A stretch of DNA of 64,000 nucleotides, taken from the NCBI GenBank assembly GCA_964036195.1, contig OZ038460.1, positions 13,581,504 to 13,645,503 of the forward strand, in the 5' to 3' direction. Shown here piece after piece: positions 1 through 64,000 of this stretch. The notes beneath the pieces are model-generated. The model searched no databases, was not told where the DNA came from, and saw only the letters and a list, made by a program, of their open reading frames with translations. The position numbers and the translations under genes are program-made. Source of the DNA: Sphaerolaimus hirsutus (Eukaryota > Nematoda > Chromadorea > Monhysterida > Sphaerolaimidae). The number at the start of each line of letters is the position of its first letter. Within the stretch, counting starts at the first letter, position 1.

Positions 1-504
1 ATGGATGCGGTTATTTGTTTAAATTAGTATTTTACTTCCTACTTCCCATATCCTCCACATTATACGTTCTGGTCAGTATCAACTAATCGAACACCGTGAT
101 ATAACGCCATATGAAGACTTTCGTTCCAAATGTGCACATATCCACATTTTTGATTTTTCAAAATCGCGTTTCTAAGTTTGGCAGTGGCCCGACAGCGCCA
201 TGTTTGGGCGACAATGCTTGCGAAAATTGTGATTTTTCTGAGAAACGGTACGACTGTATTACGGGAACAAAATGGACTATAACCCTAATTTTTTCCTAAA
301 ATGTGAAAACTATACGTGGAAGTCAAATCCACGCTTAACTCGATTTTTCTGGATTTGGCGCTTGTGCATTTTTGGAATGAAACTCTTCATATGCTGATCG
401 ACTGTATAAAAATGGCCTACATTTTCATCATGCCAGAATGATTAGATTTGAAATGCACATGCACCAACCACATGCACCATCATAACTGACAACTTTAAAT
501 GCAG
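1..504. other. Intron or 5' flank before the dystroglycan exons
   Basis: I see no exon here. The stretch ends in a plausible 3' splice site (AG at 503-504) directly before the first recognisable dystroglycan exon, so at least its 3' part is intron. Short open frames (for example 111-299) have no family resemblance. Confidence 0.5.
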
Positions 505-1481
505 ATCGGATCTAATGTGGAGTTTGGTGCTGCCGCTTCTGGTGATATTGATATTGGTGCTGGTAGCTCTGCTGGTCGCCTGCTGCCTCTACGCTAGGAA
601 CAGGAAGCACAGATTAGCAGTGAAAAAACACGCGGCCAACAACGAATATATGAGCAGAGGTAGTCGCTTTGTTTGCCTGCTTTATGTAAAAAAATATTGG
701 GTTCGTTCGACATCACAAAACTTTGGTAAACTTATAAATCAGCTTTGAACGCATTTGAGTTTACTGTAATGAGTTATTTTAGTCCGTGTCAACTGTAGTT
801 GACGAACACCTAATTCCGGTAAACTCTCATCTCAACTCTTTTCTAAGTTTAATATCGATAATCACAACTTTTTTCAAAATAAGGATACCTAAATATTTAT
901 GACCGTAACATACATACTTTGCGCCCGCAGGTCTGCCGGTGGTGTTCCCCGAGGAGTTGGATGCGGGCGACAAGGAGCCACTGAACGCGACCGCACCGGC
1001 GCTCATCGCAGAGGAAAGACCGCCGCTCAGCGTGCCGCTAACTGGTTCGTCGCAGTCGCTACCACAATGTATATTTACTTACTTACTCCGATTCCCCGTG
1101 GTTATGCCGCAGCAGGGTATTTAGAATGTCCGATGTTTTGAATCGGGCAGCCCGACCAATTGGGTCTGCGCAAAATTCCTTCTCGCCGGCCTGTAACTAT
1201 CCAATACCTAGCCATCGTGGTGATGCGTCGCAGACATGAGCGGCACGCAATCACTGCGCGGCAAGTCGCGCACGCCGGGTCTGGGCAGCGCGGCCGACAT
1301 GGGCGTGGGCTCGCCGCTGTTGTCGCACTCGACCACCGAGCACGAGAACCCTCTGTACAAGCCGCCGCCGCCGATCGACGCCGCCGCGCAGCTGGGCCAC
1401 AGCCCCACGCCCAGACGGGCCGGCCTGAACAGGCAGATCACGCCCGGCCACAGACCGCCGCCGCTGTACGTCCCACCGTGA
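505..1481 (+). CDS. DAG1: Dystroglycan, C-terminal part (membrane helix and cytoplasmic tail)
   Basis: Three exons: 505-659, 931-1068 and 1234-1481 (stop TGA 1479-1481), joined by GT-AG introns with matching phases (1, then 1). The first codes a hydrophobic helix (LVLPLLVILILVLVALLV) followed by basic residues (ARNRKHR). The second begins GLPVVFPEELD, which lines up with the juxtamembrane region of vertebrate beta-dystroglycan (GVPIIFADELD). The third holds a proline-rich tail with NPLYKPPPP and ends in PPPLYVPP, the PPxY ligand bound by the WW/EF/ZZ region of dystrophin and utrophin. Dystroglycan is the cell-surface laminin receptor that links matrix to the actin cytoskeleton. The large extracellular part must lie upstream of the window. 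Identification rests on the helix/tail/PPxY order and is strong; exon ends are read by eye. Confidence 0.92.
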
Positions 1482-3984
1482 GGGGTCCCGCAGTTGCGGG
1501 ACCAGCTTTTATTGTGCATTTTGTTGTAGCAGAGGCAAATTGTGCACCTTTGTGAAGTGACATGTAAAGTTGCAGACGGAAAGTTAATTGGCAAGAATGT
1601 TGTTGTCATTTATCCTCTTGTACTTGGCGAACCGCAAAGTATTCATGTGTCAAAAATTGCTTACGTCCTAGTCGACAACGTGCTTTCACAACTTTCACAA
1701 AAAGAAGAAAAATTAAAAAAGAAAAAGGCGGAGTCACCTACAAGCGACAACTGTTTTTCTTCTGAAAAGCTTTTTGGAACAATTATGATTTTTAATGATG
1801 ACGTCATGATGGAGTGTTTCCTTCAGAACCACCGGTCCGCTGCACTTGCAATTTAACCACTTGCAATTTTACTTGTCATTTGACTTGTGACGGGTCACGT
1901 GACAAGGTGCGGGATTGGCACCTCTTTCAAATATGTCGTCTTTTGTTCGATTTGGTAGAACTTCACCGTTTATAGTGAGCAGAAAATTTTCCGCTATTTG
2001 TTGCACTGGAATTGTTCGTTTGAAAAGCATACAGTCAGGAATGTTCAGTATAATGTTCTATTTGAACTCTATTCATTTCTTCCCCGCAATCGCTTTATTT
2101 CCTGCGGATTCTCAATGGATGTCGGTTACGTTTTGTGCCATTTGTGATCAGTATTCAAAAAGAAATCATCGCATTTTTCGCACCTTTTTGAACTAAAATG
2201 TGTCGGAACGATATCACGAGGTTACCGTATATTGTTGATTGACCCCGCTATAAGTTATGTGAGAAAAGTCTACCTGCTGTATGCATGAGCTCCTTAAATG
2301 ACTACTCTGTCAATCTAAGTGCGCCATGCGCCAAGCATACAGAGAAATCGCCACTACAATCGCAAAAAATACGAAAAGATGCTTTGTTTGAATAACAAAA
2401 ACGTAGATACAGCACATTTATCTCGTATACTCGGCAGACCGCAAAGTATGCGCCCAAAATTATTTATGTCTTGGTCGATAACGCGCGAGTTTGATACTTA
2501 TGTATGCACCTTCACAAAAAGAAAAATATTTTAAAAAAAGAAAAAGGCGTAGTAGCGTACAAACGAGGAATGTTTTTCCCCAAAATGTTTTTCTTCTTTT
2601 TTTGCTGAAATTATTGTTATTTTATTAATTATGACGTCATGATGGAGTGTTTCCTTCAGAAAAATGCATAGCAAGCGGTCTGCCGAGTATACCACAAATA
2701 TCCCCTGCATATTGCACATGTAAATATGTTTATCTAGTCATTCCTCAAATTCCCGAAAATCCTGTCAGAAAATTGTAAAAGTTCTGATGGAACCAGCCCC
2801 CCATGAATAATTCCCCGTTGATAGACTGTCAGAACAATAGCGGTAGACTTCTTCAAGGATATGCGGGAAATGCTCTTACCTGTGTTAGGTAAGGGTAGAG
2901 TAAACAACTTTCGTTAATTTGCTTATAAAAAAAACCTGTATTCACTTCAACGTTTTTATTGTATAATGCTACGAAATTTGTTATAAGAATGTCCCGTCGC
3001 GATGTATTTTCCATGTAAGATCCGATCCGTATTGTTCATTATTTATTTACAATATCATTCATGACGTCACTGCCAGATTGCCATTGAATGCCAGAAGTAT
3101 TTTGAAATGTAGAGTCTTCTGCACACGTCCTTATTTTCTGTACATACCTATTTACGTGCCGGCATCAAGTTTCTTCCTTTTACTAACATGCACTAATTTT
3201 GTCCTTCACATTCCCTTCTATTGTAAAATCCATTGTGTCCAGGGTCTTCAGCCAAATTTGACATTTTATGACTTTAATGGGCCTATTTCCAGCTGTAGAC
3301 AAACACAAATTACATGTCATAAACAAAATAAATATATCTAAAACAGAATTAGTATACGAATCTTTGTTACTGCCATTTGTTGAAATTTTTGTGTTTGTCG
3401 AATGCTTGAATTAGTCCCTAAGTATAAGAGCTATTTATTATGCAGCGACTCCAACAAAAAATGTTATTTACAAACAGCGGAGTGTATAATTACAAGAAAT
3501 TACGCTTAAACACCACGGGACACTTGGAAAATAAAAAAGAACAAATGCATAGCCTCTTCAAAGAAAATTTGGCTTTAGAAGCTGGACATCTTTGAAGTCT
3601 TTGTTGCATTGTATTCTGTAAACATTTATATCGCGTGAAATTAAGTAAAATAATGCACTTATTTGGCTCCTAGTCCTCAGTTATTCAATGATGATGATTC
3701 TATCAAACAAGTGCTTAACACCGTGTAATGTTTAATTTCTCCCGCATATTTACATATTCTTGGTGCTTCAGGTTCACGAAACCAGGATATTTTCGTTGAG
3801 GAAATGAATGAACAATCGCATCCGTAATAGATTGATTTATAAATACCAGGTGCCAATTCCGCAAGTGGAGAAGTATAAAACGATTTTAGAAGTTTTACTC
3901 AGCAGACCGTAAGGTATGTGCAGAATCCTACTATAATTAAATGAATAAAATCTTGTGATAAATTTAGTATACTCCGGTTTAGTG
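1482..3984. other. 3' flank of dystroglycan with degenerate foldback repeats
   Basis: No gene is seen. Two related repeats occur here: about 1610-1850 and about 2415-2700. They share the stretch around ACCGCAAAGTAT and the stretch GATGGAGTGTTTCC; the second is bounded by inverted TATACTCGGCAGACCGC / GCGGTCTGCCGAGTATA. A truncated relative lies at about 3895-3975. AATAAA motifs occur near 3327 and 3529, but nothing ties either to the dystroglycan transcript. Confidence 0.45.
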
Positions 3985-4186
3985 ATGTAAAAAGCGCCAG
4001 ACTTTTGGCGCCAAGCGCCAAAAGCGCCATGGCGCTTTCTAGATCTTAGCGCCAAGCGCCAATGGCGCCACAGCAAAATAGCGCCAAGCGCCAAAAGCGC
4101 CATGGCGCTTTTCTAGACCGCGGCGCCAAGCGCCAATGGCGCCAGAGGATGTTGGCGCCAAGCGCCAATAGCGCCAGCGCCAAAAA
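3985..4186 (+). repeat. GCGCC-type dispersed element, copy 1
   Basis: Begins with TAGTGATGTAAAAAGCGCC and consists of nested GGCGCCAAGCGCC and AGCGCCATGGCGCT palindromes, ending in GCGCCAAAAAATTTTT. The same two ends recur in three other copies (4960-5157, 35168-35378, 37204-37409), so this is a defined dispersed element and not a simple microsatellite. The two ends are not inverted repeats of each other. Confidence 0.7.
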
Positions 4187-4499
4187 ATTTTTGTTTCCCA
4201 TAAAGCGCAGCCATGCTAATGCAGGGTTGTTTTTGTCATTTAAGACGCAGGATATAAGTCGTTTTTTTTCTTTATAGTGTCAGGATTGTTATATAGTTAG
4301 GACTTGGGAGTTTGGGTCTATGATGGCAAACCATCTAAAAAAAGTGTTCATATTTTTGGATATTGTGTGTCTGAGTTGAACGTGTCTATGTCCAGCATTT
4401 TTGTGTGCCTGACCTCCATTGGCTGGTGCTGACGCTCCCCTCCGATTTGGTGGGATACATTCATCTTCTGTGCGTACTATACAGGTCTATAGTCGGATT

Positions 4500-4798
4500 G
4501 GCTCTACACACACCAGGTGATAATGACACTCAATGTAAACCAATAGTTCTTATCTCAATTCAAAGCTTGCTCATGAGTAACACTAACCATTGTTGTAAAC
4601 ATCCTTGATACCAGCCGTGCATTGCACATATAATACAACTAGGTACATTATTTTTTTCCACACTTCAACTTCAATTGCAACATAATGTAACACTTTGCAT
4701 TTGAACGTTGTTCGTCGGCTCGTCAGCAAGCTAAGCTTTGAAGTAGGTTGGGAACTATTTGCCATTGGGTGTCATTGAAAACTAGTGTGTGAAGGGCC
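4500..4798. repeat. Foldback element of the GGGCC-ACACAC family, degenerate
   Basis: Left end GGCTCTACACACACC and right end GTGTGTGAAGGGCC are inverted. The family is better preserved at 33930, 47495 and 51642. It sits between two inverted GCGCC-type elements. Confidence 0.45.
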
Positions 4799-4959
4799 AT
4801 TATATGGGGCAAATGTTGAAAATGCCATTGACATGTTTGACAAAATAAGCAAGAAGAGGGATTTTTTTCCCTGGAATACACTCACAGTAGCACGTTTACT
4901 TATTTAAATTTTACACACAAGCTCTTTTTGTAGAAAATAATGAAATATTTGTTGAACTG

Positions 4960-5157
4960 CTTGGCGCTTTTTAAAACGCTAGCGCCAAGCGCCAATGGGG
5001 CCACGGCATCATAGCGCCAAGCGCCAAAAGCGCCATGGCGCTTTTCCGTAGCACAGCGCCAAGCGCCAATGGCGCCACAGGAAAAAGGCGCCAAAAGCGC
5101 CATGGCGCTTTTTGCTCTGGCGCTAGCGCCAGGCGCCAGCGCCATGGCGCTTTTATA
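4960..5157 (-). repeat. GCGCC-type dispersed element, copy 2 (inverted to copy 1)
   Basis: Reads on the minus strand: its TAGTGATATAAAAGCGCC end is at the right (about 5157) and its GGCGCTTTTTAAAACGC end at the left. Together with copy 1 it forms an inverted pair about 0.8 kb apart. Confidence 0.65.
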
Positions 5158-5412
5158 TCACTACTCCGGTTACTTTACACCTTGCACGCGTGGTTCCCGC
5201 TGGAAGTGCGCCAATGATGGTTAACGCGTGCGAGTTTCATAAAAAGATGACAAAAATGTTGTCGTTATAATGTTATTCATTAATATAATCACATCGATGA
5301 TTTTTTTTCATCTTTTTACGGAAATCGCATGATTTGATAATCATTGGCACGCTTCCAACACGAGACATAAATCAGTGCGAGGGCAGAGTATCATGTACGC
5401 CGGCTATAATGA
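5158..5412 (+). repeat. Dispersed repeat, inverted copy at 11962-12212
   Basis: The sequence from ACTCCGGTTACTTTACACC to CAGAGTATCATGTACGCCG recurs as its reverse complement at 11962-12212 with few changes, including the AT-rich centre. No coding capacity is seen, so it is probably a non-autonomous element. Confidence 0.6.
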
Positions 5413-5499
5413 AATATTCCAAAGTAAAAAGACTCATTATGATGAAAAACTGTTAAATAATGGTTCATTATTCAGATGGATTATGGTATGTTTTCATAC

Positions 5500-5667
5500 T
5501 AAGTGTGATGTCCGCCGGGTATAAAAGTAAAATTAGAACTGAGAAGTGAAATGATGAGTAAAGTGTCAAAAGCGAAGTAAAATGTTTACTTCTCATTTCA
5601 CTACTGATTTTACTTCTCACTAAAATGTTTTTTATTTACTTCTCCACTTGCGCAATTGACCCCAGAG
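5500..5667. repeat. Palindromic AGAAGTAAAA-type foldback (K family)
   Basis: Arms rich in GAGAAGTGAAATG / CATTTCACTTCTC around 5540-5625, ending in CCACTTGCGCAATTGACCCCAG next to the stop codon of gene X. The same ends (TTCCGCAAGTGG) occur at 11503, 25770, 29943, 42950, 43510, 49789, 56330 and 58251. Confidence 0.5.
5631..5636 (-). terminator. Poly(A) signal of gene X
   Basis: AATAAA on the minus strand, 32 bases past the stop codon of gene X (5670-5668). It lies inside the neighbouring foldback repeat, so the repeat may supply the 3' end signal. Confidence 0.5.
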
Positions 5668-8600
5668 CTACACTGCGTGCACAGCCTCGCCGCTGCTGTA
5701 CTGATAGGGTAGCACGTCGCCAGTCTCTTGCATGTCCTGCACCAGCGTGCCGTCCTGGTGCCACTCACACACCCTGGAAAATGTCAAGTGTCATGCAAAG
5801 TGTTAAGCGTCATATAAAATGCCCTGCAAAATGGCAAACAGTTTACCATTTCACGGGGCATTTTACATAACTTTTGACACCGCATGACATTTTACATAGT
5901 CCAGGGCATTCAACGTGGTGCTGGACTGGCACCTGGTCGACGTCACCGTCGGCGCCATCGACCACCGGTGCAGTCTTAGGTTGCCTACCACCGCCAGAGC
6001 CTTTTGACCGGTCGCAGAAGCTCGCCACGCAGCCGGCAGCCAGACAGCACGTCAACAGGAAGCCAGGGCCGACCAAAAGCAGCCCCCACTTTTGGTTATC
6101 GCTCCAGAACATGTCCAGCCAACCCCCTGAGTCACTGTCGCTGGGATTCTTGGTGGACGCCTGGTTTGGGGTTGCATGGCGTGGTGTGAGTCTTGTAGGT
6201 TGTATTCACTTGAAAGGTCAATTTTCTTGAGTAATTCCTACCCTCGAATTATTCCCCATCTTGAATATCTCTTACAATCTAATACCCCCCCCCCCCCGTG
6301 AGATGAGTTAGGAATCCTCTTGAATAAATCTCCCTTTCGGCATGTGATACATTTCAATTCGAACAAAACTGACATGTAATTTTGTTAATAGATAATATTT
6401 TGTGAAATGAGCTGATGAAACATTGAAACTTTTATGATCATTGACCTATCCAGGGGGCGTGGGCTGCAGTCCCCCCTTCCCTGGGTGAGACCTGAAACCC
6501 CCCTGGAAATGCAGCAATTGCAATGAGTTTGTTAGGGTTGTGTGAAATTTTGCGCGCGAATGCGCATGCTTTCCCTCGCACACGGAATTGTCAGCGGATT
6601 GGCCTTCGTAGACACTAAATTACAAAAAAGACACTCGAATCGAGTGCCTGTCGCTGTATATATTGCTGTATACGTGCTGTATTTAGGTATTTACATACCT
6701 ACCGTATTTACTCGAATAATTCCCCCGGGGAATTATTTTTTCGTCAGACATTTTGAGGGGGGATTATTCAAGTGGGGTAATAATTTTTTCCTTAAAATTT
6801 TCAAGCATGTATCTTTCGCACTATGTAGACATTTTGTCCTTGTCTTCGTTGCTAGTGCACATTCCATTGCACGGATGTGCTGTATTTATTTGCACTCGAT
6901 GAATCAAACCAGACAGCTATTTTGCTTGGTCTGACTTCATCGCTTATTCTTTTAAGATATTTATGTGCATAACCTTAATCCCATCATTTGGGGGGATTAT
7001 TCAAGTGGGGGCATTATTTTTCTTCACTCGTCCAACAGGGGGGGGGACTTTTCGTGCGGGGAAATTATTCAACTGGGGGAATTATTCGACTAAATACGGT
7101 AAATACATATACAACGGTTTCTGGCGCTAATGCAAACGCCAATGGCGCGATATGGTGGCGCCAACACCAAAAATTTTAGGGAGGCTTACCCCCACGTTCG
7201 CCGGGCGCTGTAAAAAAACAGCCCCCGTTCAAAAATCCTGGATACTTCCCTGCCCCTTGATTAAATCTCCTTGAATAAATCCCCCTTGAATAAACCCCCC
7301 TTGAATAAATCCAGCTGAATAGTCCCCCTTCAAAATAGTCTCATGAAAACATAATTTCCCAGGGGAATTATTCAATTAGATACGGTAATAACTTAGAGGG
7401 TAAGGATCGTCAGATTTTCTTACTTGGTCATTTCCTGTTTTGAACGTAACGTCGCTCGATGGGTTGGCTGCATCGTTAACATTCTTCTTCGTGATAGTGT
7501 CTGCTTCTTCATTATCGTTCGTGCCATCTTTATCCGGTTTTCCGCCATCTTCACTGCTGGGACCTGGTTTTCCGCCATCTTCACTGCTGGGACCTGGTTT
7601 TCCGCCATCTGCACTGCTGGGACCTGGTTTTCCGCCATCTTCACTGCTGGGACCTGGTTTTGCGCCATCTTCACTGCTGGGACCTGGTTTTCCGCCATCT
7701 GCACTGCTGGGACCTGGTTTTCCGCCATCTTCACTGCTGGGACCTGTTTCTCCGCCATCTTCACTGCTGGGACCTGGTTTTCCGCCATCTGCACTGCTGG
7801 GTAGGGTTGGGAATTTCAAAATTTTCGGTTCCGGTTCTTGGTTCTTGGTTCCAAAAGATTTCGGTTCGGGTATCGGTTCGGTTCTTAAACTCGGTTCCGG
7901 TTCGGTTCTTTCGGTTCTCAAATGATCAAAATTTCGGTTCCGGGTAATAAAATAACCGGGTATCGGGTAATAATCGGCTGAACAACAGAAAAACAATATA
8001 CCCAAGTTTACATGTGTAAGTACATTGGTTGGATATTTCATACTACAGGAGCATATCACAGCTTATTATTTCATAGTAGAATGCAGAAATCAGAGTTTTT
8101 ATAATAATACTGGTATTTTAAAAAGTGTAAAAGCAAACATATATGTTTTCTGTACTCGCGTACTTTCAAAAAGTACACGAGTAAATGAGTACTGGTATTT
8201 TTTTCTGGAAGAAACGTAAATGTATTTATGTAGTACGCTAGTGAGTACGCGTATTATTTTGAGTACAAACATAAATAACTTTTGCCAACTACGGTTAAAA
8301 CTGCCACAAAACCAAAGAAAACTACTACCAGTGATAATGTGTATACTGCAGCGACATTACACCTTACAATGAAATCTACCATATCCTATCTGAATAAACA
8401 AACATAAACACCTTCCCGGTCACGTCCGGCAGCCTATTTTTGATGACACTTGTGACATCCTATCTCCAGTTCTATGGTGTGCCAGAAGCTGAAACTTGGG
8501 GGAAATATTGACGGAACCCCCCTCTACTTCGCATAAATTTGGGGGGTCGCGGTGACCCCTTTAGAGGGTGGGTCGCCATAAGTACGAAAATTTTATTGGC

Positions 8601-11600
8601 TTTTCTGGTGTCCCTCACAGGTCCGGCACCCACTGATTTTTTAGCTGTGGGAGGGCTATAAATCTAAAATTTTGGGGATGTGTTACCAACACCCCTCCCC
8701 TACTATACACTATTCAAAAATGTGAGATTAATGTGAAAAATCTCTAAAATATTCTTTTATTTGCTAAAAAACATGACCACCCAATAGATGGATGACAAAT
8801 AATTCACTTTTTGGAACTTTTTTATTAGACACTTGAAAAGCTGGTTTACGATACTTTAAAGTGAAGGGGTTGATGATTAAAGTTATGTAAAGAACCACAC
8901 CTCTAAAACGCCTGCATTGCAAAATTTACTTGGGGGGAATTTCAAAGTGTAAATTTTGTAAATTTTTGTTCCTGAAATGATGTCATTATGGTGTCATAAA
9001 ATTCCCCCCAAGTAAATTTTGCAATGCAGGCATTTTAGAGGTATGGTTCTTTACATAACTTTAATCATCAAACCCTTACCTTTAAAGTATCGTAAACCAG
9101 CTCTTCAAGTGTCTAATAAAAAAGTTCCAAAAAGTGAATTATTTGTCATCCATCTATTGGGTGGTCATGTTTTTTTAATGTCATGTCAATGGGACAGTCG
9201 ATTTTTTCGATGAAACGAAATCGCTCGAAAAGAGACCCTGCGATGCGAGCGATTTTTCAACTTTTAAAATAAAATTAGTTTTGGTATGCATGGTACATTT
9301 TGCAATTTGGATACGTGTATCAAATTGCATCTTTAATCGCTTTATTTCACAATAATCGCGCATTTTCTTCACTACTGTGTTCATTTTTGAACCAGAAACC
9401 AGTGAAGGACCCAATGGGACAGTTTATTTTTTCAATGAAATGAAATTGAACCATGGCAACGGGGAATTTAGTGAGTCGCCGGAGGCTGCCCTGAGGGGGT
9501 ATAGTAGGGGAGGGTGTTGTCTATACTCCCCCCAAATTGCAGCTCTTTATCACCCCCACACCTGGAGGTACAGCATCCGAAGTGTCGCAAAATAAAGTGG
9601 GTGCCGGACCTGTGCGGGACACTCAAAAAGCCAAAAAAAACTTTGCGTATATGGCGACCCACCCTGTAGCGGGTTGCCGTGGCCTCCCCCATTGATGCAG
9701 CGTAGAGTGGGGTTGCAAGTATATATCCCCCCCCCATTTTCAGCTTTATACTCTGCCCGCAGCGGGAGTTAGGGCACCCCGAGTGAAATCAAAAATAGGG
9801 TGCCAGACCTGACCGGGAAGGTGTTTACATAAAAAAATTTCATCATATTTATCAAAGCAATTTGATAAATATTATGAAATTTTTGTATGTTTGTTCTTTT
9901 ATTCAGGTGGGATATGGTAGATTTCATTGTAAGGTGTAATGTCGCTGGAGTATATGTGAAATTACACGCTCCCGCGCAATCATTTTGCAAACAGATGAAT
10001 TTTGCAATTCTGAACACGCACCAAGATGTTCAGCTGCTGTTTAAAGGCTTTGATGTAGGTGTTGAAAAAACGCTGTTTAAAAACTTTAAGATTCCTAGAA
10101 AGTTTCGGTTCTTTCGGGTATTTACTTCGGTTCCGGGTATAAGTGCCGGTTCTCGGTTCCGGTTCGGTTCTCAAGCTCGGTTCCGGTTCTCGGTTCCAAA
10201 ATAGTGCTCGGTTCTCGGTTCGGTTCGGTTCGGGTCGGTTCGGTTCCCCAACCCTACTGCTGGGACCTGGTTTTCCGCCTTCTTCACTGCTGGGACCTGG
10301 TTTTCCGCCATCTTCACTGCTGGGACCTGGTTTTCCGCCATCTTCACTGCTGGGACCTGGTTTTCCGCCATCTTCACTGCTGGGACCTGGTTTTCCGCCA
10401 TCTTCACTGCTGGGACCTGGTTTCATGGGTCTCCAATGGTGGGGGTTTGTGGGGAGTAACACTTCCCAAACCGCCCATATATTGTCTATCCCGGAAGCCG
10501 CTACCTATTTATCAATCTATCCGGGAGACAAAATTTTTTGGCTATAATCCCCTAACCCCCCACTCCAAATCGGCTAGCTACGTACGTTTTATCGCAATTT
10601 ATGCAATGTTATCGGGCATTTTACATGACTTTTGACACTTTGCATGACATTTGACATTTTACAGGGTATTTCACAGGGCCTGGGACTGTCCCCTGGACGA
10701 TTTCTGAGCAATTATAACCCAATTTTCGCTCAAAATCTCCAAATTTTCATACCTTTTTATACATTTCAACGACCAAAATCATTATTTTATGTTCCTTACT
10801 GCTTATTTGCAGTTATTGTTAGTGATGTATGTTCTTGTATAACAATTTGAACTATTTTACACCTAGGTATTTTCGCGATTTGACTCCATTTTATTCCTTC
10901 TACGCCTTGAAAACCTATATATCGTACCCCGCGCATCCTCCCCCCCCCCCCACCACCACCCAAACGTTTTTCAGCTTTCTATACCTACGGAGGGTCGATT
11001 AATTTGCGATCTATCCAACCCCCCGGAAGGTCAAAATCTAGGAGACCCCCGCCTGGTTCGCTGCCAACAGTAGTGATGGTGTCTGTGTGATGTCGTCGAT
11101 CATTGCGCACACAATTTGAATTTTGGTGTAATTTTTGCATGCAACTTACAAGCTCCCCTCATTGGTATTTACCTTGTTTCATGTAAAGCTGATTTGAGAG
11201 AAAAAAATGTATCACGGAAATTACGACGCTACACTGATCCAGAGTTGGGTATTTACGTATTGGGTATTTACGTTTACTCTGAAATACTAGTAAAACTGCA
11301 TACAGTGTAAATACCGATGAGTATAATACTTTGATCGTACCAGTACCCATCTGTAAGCGTAGTTACCAGCAATTACCAGGAATTTCAGCTGGTTCAGAAG
11401 GGCGCCGTGTTGTGTTTGGTTTCCAGTCGGTTGTTTCAGCTGGTTGTTTATTCGGTTCCTGAGGCTCTGCTGGTCGAGTTGTGCCTGAAAATTGTTCCCA
11501 GGCGCCAATTCCGCAATCCGCAAAAGAGGAAGTGAAAACGAGGAGTGAAAAGTTAATTGAAAAGTTAAGTGAAATGGGAAGTGAAATGAGACGTGAAAGT

Positions 11601-13020
11601 CAAGTGAAAAAGTTTTTGAATAGGTTGACATTTTCAATTCCAAAATTCCGACGCATGCGAAACATCGGCAGCGGCACGTTTCCCAGTACGGTAAATCATG
11701 ATTTCCTTAATAAAATACCATCTTTTCTAAGTCAGAATTCATCCTTCACATTTTTTGTTACTTGCGGAATTGTGCTCAGTATCATCATTTTTCGAGTTAC
11801 TGGGACGTTGCATTGCGAGCGGCGCATAACGCCACCACTGAGTGGACGCGGGGCAAAGGTCCCCCACGCCCACACCTACGAATCTACTCCGTTTTGCACA
11901 AATACTGTTATCCATCAACATCAGACTTTGTGGACTTGAATGAGTGGGAATATTTACGTGTATACTCGGCGTACATGATACTCTGCCCTCGCAGTGATTT
12001 ATGTCTCGTGCTGGAAGCGTGCCAATGATTATTAAATCATGCGATTTCCGTAAAAAGCTTTAAAAAATTCATCGATGTGAATATTTTTATGAATAACATT
12101 ATAACAACAATCAATTTTATCATCTTTTTATGAAACTCGCACGCGTTAACCATCGTTGGCACACATCCAGCGGGAACCACGCGTGCAAGGTGTAAAGTAA
12201 CCGGAGTATACCTTAATTCCTCGAAATGCCCCCAGCTGGTCTATTTTTTCGCCACAAATTTTGAGGGGGGGGGGTAATTGGAGGATGGGGCTTATTCAAG
12301 GGGGGTATTGTTATTTAGTCAGAAAATTTCATGAAGGAGCATAATAAAGAATAGGCGAAAACACATCCAAAACTGAGAATAAATGAGACCAAACAAAATA
12401 TATTTGGATACACAAACCAGTATTATGTGTTGCTGCGATGCAATTTGGAAGCAATTCGATTCATTTTGTACATTGCATAAAAGAGACGGGCTATATTTTG
12501 AGGAGGTTTTTTACTCTGGTCGCTGAGACCGAGGGGGGTCAATTCAAGGGGGTGTTTTTGGGGGAAATACGGTATATATTGATATATGTATTGCTAGTGA
12601 ATATTGGTTCACCGTAGTTCGTTGAGTCCGTCACTTGCTCGCTGGTACTGGTGGACGCGCCTACATTGGCTTTCTTTTTGCTGGCGCTGTTTTGGTGTCG
12701 CGGCTGGGCTCCATTGGCGTGGCTTGGGATTGGCAACTGTCCGTCTGCCAACGTGGCCACCAGGGGGCAGTCCCAGACCCCGTAAAGTTGAATGTCAAAT
12801 GTCATGTGAAATGTCAATGAAAGCTAAAATATACAAGATTTTATTACTGAACTTGCATGACCTTTTATGACTGAAATTGGGGGGGGGTAAATACATTGTC
12901 ATGACAATTGATACTTTGCATGACATTTTACATGACATTTGACATATTACACTTGGCAGGGTCTGGGATTGGCACCAGTGCACACAGCGACAACTTCTGG
13001 AGCAAACTCGTCATCCGCAT
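5668..13020 (-). CDS. Gene X: single-pass membrane protein with 10-residue tandem repeats, broken by transposons
   Basis: Not recognised. Minus-strand exons, all in compatible phase: 13020-12976 (signal-peptide start MRMTSLLQKLSLCAL), 12736-12635 (Ser/Thr/Lys-rich), 11484-11377 (Gln/Asn-rich), a repeat exon ending at 7424 with donor CAA|GTAAGA, 6160-5933, and 5754-5668 (stop TAG). The repeat exon codes about 14 copies of GPSSEDGGKP, then an acidic Asn/Thr stretch. The next exon codes WLDMFWSDNQKWGLLL and a hydrophobic segment followed by Cys and basic residues. The tail is acidic and ends GEAVHAV. The layout is that of a type I membrane protein with a mucin-like outer part. Two hAT-like elements (7802-10256, 10424-11051) split the repeat exon; each element plus its duplicated target is a multiple of three, but stops inside them would end translation unless they are spliced out. 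The 5' edge of the repeat exon, and exons 1-3, are the least certain. Confidence 0.6.
5755..5932 (-). mobile_element. Foldback MITE that is exactly an intron of gene X (introner-like)
   Basis: A 178-bp palindromic element of the family with GGTGCCAGTCCCAG / CAGGGTCTGGGAC ends, flanked by the 5-bp direct repeat CCAGG (5936-5932 and 5758-5754 on the minus strand). The donor is CCAG|GTGCC, its T coming from the element. The acceptor is GGCACCAG|G, its AG coming from the target duplication. Removing it leaves one CCAGG and joins codons GAC CAG | GAC GGC in frame. Relatives lie at 10590-10697, 12765-12974, 29552-29710, 37410-37520, 42775-42950, 52640-52770 and 55275-55545. Confidence 0.7.
6702..7099. 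mobile_element. CCGTATTT foldback element, TA-flanked
   Basis: Ends CCGTATTTACTCGAATAA and TTATTCGACTAAATACGG, flanked by TA on both sides (6700-6701 and 7100-7101). The body is G/C-run rich with AATTATT blocks and has no ORF of note. TA duplication with inverted ends suggests a Tc1/mariner-type non-autonomous element. It lies in an intron of gene X. A second, partial copy ends at about 7386. Confidence 0.7.
7536..7801 (-). repeat. 30-bp coding minisatellite, distal block
   Basis: About 8 units of CACTGCTGGGACCTGGTTTT plus CCGCCATCTT (plus strand). Read on the minus strand in the frame of gene X, each unit codes GPSSEDGGKP; a GCA variant gives SAD in place of SED in several units. The unit length is a multiple of three, so the frame is kept. 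Confidence 0.9.
7802..10256. mobile_element. hAT-like element inside the coding minisatellite
   Basis: Starts TAGGGTTGGGAA and ends CCCCAACCCTA, with perfect 8-bp target duplications CTGCTGGG at 7794-7801 and 10257-10264. Both terminal regions are made of GGTTC-type short repeats (CGGTTCCGGTTCTCGGTT). No transposase frame was found, so it is non-autonomous. A TA-flanked long hairpin (8407-9825) is nested in it. A close relative with the same ends is at 61906-63752. Confidence 0.88.
8407..9825. mobile_element. Long-hairpin element with AACACCTTCCCGG ends
   Basis: Inverted ends AACACCTTCCCGGTCACGTC / GACCTGACCGGGAAGGTGTT, flanked by TA. The arms run inward for several hundred bases and meet near 8960-8990. 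A second full copy lies at 40241-41216 and a truncated one starts at 56578. No protein is encoded. Confidence 0.8.
10257..10423 (-). repeat. 30-bp coding minisatellite, proximal block
   Basis: About 5.5 units of the same array as at 7536-7801, separated from it only by the hAT-like element. On the minus strand it codes GPSSEDGGKP units and one SEEGG variant. Confidence 0.88.
10424..11051. mobile_element. hAT-like element with CAGGGGTCTC-type ends in the repeat exon
   Basis: Starts CATGGGTCTCC and ends GGAGACCCCCG. The flanking 8 bases are CCTGGTTT (10416-10423) and CCTGGTTC (11052-11059), 7 of 8 identical. A clean copy of the family with a perfect duplication is at 39736-40060. It carries CTATCTATCCCGG blocks and a piece of the GTCAAATGTCATG palindrome (about 10590-10697). 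Confidence 0.7.
11503..11776. repeat. K-family foldback (TTCCGCAAGTGG type)
   Basis: Left end GCGCCAATTCCGCAATCC after CCAGG (11498-11502); right end ACTTGCGGAATTG near 11763-11775. The inner arms are GTGAAAAG / CTTTTCAC type and degenerate. It lies just upstream (transcription sense) of the third exon of gene X. Confidence 0.45.
11962..12212 (-). repeat. Inverted copy of the 5158-5412 repeat
   Basis: Reverse complement of 5158-5412. It runs from ACTCGGCGTACATGATACTC to GGTGTAAAGTAACCGGAGTA, with an AT-rich centre in both copies. Confidence 0.6.
12213..12575. mobile_element. CCGTATTT foldback element, left end degenerate
   Basis: The right end GGGGGAAATACGG followed by TA matches the family. 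The left end (TTAATTCCTCGAAATGCCCC) has decayed. It lies in an intron of gene X. Confidence 0.5.
12765..12974. mobile_element. Foldback MITE in the signal-peptide region of gene X
   Basis: Same family as the 5755-5932 intron: GGGCAGTCCCAGACCC at the left, GGGTCTGGGATTGGCA at the right, with CCAGG/CCAGT at the edges. On the coding (minus) strand the target reads CTGG, so a GT donor (CTG|GTGCC) exists but no AG is formed at the far edge. The first usable AG is 24 bases further on, at GGACAG|TTG (12737). Without the element the signal-peptide codons run on in frame across the site. Confidence 0.55.
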
Positions 13021-14261
13021 TTTAATTCTGCTGCTGATTTTCAACACTGCAGCTTATGTATGACTTTGGTTCATGTGCCATGATATGCACTTGCACATTT
13101 ATGTTTGAGATAAGTGGGAGTTATTACCGCCCATCTATGGCTGCATTGATGGTCTCGAAAAACGCACCTTGCTTCATTCTGCGATCTCACAGAACCCCCC
13201 CCCCCCCCCCCCCCCGCCTGCTTGCAGCAATTACGTAAAACCAGGTAGAATCAGATTGAGAGAAAAAATTGGCCCCATCTTTTCACTTTAAATTGCTAAG
13301 TGACTATTACCTAGAATATCAGACTGCAGTGTAACGGTGGCAAACAAAAATTCCAATATTCCACGATGTTTTCGAATTTTTATTCCACCCAGGAAAAAAA
13401 CACTTGAAAATTCGATGTTTGCAGAAAAAAAAAGATAGGAAAATTCGATAACTATTTTCTAATATTTATGGTATTTTTGGATGAACACGTGTATAATGCT
13501 AGCACACAATAAAAGTTTTCAATTCCACATATGTATTGGGGTATTGGTGGTGGAAAAAAGATGAACGTGTGTCTGCAACGACAGCTTGAACCCTGTCCAA
13601 ACAATATTGGGTTTCATTGTCTAAGAAAACGAAAATTCAGAGGCATTTAAAAATCGAAAATCATTTTTAACAAAAATGAAAATTCGAAAAAAATCGAAAT
13701 TCAAAGGTTTTAAAAATATCTTAAAATTTTAAATACTTTTCTCGTGATAATTTGCCATTGTTCCTGCCGTGTTTGCATTCAATATTGACGCGAAATCATA
13801 TTCGTGAAACACTACGCAAACATACAAATTTTTATGGACCGAGGTTCTCAGTAATTGAATGTTGTCCTCCACCGTGAACAAACAAATGTTACTTAGACCT
13901 GGGATGAACTTTGTCAGAGATTTTACAAATGGGTAATTTTAATGTGATGCGCTGCCCAATCGTTATACCTGCGGCAAAATTAGGATACAATTACCAAGAT
14001 TTTTCGCTGATCGACCAAAATTATTGAATAAAATTACCAAAATAGTGGAAAATCATCCTTAACATACTTATTCAAGGTAAAACTTCGAATTTTCTACTGA
14101 TATAAAGGATTTTCAGCTTCACAGATGTAGTATTTGATTCAATCAAATACTACACAGAGAAGGATACAAATTATGTCACTCCTAAGGGGTTATTTTTCCA
14201 TAGAGTTTATTTACATCGGTCCCTTAACATGGTCTGGTCATAACTATTCAAACTCTTTTCT
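13021..14261. other. No gene seen; AT-rich flank upstream of gene X
   Basis: Contains a C-run (about 13195-13216) and AT-rich sequence with many AAATTCGAAAA-like words. I find no exon, RNA gene or well-formed element. The first 200 bases probably include the gene X promoter, but no core motif is evident. Confidence 0.4.
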
Positions 14262-14398
14262 CTAATTAGAAATTTAACATCAATTAGAAATTCAAAACCA
14301 ATTAGCTTCCAATCAGCATTTCTAAATGTGTACCCCCACTCCAGCTCAAACGATGCATATCAATTGGGTTGATTAGCATGAGCTAATTAAAAATTAGT
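14262..14398. promoter_or_regulatory. Cluster of homeodomain-type ATTAG/CTAAT cores
   Basis: TCTAATTAG, CAATTAG (twice), TGATTAG, GCTAATTA and ATTAG lie within about 140 bases, next to a GC-rich island at 14400-14660. ATTA/TAAT is the general homeodomain core. The grouping could mark an enhancer, but AT-rich DNA gives such words by chance. Confidence 0.25.
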
Positions 14399-14399
14399 C

Positions 14400-14660
14400 G
14401 AAATACAAGGCGAGGACACGTTCGGGTGCCTGTTTACGACACGGCCCACGTTGTCGCGCAGCGTGGAGTTTGATGCCAGTGGGTGGATGGCTTACGCAAC
14501 GGCGCGGCTTAGCTGCTGCGGCAGCACGTGCCGCTGGGCCGGCGGCGAAACGCCAAATGCATTGTAAATGCAAATGAAGTCGGCGCCCCGCCCCGCGCGT
14601 GACATTTGGCGTGCCGCTTAGCCGCCAGCCCCCGCGCACGCCCACGTGCTCCATCTTGAC
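14400..14660. promoter_or_regulatory. GC- and CpG-rich island, function unknown
   Basis: A sharp rise in GC against AT-rich surroundings, with CACGTG words at 14525 and 14643. A minus-strand frame is open through it, but it has an arginine/alanine-rich low-complexity composition and I do not call it a gene. Similar islands lie at about 18590-18690, 19140-19300, 20230-20440, 23100-23340 and 23395-23515. Confidence 0.3.
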
Positions 14661-15382
14661 GGGATTATATTCTGCTGTCGAGACACTTTTATGTGTTAAC
14701 TACGATATTTTTATCACCCAAATCAGCTGGTCGTGGTGCCGGTTTGCTTACTGTCCCACTATTAGTCGCCCCGTAGTGAAATAAATGTAACTAGTTGACA
14801 TTTATCAGAGTGTTTCACATTAGCTGCATGCACACAGACTCAAAATGAGCGCGGAAGTACACGGATTGAAATTTAGTACAGCCTCTCACGCTACGCATTG
14901 CTTCCTATAATTGGACGGCCTCGTAGAATCTGCTCTGCGACGATTGTACGAGTGAATGAGTATACTATTTTCCCATCGGCAGTTGCGACAAAAGTGTGTG
15001 GATCCCCAGATGGAAGCAACTCATGAAAACTATGATGCCAGAGGCTTCAATAGTGCATGGTTTCGATTCGCGTGACGCATCATGGATGCCTATCACTTTC
15101 CACCACGAGCGTAATTGCTGCAAATACAACGGCCATCCCCCATCCCGCGGTGCCGCAACGCAACTTTCTTCGCTATCATAATACGTTATCAAGAATCTTT
15201 CCCAGCTTCACTGGTTCCAGCGACTCGTTTGCCGCCGCCAACTAAGCCGTCTACTAGCGTTTTTCGCTTATTCTTTCGTTCCAAAAGGATCATTGCAACG
15301 GCTGCGATAAAATTTCATTGCGTAAAGCATCGTCTGGTTAGCTAGCGTTGGAATGGTGCCGCGGTGTCATCGTAAATATCTA
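14661..15382. other. No gene seen
   Basis: Unique-looking mixed-composition sequence. Overlapping open frames at 14965-15345 on both strands show no family resemblance and no good splice context. Confidence 0.35.
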
Positions 15383-15808
15383 CCGTATTTCCTCGAAATA
15401 CGCCCTTGAATTAACCCCCCTTCTCGAAATCCCCCTAGGTTTTTTTCGAGCTGAGGAAACACTAACCGCCCCCTCGAAATAATCACGCTGTCTGGAAAAA
15501 GAGTACATCATGTGTGCAATGTACATGATGTATTAATTGTGCAGCTATCTAAATACGTCGATATGTCTTAATATATCCTGTTCGGTCATATCTATCACCA
15601 GTTAGGGGTATATAAAAAGCTATTGTTTACTACGATCCTTCACGCAATAATCCCCCTCGAATAAGCCCCCCCCCCTCGAATACGCCCCCCTCGAATAAGC
15701 CCTCCCTCGAATACGCCCCCCTCGAATAAGCCCCCCCCCTCGAATTACCCCCTAACAACTTTCACTCTGAAAAAATAAACCCCCTGGGCGTATTTCGAGG
15801 AAATACAG
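15383..15808. mobile_element. CCGTATTT foldback element
   Basis: Ends CCGTATTTCCTCGAAATACG / CGTATTTCGAGGAAATACAG, flanked by TA on both sides (15381-15382, 15809-15810). The interior holds runs of CCCCCCTCGAATA. Confidence 0.72.
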
Positions 15809-17237
15809 TATGCAGTTTCACCAAAGAATTCATGCCACAAACTCCTTCCTCTATCTGTTTGTCATTGACATGGCGAAGCCTTTCCTACCGCTACATGGGA
15901 TACATAAAAATAAATGCAATGAGGCAGCGCCGAGCCGCAATCGAACAGACACATGTTGGTGCCTTTGTGGGCCATTGTTGTTTTTAATAGCAAATAAGAT
16001 CCGAGCGCTAGTTGATTTGTTGCCCATTACATTGGAGAAGCTGCGGCTATCGTTTTCCGTTACTGGCACTTGATGCTTGATTTGCAAGTGGCGCAGAGCT
16101 TGTAAATGTTATGTTGTTTTCTGATGTATCACTGACTGTTCGATGGCTAATACGGGTGGATTATTTAATATATTTTTATGATAATAGCGAGAGCTATTAC
16201 AAATTGTGCTAAACTTTAATCCGTGCACATACACTAATCGTATTTTCGCTGTTTATAATTTTTTCTGTATTTTATCAAACGATATTCGGCCAATACATTT
16301 TGTTTTTAATTCAAAACGTCTGGGAAAGGTGTCATTTTCTTGTAGTTTTTTTTTTGCAACTGCTCTCAAATATAAACACCTACAATAATATGTAGCTAAA
16401 CATCATCCACTTTTATTAAAAAACATTCTTTTTTTAGTAAGTGAAAAGTGTCACCGGTAAAGTTGCCATTTTCAGGCATGAGACAAATTATCATTTGACA
16501 GGAACTCCAAGGACAACTTTCAATCAACTGTGGAAGTGCACTCGGCTATATGCGCAGTGCACTGGGTGCAACTCGTGGCGCCAGTGATGTTTTGCCTTTT
16601 GATACGTTATTCATTAATCTTGTCGATGGGCGTCGCTGTCACGGATGCGCAGAGACCTTCACATCTTTTATCATAGAATACATTGTGTAGGCTATGGTGC
16701 CGCTGCCCCTTCATATTCAACGGTGAGATAAGACGACATATTAACGGTAATTTGCACTGCACTGCCCGACACAGTAGTTCAGATGATACAAATCCGCTTG
16801 AAGTAAATGCTAACACCTTGTGCCGATATTTTTGTAATCCCGATTTTATCACTGTGTCGCATAAACGCGCTCATGCCGCCGCTGCACTGCAGTGAACAAT
16901 CATTCGCTGGAGTGCAGAAACAGCTGGTGAATGTTGACCTTGCGCGTTTGCGACGACAAAATGTTCAAACGCGCGCTGGCCCGGTGCCGAGCAACTTTTG
17001 CCCGAGCCGCTTCGCAACTGTATTCCATCTAAATCTACCTAAGTCTCATAGCCGACATCAGCTGCAGCGCAAATACATAAATATGAGGCAGCGTGCAAGA
17101 CAAACTAAGCTAACTAAATCATGCGGCGAGCCGGTGCGTCGTACACAGCGGTGGAAATCAGAAACTCGATAATTCTAATTTTTAAATAAATTTTTAATTT
17201 TTTCTGTATGCTGAGTGCAGTGGGCAGGAAATAATTA
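15809..17237. other. No gene seen
   Basis: Mixed sequence with short open frames (for example 15810-16073 and 16807-17172) that resemble no family known to me. A GC-rich patch spans about 16860-17130. No element with clear ends was found. Confidence 0.35.
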
Positions 17238-17333
17238 CCGTATATCCTCTAATAAGAACCCCCTTGAATAACTCCTTTGTCAAAGACTCCGTCAAAAAAT
17301 AATACAACTGGGGTCTTATTCGAGGATATACGG
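17238..17333. mobile_element. Minimal CCGTATAT foldback element (96 bp)
   Basis: The most compact member: CCGTATATCCTCTAATAAG / CTTATTCGAGGATATACGG, flanked by TA (17236-17237, 17334-17335). It shows that the family needs little more than its inverted ends. Confidence 0.8.
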
Positions 17334-17902
17334 TAGATGGTTGTCATATAAGATTCAATACTCAAAAATCCAAAAAAAACAAGCATTTTCAAAAAATGTT
17401 TAAGCCCGAAATCAGACTCATTCAGGGTTAGACACAAAAAAATTGAATGGTCAAAATTAGAAATCAAAATTTTTATACAAAATTTCAAATGTATGTAAAA
17501 TTTCACATTACATAAAAAATTTTAAATTCTGCATGTTAAAAATTGTGAAAAATAAAATCTATTTTCATCCAATCATATTTCCCATCTTGAGTCATCCGTT
17601 AGACTGAGATTATGCCCCCCGATCGGCTTGTGCCTTCCTTCCTTGCGGTGTGCCGCTTGCATCGACTCTTTCTATATCTACCTAAAATACTTGTGCCGCT
17701 ATCTGCATGAATGACCCTGTAAAATATCGCCGCGAGTTATTGGATGAAATTCAAATTGTCATTCTCCATATTCTCTGTCAAGGACTTAGGAACCCATAAA
17801 TAAAATACCCACACGGTGTAGCACAAAGGGCCCTTGCCCACCATTCGTCATTAAGATATGTACTGTTATTAACTGTTTTTGCGTGAGCCGGCAGCACAGC
17901 AC
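17334..17902. other. No gene seen
   Basis: AT-rich in the first half (17334-17580), mixed after that. No exon or element with clear ends. Confidence 0.35.
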
Positions 17903-18365
17903 AATCGTTGCTAAAAAGTATTTACGTTTACTCGATAAATACGTATACTCGAGAACTGCGTAAATACGTATACGTTTCCCCCCGAAAATAATACCGGTTA
18001 TAATACCCCGAAAATAAAAAAAGGTACAGAAAACGTATTTTAGACAGGCCTTTATATTGGCTTTTTCAAGGCTTAAATGGAAAAAGGAGAAAAAAGCTAA
18101 AAATAGGAAAAAAATATCCAAAAAAGCTTTCAAAAATGTGCAAAAACGCATTAACTGGTGAATTTAAGGGTGAAAAGTTTGAGAATTCGTGATTTTGAGC
18201 GTAAATTTGGGCGAAATTTCTGAAAATACTTACTTTTACGTTTTATGTGAACAAAAGTAATTTACTCTAATTGACTTTACGTTTTCTGTACTCAGTAGTG
18301 AGTAAAAACAAATACTTCATGTTTACGTTTACTTTCAAACAAGTTCAGTACTTTTAACAACTCTG
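17903..18365. mobile_element. hAT-like element, CAGAGTTGTT type
   Basis: The right end AACAACTCTG and the GTATTTACGTTTACTCG-type interior match the clean copy at 20501-20698. The left end is degenerate (AATCGTTGCT). The flanking octamers CACAGCAC (17895-17902) and CACATCAC (18366-18373) differ at one base. Confidence 0.62.
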
Positions 18366-18684
18366 CACATCACAGCCGTTATTAGACTAATCATAGTATG
18401 CTCATTAAGCCATTGTGAATAGCTTCTACGCAGTTTCCTTCCGGCAACGCAATCCACGCTCAATTTGAAATCGTAGTAAATAGACAAGTGTACAATCGAA
18501 TACAGTCGGGCCGCCGTCCCAGCTGTCGGCTCGACCCGCCCAAGTGCTAAATAATAACAGCGTAAGGTTTCACGCGGCGCGGTGATGCATGCGCGAACGG
18601 CGGGGCGACGACTCGTATTGTGGCCGCGCGGCCGGTCAGATCGCCGCCGCAATATGATACGCGACGCGACCACCGCGGCACAGC

Positions 18685-18953
18685 GGCGCTACACACAGTA
18701 GTTGACATCAATTCCAGTGTCAACTCAGAGTCAACCCCATTTAGTTGACGCAACCTATTTCTTAGTAGACATTTATGCAACTGCGTACGCGTTAACCTTT
18801 TTTTGGGTAGTTAGGCCCAAATTTTCCAGTTGACACAAAAAATTGTGCAAGTTTTCAACTAAAAAGTGCCAGGGTCAACTAAAAAACCCCAGTTGACTCT
18901 GAGTTGACGCAATCGATGTCCAAAAAGTAATGTCAACTACCGTGTGTAGCGCC
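18685..18953. mobile_element. Foldback element, GGCGCTACACAC variant
   Basis: Inverted ends GGCGCTACACAC / GTGTGTAGCGCC, then TAGTTGACAT / ATGTCAACTA. The interior is built from GTCAACT words in both directions. It belongs to the same broad family as the GGGCC-ACACAC elements. Confidence 0.65.
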
Positions 18954-18984
18954 ATTGTGGTCAAGCGCACTAATATTTACACCA

Positions 18985-19125
18985 TTGGGAACCTCATAAA
19001 ACTGTTTTGAGTACATTTGAGTTTACCGGAATGACGTATTTTTAATCGCCGTACAAAGTAGTTGACAGGCTCCTCACTGTGGTAAACTCAAACGTGCTCA
19101 AAACAGATTTATGAGTTTCCCAAAT
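18985..19125. repeat. Palindrome with CAAATGTGCTCAAAACAG-type arms
   Basis: TTGGGAACCTCATAAAACTG and CAGATTTATGAGTTTCCCAA are inverted around a centre near 19050. Related copies lie at 26045-26148 and, more decayed, at about 710-830. Confidence 0.5.
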
Positions 19126-19689
19126 TACGGTTGTGTACTAGTGTGCGCGGCGGCACATTCTCCGCCCTCCGTTTACATGAGCATTATGAGGCAGATGCTA
19201 TTGCCGCCGCGGCAACGACAGCTCCCCGCTGTTTGAGCACGAGTACGTGCCTCGCCGCCGCCGGAAGCATTCCATGCATGGATCTCCGACGCATGTCCCA
19301 TTGTGCGGCCGAGTGAAATGTGAAAATACCTGTAGGTACTCTCGGATGCGCTGTGGTCTTTTTTGCGGCAAAAAGTTGGTGTTTTGCCCTGGTTGGACGT
19401 TGAGTTCCTCTTTCATGAATAAATAGTACACAACATCCGTATTGCGATATAAACAGTGGAATGCAGCCCGCGCGCGTTGGCTCCCATGTGTTGTGTTTGT
19501 GTGTCCGCAACATATTTACGGAAAACAGTTATCTCATGCTTGCAGACTAGCCTAACTTCATTGCTCCATGTGAAACGACCCGTTTGTAGCTAATGCGTTT
19601 CAGAAAATTAGCTTCATGCGTAAAAATACTACCCAGGGAGGACAGAATGTATCAATGGTGTAGAAAATGGTGTGGCATAGATATATATA
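19126..19689. other. No gene seen; GC-rich island at 19140-19300
   Basis: Open frames on both strands (19131-19316 plus, 19184-19513 minus) follow the GC-rich patch and have low-complexity composition. No exon is called. Confidence 0.3.
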
Positions 19690-20081
19690 CCGTATTTCCT
19701 CGAAATAAATACCCCCAGGGGGTTTATTTTTTCAGAGTGGAAATTTTGAGGGGGGTATTTCGAGGGGGGGGGTTATTATTTCGTCAGAAATTTCGTAGAA
19801 TTCATAGTAAGGAGCACGCTTTTACATACCTAAAACCTGTAATAAACGTACTTAAATAGGACAAATTGGGACATACAACGTACATTGCTCTACAAACTAG
19901 TGTATATGTGTAGCTGCGATGCAAACTGGCAGCAAAAAAATACATAATGTACATTCCATACACGATGTACATCATTCCAGAGGGGAGTTTTTCGAGGGGG
20001 GTTATTTTTTCTCCAGCTCGAAAACACCTGGGGGTATTTCGAGTGGGGTAATTCAAGGGGAGTTAATTCGAGGGAATACGG
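19690..20081. mobile_element. CCGTATTT foldback element
   Basis: Ends CCGTATTTCCTCGAAATA / TTAATTCGAGGGAATACGG. TA precedes the left end; the right flank reads TC, so one copy of the TA has decayed. Confidence 0.68.
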
Positions 20082-20500
20082 TCAAGTTAGAAATATTCGG
20101 TAATTATTTGAAACGTGTTACTGAATGTTAATGCGCGGGGCGGCATCACAGAATGCTTTTTAAAATGCCATTTGGATTGTAAAAAATAATTTCTATCAAT
20201 CCTCGCGGCTTTTGCAGAGCCATTAGCATTCAGGTAGTCGAACAGCTCCGCGGTGAGCAGAACCGGCCGCGAGTCGCTGTTCGCAGTGCGCTGCGCGCTG
20301 AAGCCGCATCGCTGCCGCGTGGCATTTCATTTTGCATGCATGGCGCTAATGACAACAGCTCTCGGACAGCCCGCCCGCTCACTTAGCAGTCAATTCGCTT
20401 TATTTTTCCACTCATCGCCGATGCTCATGGCCGGCCGTTCATTTTCGAAGCATTTTTTCATTCCTCCTTAGTCTGGCTGAGCGCTCGAGCGGATTTTATC

Positions 20501-20698
20501 CATAGTTGTTGAAAGGTATTTACGTTTACTCGAGCAATACGTATACTCGAGTACTGAGTAAATACGTTTACGTTTCCTCATCTTTTACGCAGTGTAAAAC
20601 TAAAAAAAATTACTTGAAGTTTTCTGTACTCAGCCGTGAGTAAAATAAAAATACTTTACGTTTACTTAGAGAAAAGTTGAGTACTTTTAACAACTCTG
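20501..20698. mobile_element. hAT-like element, CAGAGTTGTT type (198 bp)
   Basis: Ends CATAGTTGTTGAAAG / CTTTTAACAACTCTG with perfect 8-bp target duplications ATTTTATC at 20493-20500 and 20699-20706. The interior consists of TACGTTTACTCGAG-type words. Too short to code. Confidence 0.85.
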
Positions 20699-20787
20699 AT
20701 TTTATCATACGCTGCGATCGTTCTGAGTTATAATCAAGCGATGAACCGGAAGAAAATCGATCAAGCACGAGCATCAAGTTAAAAAGG

Positions 20788-21135
20788 TTGGAGACAAATG
20801 TTCGGGACGGAGCGCCTTTTTTTAGGTCATTACTTATTGATGAGAAAGCTCTATTTTATGTAAGTCAGCGGGAAAGGGCATTGTGCTGTATAATGCAGCA
20901 GTGCCAAAACTTCTGTGCCAGAACACCTTCGGAGCTTTTAGTTTTCGATAAGATTGCTGAAAATCCTGAAATTGCTAGCCTGATAAAAACGCGTTTCACA
21001 AAAACAATTTTTTTAACCGAACATCTCGAATACACTCTTTATTCAACTGCTGCGCCCTTTCCCTTATTTAAAATGCTAGTGATTTCAGTTTCTGTTGTTT
21101 TTTTGCACGAGTTCTTAACATCGGTGGAAGAATGA
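20788..21135 (+). CDS. Unrecognised 115-residue open frame
   Basis: A frame of ordinary amino-acid composition starting METNVRDGAPFF and ending HEFLTSVEE, unlike the low-complexity frames around it. No domain, signal peptide or flanking splice site that I can support. It could be a worn piece of a transposon gene, an exon of an unrecognised gene, or chance. Confidence 0.15.
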   Translation: METNVRDGAPFFRSLLIDEKALFYVSQRERALCCIMQQCQNFCARTPSELLVFDKIAENPEIASLIKTRFTKTIFLTEHLEYTLYSTAAPFPLFKMLVISVSVVFLHEFLTSVEE

Positions 21136-22147
21136 CAGCGTGGGCTGCTTTTGCATACATTTTATGACCCCATTGCTTAAAGGCATACTTCCCTGGTGTT
21201 GCTTGACGTAGGCCGGAGACGTTCCACCCCGCTGTCCCAACATTCTTTACTATGTACATATTTTAGTCTCAACTTGAAAAGGGGTTAGTGATGCAAAAAC
21301 CGTCACGGGTCCTGGCGCCAGCGCTTTGAAAAAAGCATTGTTGGATTTGAGGGTTGAGTGGTTTTGGTTGGTTAGTGCTTCATAGTGTTCCCCGATGGCT
21401 GCTACCACACAGCTATATTGAATCAGATATGGAAGCATTTGCACAGAACAAATATGGGAAATGGCAACAGCATCACTAAAAATACTAATGGCGCATGTGC
21501 CAGCACCCAATAGGTGCGAGGTTTGACACTGGCACCGAAATTTTTCTTTGAGGAATATAAAATTCAGCGCCAGAGACGTCAGCGGCGAGCACCAGAAAGT
21601 GTCTATCGCTAATACTGTTATATGTATGTTAACACTATTAGATGAAAACAGTCATGGGCCTATTTCTGAGCTGAACTATTTCATAGTGACATCATGTATC
21701 ACTTTCAAATATCTGGCTTACTATTCTGGTTGGATACGGTAGCATCGTGTGCACAGCGTCCAGTCCCTTGACTATAAGTTGTTTGGCGCAATCGCCAACA
21801 CCACCACCAGTCCATGGCAGGATTTCATCACTAATAAATAGTGTGTCTTGACAAAAAATATACTGCGAAAAGTGCGCTGGAACGCACAAGCATCGCGTGT
21901 GCGTAAACCCACCATCGCCTGGGGCTGACAGTGCAAGTGATACAGAAATACATACTTGGACGGCGTTTTAGCTTCTAAACTACTCCCCATGAATAATGTC
22001 AATCGGGGATGGTTCGAGCGAGTGATAGCCTTTATTTTGGGATGTTCAGTTGAGACGGCCCAGTCAGTTTAAGTTATGTTTAACTTGCCTAAAATTTTGC
22101 CTCATTTTTTCAGTAGGTAATACGACTTTTGAAAAAAGTCGTAAATA
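21136..22147. other. No gene seen
   Basis: Mixed sequence. A minus-strand frame at 21250-21510 is open but resembles nothing I know, and no clear element ends were found. Confidence 0.3.
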
Positions 22148-22712
22148 CCGTATATCCTTGAATAAGACCCCAGGGGCGTTATTATTTCGTCAGAGGTTTT
22201 GGAGGGGGGAGTTATTCAAGGGGGGGTACTATTCAAGGGGGGGAGTTATTTTTTCCTCAGAACTTCCAGGAAAACTTTCACTTTATTCATTGTTTGTATG
22301 CATTCCGTCAACACATCTAATGCAGCAAAATGACCAGTTCAACAAGAACAAAAACAACGTATCCATCCTAAAATTCGTGTTCATCGGCGTGTAGGTATGC
22401 ATACGCTGCGTACACAAAATGTATCTGTTGTGCCGTCCCGGCCGTCGGCTAACATTCTTTTCTATTTTTCGTTTCACACACCAAACCCCATTTGCATTCG
22501 ATGAATCAGCCCAGACATAGCTTTATTTTTCTGTTTGTCTCGTTTTCATTTTCGTGTGTTGCTCATCGATCGTTTTACCCAGAGGGGGGACTTATTCAAG
22601 AGGGGGGAGTTATTCAAGGGGGGGCGTTATTTTTTCCTCACATGGCCAACAGGGGGGTGTTATTCAAGGGGGGGTATTATTCGAGGGGGGGGTCTTATTC
22701 AAGGATATACGG
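22148..22712. mobile_element. CCGTATAT foldback element
   Basis: Ends CCGTATATCCTTGAATAAG / CTTATTCAAGGATATACGG, flanked by TA on both sides (22146-22147, 22713-22714). The interior includes a CATTCCGTCAACACATC stretch also found at 57070-57600, identifying the nested copy beside the assembly gap. Confidence 0.78.
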
Positions 22713-24963
22713 TATGTGTGGGCTTTTAGGTTTTACGTGAGAATGAATAAATAAATACATAGGTAGATACGTATTTTCTATCTGTGAGGTCGCAGCTAGG
22801 ATTGATTTTAGGAGTGAACGCTTTCGATTTTTCAAACGGTACCCCTGCAGGAAGACAGACAATTCCTTCAGACATCTATTTGTTTTTGTTTTTAGGTAGC
22901 ATAGAACCCCCTAGCATCCAGGACCTCACCCCGTATCTATGTAGCATATGGGTTTTTTACCTTAATCTTAGTTCCGCCGAAGTATCGAGCTACTTTGATG
23001 GCAATTTTATTTTACCGGGAAGTACGTCTGTGTCTTTTCCAGCCCACCTGGGGTGGCCGCTAATCACACGCAAAATTCACATGAATAATGACGTGTCGTG
23101 AAAGGCCTCAGCGCAACTTTATACGCCGCGGCTGGTTCAGGTGCGGCCGCCGCGAGCAATTGGCAACCGCTGCAGCGCAGTGCGCAGCGCCACGCTTCAA
23201 ACGCAATCCCGTTCTGTGGAAGCGCGCAGCACCGACCGCGTCCACGGCCGCTTACATTTATGTAAATTCGTTCACATCCACACTTGTTCCATTGCCGCGA
23301 GAGGCACAACTTGTCACATCGCATGCGGCTCCTGTATAAATTGCACCCGAGCATATTGGCCGGTTTTGCTCATTTTTACATAAATTATCACTCATTGCGG
23401 CCGCGCGCAGATGGGATTTAGCGGCGGGCGCGAGTTGCCCAGCGCCGACGTGAACGCGCCCGCTGCGCGGCTGTACGCGGAAACTGCGCCGCCGCGCTGC
23501 ACGCAGAGTTGTTTGGGTGGGACTAGGAAAAGATAGGTTCCCGAATTTAGGGACGTCGTGTTATCACAGCGTGGCGCGATAGAATTGGAAATTAGAATCC
23601 TAACACCATAAGCGATCCATCCAATGTCAAAATATTGAGGCATTTAGTCGCCGACAGGATATTTCTAGACCACAAAACAATACCCCAAGTATGGCACCAT
23701 TAACAGCTGAACAACACAGCAGCAAGTCCGCATAGCTGCGAGTTTTTTCGGCCGCGCGCGCGTGTCGCACCGGTTCGGAACGTAGCTACCGCAATTTCGA
23801 AATCCTTTCTCTAAGCCTATTTCCTACGTCGAGCGAAGGGAGGGGGGGGGGCATAAAAACTCGTAACTGGTTCCGATGTGTCCGGCCCAGACTCGCATAA
23901 AACTTCTGCCGTCCCGGGCCGTAGGGGGCATTGTGGCCGCTAAAATATGTCACAAGCGTTTTGCTCGGAGCGCCGCATCGGCGGCGCGCAGGAAGGAAAT
24001 CAGAACAAGTGCCCTATTCCATAACCAGCTTACCTTTACATCGTTTATACCATTAACAATGTAATTCGACTGCCGACCGCGCTCACGGTGGTCCCGCTGT
24101 TCATGTATTTTTTTTCCTCAGAGGTAGTAAGCATGTGATGAATGTCGGCGTTATTTTTTCAGTGAAACATTGATAACACACATTATTTTTTATGGTAGAA
24201 ATATTTATCTACACGTATGCCGGCACGTATGCTCAAACGACGCCATTATTTCTACTCGAGTAGAAAACACCTGGCCCATTACAGAATTCGATCATAACAT
24301 ATTCAAGACAGACAAAATGTTATTAAACTACAGAAATTACCCAGAACTATCCATGGACAAAACGGCGCTGCAAATCTGACATAGCTGAAGTCAGATGCAA
24401 CGCTACAGGCTCATTCAGATGCGCGGAATTTTTGATGTGGTTTTCATTGGTTGGTTTCAATGAGAATTTACTGGGTGTCCTTAGTAACTTAGAAACACAC
24501 TAATTAAAAATCGAACGAAAATGTCATGCTAATTTTGGCTAGCGATGACATTATCTCCTGGTAAAAGTGAGTCAACTGAACTTATGTCGTCTTGTATGCG
24601 CAACATGTGAATCGATCACCCCTAGAGCCATCACGGAAACAAAAGTTAATATATAGACCCTACATATTTACTAGTAGTGAAGGAAAAGGTCCAGGAAAAA
24701 TGGTGCCAGGCGCCAATGGCGCCATGGCAATGGCACCATCCGATCACTACATACTAAATACATCATCAAGATTAAACGTATTGCACTGCACCGCCGCAGC
24801 ATGCATATGGAGATATCTATCGACGTGTGACGCCAGAACGGCCGGTCACTTGCACACGTACAGCCGCCGACTGCACAGACGATACATCAAACAGTACGTA
24901 AATATCACATCTAGATCGCGTGCCAATTGGCAGCGAGCCAAACCGGAAGTGTCACGCACACAG
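22713..24963. other. No gene seen; GC-rich islands at 23100-23340 and 23395-23515
   Basis: The islands show CpG and GCGC clusters with arginine/alanine-rich open frames on both strands, more like regulatory or repeat-derived DNA than exons. A small GCGCC cluster (about 24697-24735) resembles the GCGCC-type elements. Upstream exons of the Cys-rich gene at 24964 may lie here but were not found. Confidence 0.3.
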
Positions 24964-25739
24964 GGACAGCCTGAACCCGTCGATGACGTGCCACCAGCAG
25001 TGCCTGCTGTCCGCGCTGCACGAGCAATTCAAGGGCAACGCGCCCAAGCTGCTGCCCACCGGCCTGATCGACCACACGCTGTCCAACGAACGCGAAATCG
25101 CGCAGTATTGCCAAGCGGCCATAGACGCCCAGCAATGCACGCACAACTGCACGATCACTATTGGTAAGTCGGCACATTTGAGTGCGCGCAAGCAGAAATC
25201 AGAATAGCAATGCTCTGTACGAATCGCAGGCCCGTCGCACTTCGCCAGCACGGTGCAGTTCATGTGCGTCGACGCCTACAGAGAGTTCATCCAGGGCACG
25301 CGCTGCGCAAAGGACTACTCGGCCATCATGACGCTCAACTGCCGCACTGAGTGCGGCTCCAACACCACGTACACCAACGCGCAGCTGAACTTGGAGATCG
25401 CCCAGCGCACCGACAACTTGCTGGCCAAGGCCGCAAACATGGCGGTCATTTGCGAATACGTACACTGCAACCTCAAGGCAAGCACTACCCGCCCCAAAAC
25501 CGACTCGCAATGTCAACCACACACTGGTAAAAACGCAGTGCCAGTCGAAAACGATGAAAACGCTGTGCGCGGAGAACGCGGGCGAATTCCTGCGGCGGTA
25601 CAACCAGTTGACGTTCAGCAACTTGCAGCAATTGGCGGAGCGGAACAACGACCCCTACTACCCCACGGAGTGCAAGCGGCTCGCCGCGCCCCTGGACATC
25701 GACGACAAGCCAGTGCGGTTGGTGGTTCATACTATTTAG
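24964..25739 (+). CDS. Cysteine-rich secreted-type protein, 3' exons
   Basis: Three exons: 24964-25163 (donor G|GTAAGT), 25230-25477 and 25539-25739 (stop TAG). Phases agree. The joined product has about 215 residues with some 14 cysteines in spaced pairs (MTCHQQC, CTHNC, NCRTEC, CEYVHC) and several NxT/S sites, as in an extracellular disulfide-bonded domain. The second intron is only 61 bp and uses a GC donor (AAG|GCAAGC) with acceptor GCAG. The start exon and any signal peptide lie upstream and were not found. The Cys spacing recalls nematode-type secreted Cys-rich families (such as chondroitin proteoglycan 4 or DUF19), but I cannot confirm a match. It stands alone, with repeats on both sides. 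Confidence 0.6.
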
Positions 25740-25769
25740 TAGTGGCTACACGTGGGGGTTACTATACTA

Positions 25770-26012
25770 TGCCTGGGGCCAGTTCCGCAAATTTAGAAGT
25801 GATAAGTAAAATGGCAAAAGCGAAGTGAATTGAGAAGTAAAAGCGAAGTGAATTGAGAAGTAAAATGGCAAAAGCGAACTGAATTGAGAAGTAAAATGGA
25901 AAAAGCGGAGATAAATTAATTTTTATTTTTATTTTTTACTTAGCTTTTGCCATTTCACTTCACTTTTGCCAATTTACGTCGCATTTGCCATTTTACGACT
26001 GGCACCAGATCG
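25770..26012. repeat. K-family foldback
   Basis: Left end GGCCAGTTCCGCAAATTT, right end GACTGGCACCAG; arms of GAAGTAAAATGGCAAAAGCG and its complement. It lies just downstream of the Cys-rich gene, perhaps in its 3' UTR. Confidence 0.55.
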
Positions 26013-26044
26013 CATCACACACTGTAACTATAATAATCACCACT

Positions 26045-26148
26045 GAAACTTGGGAAACTTATAAATCTGTTTTGAGCACATTTGACTTAATTTTCCATTC
26101 TGGTAAACTCAAGATTTATGAGTTTCCCAAATTTTTGTGGTGTATTAG
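26045..26148. repeat. Palindrome related to 18985-19125
   Basis: TTGGGAAACTTATAAATCTG and AGATTTATGAGTTTCCCAA are inverted around about 26095. No target duplication was identified. Confidence 0.5.
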
Positions 26149-27035
26149 TATGCAGCCCTTTCATCTGCAAGTGCAAAATTACGTTAGGAGAAATCAGAAC
26201 AGCGTGACGCGAGCGGCTGCAATTTGTAAAGCATCGAAAAATTGCAAAAACTAGATGACATCGCGAACGTTTGTCAACTGAATGCCAACTAAATAACAAA
26301 AAAAATGTTCTAAGCATCACGCTTAACAGAAACAAGCATATTTCATGAAATCAGTTAATAGAAACATGCTCAAATTTTTGACGAAATAATAATCCACCCC
26401 CCCCCCCCTTGATTAGTTCCCCTCTCAAAAGCGTCTGATGAAAAATAATTCCCCCGGGTAATTATTCGAGTATATACGGTATGCTCTAACACATAGGAAA
26501 GTTAAAATTACATAATAACCCAAATTTAGTTGTCATGAATTCAGTTGACATCCAGCTATTGGGGGCCCTATTTGACCAGGCAACTGACACTCACTTCATG
26601 TGGATTTTCCAAATAAAATCTGAGAACGGGTGCAGGATCACTTGTCATCTTGAAAATGGTATTTTTATTAGACGAGCTATTGTTAAAAACTGAAACTATT
26701 TTTAAAATTTTTTAAACTGCATCTCATTCATTGAAGTTTCATGAACACTTCCTTCTTGCTTGTAAGTAAATACGTCAAAACTAAATATCTCCCGAATTTA
26801 CAACCACCAATAGAAACGCCGGATTATCAAAACAAGAATTACCCTGTTTGTAAAATTGGGCACAACACAATTAGCAAATCTCTTGAGGGGGGGATTATTA
26901 TTTCCTCATTTGTCTTAGAGGGGGGAATAATTCGACACGGGGAATTATTCAAGTAAATACGGTAAGTACGCGGACCTGGAAAAGGCACTTGCAGTGTCAA
27001 AAATTGTGGTACCGTTGATGTCCTCGCCCATATAC
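26149..27035. other. No gene seen; partial foldback pieces
   Basis: Contains right-hand fragments of CCGTATTT elements ending TATATACGG at about 26479 and AAATACGG at about 26961, and GTTGACA words of the GGGCC-ACACAC family around 26250-26560. No exon recognised. Confidence 0.35.
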
Positions 27036-27353
27036 CGTATATACACGAATAATCCCACGGGGAATTATTTTTCGTCAGACGTTTTTGAGGGGGGAACTAT
27101 TCGAACGGGGGAATTATTCAAGGGGGAGGGGGAATTAATTTTTTCGTTAAAAATTTCAAGCATGTTTCTATGAACTGATTTCAAGGAATTAGCGTTTTTA
27201 CTAAATAACATGTAATTTTTGTTCAAATTTGATGCAAAACTTTATCATATGCCTAAAGGGGGGGGGGATTATTCGACGGGGGAATAATTTTTTCCTCACT
27301 CGCCTAAGAGGGGGGAATTATTCAAGGCGTGGGAATTCATCGAGTATATACGG
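27036..27353. mobile_element. CCGTATAT foldback element
   Basis: Ends CCGTATATACACGAATAAT / ATTCATCGAGTATATACGG, flanked by TA (27034-27035, 27354-27355). Confidence 0.75.
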
Positions 27354-27379
27354 TAGATGTGATAATTCCTTCGGGAACA

Positions 27380-27522
27380 TTGGCCCTACACACGTCAACT
27401 GGTTCCGTTCCTAGTTCAAAGATTGCATTTGAACGTCGTTCGTCCACTCATCGGCAAGCTTTGGATCGGGATCGGCACCAGTTGACATTTGGTGTCGATG
27501 TCAACTAGCGTGTGTGGGCCAA
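27380..27522. mobile_element. Foldback element, GGGCC-ACACAC family
   Basis: Ends TTGGCCCTACACAC / GTGTGTGGGCCAA. The interior is close to the copy at 47495-47662, sharing TTCAAAGATT and GCACCAGTTGACATTTGG. Confidence 0.65.
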
Positions 27523-27697
27523 TTACCACCACGCACCACCAAACACAGTGCAACATCGACCAGAAGGCAACCGACGGGCGAACTGCAAGCCGACGGCGAA
27601 GCCAAAGCGAACGGCGGCCGCCAGGAGAAATCACCGCAAATGAACACCGCCACCGACCCCGCCCCCCAGCGAACGTCAGTCGACAAGCAGAGACAAA

Positions 27698-27730
27698 ATG
27701 GCCGACATCGCAAGGAAACAGAGCAAACCG
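27698..27730 (+). CDS. Candidate first coding exon (MADIARKQSKP)
   Basis: An ATG in a good context (GACAAAATGG) begins 11 codons and runs into a donor CCG|GTGAGG. The preceding 180 bases are GC-rich and could be a promoter and 5' UTR. No continuing exon was found on this strand: the next genes downstream (NSA2, pallidin, EXOC2) are all on the other strand. A second upstream frame also runs through the donor. It may be a non-coding first exon or chance. Confidence 0.2.
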
Positions 27731-28063
27731 GTGAGGCGGCCGGCTGCCGCGTTTTCAACACACTTTTGACTCTGATTTTGGCTGTGCACGTTTTGAGGTT
27801 GCGCTGTTTCATGTGATTTTTGATTGTTAACGGATTTTTGTGATTACCGTAATTTTTTAACGAGACTAAAGTGTAATGTCTTTTTCTGTTTTGTTTGTAA
27901 ACAAATACAGTTGGCATACAGTTTCATCGTAACTCTGATAATAAGCCCGACAAAATTGTTGTTCCGTACCTCACTTCTTTCAAAACGATCGCCACTTCTC
28001 CACCCGATAAATAATAATAAAATCTGAGCCACGCACAACTAAAAATACCTCAGTCAACATAAC

Positions 28064-30345
28064 TCAAACCAACAAAACAGCATTAATACATCCATCATTC
28101 TCTGGGTGATTGGTGACTTGCGCATACTTTCCCCAAACGACCTTACCACCCTGGGTGACGAGGCCGAGCTCGCTGACATTCACCTCGATCACGGTGCCCT
28201 TGGTGATGACGCCCAACGACGTGTACGCCGCGCTCGTGGGGTTCTTTTTCACGCCGATCAGGGGTAGACTGAAGGTTGTCCGCAATTCCGGATGGGTCAC
28301 GTGGGCAGTTTTGAAGCGCAGCGCCTGTGTATTTGAAGATTTCTGTTTGAGGAGGGAATTTCAAACGGGGAATTACTCAAAGGCGGGTGGGTTATTTCTT
28401 TGTCTAAATTTCCGAGCAAATTAGTTCTACAAACTCATTTCTCATGAAATATGCATTTTTAACAAAATAGCATCTATTTTTGTTCAAATCGGACATAAAA
28501 ATGTGAATATATGTCTAAGGGGGGATTATTTTTTCCACACTTTTATAACAGGGGGAATTATCCGATGGGAATTATTCAATCAAATACGGTATGTTAAAAG
28601 CGCGAGAAACGGAAATGGTTAGAGGCACGCACCATGGGTCTGATGAATCTCTCATACTTTGGTGGCTTTCTGGTGAAACCGTCGCCCACAAATGTCACCT
28701 TCGTGCACATGCGCTTCCACGATTTGCCTGCACCGTGGATAAATCAACAATGACCTGAATAAACATTACTTGATTTAAAAAAATAAGATGCAACGAACGT
28801 CTCGACTTTCCAGTCTTCACGACCTTGAACGCTTCAGCTTCACTGACGGCTTTAACCTTGGGCAGCGGCACTTCCCACTTGCCCTGCGAAACACCAACAC
28901 GTAATGCTAATTTAAATGTCGAAAGTACAACAACTACCGTATTCCCCGAATTACCCCCCTTTTGGCCACATTTACTGTGAGTTTTGGGTATGTAAAAGCC
29001 TATTCTTTACTACGCCCCATCAGAAAAATTTCTGACGAAAGAACCCCCCTCGAATTTACCCTCCTCAAAATTTACTGAGCGAAATAGTAACCCGAGGGCC
29101 ATTCCGAGGAAATACGGTCTTTATCTACAACCACAAAGAACATACGGCCTTCTCCTTGCGCTTCTGCTTGAGCATGTTGCTGAGCACCTTGCCGGTGGTC
29201 TGCTGCTCCCTGTCGAGCAGGTAGGCGGGCACGGCGTTCTCCTCGTTCGTGTCCGGCTTCTTGGAGCTAGACTGCTCGCGCTCGTCGTGCTGCTTGATCC
29301 TGGGAGAGTGGAAGGGATTGTGGTACTGGGTGGGATTCAGTTGGTGAGAGATTCATAGAAATCACGGTTAAATCACGTGTTTTTCAAGTGCAAATGTAAA
29401 TATTTACATAGGGGTGATATTTAAATGATTGGCACATCTCTCTAATGAATCCCCGGTTCATCCCCATTCTAAAATACGTCAGGTCAATGTCACGTGATAG
29501 GACATTTAAAAATGTGTGAAATTTGACTCCGTCAAACAAGCGTGGAGCACCAGGGACAGTCCCAAACCCTGCAATGTGTAAAGGCAAGTGACAAATTTCA
29601 TGTAAAATGTCAATCAAAATTGTTATTACTGAACTTTGCATCACAATTTACACATTTTTTATGACATCTTACATGACATTTGACACTGGCCTTTACACTA
29701 ACAGGAACTCGCACCATATGGAACACACCACGCCACACGACAAAACACCGGATCCCGAAAACAATCTCCGCACAATGAACCGACAATTTCCTCATCTGCA
29801 CCTTCTCATTGAACCTCTTCTTGTTGTACAGCTTGGCCTTGATGCCGCGCAGTTTCTTAGCCACCTTGGCCTGCTTGTGCGCCGCACGACCCTCCCGCTT
29901 TCGCCTGCAATTGACATGAGGAAACTAGTAATTTCATCCAGGGGACACTTTAGCAACTGGTGGAGTGAAATTGGGAGTGAAAAACTTTAAAACAGATTGT
30001 AAATGTTAAATTGGTAAAAAGAAAATGATAAATTTAAAAAAGTATTTTTTAACCAAAAATATTCATTTTTAATAAAAAAATTTTGTTTTGTTTCCATTTA
30101 AAAGTACTTCCCTAAATATAGTTGTAAAAAGTCATAAATTGTATAAATAAATAAAGTTGTATAAATATAGTCATCTTCCTGTTATCTGTTTTTGAAATTT
30201 TACACTTATCATATTTCACCGCTCATTTTTGGTGGAATTGGCACCAGGGCAGTAATGTACGAAAAGCAACGCACTTGCGCTCTTCATGATCGAGGCGGCG
30301 GCCGTGCCGCTTCTGATGCAACTCGACGTACTCGTTCTGCGGCAT
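28064..30345 (-). CDS. NSA2: Ribosome biogenesis protein NSA2 homologue, complete
   Basis: Six exons on the minus strand: 30345-30275, 29904-29785, 29299-29146, 28883-28799, 28727-28633, 28324-28064, giving 261 residues (the human protein has 260). It starts [19 protein letters not shown] and ends in [11 protein letters not shown], both hallmark ends of the family. The C-terminal part has the eS8-like core ([29 protein letters not shown]). NSA2 is a nucleolar factor that joins late pre-60S particles and is needed for 27S pre-rRNA processing. All splice phases agree; the exon 4 donor (AGAC|GTTCGT) is weak and was chosen because it alone keeps the family length. Introns hold a K-family foldback (intron 1), a palindromic MITE (intron 2) and CCGTATT elements (introns 3 and 5). 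Pallidin lies 452 bp upstream in the same orientation. Confidence 0.96.
28937..29117. mobile_element. CCGTATT foldback in NSA2 intron 3
   Basis: Left end CCGTATTCCCCGAATTACCC after TA, right end CGAGGAAATACGG. About 180 bp, non-coding. Another right-hand piece ends at about 28590 in intron 5. Confidence 0.65.
29552..29710. repeat. Palindromic MITE in NSA2 intron 2
   Basis: Left edge CCAGGGACAGTCCCAAACCC; inverted GTGTAAAGG / CCTTTACAC and CAAGTGAC / GTCAAATG blocks. Same family as the intron-forming element at 5755-5932, but here it sits in the middle of a longer intron. Confidence 0.55.
29943..30243. mobile_element. K-family foldback filling most of NSA2 intron 1
   Basis: Flanked by CCAGG on both sides (29938-29942 and 30244-30248). 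It makes up about 300 of the 370 intron bases, but the splice sites lie outside it. Right end GGAATTGGCA. Confidence 0.6.
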
Positions 30346-30549
30346 GTTGTCACCCAACAAACCGGACGCAACAAAAACACCTGCGAAGCAACGGCACGGA
30401 TAAATGGTTGCATCAACAATAAGGAGGCGACAATAAGTAGCCCAATGCTTTCGGTAATGACAGCTGGAGAATTGTCACTGTCACAGCGCGCTAGCGACTG
30501 TGTATTGTACCGACCACGTATCGATAAGCCAATGTGTGCCAGCACTAGG

Positions 30550-30555
30550 TTTATT
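30550..30555 (-). terminator. Possible poly(A) signal of pallidin
   Basis: AATAAA on the minus strand, about 240 bases past the pallidin stop codon and 205 bases before the NSA2 start codon. Confidence 0.4.
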
Positions 30556-30797
30556 CGAACTTACGGTAGTGCACAAAACAAATATATCACTGTAAAAATA
30601 TTATATCATTGTAAAATACTACTCACACAACGATAAATAGTGCTACTTTTACAAACTATTTGCTACAACGGCCTACGACGCTCACCAAAATAAAGGCACT
30701 CAAAAAGGGAAAAAGCACCAAGTGAAAGTAAACCACCCATTAGAAATCATCACCTGAGGTAATCACAGCCATAAATAGCACACTTAACACCACAAAA

Positions 30798-32220
30798 TCA
30801 CTTATCCCTGACAGGTCTAGCCAAAATGGCCTGCTCACTCCGTTCCATCTTAAGTCTGCGAGCTTCTGCGATCTGCCTGAGTTTGTTAGCCCTGGCCTTG
30901 AGTTTCTGCGAGCGCGAGTGCAGCTCCAACATGCTCTTGCGCGCCATGACCAGCTTCCTGTAGTATACGTGCGTGCGCAGCATCTGAGTATGGTTATAGT
31001 GGGGGGTTTGAATGGATTTTGGATTAAGGGCGTATGAAAGATTGCGCGCTTGTGCGCAAAAAATGCAAGATAATTAGTAAATGAGAAAGCAGAATTAAAA
31101 CATTTTTAAATACGATTCTATGTTTTTTTAACGGTTGAAAAAGCGCCGGCCAGCTCTACCTAGTTACCATTAAAACAAATTTATTATTAATTATATTATC
31201 AACTTTCATCGAGTACATAAATAAAAGTCGTATTCTATACCACACTTTGCGAAAAACTTCCATCAGACATATAGGTAGATATTTAGGGGGCAGCTCACAC
31301 GACGTAGGCTCATCCTACATCTAAACCCACCACACATCTAAATCTACTTTGTCTCTCGAATAGACTATTTAATTTAGGGAATTTCAAGAAAGTCATGATG
31401 ACACAAGGTAATCAATCTAATATAACATGTTAGAGTGGTTGAAGGCAATTTGACACCACATGTGTTAAGACATGACAGTTGACAACTATTGAGTGCAGTC
31501 AGTGTTATTTACTACAACTTTGACCTGGGAAATCACCGAGTCATCGAAAGTGACTCTTAATGTAGCACTTTTTCATCATCAACATTTTTTTGCATTCATT
31601 ATCCACCAAAAATGCAAGGAATACGCATCAAATATAACAGACATCCAATTTCTGGGCCAGGATGTGGGATGGGTTTAGATGTGGAATGACACAGGCCCGC
31701 TCACACTACTGAACTCCCATTGAAGTGAACTGTGATAGCTGACAAACCAGTTTGTGTGCGGCCGCGTACGTCTCGCTGTCGCAATTGGCGCTCTGCTCAT
31801 CCAACAACATAGTCACGTGCTCCTGTCGAGCTCTGCAATTTTAAAAGAGAGCAATGAAAAGGGAAACATCTTAATTCATAATTCAGTTCGCGCAGGTTAA
31901 ATATATACGTGTACATAATAGTCCTAGGCGCCTCTCATTAAAAGCACAGAAAAAGTTACACAAGGTTGTATAAACGCCGGCGAAAAATACACAAATCCTA
32001 ATAAAAATACGTAGAAGAATCCAGACACTCAATTCAGAAATTTCCAAACAAACACGCATCACCAAACCGCAAAACCAAGAACCAACTGCAGCTCATCGAG
32101 CAAAAGATCCAGTTTCTTCAATGGCTCGCCAAGGGCATCAGCCAACGGGGCGCCTCCAACCGCTGGGGCACTTGAGGTGGACGCGTCGGTGTCCACGCTG
32201 GAGCCCACCTCGGTAGACAT
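30798..32220 (-). CDS. BLOC1S6: Pallidin, BLOC-1 subunit 6 homologue, complete
   Basis: Three exons on the minus strand: 32220-32087, 31832-31748, 30983-30798, giving 134 residues (human 172). The last exon carries YYRKLVMARKSMLELHSRSQ followed by KLKARANKLRQ. This lines up with the conserved pallidin coiled coil (Y-x-KLV-xx-RK-xx-L-xx-LH-xx-S-x-KLK-x-RA-x-KL). The end ILARPVRDK resembles the vertebrate LTARPAKR end. The first exon codes a low-complexity Ser/Thr/Ala start and the helix LKKLDLLLDELQ. BLOC-1 acts in endosome sorting to lysosome-related organelles, and pallidin binds the SNARE syntaxin 13. Donor CA|GTTGGT of exon 1 was chosen because it alone keeps the frame of exon 2. It lies between EXOC2 and NSA2 with gaps of 457 and 452 bp. 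A pyrimidine-rich CTATCACAACCAG lies just before the ATG. Confidence 0.85.
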
Positions 32221-32677
32221 GTTGGTCTGGTCTGGTTGTGATAGGAAGAAATGAAAGTGGTGGTGAAAATGTGATGATAAGGTAGGGCATAGTAGCTGGG
32301 GGTTGATTGTCAACGAGAATAGACCGGTGCCAATTCCGCAAGTTGTCAAGTGAAAGTGGGAAGTTGTAAGATATTTATATTCATGCAAATAAGTATACAG
32401 TGGTATCATGGAACAACAATCATTTTTAACCAAACTCTATGCGCTTCTAAATATTTTCTGTCCAGTTACTTTTTTGCCACCTCGCAACCTTGGGAAGTGG
32501 GCCCGATAGTGGTACTAATAAATAGGTAAATACTGTATTTGAAATGCGAATAACTTTTAATTCATTGCGCTGATAGTACAAGAAAAGATAAAAAATACAT
32601 CCCAAGAATATCACAATAAGTAAATAAATATTTTGCATCACAATTCAATCCACTCGTACACAACTCAAGACAAATAT

Positions 32678-35600
32678 CTACACAGTGGATGCCTGGGAAT
32701 TGTCCAAATTCCTCAGACTGACCAAGGCAACGCGCATCCGCTGTCGGAATTCATCCAGACAGTCACCAACAACACTGTAAAAATCCAGTGTTAGAGCAGG
32801 ATCAGTGTAACAATTAATCGTTTTTTATTTTTTATAAAAAAACTCACTCTGAATTAGCAGATTCGGCTAACTGCATTCTGGCCGCGCGAAGTTCTTGCCT
32901 GAAATGAGAGAGAAGTCAGATGTTTTATTATGGGAGATGGGCAAAAAAAACAAATGTCACAATACCGATCAGAGGGGTTCAGATAAGAGCAAGTGGCTTC
33001 CTCAAAGGCGCTCGCATCGGCGACAACCTGAAAGTGGGGCAGCTATGTTTCACAATCCCATAGTGCTATAAGCACCACTAGCAGGGCACACCTGAGTCGC
33101 CGGGCCGCCAGGCGCGCACTGATCAGCATCCTCGGCCTGTTTGATCGACTGCAGCGAGTCGGCGTACAGTTGGGCGGCGCCGGCGGCCACGGCGGACATG
33201 ATGGCGCCGACGCACCGCTGCGACGCGTTCAGGTGCAGCTCGGCGCGCACGCTCACCAGGTGCAGCAGCACGTTGCAGCACGACACCGAGATGGCTGCGG
33301 CGAGAAACGGTGGAGTCTATCAGCGCATCTATGCACCCTAAGCGCGGCGGCACAATCAAAGATCAATCTAGGTAGTGTTTGAAAGATAGTTAATACATCA
33401 ATATTTACACATGCAAATCGAATAATATGAAATATTTTATAAATATTTATGAAATTGAAAACAATATGAATTTTTTTAGTTGAAATTCCCTATCTTAGTT
33501 GAAAATTGTTTGAGAAATTGCCACTTATCGGCACTGCCAGAATGTGCCTGGTTCATTTGTGCCATTGTGTTTGCAATAGCGTAACTCCGCCGGACGCATG
33601 CACTGGGGCGCGGAGCGGCCTTTGATCGTGCCGCCGCGCATTCAGTGCATAGATGCACTGAGAGTTTAGATGCGCTGAGAGCATACATGCGCTGTGGCAC
33701 ACCGCCGCGCAAAACATCAATGAGGCAGCTAGTCTTAACAACGAAATAGTAGTGCATCCCACCTTCTACTTCGGAACAAGTGACGTAATCGGCCTGTTCT
33801 ATGAGCTTGGACAGCGGCGAGCACTTTGAGTTCACGTAAGCCATTTGCAGCTGTTCCCACATCGAGTGCACATTATCGCCGACTCTCTGTGATAATCAAG
33901 AAACGAATGACAAAAACGAAGCAAAGGGGCCAACACACACTAGTTGACATCGCAGATTCGTGTCAACTGAATGTCAACTAAATGACACAAAAAAATTGCT
34001 GAAAGCGCCAACTTAACGGAAACAAAGTAAATTGTCACGAAAAAATCAACTATGCTTTATCACATAGGAAGGTTGAAATGACATTATAAACCAAAATTTA
34101 GTTGAATTTAGTTGACATAAATGTCAACTAGCGTGCGCGGGCCAAAAGAGACAAACACAAGATATTTACAGTAAACCGCACCTTGACAATAGTCTGCGTG
34201 TCCTCCACGCCGGCGTCTGCGAGCGCGGCGGCCACCTTCTCCAGGGACACGTTGAGCACGTGCTCGCAGTTGGCCATGGCCATGAGCACCTTCCTGTCCT
34301 TGACCAGCGACACCAGGTTCGTGCTGTCGCCGCTGACCGACGGTCTGGCGCCGTCCGAACCGCCGAGGTCCAATTCGGTGGGCCGCAGGCCGGTGGATGG
34401 ATTGCCAGATGCGGTTTCGGTGCCGCCCAGCTGCCTGTGACGCGATATAATGATTTGTATTCAGGGATGACATCATATTTAGTAGCTACCGTATATCCTC
34501 GATTAACTCCCCCATGTCCTTGTGGGCCAGGTGAGGTAAAATTACGCCCCCCTTGGGTAAAGAATGCAGCAAAATTTTTAAACACCATCGATTAAAAAGA
34601 CGAGAGACAAACGAAAACAGACAGAATAAATAAAGCTAGGTCTGGAACACAAAATAACATCAATTTTAACAAGAATACATTGTTTTTGTTGTTGTTCTTG
34701 AACTGTCGAACTGTTAAATGGATTTTCGCAAGTTGTAAGAAAAAACTCCACTTCGACTACCCCCCACACAAAAAACTTCGGACGAAAAAAACCCCTCTGA
34801 GGTTTTATTCGAGGATGCACGGTATATTTAAAAAAAGCTTTTTTCCTCCACCCCTCACAATAAGGACACCCATACAATAAGGACAGTTTTTCCAGGCGCG
34901 AGACCTCACCTGAGCTTGACCAGCTCGTGCATGGCGTCGACAAATGCGGCGACCACATTGTACACGCGCTCGTGCAGCAGACTGCCGATGCGCTCGTCCA
35001 CGAACAGAGACTTTTCGTTGGCGAAGTTACCGAAAGATAGCGCCAAGCGCAGAGAGCCCGCGCACTCGCACACCTGTAACGGTGTCAAAAGTCGTGTGAA
35101 ATACCCGGAAACAGGGCATAAAAAATTAAAATTATCTTTATCGGTTGTTTCACATTTTAGGTACATTTAGTGATGTAAAAGCGCCATGGCGCTGGCGCTT
35201 GGCGCTAGCGCCAAAGCAAAAAGCGCCATGGCGCTTTTGGCGCTTGGCGCCTTTTTGCTGTGGCGCCATTGGCGCTCGGCGCTGTGCTACGGAAAAGCGC
35301 CATGGCGCTTTTGTCGCTTGGCGCTATGATGTCGTGGCGCCATTGGCACTTGGCGCTAGCGTTTTATAAAGCGCCAAAAAAACTTATTATTCTACAGTAA
35401 TCTGACAATGACGCGCGTCTGTTTGGCAGACGCGCGTCCGCTCGATGCATTTACGTCTGCAATCATCGAAAAAACCAACCCCTGCACGCGCCAATAAATA
35501 GGAGCACGCGCGATGGACTTGCGTGTGACACAGCTGTTTCTTTTCAGCAATACTTTTTCTATTGTGATGTAATGGCTTTGAGGTCGCCGACCGCGGTGTG

Positions 35601-38600
35601 GGCGGGGGATTATGGGTGATAATCCAGCCGTAAAAGTAAATTCGTAGAAAAGTATATTCCAAAACACATTTTGAAATGCACACTTTAGGAATCAAACTCC
35701 GATTTTGTATGGAAATTCGCGCAATTATTACCGACACCCTTGACTAATTAATGTTTTTTGCACAATCACAATCAAATTTCAACGTCTTTTTCAATTTTCG
35801 TTGTCCTTCAATTTTTAATAAACAAATTTCAATGTAATTAATCAATCTTTATGTAGGGTGGAAATCTGATGTAAACAGGTGCACCGACTAGTTCACATTG
35901 AAGTTCGTCCGGCATCACACGCAAGTCCATTACGCATGTGGCTATTTACTGGCGGAATTGCACGCGTTTGATGAACACCGCGCCGACCCCTCGCATGTGA
36001 ATACGTAAAACAGACAAAATGCTATAGGCCGCACGACACGATTGCTATAGGCCGCACATACGGTACTCAACAGATGCCAAACGAAGCCAGAATAATAACT
36101 CCACAACGGCAAAAAATGGGCCTACACGCACTAGTTTTCAACGACATTTTATGTCAACTGGTTTTCAACCCAATTCAAGGCTTGATGACACGCTGACGAA
36201 CAGCGTTCAAATGCATAGTGTTGCATTATATTGCAAATGAAGTTGTATTGTTGCTGTAGTATGAAGTACAAGCATGAAGTACCTACCATATTTTCTCGAA
36301 ATACACCCAGGGTTTTTTTATTTTATGGGTATTATTTATTTTTTCAGGGTGCAAATTTTGAGGGGAGTTTCGAGGGGGGCTTATTCGGGGGGAATTTTTA
36401 TGAAGGGTCATAGTGAAGTATAGTTTTTTAATTAATTGTCCCAAAACGTAATTAATTGACCCAAAACGTAATTAATTGACCAAATAGGATATATTTTGGT
36501 CATATTATCATAGATCGTTCTATAAACAAGGCCATGTTAAGCTGCGATGTAAATTCGCAGCTATAAATGTATCATGTTCATTGGATACATGATCTACCGT
36601 AAATCCTCGAATAAGTCCCGGGGAGTTTTTTTTTCGTGAGAATATTTTGAGGGGGGGGGGGGTTAATCGAGGGGGGGGGGTTATTCGAGGGGGGGCAGTT
36701 ATTTTTTCGTCAGAATATTTGGTGCATAATTACATACATTGCCGCTATAAGTAAAACATTATGTTGTGTTTACATTGCATACGCTGCACTGCCTTTGCAT
36801 TCGATGAACCAGACCATGGCTTTTTGGTCTGTCTGGCTTCATCGAAATGATTTTTAATGTGACACGACTTACTTGCATCGATCATAGGGGGGAGTTATTC
36901 GAGGGGGGAGTTGTTTTTTCCTCACACTCGCAAGAGGGGGGACTTATTCGAGGGGGGAGACATGTTCGAGGGGGAGGACTTATTCGAGGATTTACGGTTC
37001 CTTATTCCGGACGGGGTGTATTTCGAGGGGGGGGGGGGGGGGGGTTAATTGAAAGGGGGGTATTTCGAGGAAGTATGGTATATGTGTATACAACACTGGA
37101 TAGTGTTACTTGTCAGCAAGCTTTGAAATGAAATGGGAACCTGTTGACAAACAAATAGATAGCACTGCATTTGCATCGCTGTAACTTTATGCAGCAAATT
37201 TTTTTGGCGCTGGCGCTATTGGCGCTTGGCGCCATCATCCCCGTGCGCCATTGGCGCTTGGCGCCATGGTCTAGTAAAGCGCCATGGCGCTTTTAACGCT
37301 TGGCGCTATTTTGCTGTGGCGCCATTGGCGCTTGGCGCTCGCATGTCAAAAGCGCCATGGCGCTTTCGGCGCTTGGCGCCAAAAGTCTGGCGCTTTTTAC
37401 ATCACTAGGTACATTGCATTCGACTTTGCTTTGCATGACATTTTACATCTTACAGGGTCTGGAAGTGGCCCCTGGAACTATGTAGGAATTATGCACCATG
37501 TAACATTCCCAGACCCTATAGAATGCCGTGAAAAAATGTAAAAAAATTGCACGAGTTTTTACACATTTTTACCTGACATAATACATTGTTTGGGATAGCC
37601 CGCAGGTTCCCGCGACCACCATATTTTACAAACCTGGGCCTCGAACAGATCAGGAAGTTGTGTTCGAGAGCCAGACACTTGCATTTGTGCATTTGGCGCA
37701 GACTTCCACGTTTCCTTTGACCAGATCTCCAACATATCTGAGGAAGGAAATTATCGATTAAATTGATTTTGACAAGTTTTCAATACACGAAACTGACCAT
37801 TTGTGTACTGATTCGTTATTAGGAGAACCAATCTTATGCGAACTGCGTTGCAGAATTCCATAAGCGGTTGTACATGCCTCGCTTTGAATTCCTGTCCTAG
37901 CAGCGTGCTTATCGTTGATCTATGCACATCAAAAGAAATTTCAAACAGTGACAGAAGATCAAAGCAACCGACAAAATTAATCTAGCGACCTTATCTTCCT
38001 CAGAACTTGCGACAAATGCGCTATCTCACTCTGGCCAGTCAACTCGGAACGCGGCCACTTGACAAATTTGCCCGCGTACTCGTCGCTGACCGCGTTTGGC
38101 ACAGAGCCAGGCACCGCCGCGTGCATCATCAGCCACGAAGCCAGATTCACCGTTTGCACCAGCAGATCCTGAAGGTCAGTTTTATGCGGGCACGTTTTTA
38201 GATACGGATGTGCAGACAGGACAGAGTGGTCGGAAAGACAGACTATCAATGTGGTCGGAAATAGGATGGAACTTTTTTTCAACTAATCGTAAAAAAATCA
38301 GTGTGGAAGCTGTCTTAAAAAAATCAGAATGCAAAATTTCTGGTAGACATGCACTAGGTGCACGTTAGCAATTGATTTTTTTTCCAACCCTAGTCGGAAA
38401 ATTTACCTCAATTTCCTCTTCTCTGTGGAGATTTGGCTTTGCACTCAGACTGCCGTCTACATAAGCCTGGGCCAATTTGTACAGCGACTGCAACTTTGAA
38501 CCTAATATAGACAGCGTCAAGTCGACAAATTCAAATCTTTGCGGAGTTTCTGAGCCTGATGAAAAGAAGTCATGTTGTTAAATATATAGTTTTCAGTACA

Positions 38601-41600
38601 TCATACGGCTGGCAGAAAAAAATAACTTACACATTTTACTATCATCACGTTCAGAATCTGAAGAATCTTCCCGTTTCTGGTCCAATGCTGCAATAAAAAA
38701 ATTTAAAAAGTTTTTAGGCATAGTAGGAAATGAGTGAGAAACACGCACCTTTCGTAGCACATCTCTGTTGTGCATTCCAAAACTGGGATTCGAGCCAAAA
38801 GTGATATGCATTCAGGCAATCGGCACCCGGGTCCGATTGGGGTTCCAAGATGAGTATGAACCTCAAAAAGTACATGTACATTATTGTATATATTGTTTTA
38901 TTATTAGCACAGAGTGTTAAAATCAATCCGCTACAATTACCAACTTGATAAGCTTCTTCTGAGTCTCTAGTGTAGATGGGACTTCCAAAAGTTTATCGTG
39001 AAGGGTTCTTTTGAAAACCGTCATTCGTTTCTCCACCTCACCAAAAACTGCAATGATAACTCAGTATCGACGCTCGGCAGGCAGTTAAATGGTTCATAGG
39101 GATGGAACTTAGATAACATGGATTTTTGTATAATTAATGTTTTTACAGAAATCTAGAAAGCAAGGAATCAAGAATTTTAGAGAATGCATTACATTAGCTA
39201 TATAAGCTTCGACGTAAGCATCGAAACAATTTTTAATCTACGGTAATCTTTTCTTAAAAAATCCTGCATACTAAAATATATTTTTTGAATTTACGGTGTA
39301 AAGAACGCAGGATGTATTCACATAAAAAAAACCTGAACAAAGATTTAGATACACACCTACCTTCTTTAAAAAGCTCAACGTCCGTATCGCCGTAGAGCGA
39401 CTTTGCCCGTGCATACTCACTCAAAATTGCTCCATAATCATGCTGCAAATGGCAAACGGTCAAAATAAAGATATCACCCTAAAACAACCAAAAATACAGC
39501 GCAGCACAAAAAAAACATACCTTCTCCAAATTAACATCAATATTATGCGGCAACAGGAACAGAAACTTGAAGCGAGCAATGAGACCGAGCGCACTCCTTG
39601 CCCTGTCTGCCCTCTCTTTCCTGGTGAGCACCTGGGCGAACAGAGACTCCGCCCCGTCGCGAGCCGATACGACGGCACCTTCTAAATGCTGCCAGGGGTA
39701 GTGGAAGGTGTGCGGCAGGTTATGAAAGGTGAAATCAGGGGTCTCTTAGGGGGGGGGGGGCGGGGGGGGGGGCTGCCCCCCCCCAAATCCGCCAGCTATC
39801 TATCTATCCCGGAGGCCGCTCAGATATCTATCTATCCCGAGGCAAAATTTTTGCCTACTACCCCCAAAGACCCCCCCCCCCAAATCGCTCAGCTATCTAT
39901 CTATCTGGAGTGGTTTTTGAGAAATTTTTCCCCAATTTTCGCTCAAAATTACTAATTTTTGCACCTTTTTATAGTTTTTCACCTTCAAAATCGTGCTCTC
40001 CGGCTATATGCATCTATATCTATCCAGCCCCCGCGAGGGCCAAAATCCTGGAGACCCCTGGGTGAAATTTGAAAATATAGCAGCGTTGGAACGATATGCC
40101 GCAGGAAAATTTGACCATCCATATCGATTGACAACGAAACTTCTTTAAAAAGCCAATCGAATATCGGTACAAACATATTTATTCATTCAGACACGGTAAC
40201 GTAAATCGATCACTCTTTTACATTGAAAATCGGAAAAATAAACACCTTCCCGGTCACGTCCGGCACCATATTTTTGATCTTACTTGTGACACCGTATCTC
40301 CAGTTCTAGGGCGCCCCAAAAGCTGAAACTTGGAGGAGGTATTGGTGAAACCCCCCTCTACTTCGCATAAACTTGGGGGGTCGCGGCGACCCCTCTCAGG
40401 TGCTAGATAAATGTTTAAAATTTCTAAAAAATTCTCTTATTCTCTAAAAAACACCGCTCCCGAACAGATGGATGGCAAAAAACTCACTTTTTGGAACTTT
40501 TTTATTAGACACTTGAATAGCTGGTTTACGATACTTTAAAGGGAATGGTTTGATGTTGAAAGTTATGTAAAGAACCATACCTCTAAAATGCATGCATTGC
40601 AAAATTTACTTGGGGGGAATTTCAAAGTGTAAATTTTGTAAATTTTTGTTCCTGCGATGATGTCATTATGATGTCATAAAATTCGCCCTAAGTAAATTTT
40701 GCAATGCAGGCATTTTAGAGGTATGGTTCTTTACATAACTTTAAACATCAAACCCTTCCCTTTAAAGTATCGTAAACCATCTCTTCAAGTGTCTAATAAA
40801 AAAGTTCCAAAAAGTGAATTTTTTGTCATCCATCTATTGGGGAGTGGTGTTTTTTTAGATAATCAGTAAATTTTTGCTTAATTTTTCACATCAATCTCAC
40901 ATCATAGAATAGTGTATAGTAGGGGAGTGGTGTTGGTAACACATCCCCAAAATTTTAGATTTATACCCCTCCCACAGCTCAGAAATCAGCGGGTGCCGGA
41001 CCTGCTGTGGGACACCAAAAAAGCCAAAAAAAAATTTTGCACTTAGGGCGACCCACCCTGAGAGGGGTCGCCGCGACCCCTCCAATTCATGCGAAGTAGA
41101 GGAGGGTTGCGCCAATATCTCCCCCAAGTTTCAGCCTCCGGGGCGCCCTAGAACTGGGGATAGGATGTAAGAAGTAAAATCAAAAAATGGGTGCCGGACG
41201 TGACCGGGAAGGTGTTTACTTCGAAAACGCATACAGCTCAAAACCGCAGATGGAACAAACCTCAGTGGGCGGCCATTTGGGCGCCTTGGCTAAATTAGCG
41301 CGGCAATTATCCAGCGCATCCAAACAGCTCATATACGAGTGCAGTTGAGCACGCACATGCTCGTGCTGCTTGTTTTTGGGCGCGCCAGCGTTGAAGTCGA
41401 CTGCGGCCGCGCCGCTTTGCGACCAATTGCTGCTGTCGCTGCGCAAGTTGGCCAGTCCTCGCTGCAGATCGCCCAGACTGCATGGGTGAATTGGGATTGG
41501 GATGGGTGATTTGTGATGGTTGAAATAGGATGGTTGAAATTATCTGGTTGAAATGTGATAGGAGAATTGGGATGGTTGAAATTCGATGGTCGAAATTTGA

Positions 41601-43876
41601 TGCGTGAATTGAAATGGTTGAAATTTGATGGTTGAACTGGAATGGTGTAAGTTGGATGGGTGAATTGGGATGGATGAAATTGTGTGGTTGAAATGGGATG
41701 GTTGAAATGGGATGGTTGAAATGGGACGGTTGAAATGGGATGTTGAAATTGGATGGGAGTAGGGTTGGAAAAACAACGTTTTTTTAACGCCATGTTTAAA
41801 AAAAACAACTTTTTTTTTAAAACTTTTTTTTTAAAGTTCCCATATATGTTCCTGGGTCAACATGTATAGGTATATCAGACAAGTGACAATACTCTGTGAT
41901 GTTATACATGGCCGTATAATGGCTGTGGAGCCATGGGATAGCATTATAAGCGGTGATTTGTGTCAAAAATGTCCATTTTTTGTCGACATGTTCATATATC
42001 GCCTTATAGTCGAATGTTCGTGACTTCAAGTGAAGTTTGGCACGGAATGGTGATCAATCAAGGTTATAAAAGAAGTTTGTTACTTTGGGAGTGATGTTAC
42101 ACACTGTGGAGGTACATGGAAGCACATTACCGGAATATTATATACTACAGCAACATATGACGCTTATTTACCCATGGATGCATAGAAATGGATGCTTTGA
42201 TTCTAAAAATGCCACAAAACCAAAAATGCCACAAAATCAATGAAAACAACCACCAATGTCAATTTGTGTGTGAAATTGCGCGCTTGTTTAAAACGTTTAA
42301 AAAGTCTCGGACCTCGTGTTTTTTTTTTAAAACAACGTTTTTTTTTAATAAAACGTTTAAAAAAACATCGGCCAACCCTAAATGGGAAAATTGTTATGGT
42401 TGGAATTGAATGGTTGAAATGGATCGCCAACTTGGTTATCTTTGTCAAAACTACGATAGCACAACAATGACACAAACAGCGCTTTTTTGACAAACCTAGC
42501 ATTTGAATACTTTTCCAGAAGCAACGCGGCTGGCGAAAAGTTTGATTGTTTCAAACTGCTGGATCCATACACCGCAGATACACTGGGATCGTTAGCTGGT
42601 TTCATTTTTGTGCCTTTGTTTATTCGCAAAGGATCATCCTCGTGTAGGTCGGAGGTACTTTGCTCTGCCGAAATCGCTTGCCGTCCGGGCACAGTCAATG
42701 TTTCGTCCACCCACACGGCGCTCTCCTGTTAAATTGAGCAAATTTCGAAACAATTACCGGAGCAATTTAACGCAGACCCTGTAAATGTCATGCAAAGTGT
42801 CAAAAGTCATGTAAAATTCCCGGAAAATGGCAAACCTTGCCCTGCAAAATGGCAACTCGGTTGCCATTTTACTGGGAATTTTACATGACTTTTGACACTT
42901 TGAACATTGTCAAACATGACATTTTACAGGATATGGGACAGGCACGTCTGGGACTCCGCAAGTGGAGAAGTAAAATGGCAAGTGAATTGGCAGAACGGAA
43001 GTAAAAGAAGTAGTTTCTCTTCGCTTTTGCCATTTCACTTCTCAATTCACTGCGCTTTTGCCATTTTACTTCTCACTTCTCCAGTTGCGGAACTGGCCCT
43101 GGTGATTTATCATTAACGAACTAGTTAACTAGTCATTAACTAGTTCTTCTCTTTAAAGTGGGAATTGAAACCAAGCTACTCGAAACAAATTCACACAAAA
43201 ACCCATCTATCACCTGCGTGGGTCCCACCGCGACACGAATCACCCTGAACTGTACATCGCAGGCGCCCCTGCCGCCCTTCCTGGTGATGACGAGCACGTC
43301 GCCCGCGCCGGACGGGGCGTTGCCCACGCGCGCCACCACCTTGTGCGACGACACCCAGCGCGCCGACACAGTGCAGTCGGTGCAGCAGATGAATACGGCT
43401 GGGAAGTGGGGGGGAGTTGAAGGGTTTGAGTGTGATGTGGGGCAGTTTGTTCAGTTTGTTGGACTTAATTGCGTGGGGAATGAGACATGCGAAAAATGTA
43501 AAAGCTCCAGGGGCAAGTGAAGTGAAGTCAAGTTCCGCAAGTGAAGAAGTACAAAAGCATTTGATAAGTGTGAAGTAAAAAGTTAAAAGCAAAATGAGAA
43601 GTGAAATAGGAAATAAAAAGACAATAACGAAGTCAAATGATAAGTGAAATAATGAGATGTAAAAAATTACTAAACTTCTCCACTTGCGGAATTGAGAGCT
43701 CCCTCATTCGCACTTCCTTCAAGGATAAAAACAACACGAATAGACAACAAACCTATTAGATCCTGCTGACTCAGTCCCAAGTTCTCTCCGCGTATAGTGA
43801 CCTGAGTGCCCGGGGCGCCCTCTTTAGGCGACAGGCCAGTCACCACCGGCTTGTTGGGGCGCTCGTCCGCGGCCAT
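32678..43876 (-). CDS. EXOC2: Exocyst complex component 2 (Sec5), complete
   Basis: Twenty exons on the minus strand: 43876-43753, 43398-43214, 42725-42496, 41477-41261, 39688-39521, 39442-39361, 39047-38945, 38861-38749, 38687-38631, 38555-38407, 38168-37990, 37907-37798, 37737-37634, 35073-34910, 34434-34182, 33886-33763, 33294-33092, 33027-32966, 32898-32848, 32774-32678. They sum to 2775 bases, 924 codons plus stop, the length of human EXOC2. Residues about 8-100 form the IPT/TIG domain that binds the GTPase RalA ([20 protein letters not shown]). Exon 5 has the core [14 protein letters not shown] and exon 6 [16 protein letters not shown], both matching the family (FKFLFNLPLNIERN, YEKAKSLFGKTEV). 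Sec5 is part of the octameric complex that tethers secretory vesicles to the plasma membrane. Introns carry many foldback and hAT-like elements, yet every splice phase agrees and no exon is broken. ERO1 starts 1.86 kb away, head to head. Confidence 0.96.
33930..34146. mobile_element. Foldback element, GGGCC-ACACAC family (EXOC2 intron 15)
   Basis: Inverted ends GGCCAACACACACTAGTTGAC / GTCAACTAGCGTGCGCGGGCC. The interior is AT-rich with GTTGACAT words. Confidence 0.75.
34489..34822. mobile_element. CCGTATAT foldback element (EXOC2 intron 14)
   Basis: Ends CCGTATATCCTCGATTAA / TTATTCGAGGATGCACGG, flanked by TA (34487-34488, 34823-34824). Confidence 0.75.
35168..35378 (+). repeat. GCGCC-type dispersed element, copy 3 (EXOC2 intron 13)
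   Basis: Begins TTAGTGATGTAAAAGCGCC and ends GCGCTAGCGTTTTATAAAGC-GCC-AAAAAAA, as in copies 1 and 2. It forms an inverted pair with copy 4 in the same intron. Confidence 0.68.
35410..35438. repeat. Perfect GC-rich hairpin
   Basis: GACGCGCGTCTG and CAGACGCGCGTC are perfect 12-base arms around a 5-base loop, in EXOC2 intron 13 just past GCGCC-type copy 3. Each half also contains the self-complementary GACGCGCGTC. Confidence 0.7.
36286..37078. mobile_element. CCATATTT/CCGTATTT foldback with a second copy nested inside (EXOC2 intron 13)
   Basis: Outer ends CCATATTTTCTCGAAATA / TATTTCGAGGAAGTATGG, flanked by TA (36284-36285, 37079-37080). Nested inside at 36597-36997 is another element with CCGTAAATCCTCGAATAAG / CTTATTCGAGGATTTACGG ends. 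A three-fold 20-base repeat around ACGTAATTAATTGACC lies at about 36425-36485. Confidence 0.75.
37204..37409 (-). repeat. GCGCC-type dispersed element, copy 4 (EXOC2 intron 13)
   Basis: Minus-strand orientation: left end AAATTTTTTTGGCGCTGGCG, right end GGCGCTTTTTACATCACTA. Confidence 0.68.
39736..40060. mobile_element. hAT-like element, CAGGGGTCTC type (EXOC2 intron 4)
   Basis: Inverted ends CAGGGGTCTC / GAGACCCCTG with perfect 8-bp target duplications GGTGAAAT (39728-39735, 40061-40068). The interior has G- and C-runs and CTATCTATCTATC blocks. It lies 48 bases upstream of EXOC2 exon 5 in transcription sense. Confidence 0.85.
40241..41216. mobile_element. Long-hairpin element with AACACCTTCCCGG ends (EXOC2 intron 4)
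   Basis: A 976-bp near-palindrome: AACACCTTCCCGGTCACGTC at the left and its complement at the right, flanked by TA (40239-40240, 41217-41218). Arms of nearly 490 bases meet near 40660-40680. Being intronic, it would be transcribed as a long hairpin. Confidence 0.85.
41490..41759. repeat. ATGGTTGAA minisatellite (EXOC2 intron 3)
   Basis: Irregular tandem units of 11-16 bases built on GATGGTTGAAATGG. The array resumes at 42381-42425 after a hAT-like element, so one array was split. Confidence 0.75.
41760..42380. mobile_element. hAT-like element in the ATGGTTGAA array (EXOC2 intron 3)
   Basis: Starts TAGGGTTGGAAAAAC and ends GGCCAACCCTA. Flanking octamers GATGGGAG and AATGGGAA match at 6 of 8 bases. 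The interior has A- and T-runs (AAACGTTTTTTT) at both ends and a unique core shared, in inverted order, with the copy at 46062-46733. Confidence 0.75.
42775..43105. repeat. Two abutting palindromes (EXOC2 intron 2)
   Basis: First a GTCATGTAAAAT palindrome (about 42775-42950, centre near 42850), related to the intron-forming MITE. Then, directly adjoining, a K-family palindrome (about 42950-43105, CTCCGCAAGTGGAGAAG to CTTCTCCAGTTGCGG). Confidence 0.6.
43510..43697. repeat. K-family foldback (EXOC2 intron 1)
   Basis: GTTCCGCAAGTGAAGAAGT and CTTCTCCACTTGCGGAATT are inverted; the interior is GAAGT/ACTTC-rich. Confidence 0.55.
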
Positions 43877-45732
43877 ATTGCAATTACAACGGATACACTC
43901 GTTCTGTAGGTCCGGAAAGTGGCTAAAAGTGAGGAAGACTCCGATTGGGATGTAGACTGTATATTTATATGGTTTCAATGTTGTTTTGATGGTGAGTGAA
44001 TACCACATCAACTTTGATGGATAAAAACAGTCTCGGTACTTGAAATTATACCCCTGATGACGATGAGAAATCGATTTCGCAATTTGGAAATGTTCCAAAA
44101 CGAAAATAAAAGAAATTCCTTTTCATCAAGGAATGTTAACGTAAACAGACATTTATAAATTTGTGCCCCCATATTTCTGCCACTTATCAGCATGAATAGG
44201 ACACAACTTTTATTTCGACTCTTGCGAGGACGTTGCGTTATGTCGGAAGTGGTGTCATTCAATTGTTTCTTTTCTTATGTTACGTATTGTTTCTAAGATT
44301 ACGTACACTGACTATTTCCAGCTAAAAATCGCCGGTCTTGCGCAATCAAAATTAATTTCACTCGGATGTCTGAATCGATTCAGCTTGATTTGAAGCTTCA
44401 ATCTGTATCCAAGCAGCGGCCAATGATGTTTGCATGCGGCTCGCTTGAATTACCTCGTTTCCCCGCGCTTTATTATTACAAAGTGTCGAGTATCGCGCCG
44501 CTTTTGTTTGCTGTAAGATAATATCGCTGGGGGAGTTTCACATTCGATAGTCAGAATGGAGATTTTATCATTCGGTTTTTTTTTGCTCGAAACAAAGGTT
44601 TTCCGGCGTCACGGCCAGAACGGAATTGTTTAGCTATATTTTTACGAACCTTTTTTAAGCATCTGTAGTAATAGGGTTCCAGATAAATGACTTCGTGTAG
44701 TTCTGATAGATGTTCAAAAGAAGTTTCAGGTTAATCAAATCTTGCTCCTGGTGTGCCTGGTGTTTGCAGCATTAATTTTTCATCCACATGCATTTTTAGA
44801 ACACAAGACTGGCTGTAAAATGTAGCCTCAATTTTTCCCACCTCTATCTAGTCAGGAATTCCCAAATAGCCTTCAGCCTCTTGTAGCAAGTATTTATGGT
44901 ACATGTGGTAAATACATATTATGTACACGTATCTCTTGAAGTGGCAATGGCATTCAAACAGCACACGCGCTAAATATCCGCGCATCGCGGCCAGACTTGC
45001 GACATGAATTATTAGTGCTCAAGGGTTTTGTAGATTTATGACTACTGAGTGCTTAGATAAATAGGATCCGTAAAAATCCCGTCAAAAATGTGTCAAAATT
45101 TGATTGTCTTCAGGTGTTTCTGTTCTCTCAGACGTTTGTTAAGCACAGTTATATTTACCATTTTGGGAATGGGCACACACGCTAGTTGACATCACAAATT
45201 CGTGTCAACTCAATGTCAACTAAGAACACACAACACATTTAAAAAGAACCATCAAACAATGAAAATTTTATGCCATGGTGTAAAATTAGCTATATACTCT
45301 ATCAGATAGGAAAATTGAAATCCATATTCACCAAAATTGAGTTGATACGACTTCAGTTGACATCCAGCGTGTGCGGCGCCAATGATCTGTGCATTATCTT
45401 CCCCCAACCGGACGCGCCGCGCGACAAGTCTGGCAGGAAGTTCCATGCGCAGTCGCGCCTCTCCACTAGGAAGTAGGAGGGTCAGCTGAATATGAACCCC
45501 CAAGGGCCATTGTCGCGCGCGGCCGTGAACTCCACGGCCGCCGATCGTGAAAGATAAATTTATCGCCCTGTTTTATTTAGCCGCGTCTAAATATGCCACT
45601 ATTCGCGTTCACTATTGTCGACTTCACACCAATTTCTTGTCTCAAATCAGCATGTATTCATGCACACCTCTCAACATCCAGCGCAGGAGGATTTATCGAC
45701 ACGGGAAGTGGCAGCGCGACTGCGAAATCAGA
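43877..45732. other. Divergent intergenic region between EXOC2 and ERO1
   Basis: It must contain both promoters. No TATA box or other core element is clear. CpG-rich sequence lies at about 45400-45550. A GGGCC-ACACAC-family foldback (about 45172-45385: GGGCACACACGCTAGTTGAC to CAGTTGACATCCAGCGTGTG) lies in the ERO1-proximal half. The rest, 44300-45170, shows nothing I can name. Confidence 0.5.
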
Positions 45733-48700
45733 ATGCGGCCGACTATTGGCAGCGTAATTCGGCTGTTGGCGTGCGGCGCGGCCGTGTGCGCGCTGGTGGC
45801 CAGGGCGCAAATGCCTTCCGGTCCGTTCTGCCGCCCACGGTCATGTAGTGTTGGAAAAGTGCCAAGGTGCTGCCGCTGAATTGCCCTGTGATTGAATTAC
45901 ACTTGCGAGTGAATTCTTTCAATGCGGCATTTCACTGCTGATGTTGTTTGTTCGGCGCCAGCGCTGCGCCAAAAGCGGCTGCAGCGGCACGGTGCTTTCG
46001 GCACCGGTACGAGCAGTGTGGCACTTTTCCCATCACCACAGCCATGTTAATCGGTGGTGACTAGGGTTGGCCGATGTTTTTTTTTAAACGTTTTTTAAAA
46101 AAAAACAACGTTTTTTAAAAAAAAAAACAACGTTTTTTATGACGTCCGAAATGTTTGTTTTTAAAAAAAACATCGGCGGAAATTTTTAGTACTAAGCACT
46201 AGGTATTTTGCAAAATTTTTGCGCGCAAGCGCGCAATTTCACACACAAATTGACATTGGTGGTTGTTTTCATTGGTTTTGTTGCATTTTTAGTATCAAAA
46301 CATCCATTTCTATGCGCTACCATGGGTGAAAAAGCCGACATATGTCGCTGTAATATATAATATTGAGGTAATGTGCTTCCATGTACCTCCACAGTGTGTA
46401 ACTTCACTCCCAAAGTAACAACCTCCTTTTATAACCTTGTTTGATCACCATTCCGTGCCAAACTTTACCTGAAGTCACGAACATTCGACTATAAGGCGAT
46501 ATACGAACGATATGTCGACGAAAAATGGATATTTTTGACACAAATCACCACTTATAATGCTATCCCATGGCTCCACAGCCATTATATGGTCATATTTAAC
46601 ATCACAGAGTATTGCCAGTGTCTGATATACCTATATATGTTGACACTAGGTCATATCTACGAGCTTTTAAAAAAAAACGTTTTTTTTTTAAAAAAAACAT
46701 CGAGTTAAAAAAAACGTTTTTTTTCCAACCCTAGTGGTGACAGGTATTTGATGCGGGACTTTCTCTGCCCTTGCAGGCCGGTCGTGCTTCTGCAAGCTGT
46801 CTGAGAACGTGGACGAGTGCGCGTGCACCGTCGACTCGGTGGACACGTTCAACAATGACAACGTGTTCCCCTTGCTGCACGAGCTGCTGCAGCGGGACTT
46901 CTTCCGGTTTTACAAAGTGCGTTTGCTGTTCCTTGACATGGTGGCGGCCCGCACACTAGCTGAGACATGTGTGTCAACTCAGATTTTGGTCTCACTTGTC
47001 GCACAGCGATCTCTTGCACATGTGGCGAGATTGAAAAATGAATATTACGGCAAGTGTATTGGAAGATCGCTCTGCGACACGTGAAGCCGAAATCTAAGTT
47101 GACACACGTGTCAACTGGTCTGTGGGCCGCCAACAAGCAAACCTAGTCACAGCGCCGTGCCACTCACCATTCGCACCCCCAGGTAAACATGGACCGCCCG
47201 TGCCCCTTCTGGCCGTCGGACGCGCAGTGCGGCAGCGACGCGTGCGGCATCGAGCACTGCGACGACGAGGTGCCGGCCGGCATCAAGACCGCCCCCAGGT
47301 CACTGCTGCACTGCGGCGACGGGCGGCAGGGTGCCGCAGTGCCGTCGGATGGAAATGAACTCGATCCGATCGACCGGCGGCTCAGTGAGGAGACGCAGCG
47401 GCAGCTGGAGGATTGGGACGCGTATGACGATGCGGAGGACACTTTCTGTGATGTGGATGGTTGGTTTGCTTGTTTTTTGTTGTGCTTACTGCATTGGCCC
47501 CACACACGCTAGTTGACATCGACACCAAATGTCAACTGTTTCCATTCCTAATTCAAAGATTACATTTTAACGTCGTTCATCCACGCGTATGCAAGCTTTG
47601 AATCGGGATCGGCACCAGTTGACATTTGGTGTCGATGTCAACTAGCGTGTGTGGGCCCATTAGACACGGCTTCAGTACGGGATATCTTAGCTGAACATTT
47701 GGAGCAAATATCGTGAAACTGAGGTTGAAAACACATTTGTAAATACTGAACTTATCACTGATACCTAAATGCTATTAGGGTCTTGTAATCCACAAATAAC
47801 TCCTCAAAAAACCTGGACATTTTAACCTGGCGATCCCTCTCATCTAGCCACAGAGTAGTTAAAACTCTACCAATCCTTGTTTCAACCTCAAATTGAACAC
47901 ACAGATGACTCGAGCGACAGCCATTATGTCGATTTGAACAAGAACCCCGAACGTTACACCGGCTATAAGGGTAACAGCGCTGCCAGAGTTTGGCAGGCGA
48001 TTTACATGGAAAACTGCTTCAAACCTGATCCAAAGTTTGACACAAACTTTCTGCTACACCCGTCCATCACCGGTGGGTATTTTCATTGTTTTTGTGTGAC
48101 AGGGGGCATTTTTGGCTGTGGTCATATTTTTGAATTATCATATATCAACAGATATTTACAAAATCAATGATAAAGTTGATCTCTAAGGAGATCAAATTGT
48201 TTTTAAAAATAAATTTGAATTTTGATCTGAAAAACTAAAAAAACTGAAATTATAAACAGCTAAAATTACCCCCGGGTGCTGGCTATATTTCAGATCCATC
48301 GCAAATTAATGGACAGTGTTCATTGTCACCTTGACTAACTCGCCGCACAATTGCGGCTTAGAATTAGCCATGTTTTATTTAATATCACCGAGTGCTACGA
48401 CACTTGCATGCTCTTTCTAGGCACCAACCTTCAAGGTAACGCCCGTGTGCTTCTGGTGTAGCTTGATGTGTGTTTTGGTTTGGCTAGAACCCGATGCACA
48501 AGTTTACCCGGTGCACAAGTAGCAATATCCGGTGAAAATGTAAACCCCGGTGCTTAGGTACGGCGCCGTATTTGAGAATCATATTGAAACCCTGCGAACT
48601 CCCCTTCAAAACAACAAGTATACACTATCACATGAATAGTGATGGAATGGCGCCATTTGTGGGCGCCAAAGTACGCCGCACCATGGCGCCCTTTTACTAC

Positions 48701-50670
48701 TTGTGCACCAGGTAAACCTGTGCACCGGCACAGGCCCATGTGTTTTGTTGCCACTGTTTTGGCCATTGTTTTTGTGGTTCTCACACCGTGCTTTCGCGCC
48801 CACTATCACTGTATATTTATGTGAGCTTTTTTTGTCTGTGTCTAAGTGATAGACAAAACAATTTCACGAATTCTACGGTTGCGTGCTGTACCGTGGCGGT
48901 ATGTATGTATTGACGTAAGTATGTATGTAAATATATATGTTCATCTGTTCTGCACTGCAAAACGAACCATGCTTAACGTGTACCAACTGTGTGTCACCCT
49001 AACCGCAGGTCTGTGCCTGGAGAAGCGGGTGTTCTACCGCATCATCTCCGGCCTGCACACGTCCATCACCGTGTCGATCGCGTCGCACAACTACGTGCCG
49101 CGTGAGTCGCGCTTTGCACTTGAGTAGGTGCAGTGCCATGGATGAGGGTTGTCGTTACGCTTGTTTTGAGTGGTGCCACAAAGCACTAGATGTCTACTGG
49201 TTTCGGTGTCAACTCGATTTTAGATAAATTTAGGTCGCAGGACAATTTTCAAGTGCGCGTGCGGCAAACTCAGAGGAATTTGTTTGCCATGTGCAATTGA
49301 ACACGGTTTCACAACCCATAAGCTAAGTTTTTTATGAAAATCAGTCGACCCAGTTGACATCCGGATGTAGCTGACAACCCGGATGGATGACACATGTCAC
49401 TATTTACCCTTTGTTGACTACTCTCCGTAAGACTCCCAAATTCTCACCCAGCCCCGGGCGGCTTCGGCACGGGCACGTGGCAGCGCAACGTGGACATGTT
49501 CAAGTGGCGCTTCGCCTCGGAAACGACCGGCGGCGAGGGGCCGCAGCGGCTCAAAAACCTCTATCTGGTCTACTTGATGGAGCTGCGCGCGTTGCACAAG
49601 GTCGCCCCGTATCTCAGAGAGGAGATGTTCTATACTGGCGATGAGAATGAGGATAGAGAGACTAGGCAATTGGTGCATACCATTTTGAAGGCTATCAATG
49701 GTTTTCCCGACCATTTTGATGAGTCTGCCATGTTTCAGGTATTTTGTTGAGAAATATCGCAATTCATAATTCACATTGAACGCCCAGGGACCAATTCCGC
49801 AAAAATTGAAGTGAAAAGTGTAGGGGAAAGGGAAGTGAAAGGTGAAGTGAAAAACCAAGTGGAATGAGAAGTGGAAAAAAACGTAGAGGATGAATTCTAT
49901 CTTGACGGTTGCAATGATTTAGTGGGAAACGTGCCGCTTTTTCGCTTGCGTCGGAACTTAATAATTGAAAATGTTATACTTCAAAATTTAACTTCATTTT
50001 TCACTTCACTCTTCAGTTCACTTTTTGCGGAAATGGTCCCAGGAACCCAAAATGACTAGATTAAAAGCTCCAAATTGGTCACATGTTCTCAGGGCAACCG
50101 AGCTCGCGCGCGTCAACTGAAGGAGGAGTTCCGGCAGCACTTCCACAACGTGTCGCGCATCATGGACTGCGTCGACTGCGACAAGTGCCGCCTCTGGGGC
50201 AAGCTGCAGACGCACGGATTGGGTTAGCTGCTCTTTTGGGTTTTGACTGATTATTGGTTTGAGAGAGGAAATTAGGAACTGAATGAAATATGAGAATATT
50301 TCAAAAAATTGATGAACTATCATACAATATCATTTCATATAGTCTGTTCATAGGATTTCATCTTTTCTAAGAAAATTATCTCAAATACATCTTTAATCAA
50401 GTTTTCCCCTTCGTTGACAAACTATTTTTGTTTCCATCATTTAATTCATATCCCAACATGTCCACAGGCACCGCCTTCAAGATCCTGTTCAGCAACGGCG
50501 GCCAGAGCGACCAGCTGCAAAAGCCGAATTCTATGCAAGTGCAGCGCGAATCGACCGCCCTGCCATTTCGTTTGACCCGGAATGACCTTGTGGCACTTTT
50601 CCAGAGTTTTGGTAGATTTGCTGCTAATATAAGAGAGGTTGGCGAGTTCAGAAAGATCCTGGATTTATAG
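45733..50670 (+). CDS. ERO1: Endoplasmic reticulum oxidoreductin 1, complete
   Basis: Eight exons: 45733-45820 (or to 45847), 46777-46916, 47183-47459, 47905-48072, 49009-49101, 49452-49738, 50093-50222, 50468-50670 (stop TAG); about 461 residues (human ERO1A 468). Exon 1 gives a signal peptide ([20 protein letters not shown]). The outer shuttle cysteines are in CGSDAC of exon 3 (CxxxxC), and the inner FAD-proximal site is in [13 protein letters not shown] of exon 7. [25 protein letters not shown] and [16 protein letters not shown] are family signatures. ERO1 reoxidises protein disulfide isomerase in the ER lumen and passes electrons through FAD to oxygen. Two donors are possible for exon 1, TCCG|GTCCG or TGTA|GTGTT; both keep phase. 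Upstream in-frame codons reach 45547, but the signal peptide supports the start at 45733. Confidence 0.95.
46062..46733. mobile_element. hAT-like element in ERO1 intron 1
   Basis: Starts TAGGGTTGGCCGATG and ends TTCCAACCCTA, with perfect 8-bp target duplications GTGGTGAC (46054-46061, 46734-46741). Its core is the reverse of the core at 41760-42380. The right edge is 43 bases before the acceptor of exon 2. Confidence 0.88.
46945..47132. mobile_element. Foldback element in ERO1 intron 2
   Basis: Inverted ends GGCGGCCCGCACACTAG / TCTGTGGGCCGCC with GTCAACTCAGATTT / AAATCTAAGTTGAC arms. It fills about 70 percent of this 266-bp intron. Confidence 0.7.
47495..47662. mobile_element. Foldback element, GGGCC-ACACAC family, in ERO1 intron 3
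   Basis: Ends TTGGCCCCACACACGCTAG / CTAGCGTGTGTGGGCCC, with GTTGACATCGACACCAAATG and its complement next to them. It is 35 bases past the exon 3 donor. Confidence 0.78.
49789..50038. mobile_element. K-family foldback in ERO1 intron 6
   Basis: Ends GACCAATTCCGC / GCGGAAATGGTC, flanked by CCAGG on both sides (49784-49788, 50039-50043). The same element is at 58251-58954 in the second ERO1 copy, where it carries a further insertion. Confidence 0.78.
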
Positions 50671-53363
50671 GGGCAACGTTGTTGTTGACAATTTTCACAA
50701 ATCTCTATCTGCTCACAAATTCTTACAAAAATGTCCAAAGCATGTGGCTGTGTTTTCACCAGGAGCCTTGTTCGTTGAGTGGCATAATGTATATCAATTT
50801 TTGTGGCGTGAATTTTTTCGTTCCATGTAATTCGCCGACACATTCCGTTTTCGAACGATGGTATTTATTGTGGTAAAATGGTAATAATTTGACGGGCTTG
50901 TTGTCAATTCTTTTTATAAAGTGTTTTTAAGGTACCGATTACGTATATATATTTGTGTTACTTAAATGGTCTTATAAAAAGTCAAATTGTCTTTGTTCGA
51001 CTTTGTAAGCTTTGCGGTGTGTTTTTCGGGGTTAAGTAATATTTCACCTCTGCTTATTTAACACTCCCTCTGATCACCATCTCATATGGATCCGGTAGTA
51101 TTTACTGCTTTTTCTCGCCTGGGGAAATTCTCGCTTGAAGCAAACACAAATACAAAAACACACACAAATACAACGAAAACAATAAAAATTATACAATAAT
51201 TTTCAAAAAAGTTATTAACTATTTTTTTGTTTATCATTTCTTGGCATTGGTTTCGTGAATAAGTATTTGTTACATTTGATCAAGCTGGAATATGTCTTTG
51301 GAATTTCTGGGAAAAATTGTGTTTGTTAGCTGACATAGCCTATTAATAGCCTGTTACCCTATTAATACGCTTTTTATCAGGGCTCTTTTTGCCTCGAACT
51401 TTCGGCGAAAAAAGTTAAAAAACTGTTCAAAAATGGCCAGCATAAATATTGTTCATGGGCAGCCGGCTTAGCTCAGAAAACTAGATATAACTGTCAATTT
51501 ATATCGGTACAAATCGAGCAGATTTCCACATTACCTTAGTTCCCGTTCCGTCAGAAAACTTTGTTTTACGATTGTCTTGCATTTGCGGGTCCCAGATTTC
51601 TTTTTGCAATTCTTTTCTTATATTTCTCAGTAGTTTTGATGTGCCTACACACACTAGTTTTCACCGTGACTTCATGTGAAAACTGAAATTTTTTCAAATG
51701 CAAATTAAAAATCACGGTTGAATGATTTGATTTTATTTAAATTTGAGTTTAAATAAATGATAGTTAAACTTTGAAAATTTGAAAACTTAAACACATAAAG
51801 CATACAAAAACTGTGGGCTGGATGTCGCCATGTCGCCATTTCAGTTTTCACATCGGTCACGGTGAAAACTAGTGTGTGTAGGGCCGATGGTTTTTGTATC
51901 CATACATGTATTCAATATATTTATTTTGAACAATTTTCATGTTGCATCTTGTTTTTATTCAGAGTGGGTACAATTTACAATAAATAATACTATTTCTGTA
52001 AGATTTTATTGGGTACACTAGCTGTAATGTGTGTGACAATCGTAAAAAGTGTCAGTTAGGTTGCAGCTTTTCATTTTACTTTGGCCGATAATTATTCTAC
52101 TTGTTTCACCATTATATATATTCATTACCTTTTTATTATCTGTTTTTTTTGTACTGTATGACACAAAAGGCACAGAGGCACAGGTTGTATTTTCACATCA
52201 ATCTATGCAGGACTCAATCCCACCTCTCATCAAGTGACAAGAAAATTGCAAGGTGATAATAAAAAACAAAATTAAAATCTAGTTTCCACTAAGGAAGCCA
52301 CAAAAATCACGTGAGTCAGTTATTCTTTGTCGATTGCAACTTTTCTTGTAAAATAACAAAGTAAAGTAGTTTCACAATTGGCTCCAACTTACTATTTTTC
52401 CAAACAGCCATTTCTCCTAGTGAGAAAAACACGCTGGCCATTAACCATGAAATCAACGGCGGGACATGTTTTCATCAGATTTTGGATCAATGTTTACGTG
52501 TTTTGTATTCCTGTGTCTGCCGTGTCATATAGTATTTTACAGTTTACAGTGGGCACACTCATTTTTGACTTGTCGATTCCATGCGAGCGCCGTATGCGAG
52601 TGTGCCATGATGGGGAACGGGCTCCACCCCTGGTGCAACTGATGGAGACCTTGGAAAATGTAATGCAAAGTGTCAAAGGAAATGTAAAATGCCCTGTAAA
52701 GCGGAAAGGGCATTTTACATGACTTGGCAGATTGCATGGCATTTCTGGGGGGTCCTCCAGTTTCCCTTGGGGCTGGTCCTGAAAAGCCTTCAAGACACTG
52801 TAAGCCGGAATTAGGTGTGTCAACTGTTCGCGATTGTATTTATTCGATTGTGCATATTGGTAAAAATATTCATAAACGTTCTTTTGAAAAAACCCTGTTC
52901 GACACGTGGCTGAATGCTGTGATATTCGATGTACAGAAGCGCATGGGTTTAGATTTAGTGCTTTGGTGATACGTACTAACCTGGTCAGCACAGGCCCTAC
53001 ACACACTAGTTTTCACCGTGACATCTGTGAAAATTGAAATGGCCACATGGCATTCAGCCTACTCTTATCGAATGCTATATGTGTTTTAGTTTTCAATTTT
53101 AAACTTTAATTAATTTAAATTCACGTTAAAATTAAGTATATCATTCAACCGTGTTGATTAATCTGCATTTGATAAAAATTCAGTTTTCCCACGAAGTCAC
53201 GGTGAAAACTAATGTGTGTAGGCACAGAGTTGCCCAAATGTGCATCTCGTTGTTTCCCTCTTTGCGTTGTATTTGCGTGCTTTCTGTTTGATTTGTGTTT
53301 GCAGTGCCGTCTAGCATGTCAATGAAAAAATCCTGGGACAGTGGAAAGGTTGAAAACTTTTTA
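50671..53363 (+). other. ERO1 3' UTR and flank (first copy of the duplicated segment)
   Basis: AATAAA at 51181 is a possible poly(A) signal. Within lie a GGGCC-ACACAC foldback at 51642-51885, a palindromic MITE (about 52640-52770) and another foldback (about 52984-53222, CCTACACACACTAGTTTTCAC). A frame around 52790-52965 (VSTVRDCIY, then RSFEKTLFDTW) looks protein-like, but it is shifted out of frame in the second copy, so it is not likely a live exon. Confidence 0.5.
51642..51885. mobile_element. Foldback present only in the first ERO1 flank
   Basis: Ends GCCTACACACACTAGTTTTC / GAAAACTAGTGTGTGTAGGG, with GATG on both sides. At the matching place in the second copy (about 60574-60577) the sequence reads straight through GATGGTTT, an empty site. 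Confidence 0.82.
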
Positions 53364-53479
53364 CGTATTTATTCTAATAGAAAGGCAGGTCTCCAATAGA
53401 AGGGCGTCTCCAATAGGAGCGCAGGTGAAAAAGTTAACGAAAAAAATAGAAGGGCGCTCTTCTATTAGAATAAATACGG
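53364..53479. mobile_element. CCGTATTTATTCTAATAGAA element
   Basis: Ends CGTATTTATTCTAATAGAA / TTCTATTAGAATAAATACGG, flanked by TA. The interior repeats CCAATAGAAGGGCG words. A second copy starts at about 63896 and runs off the window end. Confidence 0.65.
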
Positions 53480-54247
53480 TAACTGCGGAATATGGATAAC
53501 ATCGACGTAAACAAGGACTAAATTGAATATAAATTTTAATTTGCACAAATCTAACGGATGTCAGAGCGCTCACAAGGCGCAATGGCAGCAGAAATTACCC
53601 CGGCCACGGCATTTTTAAAATTAAAACAAAACTTTACACAAATAGATGTACCATGTTTGTGCTGCTTATGCATGTTTATGTGCTCTTAAGCGCCGACAAA
53701 TGTGTCGCCTAGTCAGTAAATTTTTCTATTGACACCCAAGTGCTTTAGAATATTGCGTTTTTTTGTCTTGGTGCACGTGTGACGGTCGATGCTTGATATT
53801 GATAAAATGAAATTAATTTTTGCTTTTGCGACCCCTAGCTTCTAACTTCACTTACGTGCACTTCAATTGCGAAGTTCAATTAGGTATACAATAACCGTTT
53901 TTATACAGACCAGGAATCCACTAAATGGCTTTCTGCTCAGGACAGTACAAGTAGCCCCGCGAAAATGTTTACGAAGCTGCGATTACAACTCTACGGAAAA
54001 TAGACAACGGAAAATTGCTTACATGAGAGTGGATGATGATACAGGTCTCAAATTTTTCATGGATAATACCTACATATATTTAAAAGTACCTTCGTTGTAA
54101 TCAAAACGCAGCGTCAACGGTCACAGCTGGGTCGAACTAAAAATTCGAAAAATGATGATTTTTCGTCCTCCGTTTTTGAAATGAAAAGTTTTCCGTCTGG
54201 GAGCTATGTATTTATGTATTCATTTGTTTTCCCGATGTGTTTGAGAC
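53480..54247. other. No gene called; one unrecognised open frame at 53867-54100
   Basis: The plus-strand frame ending RVDDDTGLKFFMDNTYIYLK then stop has a protein-like composition, but no start, splice site or family I can support. Confidence 0.25.
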
Positions 54248-55074
54248 CAGAGTTGTTCAAATACTGGTATTTTTGGAAAACGTAAACGTAAATACCTTTT
54301 CCAAATTTAAAGTATAAATACTAAAACGTAAGGTATTTTTAAAATACCAAGGAATACGTAAAAAAAACGTAAACGTAAAAATTTTAAGAAATACCCCATA
54401 TGAACAGAGCTTCTGAAAAGATCATTGTTGTGACATTTTCAACAATGTATACATGATTTGCATCCACATTTTTCACTTGCGTTTCTTCTTCAGCAAACAA
54501 AATTTTTTTTCTCATTTTTGTCTATTTGTTAATTGGTGCTTATGGCCTCGCAGTTTAGGAAACTGAAGGATTAGCATGCACTTCTTCAACAAAAATTACA
54601 TTACTGCGAAACATCAGCAGGATATGAATGAAACAAAACAGTGGAAGATTGTATAATGCACAACACAAATACATAGGTGCACACATTCCATTTTTCTGCT
54701 TGTATCTATTGCTAACACATTCCTTCACACTGTTCACATTACACCTTGATTACATTTACAATTGCTTCATTACATTTATTCACAAAATTTCCACTGTCAA
54801 AAAGATGATTAGACAACAACACAATTGGCATTACATCCAAATGGTATAACTATTTACACAAAATCAATGTGTGAATGTAGTAATTGAGCACATTTGGCAG
54901 ACGCGTGGTTTCGTGTAGCTGGATTTTTACGTTTTCTCTGGTACCCGGGTAATTGTACCAGGAAAACGTAACAAAACGTAATGGTATTTTTAGAAAACGT
55001 AAACGTAAACGTAAATATAAATACCCGAATAACCGGGTATTTCGGGTAAACGTAAATACGTTTTTCCAACTCTG
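54248..55074. mobile_element. hAT-like element, CAGAGTTGTT type
   Basis: Starts CAGAGTTGTTCAAATAC and ends TTTTTCCAACTCTG. Flanked by TTTGAGAC at 54240-54247 and 55075-55082. The end regions are made of AAACGTAAACGTA words. Confidence 0.85.
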
Positions 55075-55082
55075 TTTGAGAC

Positions 55083-55889
55083 CAGGGTTGGCAAAATCTC
55101 AGAAACAAATAAAATTAAATGGAATATTCAAGAATAAAATAAAATGGAAAATTTAAAAATAAAAATTCGAATTTTTGTAAAATTGTATAAAAATTTGTAT
55201 TTTTGTAAAATTGTATAAAAATTCATATTTTTTTGTAAAATTTTGTCTCATTGCTTGAGTCTTACCTGTTTATTCATGGATCTGGGGGCAGTCCCAAGCA
55301 TTGTAAAGTGTCAAATGTCATGAAAATGTCATGCAAAGTGTCAATTGTCATGACAAATGTAAAGTAAAGTGTAAATTGTCATTGTCATACACAATTTACA
55401 CTCTGCATGACATATGTCATGACAATTGCCACTTTGCTTGAAATTTTACATGACACTTGACATTTTGCATGACAATTGATACTTTACTTTACATTTGTCA
55501 TGACAATTGACACTTTGCATGATATTTTACAAATGTGCCCAGCACACTCCAGTAGTCCTTCTACTGAAAATGCAAACCATTCTTATCAATAATTGTAACT
55601 TTACACTTGCAGCTAGCTAACAATACATACTGCATGCAACTTTTGAAAAGTAAGGGAAAAATTTGTCACAGGTTTTTCATGTATAGGTCTAATTATAACA
55701 TTTTTCTGGCCTTGCATGCATGTTTCTGATTTTTTGTAAAATTTTTGTAAAATGTGTCATTTTATTTTATTAATGACTTTTCGGAATAAAATAAAATAAA
55801 ATGAAACAAGAATAAAATTAAAATAAAATTAAATTTTTATACAATTTTTATACAGTTACCAAAAATGAATTTTTATAAAACCAACCCTG
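55083..55889. mobile_element. Second hAT-like element at the same target
   Basis: Starts CAGGGTTGGCAAAATC and ends AAAACCAACCCTG; flanked by the same octamer TTTGAGAC (55075-55082 and 55890-55897). Ends rich in AATAAAATAAAATG. Contains a strong GTCATGACAAATG palindrome (about 55275-55545). Confidence 0.88.
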
Positions 55890-56577
55890 TTTGAGACATT
55901 GTCCATGATGAACTGTCCATTATGGTTGAGTCTCATCGGATCCTATTATGCATAGGAAAAATCACCGAACAAGTATCACAATGTTATGCAAATAAATGCA
56001 AAATAAAATATGGGACAATGAAGTCGAGCAGCGTTTGAGCAAATTTCTGTTGAAATTCGAGCTTTCGAAATGTCCGTCGAGCTGTAATCGAAGCTTGAAA
56101 GGATGTGTGCCACTCGATAGTAATTTATGATGTGGCTTCACTGCAGTTGATGATAACGTAGGCAGGTCAGGCCTATTATGCATGTAAACCCATTACGCAT
56201 CTACATCCATTATAGACGCATTATACCCGCAGGGGTAAGAAAGGGGGCGGTTTCCCCACCCCAAACTGCCCAGCTATCTATCTACACCAGAGGCAACATT
56301 TTTTGGTTACTTTTCCCTGAACAGGGGCCAGTTCCGCAAGTGGAAAAGTTAAGAGTTAAAATTTAAGAGTTGAGTAAAATGACAAATGACAAGTTATGAG
56401 TAAAGTTAAGAGTTAAGAGTTGAGCAAAACGACAAATGATTTTACTCAACTCTTAACTTAACTTTACTCTTAACTTAACATTTATCATTTTACTCAACTC
56501 TTAACTTTTAATTCTTAACTTTTCCACTTGCGGAACCGGCACCAGAAGCCACCCGAAGCAAATTGGCTAGCTATCTA
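55890..56577. other. No gene; CTATCTATC block and K-family foldback
   Basis: A CAGCTATCTATCTAC block at 56270-56285 resembles the interior of the CAGGGGTCTC hAT-like elements. A K-family palindrome spans about 56330-56545 (GGGCCAGTTCCGCAAGTGG to CCACTTGCGGAACCGGCACC). Confidence 0.5.
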
Positions 56578-57698
56578 AACACCTTCCCGGTCACGTCCGG
56601 CACCCATTTTTTGATTTTACTTCTCACATCCTATACCCAGTTCTAGGGTGCCGCAGAGGCTGAAACTTGGGGGAGATATTGGCGCAACCCCCCTCTACCT
56701 CGCATGAATTAGGCGGGTCGCGGCGACCCCTCTCAGGGTGGGTCGCCCTAAGTGCAAAATTTTTTGTGGCTTTTTTGGTGTCCCACAGCAGGTCCGGCAC
56801 CCGCTGATTTTTGAGCTGTGGGAGCGGTATAAATCTAAAATTTTAGGGATGTGTTACCAACACCACTCCCCTACCATACAATATTCAATAATGTGAGATT
56901 AACGTGAAAAATTTCTCAAAAATTAGCTTACCGTATATCCTCGAATAAGACCCAGGGGAGTTATTTTTTCGTCAGAGTTTTTGAGGGGGGACTTATTCAA
57001 GGGGGTGGAGTTATTCAAGGGAGGGAGTTATTTTTTCCTCACAAACTTGGACTGAATTCATCGTATGAATGCATTCTGTCAACTCATGTACCGTATTTCC
57101 TCGAAATACCCCCCGGGGGGTGATTGTTTCATAGTGGTCCCGAGAGGGGGGGGGGGTTAAACGAGGGGGGGGGTATTTCGAGGGGGGGGGGGGTTATTGT
57201 TTCACAAGAAAATTTTTGAAAACCAAGTACGAAATTGTCGTCTGAAACGTACGCAGACGTCGAAAAGTGCAACAAAAACCGCCATTTATAAGGTTCTGTA
57301 GACTAATATTAGTATGTAGATGGTATGTACACTGTTCTAACGTGACACCGACATTGTTTTAACGTGTGTTCTGCAGTACACTGAACACAAACTACAGTTA
57401 TTGTCATGTACGTTCCCTTTACACTCAATTTGGGGGGGGGTATTTCGAGGGGGGGGGGGTGATTGTTTCATAGTGGTCTCGAGAGGGGGGGGGGGTCAAA
57501 CGAAGGGGGGGGGGGGGGGGGGGTATTTCAAGGGGGGGGGGTATTTCGAGGAAATACGGTAATCATGTATTTAACAGTTCTACAACAACAATAAGGTGTT
57601 CATACACTGCGTACATGTTATGTATCTGCCAGAGTTGCGAAAGCGTATTTACGCTTACCCGAAATACCCGGGTAAATGGGTATTTATACTTACGCTTA
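56578..57698. mobile_element. Four-deep nest of elements running into the assembly gap
   Basis: An AACACCTTCCCGG long-hairpin element starts at 56578 and is cut at 56930 by a CCGTATAT element. That element is cut at 57091-57559 by a CCGTATTT element (TA on both sides). Its continuation is cut at 57630 by the start of a CAGAGTTG hAT-like element, which runs into the gap. The order was read from the known ends and from the interior shared with 22148-22712. Confidence 0.7.
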
Positions 57699-57898
57699 NN
57701 NNNNNNNNNNNNNNNNNNNNNNNNNNNNNNNNNNNNNNNNNNNNNNNNNNNNNNNNNNNNNNNNNNNNNNNNNNNNNNNNNNNNNNNNNNNNNNNNNNNN
57801 NNNNNNNNNNNNNNNNNNNNNNNNNNNNNNNNNNNNNNNNNNNNNNNNNNNNNNNNNNNNNNNNNNNNNNNNNNNNNNNNNNNNNNNNNNNNNNNNNN
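57699..57898. other. Assembly gap (200 N)
   Basis: Exactly 200 unknown bases, a scaffold spacer length. It separates the nested repeats from the second ERO1 copy, so the join across it rests on scaffolding alone. Confidence 0.98.
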
Positions 57899-58250
57899 CA
57901 AATTTTTCCTCAGCCCCGGGCGGCTTCGGGACGGGCACGTGGCAACGCAACGTGGACATGTTCAAGTGGCGCTTCGCCTCGGAAACGACCGGCGGCGAGG
58001 GGCCGCAGCGGCTCAAAAACCTCTATCTGGTCTACTTGATGGAGCTGCGCGCGCTGCACAAGGTCGCCCCGTATCTCAGGGAGGAGATGTTCTATACTGG
58101 CGATGAGAATGAGGATAGAGAGACTAGGCAATTGGTGCATACCATTTTGAAGGCTATCAAAGGTTTTCCCGACCATTTTGATGAGTCTGCCATGTTTCAG
58201 GTATTTTGTTGAGAAATATCGCAATTCATAGTTCACATTGAACGCCCAGG

Positions 58251-58954
58251 GGCCAATTCCGCAAAAATTGAAGTGAAAAGTGTAGGGGAAAGGGAAGTGA
58301 AAGGTGAAGTGAAAAACCAAGTGGAATGAGAAGTGGAAAAAAACGTTAGACCCCGTTTACACGGATTTTTTGTGACGACTCGACAACAATAAAATGTTCA
58401 ATAAGTTGAGTAAAAAGGCTCCATATTCATTAGAAAAAGTGGTCAAGTATACCTTCTACCTAAGCGAATATGCAGGCCAAATTGCAGACTCGTGCTTGTA
58501 GCTCAAGATTTATAATGTTCGAAAAAAGTTTGCTATTGTGGGTGGCTGTCAGAGACAGTCCGACAACTGTCCGACAACTGCAAAAGTTTTCAAACGCCGT
58601 TAACTCATGAGCTACAAGCACGATTGTGCAATTTGACATGCATATTCGCCTAGGTAAGATGTATAATTGACCACTTTTTCTCATAAATATGGAACATTTT
58701 TACTCAACTTATTGAACGTTTTATTTTTGTCGAGTCGTCACAAAAAAATCCGTGTAAACGGGGTCTAAAGGATGGATTCTGTCTTGACGGTTGCGATGAT
58801 TTAGTGGGAAACGTGCCGCTTTTTCGCTTGCGTCGGAACTTTATAATTGAAAATGTTATACTTATGTTATAATGTTATAATTCAAAATGTTATACTTCAA
58901 AATTTAACTTCACTTTTCACTTCTCTCTTCAGTTCACTTTTTGCGGAATTGGTC
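58251..58954. mobile_element. K-family foldback in the second ERO1 copy, itself interrupted
   Basis: Ends GGCCAATTCCGC / GCGGAATTGGTC, flanked by CCAGG (58246-58250, 58955-58959), as in the first copy. The extra length is the TA-flanked insertion at 58349-58765. Confidence 0.75.
58349..58765. mobile_element. TA-flanked foldback absent from the first copy
   Basis: Ends GACCCCGTTTACACGG / CCGTGTAAACGGGGTC with TA on each side (58347-58348, 58766-58767). The first copy has the empty site ACGTAGAGGATG (49881-49892). Confidence 0.85.
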
Positions 58955-59606
58955 CCAGGAACCCAAAATCACTAGATTAAAAGCTTCAAATTGGTCAAGC
59001 TTCAAATGTTCTCAGGGCAACCGAGCTCGCGCGCGTCAACTGAAGGAGGAGTTCCGGCAGCACTTCCACAACGTGTCGCGCATCATGGACTGCGTCGACT
59101 GCGACAAGTGCCGCCTCTGGGGCAAGCTGCAGACGCACGGATTGGGTCAGCTGCTCTTTTGGGTTTTGACTGATTATTGGTTTGAGCGTGGAAATTAGGA
59201 ACTGGTAGGGCAATACGAAATATTTTTGAAAAAATTTATAAACTGTCATGAAATATCATTTGAAGATAGTCTGGTCATAGGATTTCATCTTTTCTAAGAA
59301 AATTATCTCTCAAATACATTTTTTTTATCAAATTTTCCCATCGTTGACAACCTCTTTGTTTCCATCAAGTGGTCATTTAATTCACACCCTCACATGTCCA
59401 CAGGCACCGCCTTCAAGATCCTGTTCAGCAACGGCGGCCGGAGCGACCAGCTGCAGAAACCAATTTATATGCAAGTGCATCGCGAATCGACAGCCCTGCC
59501 GTTTCGTTTGACCCGGAATGACCTTGTGGCACTTTTCCAGAGCTTTGGTAGATTCGCTGCCAATATAAGAGAGGTTGGCGAGTTCAGAAAGATCCTGGAT
59601 TTATAG

Positions 59607-61905
59607 GGGCAACTTTGTTGTTCACGATTTCACAAATCTCTATCTGCTCACAAACTGTTACAAAAATGTCCAAAGAATGTGGCTGTGTTTTCACCAGGAG
59701 CCTTGTTCGTTGAGTGGCATAATTTATATAAATTTTTGTGGCGTGAATATTTTCGTTCCATGTAATTCGCCGACACATTCCGTTCTCGAAGGATGGTATT
59801 TATTGTGGTAAAATGGGAATAATTTGACGGGCTTGTTGTCAATTCTTTTTATAAAGTGTTTTTAAGGTACCGATTACGTATATATATTTGTGTTACACTT
59901 AAATGGTCTTATAAAAATTCAAATTGTCTTTGTTCGACTTTGTAAGCTTTGCGGTGTGTTTTTCGGGGTTAAGTAATTTTCACCTCTGCTAGTTTAACAC
60001 TCCCTCTGATCACCATCTCATATGGATCCGGTAGTATTTACTGCTTTTTTCTCGCCTGGGGAAATTCTCGCTTGAAGCAAACACAAATACAAAACACACA
60101 CAAATACAACGAAAACAATAAAAATTATAAAATAATTTTCAAAAAAGTTATTAACTATTTTTTTTGTTTTTATTTCTTGGCCTTGGTTTTGTGAATAAGT
60201 ATTTGTTACATTTGATCAAGCTGGAATATGTCTTTGGAATTTCTGGGAAAAATTGTGTTTGTTAGCTGACATAGCCTATTAATAGCCTGTTACCCTATTA
60301 ATACGCTTTTTATCAGGGCTCTTTTTGCCTCAAACTTTCGGCGAAAAAAGTCGAAAAACTGTTCAAAAATGGCCAGCATAAATATTGTTCATGAGCAGCC
60401 GGCTTAGCTCAGAAAACTAGATATAACTGTCAATTTATATCGGTACAAATCGAGCAGATTTCCACATTACCTTAGTTCCCGTTCCGTCAGAAAACTTTGT
60501 TTTACGATTGTCTTGCATTTGCGGGTCCCAGTTTTCTTTTTGCAATTCTTTTCTTATATTTCTCAGTAGTTTTGATGGTTTATGTATCCATACATGTATT
60601 CAATATATTTATTTTGAACAATTTTCATGTTGCATGTTGTTTTTGTTCAGAGTGGGTACAATTTACAATAAATAATACTATTTCTGTAAGATTTATTGGG
60701 TACACTAGCTGTAATGTGTGTGACAATCGTAAAAAGTGTCAGTTAGGTTGCAGCTTTTCATTTTACTTTGGCCGATAATTATTCTACTTGTTTCACCATT
60801 ATATATATTCATTACCTTTTTATTATCTGTTTTTTTTGTACTGTATGACACAAAAGGCACAGAGGCACAGGCTGTATTTTCACATCAATCTATGCAGGAC
60901 TCAATCCCACCTCTCATCAAGTGACAAGAAAATTGCAAGGTGATAATAAAAAACAAAATTAAAATCTAGTTTCCACTAAGGAAGCCACAAAAATCACGTG
61001 AGTCAGTTATTCTTTGTCGATTGCAACTTTTCTTGTAAAATAACAAAGTAAAGTAGTTTCACAATTGGCTCCAACTTACTATTTTTCCAAACAGCCATTT
61101 CTCCTAGTGAGAAAAACACGCTGGCCATTAACTATGAAATCAACGGCAGGACATGTTTTCATCAGATTTTGGATCAATGTTTACGTGTTTTGTATTCCTG
61201 TGTCTGCCGTGTCATATATGTAGTATTTTACAGTTCACAGGGGGCACACTCATTTTTGACTCGTCGATTCCACGTGAGCGCCGTATGCGAGTGTGCCATG
61301 ATGGGGAACTGGCTCCACCCATGGTGCAACTGATTGAGACCATTGAAAATGTCATGCAAAGTGGGAATGTAAAATGTCATGTAAAGCGGAAAGGGCATTT
61401 TACATGACTTGACAGATTGCATAGCATTTCTGGGGGGTCCTCCATTTTCCCTTGGGGCTGGTCCTGAAAAGCCTTCAAGACACTGTAAGCCGGAATTAGG
61501 TGTGTCAACTGTTCGCGATTGTATTTACCCGATTGTGCATATTGGTAAAAATACTCATAAACGTTCTTTTAAAAAACCTTGTTCGACACGTGGCTGAATG
61601 CTGTGATATTCGATGTACAGAAGCGCATGGTTTTAGATTTAGTGCTTTGGTGATACGTACTAACCTGGTCAGCATACGCCCTACACACACTAGTTTTCAC
61701 CGTGACATCTGTGAAAATTGAAATGGCGACATTCAGCCTACTCTTGTCGAATGCTATATGTGTTTTAGTTTTCAAAATTAAACTTTCATTAATTTAAATT
61801 CACGTTGAAATTGAGTAAAATCATTCAACCTTGTTGATTTATCTGCATTTGATAAAAAATCAGTTTTCCCACGAAGTCACGGTGAAAACTAATGTGTGTA
61901 GGCAC
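59607..61905 (+). other. 3' flank of the second ERO1 copy
   Basis: Follows 50671-53220 with scattered substitutions and small indels; AATAAA at 60117 is kept. A GGGCC-ACACAC foldback corresponding to 52984-53222 is kept (about 61677-61905), while the one at 51642-51885 is missing. Nothing further coding is seen. Confidence 0.75.
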
Positions 61906-63752
61906 TAGGGTTGGGAATTTCAAAATTTTCGGTTCCGGTTCTCGGTTCTCGGTTCTAAAAAATTTCGGTTCGGTTCTCGGTTCTCGGTTCCTCAAAATTT
62001 TCGGTTCCGGTTCTCGGTTCGGTTCTTAAGTTCGGTTCCGGTTCGGTTCTTTCGGTTCCAAATTATCAAAAATTTCGGTTCCGGGTAATGAAAAAGTTGG
62101 GTATCGGGTAATGAAAAAATCGGGAATAAGAAAATAATAAGCGGAACATAGGAAAAACAACTTAAAACAACCTCCCCCTTACAATTTTGCCCCTGTAGTG
62201 GCGGAATGGTGTCATGGCGCTTGCGCCATACATAGGCACCACGCCATGGCGCCATTGGCGTTAGCATAGGTGCCCCAGACGGCCAAAACTTGGTGTGCAT
62301 GTAAACCCAGTGTGCATGTAGACCCCTTGCTTCGGGGGCCAGGTACATATCCAGGATTTTTGAGCATGGTGTATGTTTGTTTACTGTGCCTGGTGTACGG
62401 GAGGGGGATTCAGCCACCCACCCTAAAAGTTTACCTACATGGTGACGAAATGGCATCATGGAGCTGGCGCCATTGGCATTGGTGCCAAAAATCTCTGATA
62501 TGTATGTTTATACATGTACATATGAAGGGTGTGCTTCTAAAAGTACCGATCTACAAAAAATCGATTTTGAGATAATCGCGATTGAAAGTTTGGAGCATGC
62601 AATACCCATACATGGGTATTGGGTATGGGAATTTTGGGTAAGGGTATTTCGGCCATATTGTTGGGTATCCACATGCATGGGTATAATCATTGATTATACA
62701 CAGTACACTAGCTATATAAAATTTAGGGAATTGTATTTTTGTAGTACAGTACATTTTAAAGGAACAAATTAGTAATAGCGTGTAGATCGGTATTTTTTTA
62801 AGCACAAAATCAGAAAGCTGTAGATCGGTACTTTTACCCATAATAAAAAAGCACAAAATGAGTTTTTGCGCAACCGGACGCCGATCTGACATCGGTACTT
62901 TTAGAAGCACAAAAAATAATGTGCAGATCAGTACATTTAAAAGAACAATTTTGATAAAAGTGTGTAGATCGGTACTTTTAAAGACACAAAAGCTGAAAAA
63001 GCTTGTAGATCGGTACTTTTAAAATTTCAAAAACTGTATTTTGCGATTTTTTTGCTTTTTTCGACCCCCCATATCTCAAAATTGAATTTCGCACCCCCCA
63101 CATATTATATATATTTTTGAAGCGCATTTTTATGGGGACCCCAAAAATGGTCCTAACTCAAATTTGAAAAATTTGTAGATCGGTACTTTTAGAAGCACAC
63201 CCTTCATATAGAGAGACTGGCACCCCACTCGCTGTATTTTATAGAGAATTACCAGTATGCTTACCAATGTACTTCTAAAATATCAGCGTGATGGAGAAAT
63301 GTGGGAAAATGGGCCTACATGCGCACCAGGTTTACATGCGCACTGGCACAGACCCCCACAGACTGCTGTATATGGATTTTACATACATATACACATTTTA
63401 GGCGGGATCGTGAACACATGAGGCTGCGCGACCGGTGAGATGAAATCACTGGTCACGTGAAGCAAGAATTGCGCGCTTGCGCACAAATTTTTTTGACAAA
63501 TCACCCTAAAAATTGATGCCAGAAGTTACATTTCCAGGCATATCCCTACTCTGACCCAGGAAGGGGGAAGGCGGCCCATTATTTAAAAAAATTTCGGTTC
63601 TTTCGGTTCTTTTGTTCGGTTCCGGGTCTAAGTGCCGGTTCTCGGTTCCGGTTCGGTTATTTTTTTCGGTTCCGGTTCTCGGTTCTCGGTTCCAAAATTG
63701 TGCTCGGTTCTCGGTTCGGTTCGGTTCGGTTCGGTTCGGTTCCCCAACCCTA
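61906..63752. mobile_element. hAT-like element present only in the second copy
   Basis: Starts TAGGGTTGGGAATTTC and ends CCCCAACCCTA with perfect 8-bp target duplications GTAGGCAC (61898-61905, 63753-63760). The first copy has the empty site GTAGGCACAGAG near 53220. The GGTTC-rich ends match the element at 7802-10256; the inside differs and holds another TA-flanked element. Confidence 0.9.
62523..63206. mobile_element. TA-flanked element with GATCGGTACTTTTA repeats
   Basis: Inverted ends TGAAGGGTGTGCTTCTAAAA / TTTTAGAAGCACACCCTTCA, flanked by TA. The right half holds about seven spaced copies of GTAGATCGGTACTTTTAAA, a motif that is also part of the element's own inverted end. Confidence 0.75.
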
Positions 63753-64000
63753 GTAGGCACATAGAGTTGCCCAAATGTGCATCTCGTTGTTTCCCTCTTT
63801 GCGTTGTATTTGCGTGCTTTCTGTTTGATTTGTGTTTGCAGTGCCGTCTAGCATGTCAATGAAAAAATTCTGGGACAGTGGAAAGGTTGAAAACTTTTTC
63901 CGTATTTCTTCTAATAGAAAGGCAGGTCTCCAATAGAAGGGCGTCTCCAATAGGAGCGCAGGTGAAAAAGTTAACGAAAAAAATAGAAGGGCGCTCTTCT
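63753..64000 (+). other. Continuation of the duplicated ERO1 flank
   Basis: Matches 53221-53466 nearly base for base and runs off the window, so the duplicated segment is longer than what is visible. Confidence 0.8.

What the first reader, a model, noticed from the sequence alone, without database searches (positions are those of the whole stretch)
5754..5936. A foldback transposon that is exactly one intron (introner-like), with the splice sites made by its CCAGG target duplication
Seen: on the minus strand, codons GAC CAG and GAC GGC are separated by 178 bases that are wholly a palindromic MITE with relatives elsewhere in the window. CCAGG stands at both edges. Splicing at CCAG|G on each side restores a single CCAGG and the reading frame. 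The donor GT is the last G of the target copy plus the element's first T; the acceptor AG comes from the other target copy. Known: introner elements in algae, fungi and some animals create introns through target duplications. Inference: this MITE family, which favours CCAGG (a CAG|G proto-splice site), may be an active source of new introns in this genome.
Basis: partly seen in the sequence, partly recalled or inferred. Interest (0 to 1): 0.88.

Follow-up and report, generated by a model that had tools for sequence, protein, structure and literature searches.

The report
Foldback transposon that makes introns
A small foldback transposon, probably present in over ten thousand copies in this animal genome, often sits exactly inside protein-coding exons, nearly always facing the way that offers an intron start signal, so it looks like a mass producer of new introns, many with an unusual end signal.

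Summary
In detail: on the minus strand a foldback element (predicted intron 5755-5932, 178 nt) interrupts a coding-like frame, and precise removal restores it. Genome-wide evidence makes an introner family likely. One terminal-inverted-repeat (TIR) pattern has 13,376 matches in 348 Mb (reversed control 0). Removal from duplication to duplication restores phase in 30 of 32 copies with same-strand coding-like flanks. Pfam domains cross the junction above cut-off in 8 of 30 joined frames tried. Five SLC23 paralogue exons are uninterrupted where one gene carries the element (four read). Of 26 in-phase copies with distinguishable ends, 25 have the GT end upstream (p 8e-7), which favours splicing over DNA excision.

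Two corrections. The duplicated target is CWG (3 bp), not CCAGG, so GT belongs to the element and the acceptor to the duplication. When W is T in sense, the 3' end is TG: 10 of 38 coding copies, including five of the eight domain-spanning ones. AG is not detectably enriched in coding copies (23/38 against 33/62, overlapping sets). How these are spliced is open. No RNA was available; the species is not identified.

The parts
5757..5933 (-). foldback element (MITE-like), GGTGCC TIR at both ends in this copy
5755..5932 (-). predicted intron, GT (5932-5931) ... AG (5756-5755), 178 nt
   Evidence: sequence; frame restored; no RNA
5933..5935 (-). upstream copy of the 3-bp target duplication, CAG in sense (exonic)
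5755..5757 (-). downstream copy of the target duplication, CAG in sense (supplies the acceptor AG)
5933..6205 (-). open frame upstream of the element (..FWSDNQKWGLLLVGPGFLLTCCLAAGCVASFCDRSK..GDVDQ); its own 5' boundary is not determined
   Evidence: codon score 18.7
5668..5754 (-). downstream frame DGTLVQDMQETGDVLPYQYSSGEAVHAV and stop
   Evidence: codon score 16.1
12763..12976 (.). second full-length copy of the family in the window; whether it interrupts a coding frame, and on which strand, is uncertain. A minus-strand reading gives a signal-peptide-like frame and GT..TG; the codon model weakly prefers the plus strand, where the upstream end would lack GT
   Evidence: codon scores 7.7 and 3.7 for the plus strand

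Best explanation
The element is one copy of a non-autonomous foldback DNA transposon that acts as an introner. Shown by sequence: the family inserts at the trinucleotide CWG and duplicates it; it has two distinguishable TIRs, GGTGCCAGTCCC (end A) and GGGGGCAGTCCC (end B); it is very common; and it often lies inside coding exons. Inferred: when end A faces upstream, the element's own first two bases form the donor (CWG^GTGCC) and the downstream CWG copy forms the acceptor, so splicing removes element plus one duplication and the mRNA is unchanged. Copies with end B upstream have no GT and are purged, which explains the polarity. Insertion at CAG gives a normal GT-AG intron; insertion at CTG gives GT..TG. 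The latter are apparently still removed precisely, perhaps because the very strong hairpin brings both ends together, and some may acquire AG by mutation of the downstream copy.
For: Copy number: 6,701 + 6,675 matches to one 27-nt TIR pattern at up to 3 mismatches, reversed control 0. Phase: 30 of 32 copies with same-strand coding-like flanks are in phase after precise removal, p 1e-12 against 1/3; outside the loci used to train the codon model, 16 in phase and 2 not. Domains across the junction at or above the Pfam cut-off in 8 of 30 joined frames: C2, P5A-ATPase 2TM, DOP1 TPR, Aa_trans, 7tm_1, Srx-type 7TM, zf-C2H2_4, Xan_ur_permease; 0 of 10. Gapless alignments across the junction to SLC23A1, galanin receptor 2 and synaptotagmin-1. 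Derived insertion: five SLC23 paralogue exons run through the position; I read four. Polarity: 25 of 26 in-phase copies with distinguishable ends have end A upstream. Enrichment: 13 of 52 sampled copies lie in phase in coding-like sequence against 146 of 1,740 CWG sites in the window, p 3e-4. Hairpin: first and last 8 nt pair in 51 of 52 copies, median -108.8 kcal/mol as RNA. Four ERO1 introns in the window, borders read by eye, are GT-AG.
Against: No transcript was examined. AG is not clearly commoner in coding copies (23 of 38) than in the other oriented copies (33 of 62; p 0.54), as a simple GT-AG introner would predict; the two sets overlap by some hand-added copies. The genome-wide excess of AG over TG at the 3' end is modest (989 against 732), and the matching 5' count did not complete. 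Phase restoration alone shows insertion into exons, not splicing. The codon model was trained partly on flanks of these copies. In one search, 7 of 105 copies had best frames on opposite strands and 66 lacked coding-like flanks on both sides. 22 of 30 joined frames gave no Pfam domain across the junction above cut-off. The second copy in the window does not clearly fit the polarity. The window may not represent the genome's coding density.
Confidence: 0.84

Rival explanations
1. The elements are removed at the DNA level during development (precise elimination, as ciliate internal eliminated sequences are), so no splice sites are needed.
For: Removal restores frames whether the duplication is CAG or CTG; T/T copies have no AG at the precise border; direct repeats flank the elements.
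Against: 25 of 26 in-phase copies with distinguishable ends have the GT end upstream; excision would not care. The assembled DNA contains the elements (which tissue was sequenced is not known).
Confidence: 0.06
2. Coding copies are spliced, but those with CTG use other sites, for example a GC donor three bases in (GGT^GCCAGT) with the internal TTTTACAG acceptor, which adds 7 residues in frame.
For: That pair is among the options listed for 4 of the 10 GT..TG copies (L066, L002, L005 at 195, L033), and 9 of the 10 have some in-frame GT/GC-AG pair in the range scanned; published introners can add codons (PMC9860276).
Against: Alignments across the junction are gapless for two T/T copies against SLC23A1 and galanin receptor 2 and against SLC23 paralogues, so extra residues would be an oddity; but they show the removed form that I supplied, not the mRNA. 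L038 has no in-frame canonical option in the range scanned.
Confidence: 0.2
3. Ordinary MITE insertions in or near genes; the coding copies are broken alleles, pseudogenes or chance open frames, and the window case is coincidence.
For: 31 of 52 copies of the unbiased set lack coding-like flanks on both sides by the model used; the window's host gene has no homologue in two searches.
Against: Conserved domains are split yet intact on both sides in eight cases; polarity; nearest-copy identity of median 88% argues that many insertions are not brand new.
Confidence: 0.05

Closest known systems
Introners / introner-like elements of DNA-transposon type (PMC9860276: passages and part of the results section read; Huff et al. 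2016 recalled, not held)
   Same: Repeated elements that coincide with (here predicted) introns, with TIRs, short target duplications and one splice site recruited from the duplication; excess in genes.
   Different: Among animals and land plants that survey found introners in only two groups, both animals, and it reports families of 5 to more than 2,000 copies; here one TIR pattern alone has 13,376 matches (all places, not only genes). About a quarter of the coding copies here would end in TG.
Introner elements of Amoebophrya (PMC7789003, passages)
   Same: Inverted repeats that form a hairpin, direct repeats at the exon borders, non-GT-AG ends.
   Different: There the ends are highly variable and supported by RNA-seq in a dinoflagellate; here the 5' end is almost always GT and mainly the 3' end varies, in an animal, by inference from DNA.
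Non-canonical introns of the larvacean Fritillaria borealis (PMC13326754, passages)
   Same: An animal genome with many non-GT/AG introns, removed by the U2-type spliceosome; [quoted passage not shown]
   Different: There fewer than 10% of introns follow GT/AG; here the four ERO1 introns that I read are GT-AG, and the deviation seen is at the 3' end of this family.
MITEs of cut-and-paste DNA transposons with 3-bp duplications (recalled)
   Same: Short, palindromic, high copy number, 3-bp duplication.
   Different: Duplication CWG; no transposase partner was looked for, so the superfamily is open.

Membership tests
Introner | Many similar sequences that coincide with introns of unrelated genes, similarity reaching both splice borders | tested here: inconclusive
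   Copies end at frame-restoring borders in 30 of 32 testable cases and inside 8 conserved domains; the introns are predicted, not annotated or sequenced as RNA.
Introner | DNA-transposon marks (TIR, target duplication) | tested here: met
   TIRs at both ends, CWG duplication.
Introner | Intron position is a gain: orthologue or paralogue lacks it | tested here: met
   One gene tested (L066, SLC23 family): five paralogue exons run through the position, four read and compared by eye.
Introner | Removed from mRNA by splicing | not testable with these tools
   No RNA data; polarity 25 of 26 is indirect.
Canonical GT-AG introner | GT at the 5' and AG at the 3' border | tested here: inconclusive
   Of 38 coding copies: GT-AG 22, GC-AG 1, GT-TG 10, GT-CG 2, GT-GG 2, GG-TG 1. 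Met by the window copy.
MITE | Short, TIRs, high copy number | tested here: met
   52 sampled copies, 126-312 nt, median 170 (the scan admitted 120-320 nt only); 13,376 TIR matches.
MITE | Autonomous relative with a transposase sharing the TIRs | not tested
Internal eliminated sequence (DNA excision) | Removal independent of orientation and of splice sites | tested here: not met
   Strong polarity, 25 of 26; loss from somatic DNA could not be tested.

The most novel reading that the evidence does not exclude
In this animal a single transposon family has seeded perhaps thousands of introns for which a GT donor is required but an AG acceptor is not: CTG insertions yield GT..TG introns that are spliced precisely, with the hairpin rather than the AG defining the 3' end, and the AG then matures by mutation of the downstream copy. 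The step from transposon to intron would be frozen at different stages across one genome.
Probability: 0.45. Interest if true: 0.88.

Novelty: new variant of a known kind. Interest (0 to 1): 0.78.

Why it matters
Where new introns come from is a long-standing question, and among animals and land plants the 2022 survey found introners in only two (animal) groups (PMC9860276). An animal genome with a very common element in coding exons, inserted about equally at CAG and at CTG, is a natural experiment on what the spliceosome needs: same element, same hairpin, one base different at the acceptor. It is directly testable with ordinary RNA-seq.

Tried and rejected
CCAGG as a 5-bp duplication: rejected, since the next base out is C in only 58 and G in only 46 of 87 copies, while the element's own GG and CC are nearly fixed.

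Orientation-free DNA excision: first suspected when CTG copies kept appearing in conserved genes (notebook), dropped as the leading reading when polarity emerged.

Finding the host gene's relatives: none in the protein collection and no other place in the genome.

Naming the organism: ERO1 (Pfam), synaptotagmin-1-like and SLC23A1-like frames and an EXOC2-like exon (TIG domain; EXOC2 recognised by eye) say animal; 11 large scaffolds and a 14,754-base AT-rich last contig, of which 600 bases were read (that it is the mitochondrion is inference). Membranipora membranacea was considered and rejected on scaffold sizes, scaffold number and G+C; two other bryozoans with 11 chromosomes differ in size (abstract starts). 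The cytochrome oxidase search did not complete.

Canonical alternatives for the GT..TG copies: 9 of 10 have some in-frame GT/GC-AG pair in the ranges scanned; the gapless alignments disfavour the +7-residue one in the two cases aligned.

Viral source: no exact match of the TIR pattern in viral contigs.

Counts dropped or adjusted: 9 of 60 sampled loci had no recognised second TIR and were left out; one exact duplicate was removed by the script. Taking out the second member of the other six near-identical pairs leaves 46 copies of set A: 12 in phase, 2 out, 6 opposite strand, 26 weak. The one polarity exception, L054, has an alternative plus-strand frame that would make it conform; it is counted as an exception. 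The 38 copies include 8 added by hand from frames seen, and the pair L096/L097. The 62 'other' copies still contain copies that I took as coding elsewhere, because the codon model called them weak. The 11 T/A copies include the near-identical pairs L073/L074 and L104/L105, so the p value of 0.022 is too small. L088's joined peptide sent to Pfam had the wrong left frame; its weak Piwi match is not counted.

Full report
What is there. On the minus strand the sequence reads ..GTCGACCAG^GTGCCAGTCCAGC...GTGGCACCAG^GACGGC... The stretch between the carets is 178 nt (5755-5932); the foldback element itself is 5757-5933, 177 nt. Two 40-nt arms, 78% complementary, meet at its centre, and as single-stranded DNA the region folds 7.6 standard deviations below shuffles. 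The frame upstream (..GDVDQ) and the frame downstream (DGTLVQDM..) are both coding-like and in phase once the 178 nt are removed. The host protein has no relative in the protein collection and matched only itself in the genome, so this one case could not be settled by homology.

The family. The window lies on a 23.9-Mb scaffold of a 348-Mb genome. A 27-nt pattern of one terminal inverted repeat (TIR) occurs 13,376 times at up to three mismatches, the reversed control never. The two TIRs differ: end A is GGTGCCAGTCCC, end B is GGGGGCAGTCCC; in set A (below) 43 of 52 copies have one of each and 7 have end A twice, so the number of copies is somewhat below the number of matches. In 87 oriented copies the flank is C-W-G on both sides, the next base out being C in 58 and G in 46, and W is the same on both sides in 56. 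In 3 of the 11 listed exceptions the inner base varies together with the outer base, which fits a 3-bp duplication. So the duplication is CWG rather than CCAGG, the donor GT belongs to end A, and the acceptor comes from the downstream duplication.

Sampling. I used two sets. Set A: 60 of the 100 exact-match places listed (out of 13,376 matches at up to 3 mismatches), fetched with about 600 bases on each side regardless of gene content; 9 of 60 lacked a recognised second TIR, leaving 52 distinct copies. Set B: 53 copies from the window, from the best matches to the window element and from their surroundings, which is not an unbiased set.

Coding frames. A codon-usage model was trained on 1,146 codons from stretches that I took as coding by homology or by eye, many of them flanks of these same copies. 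The left and right flank frames were chosen independently. With borders set by the CWG duplications alone, 32 of 105 copies have coding-like flanks on the same strand on both sides, 30 in phase after removal and 2 not; 7 had opposite strands and 66 were weak. Among loci not used for training the counts are 16 and 2. In set A, 13 of 52 copies lie in phase inside coding-like sequence, against 146 of 1,740 CWG sites in the window tested the same way (p 3e-4). Phase by itself shows insertion into exons; it does not show splicing.

Conserved genes. I sent 30 joined frames that looked coding to Pfam. In 8 of 30 a domain runs across the junction at or above the curated cut-off: C2 (L024), P5A-ATPase two-helix domain (L027), DOP1 TPR (L021) (3 of 10); amino-acid transporter (L039), 7tm_1 (L049, element at 4919), Srx-type 7TM (L038), C2H2 finger (L041), xanthine/uracil permease (L066) (5 of 10); none of 10. 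Two more span below the cut-off (M23 in L042, kinase in L044). Alignments to solved structures are gapless across the junction for SLC23A1, galanin receptor 2 and synaptotagmin-1; the P5A query found nothing among solved structures.

A gain. The genome holds several genes of the SLC23 (xanthine/uracil permease) family. In the copy on C1 the element splits the domain at model position about 286-290; one exon on C9 covers 258-345, and three on C15 and one on C3 cover about 266-309 or more. Some of these matches contain one stop codon; in the four exons that I read (C9, two of C15, C3) the frame is open through the position, and INALLGGGLGLTT (C1, element removed) lines up with INATIGGGMSLTT and INAAIGGGMSLTT without a gap. 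The C1 insertion is therefore most simply derived, and this copy is one with CTG duplications.

Polarity. Of 26 in-phase copies with distinguishable ends, 25 have end A, with GT, upstream in the sense of the gene (p 8e-7; 24 of 25 before border refinement). The exception, L054, has a competing frame on the other strand. A subset that does not depend on the codon model agrees: in 15 copies whose strand is supported by a Pfam match or 72 (a few of these matches below cut-off), end A is upstream in all 15. The second copy in the window does not clearly fit (codon model weakly plus strand). Selection for a GT at the upstream border is the simplest reason for the polarity, and it speaks for RNA splicing.

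The acceptor. Among 38 coding copies (30 from the phase test plus 8 added by hand) the borders are GT-AG 22, GC-AG 1, GT-TG 10, GT-CG 2, GT-GG 2, GG-TG 1. AG is present in 23 of 38, against 33 of 62 of the other oriented copies, p 0.54; the 62 still contain some copies that I took as coding by eye or Pfam. In the whole genome GGTCTGGGACTGCCCCC is followed by AG 989 times and by TG 732 times; the matching count at the 5' end did not complete. Over all oriented copies T upstream with A downstream occurs 11 times and the reverse twice (p 0.022); two near-identical pairs are among the 11, so this is a hint only that AG is acquired after insertion. Of the eight domain-spanning cases two have AG (L024, L021), five TG (L027, L039, L049 at 4919, L038, L066) and one GG (L041). 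So either TG is accepted as a 3' end here, or these copies use other sites. One alternative, a GC donor with the element's inner TTTTACAG acceptor, would add 7 residues; the gapless alignments make that an odd product in the two T/T cases aligned. As RNA, the first and last eight bases pair in 51 of 52 copies of set A (median -108.8 kcal/mol), so a structural aid to 3' end choice is conceivable; that step is inference.

Other introns. Four ERO1 introns in the window, whose borders the conserved protein lets one read by eye, are ordinary GT-AG, so the genome's splicing is not obviously unusual.

Known work. The 2022 survey (PMC9860276; passages and part of the results read) describes introners with TIRs and duplications and splice sites recruited from either, and, among animals and land plants, introners in only two groups. 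Amoebophrya (PMC7789003, passages) has hairpin introners with direct repeats and non-canonical ends. Fritillaria (PMC13326754, passages) is an animal with mostly non-GT/AG introns. A search for 'introner' with 'bryozoan' found nothing; 24 papers with 'introner' from 2023 on were listed, none that I recognised as this case from title and abstract start. Since the species is unknown and most subscription papers are not held, I cannot say that this family is undescribed.

Verdict. A foldback-transposon introner family in an animal is the best reading; spliced removal is inferred, not seen. The unusual part, and the one worth testing first, is the large share of insertions that offer GT upstream and TG downstream.

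Noticed in passing
window 12763-12976: A second full-length copy. A minus-strand reading gives a signal-peptide-like frame that could belong to the same host gene (GT..TG); the codon model weakly prefers the plus strand.
   Followed up: partly
window 47190-50668 and 57676-58212: ERO1 gene on the plus strand; a further copy of one ERO1 exon follows a 200-N gap, perhaps a duplication or an unmerged haplotype.
   Followed up: partly
window 43670-44122: Exon with a TIG domain on the minus strand, EXOC2-like by eye.
   Followed up: no
window 25208-25828: Cysteine-rich frame with a chondroitin-proteoglycan-4-like match below the Pfam cut-off.
   Followed up: no
window 7376-8062 and 9980-10504: Minisatellites open in several frames (GKPGPSSEDG repeats on the minus strand).
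   Followed up: no
window about 4990-5160 and 37350-37480: Clusters of palindromic GGCGC-type repeats, seen by eye.
   Followed up: no
window 47490-47660: Inverted-repeat-like stretches around 'agttgacatcgacacc', possibly another foldback family inside an ERO1 intron, seen by eye.
   Followed up: no
L049 4109-4299, 4919-5107, 6198-6388: What looks like one galanin-receptor-like gene carries three copies of the element, with three different 3' ends (AG, TG, GG).
   Followed up: partly
L064/L065, L073/L074, L076/L077, L089/L090, L096/L097, L104/L105, L108/L110: Seven pairs of near-identical neighbouring loci both carry the element at the same site (by eye).
   Followed up: partly
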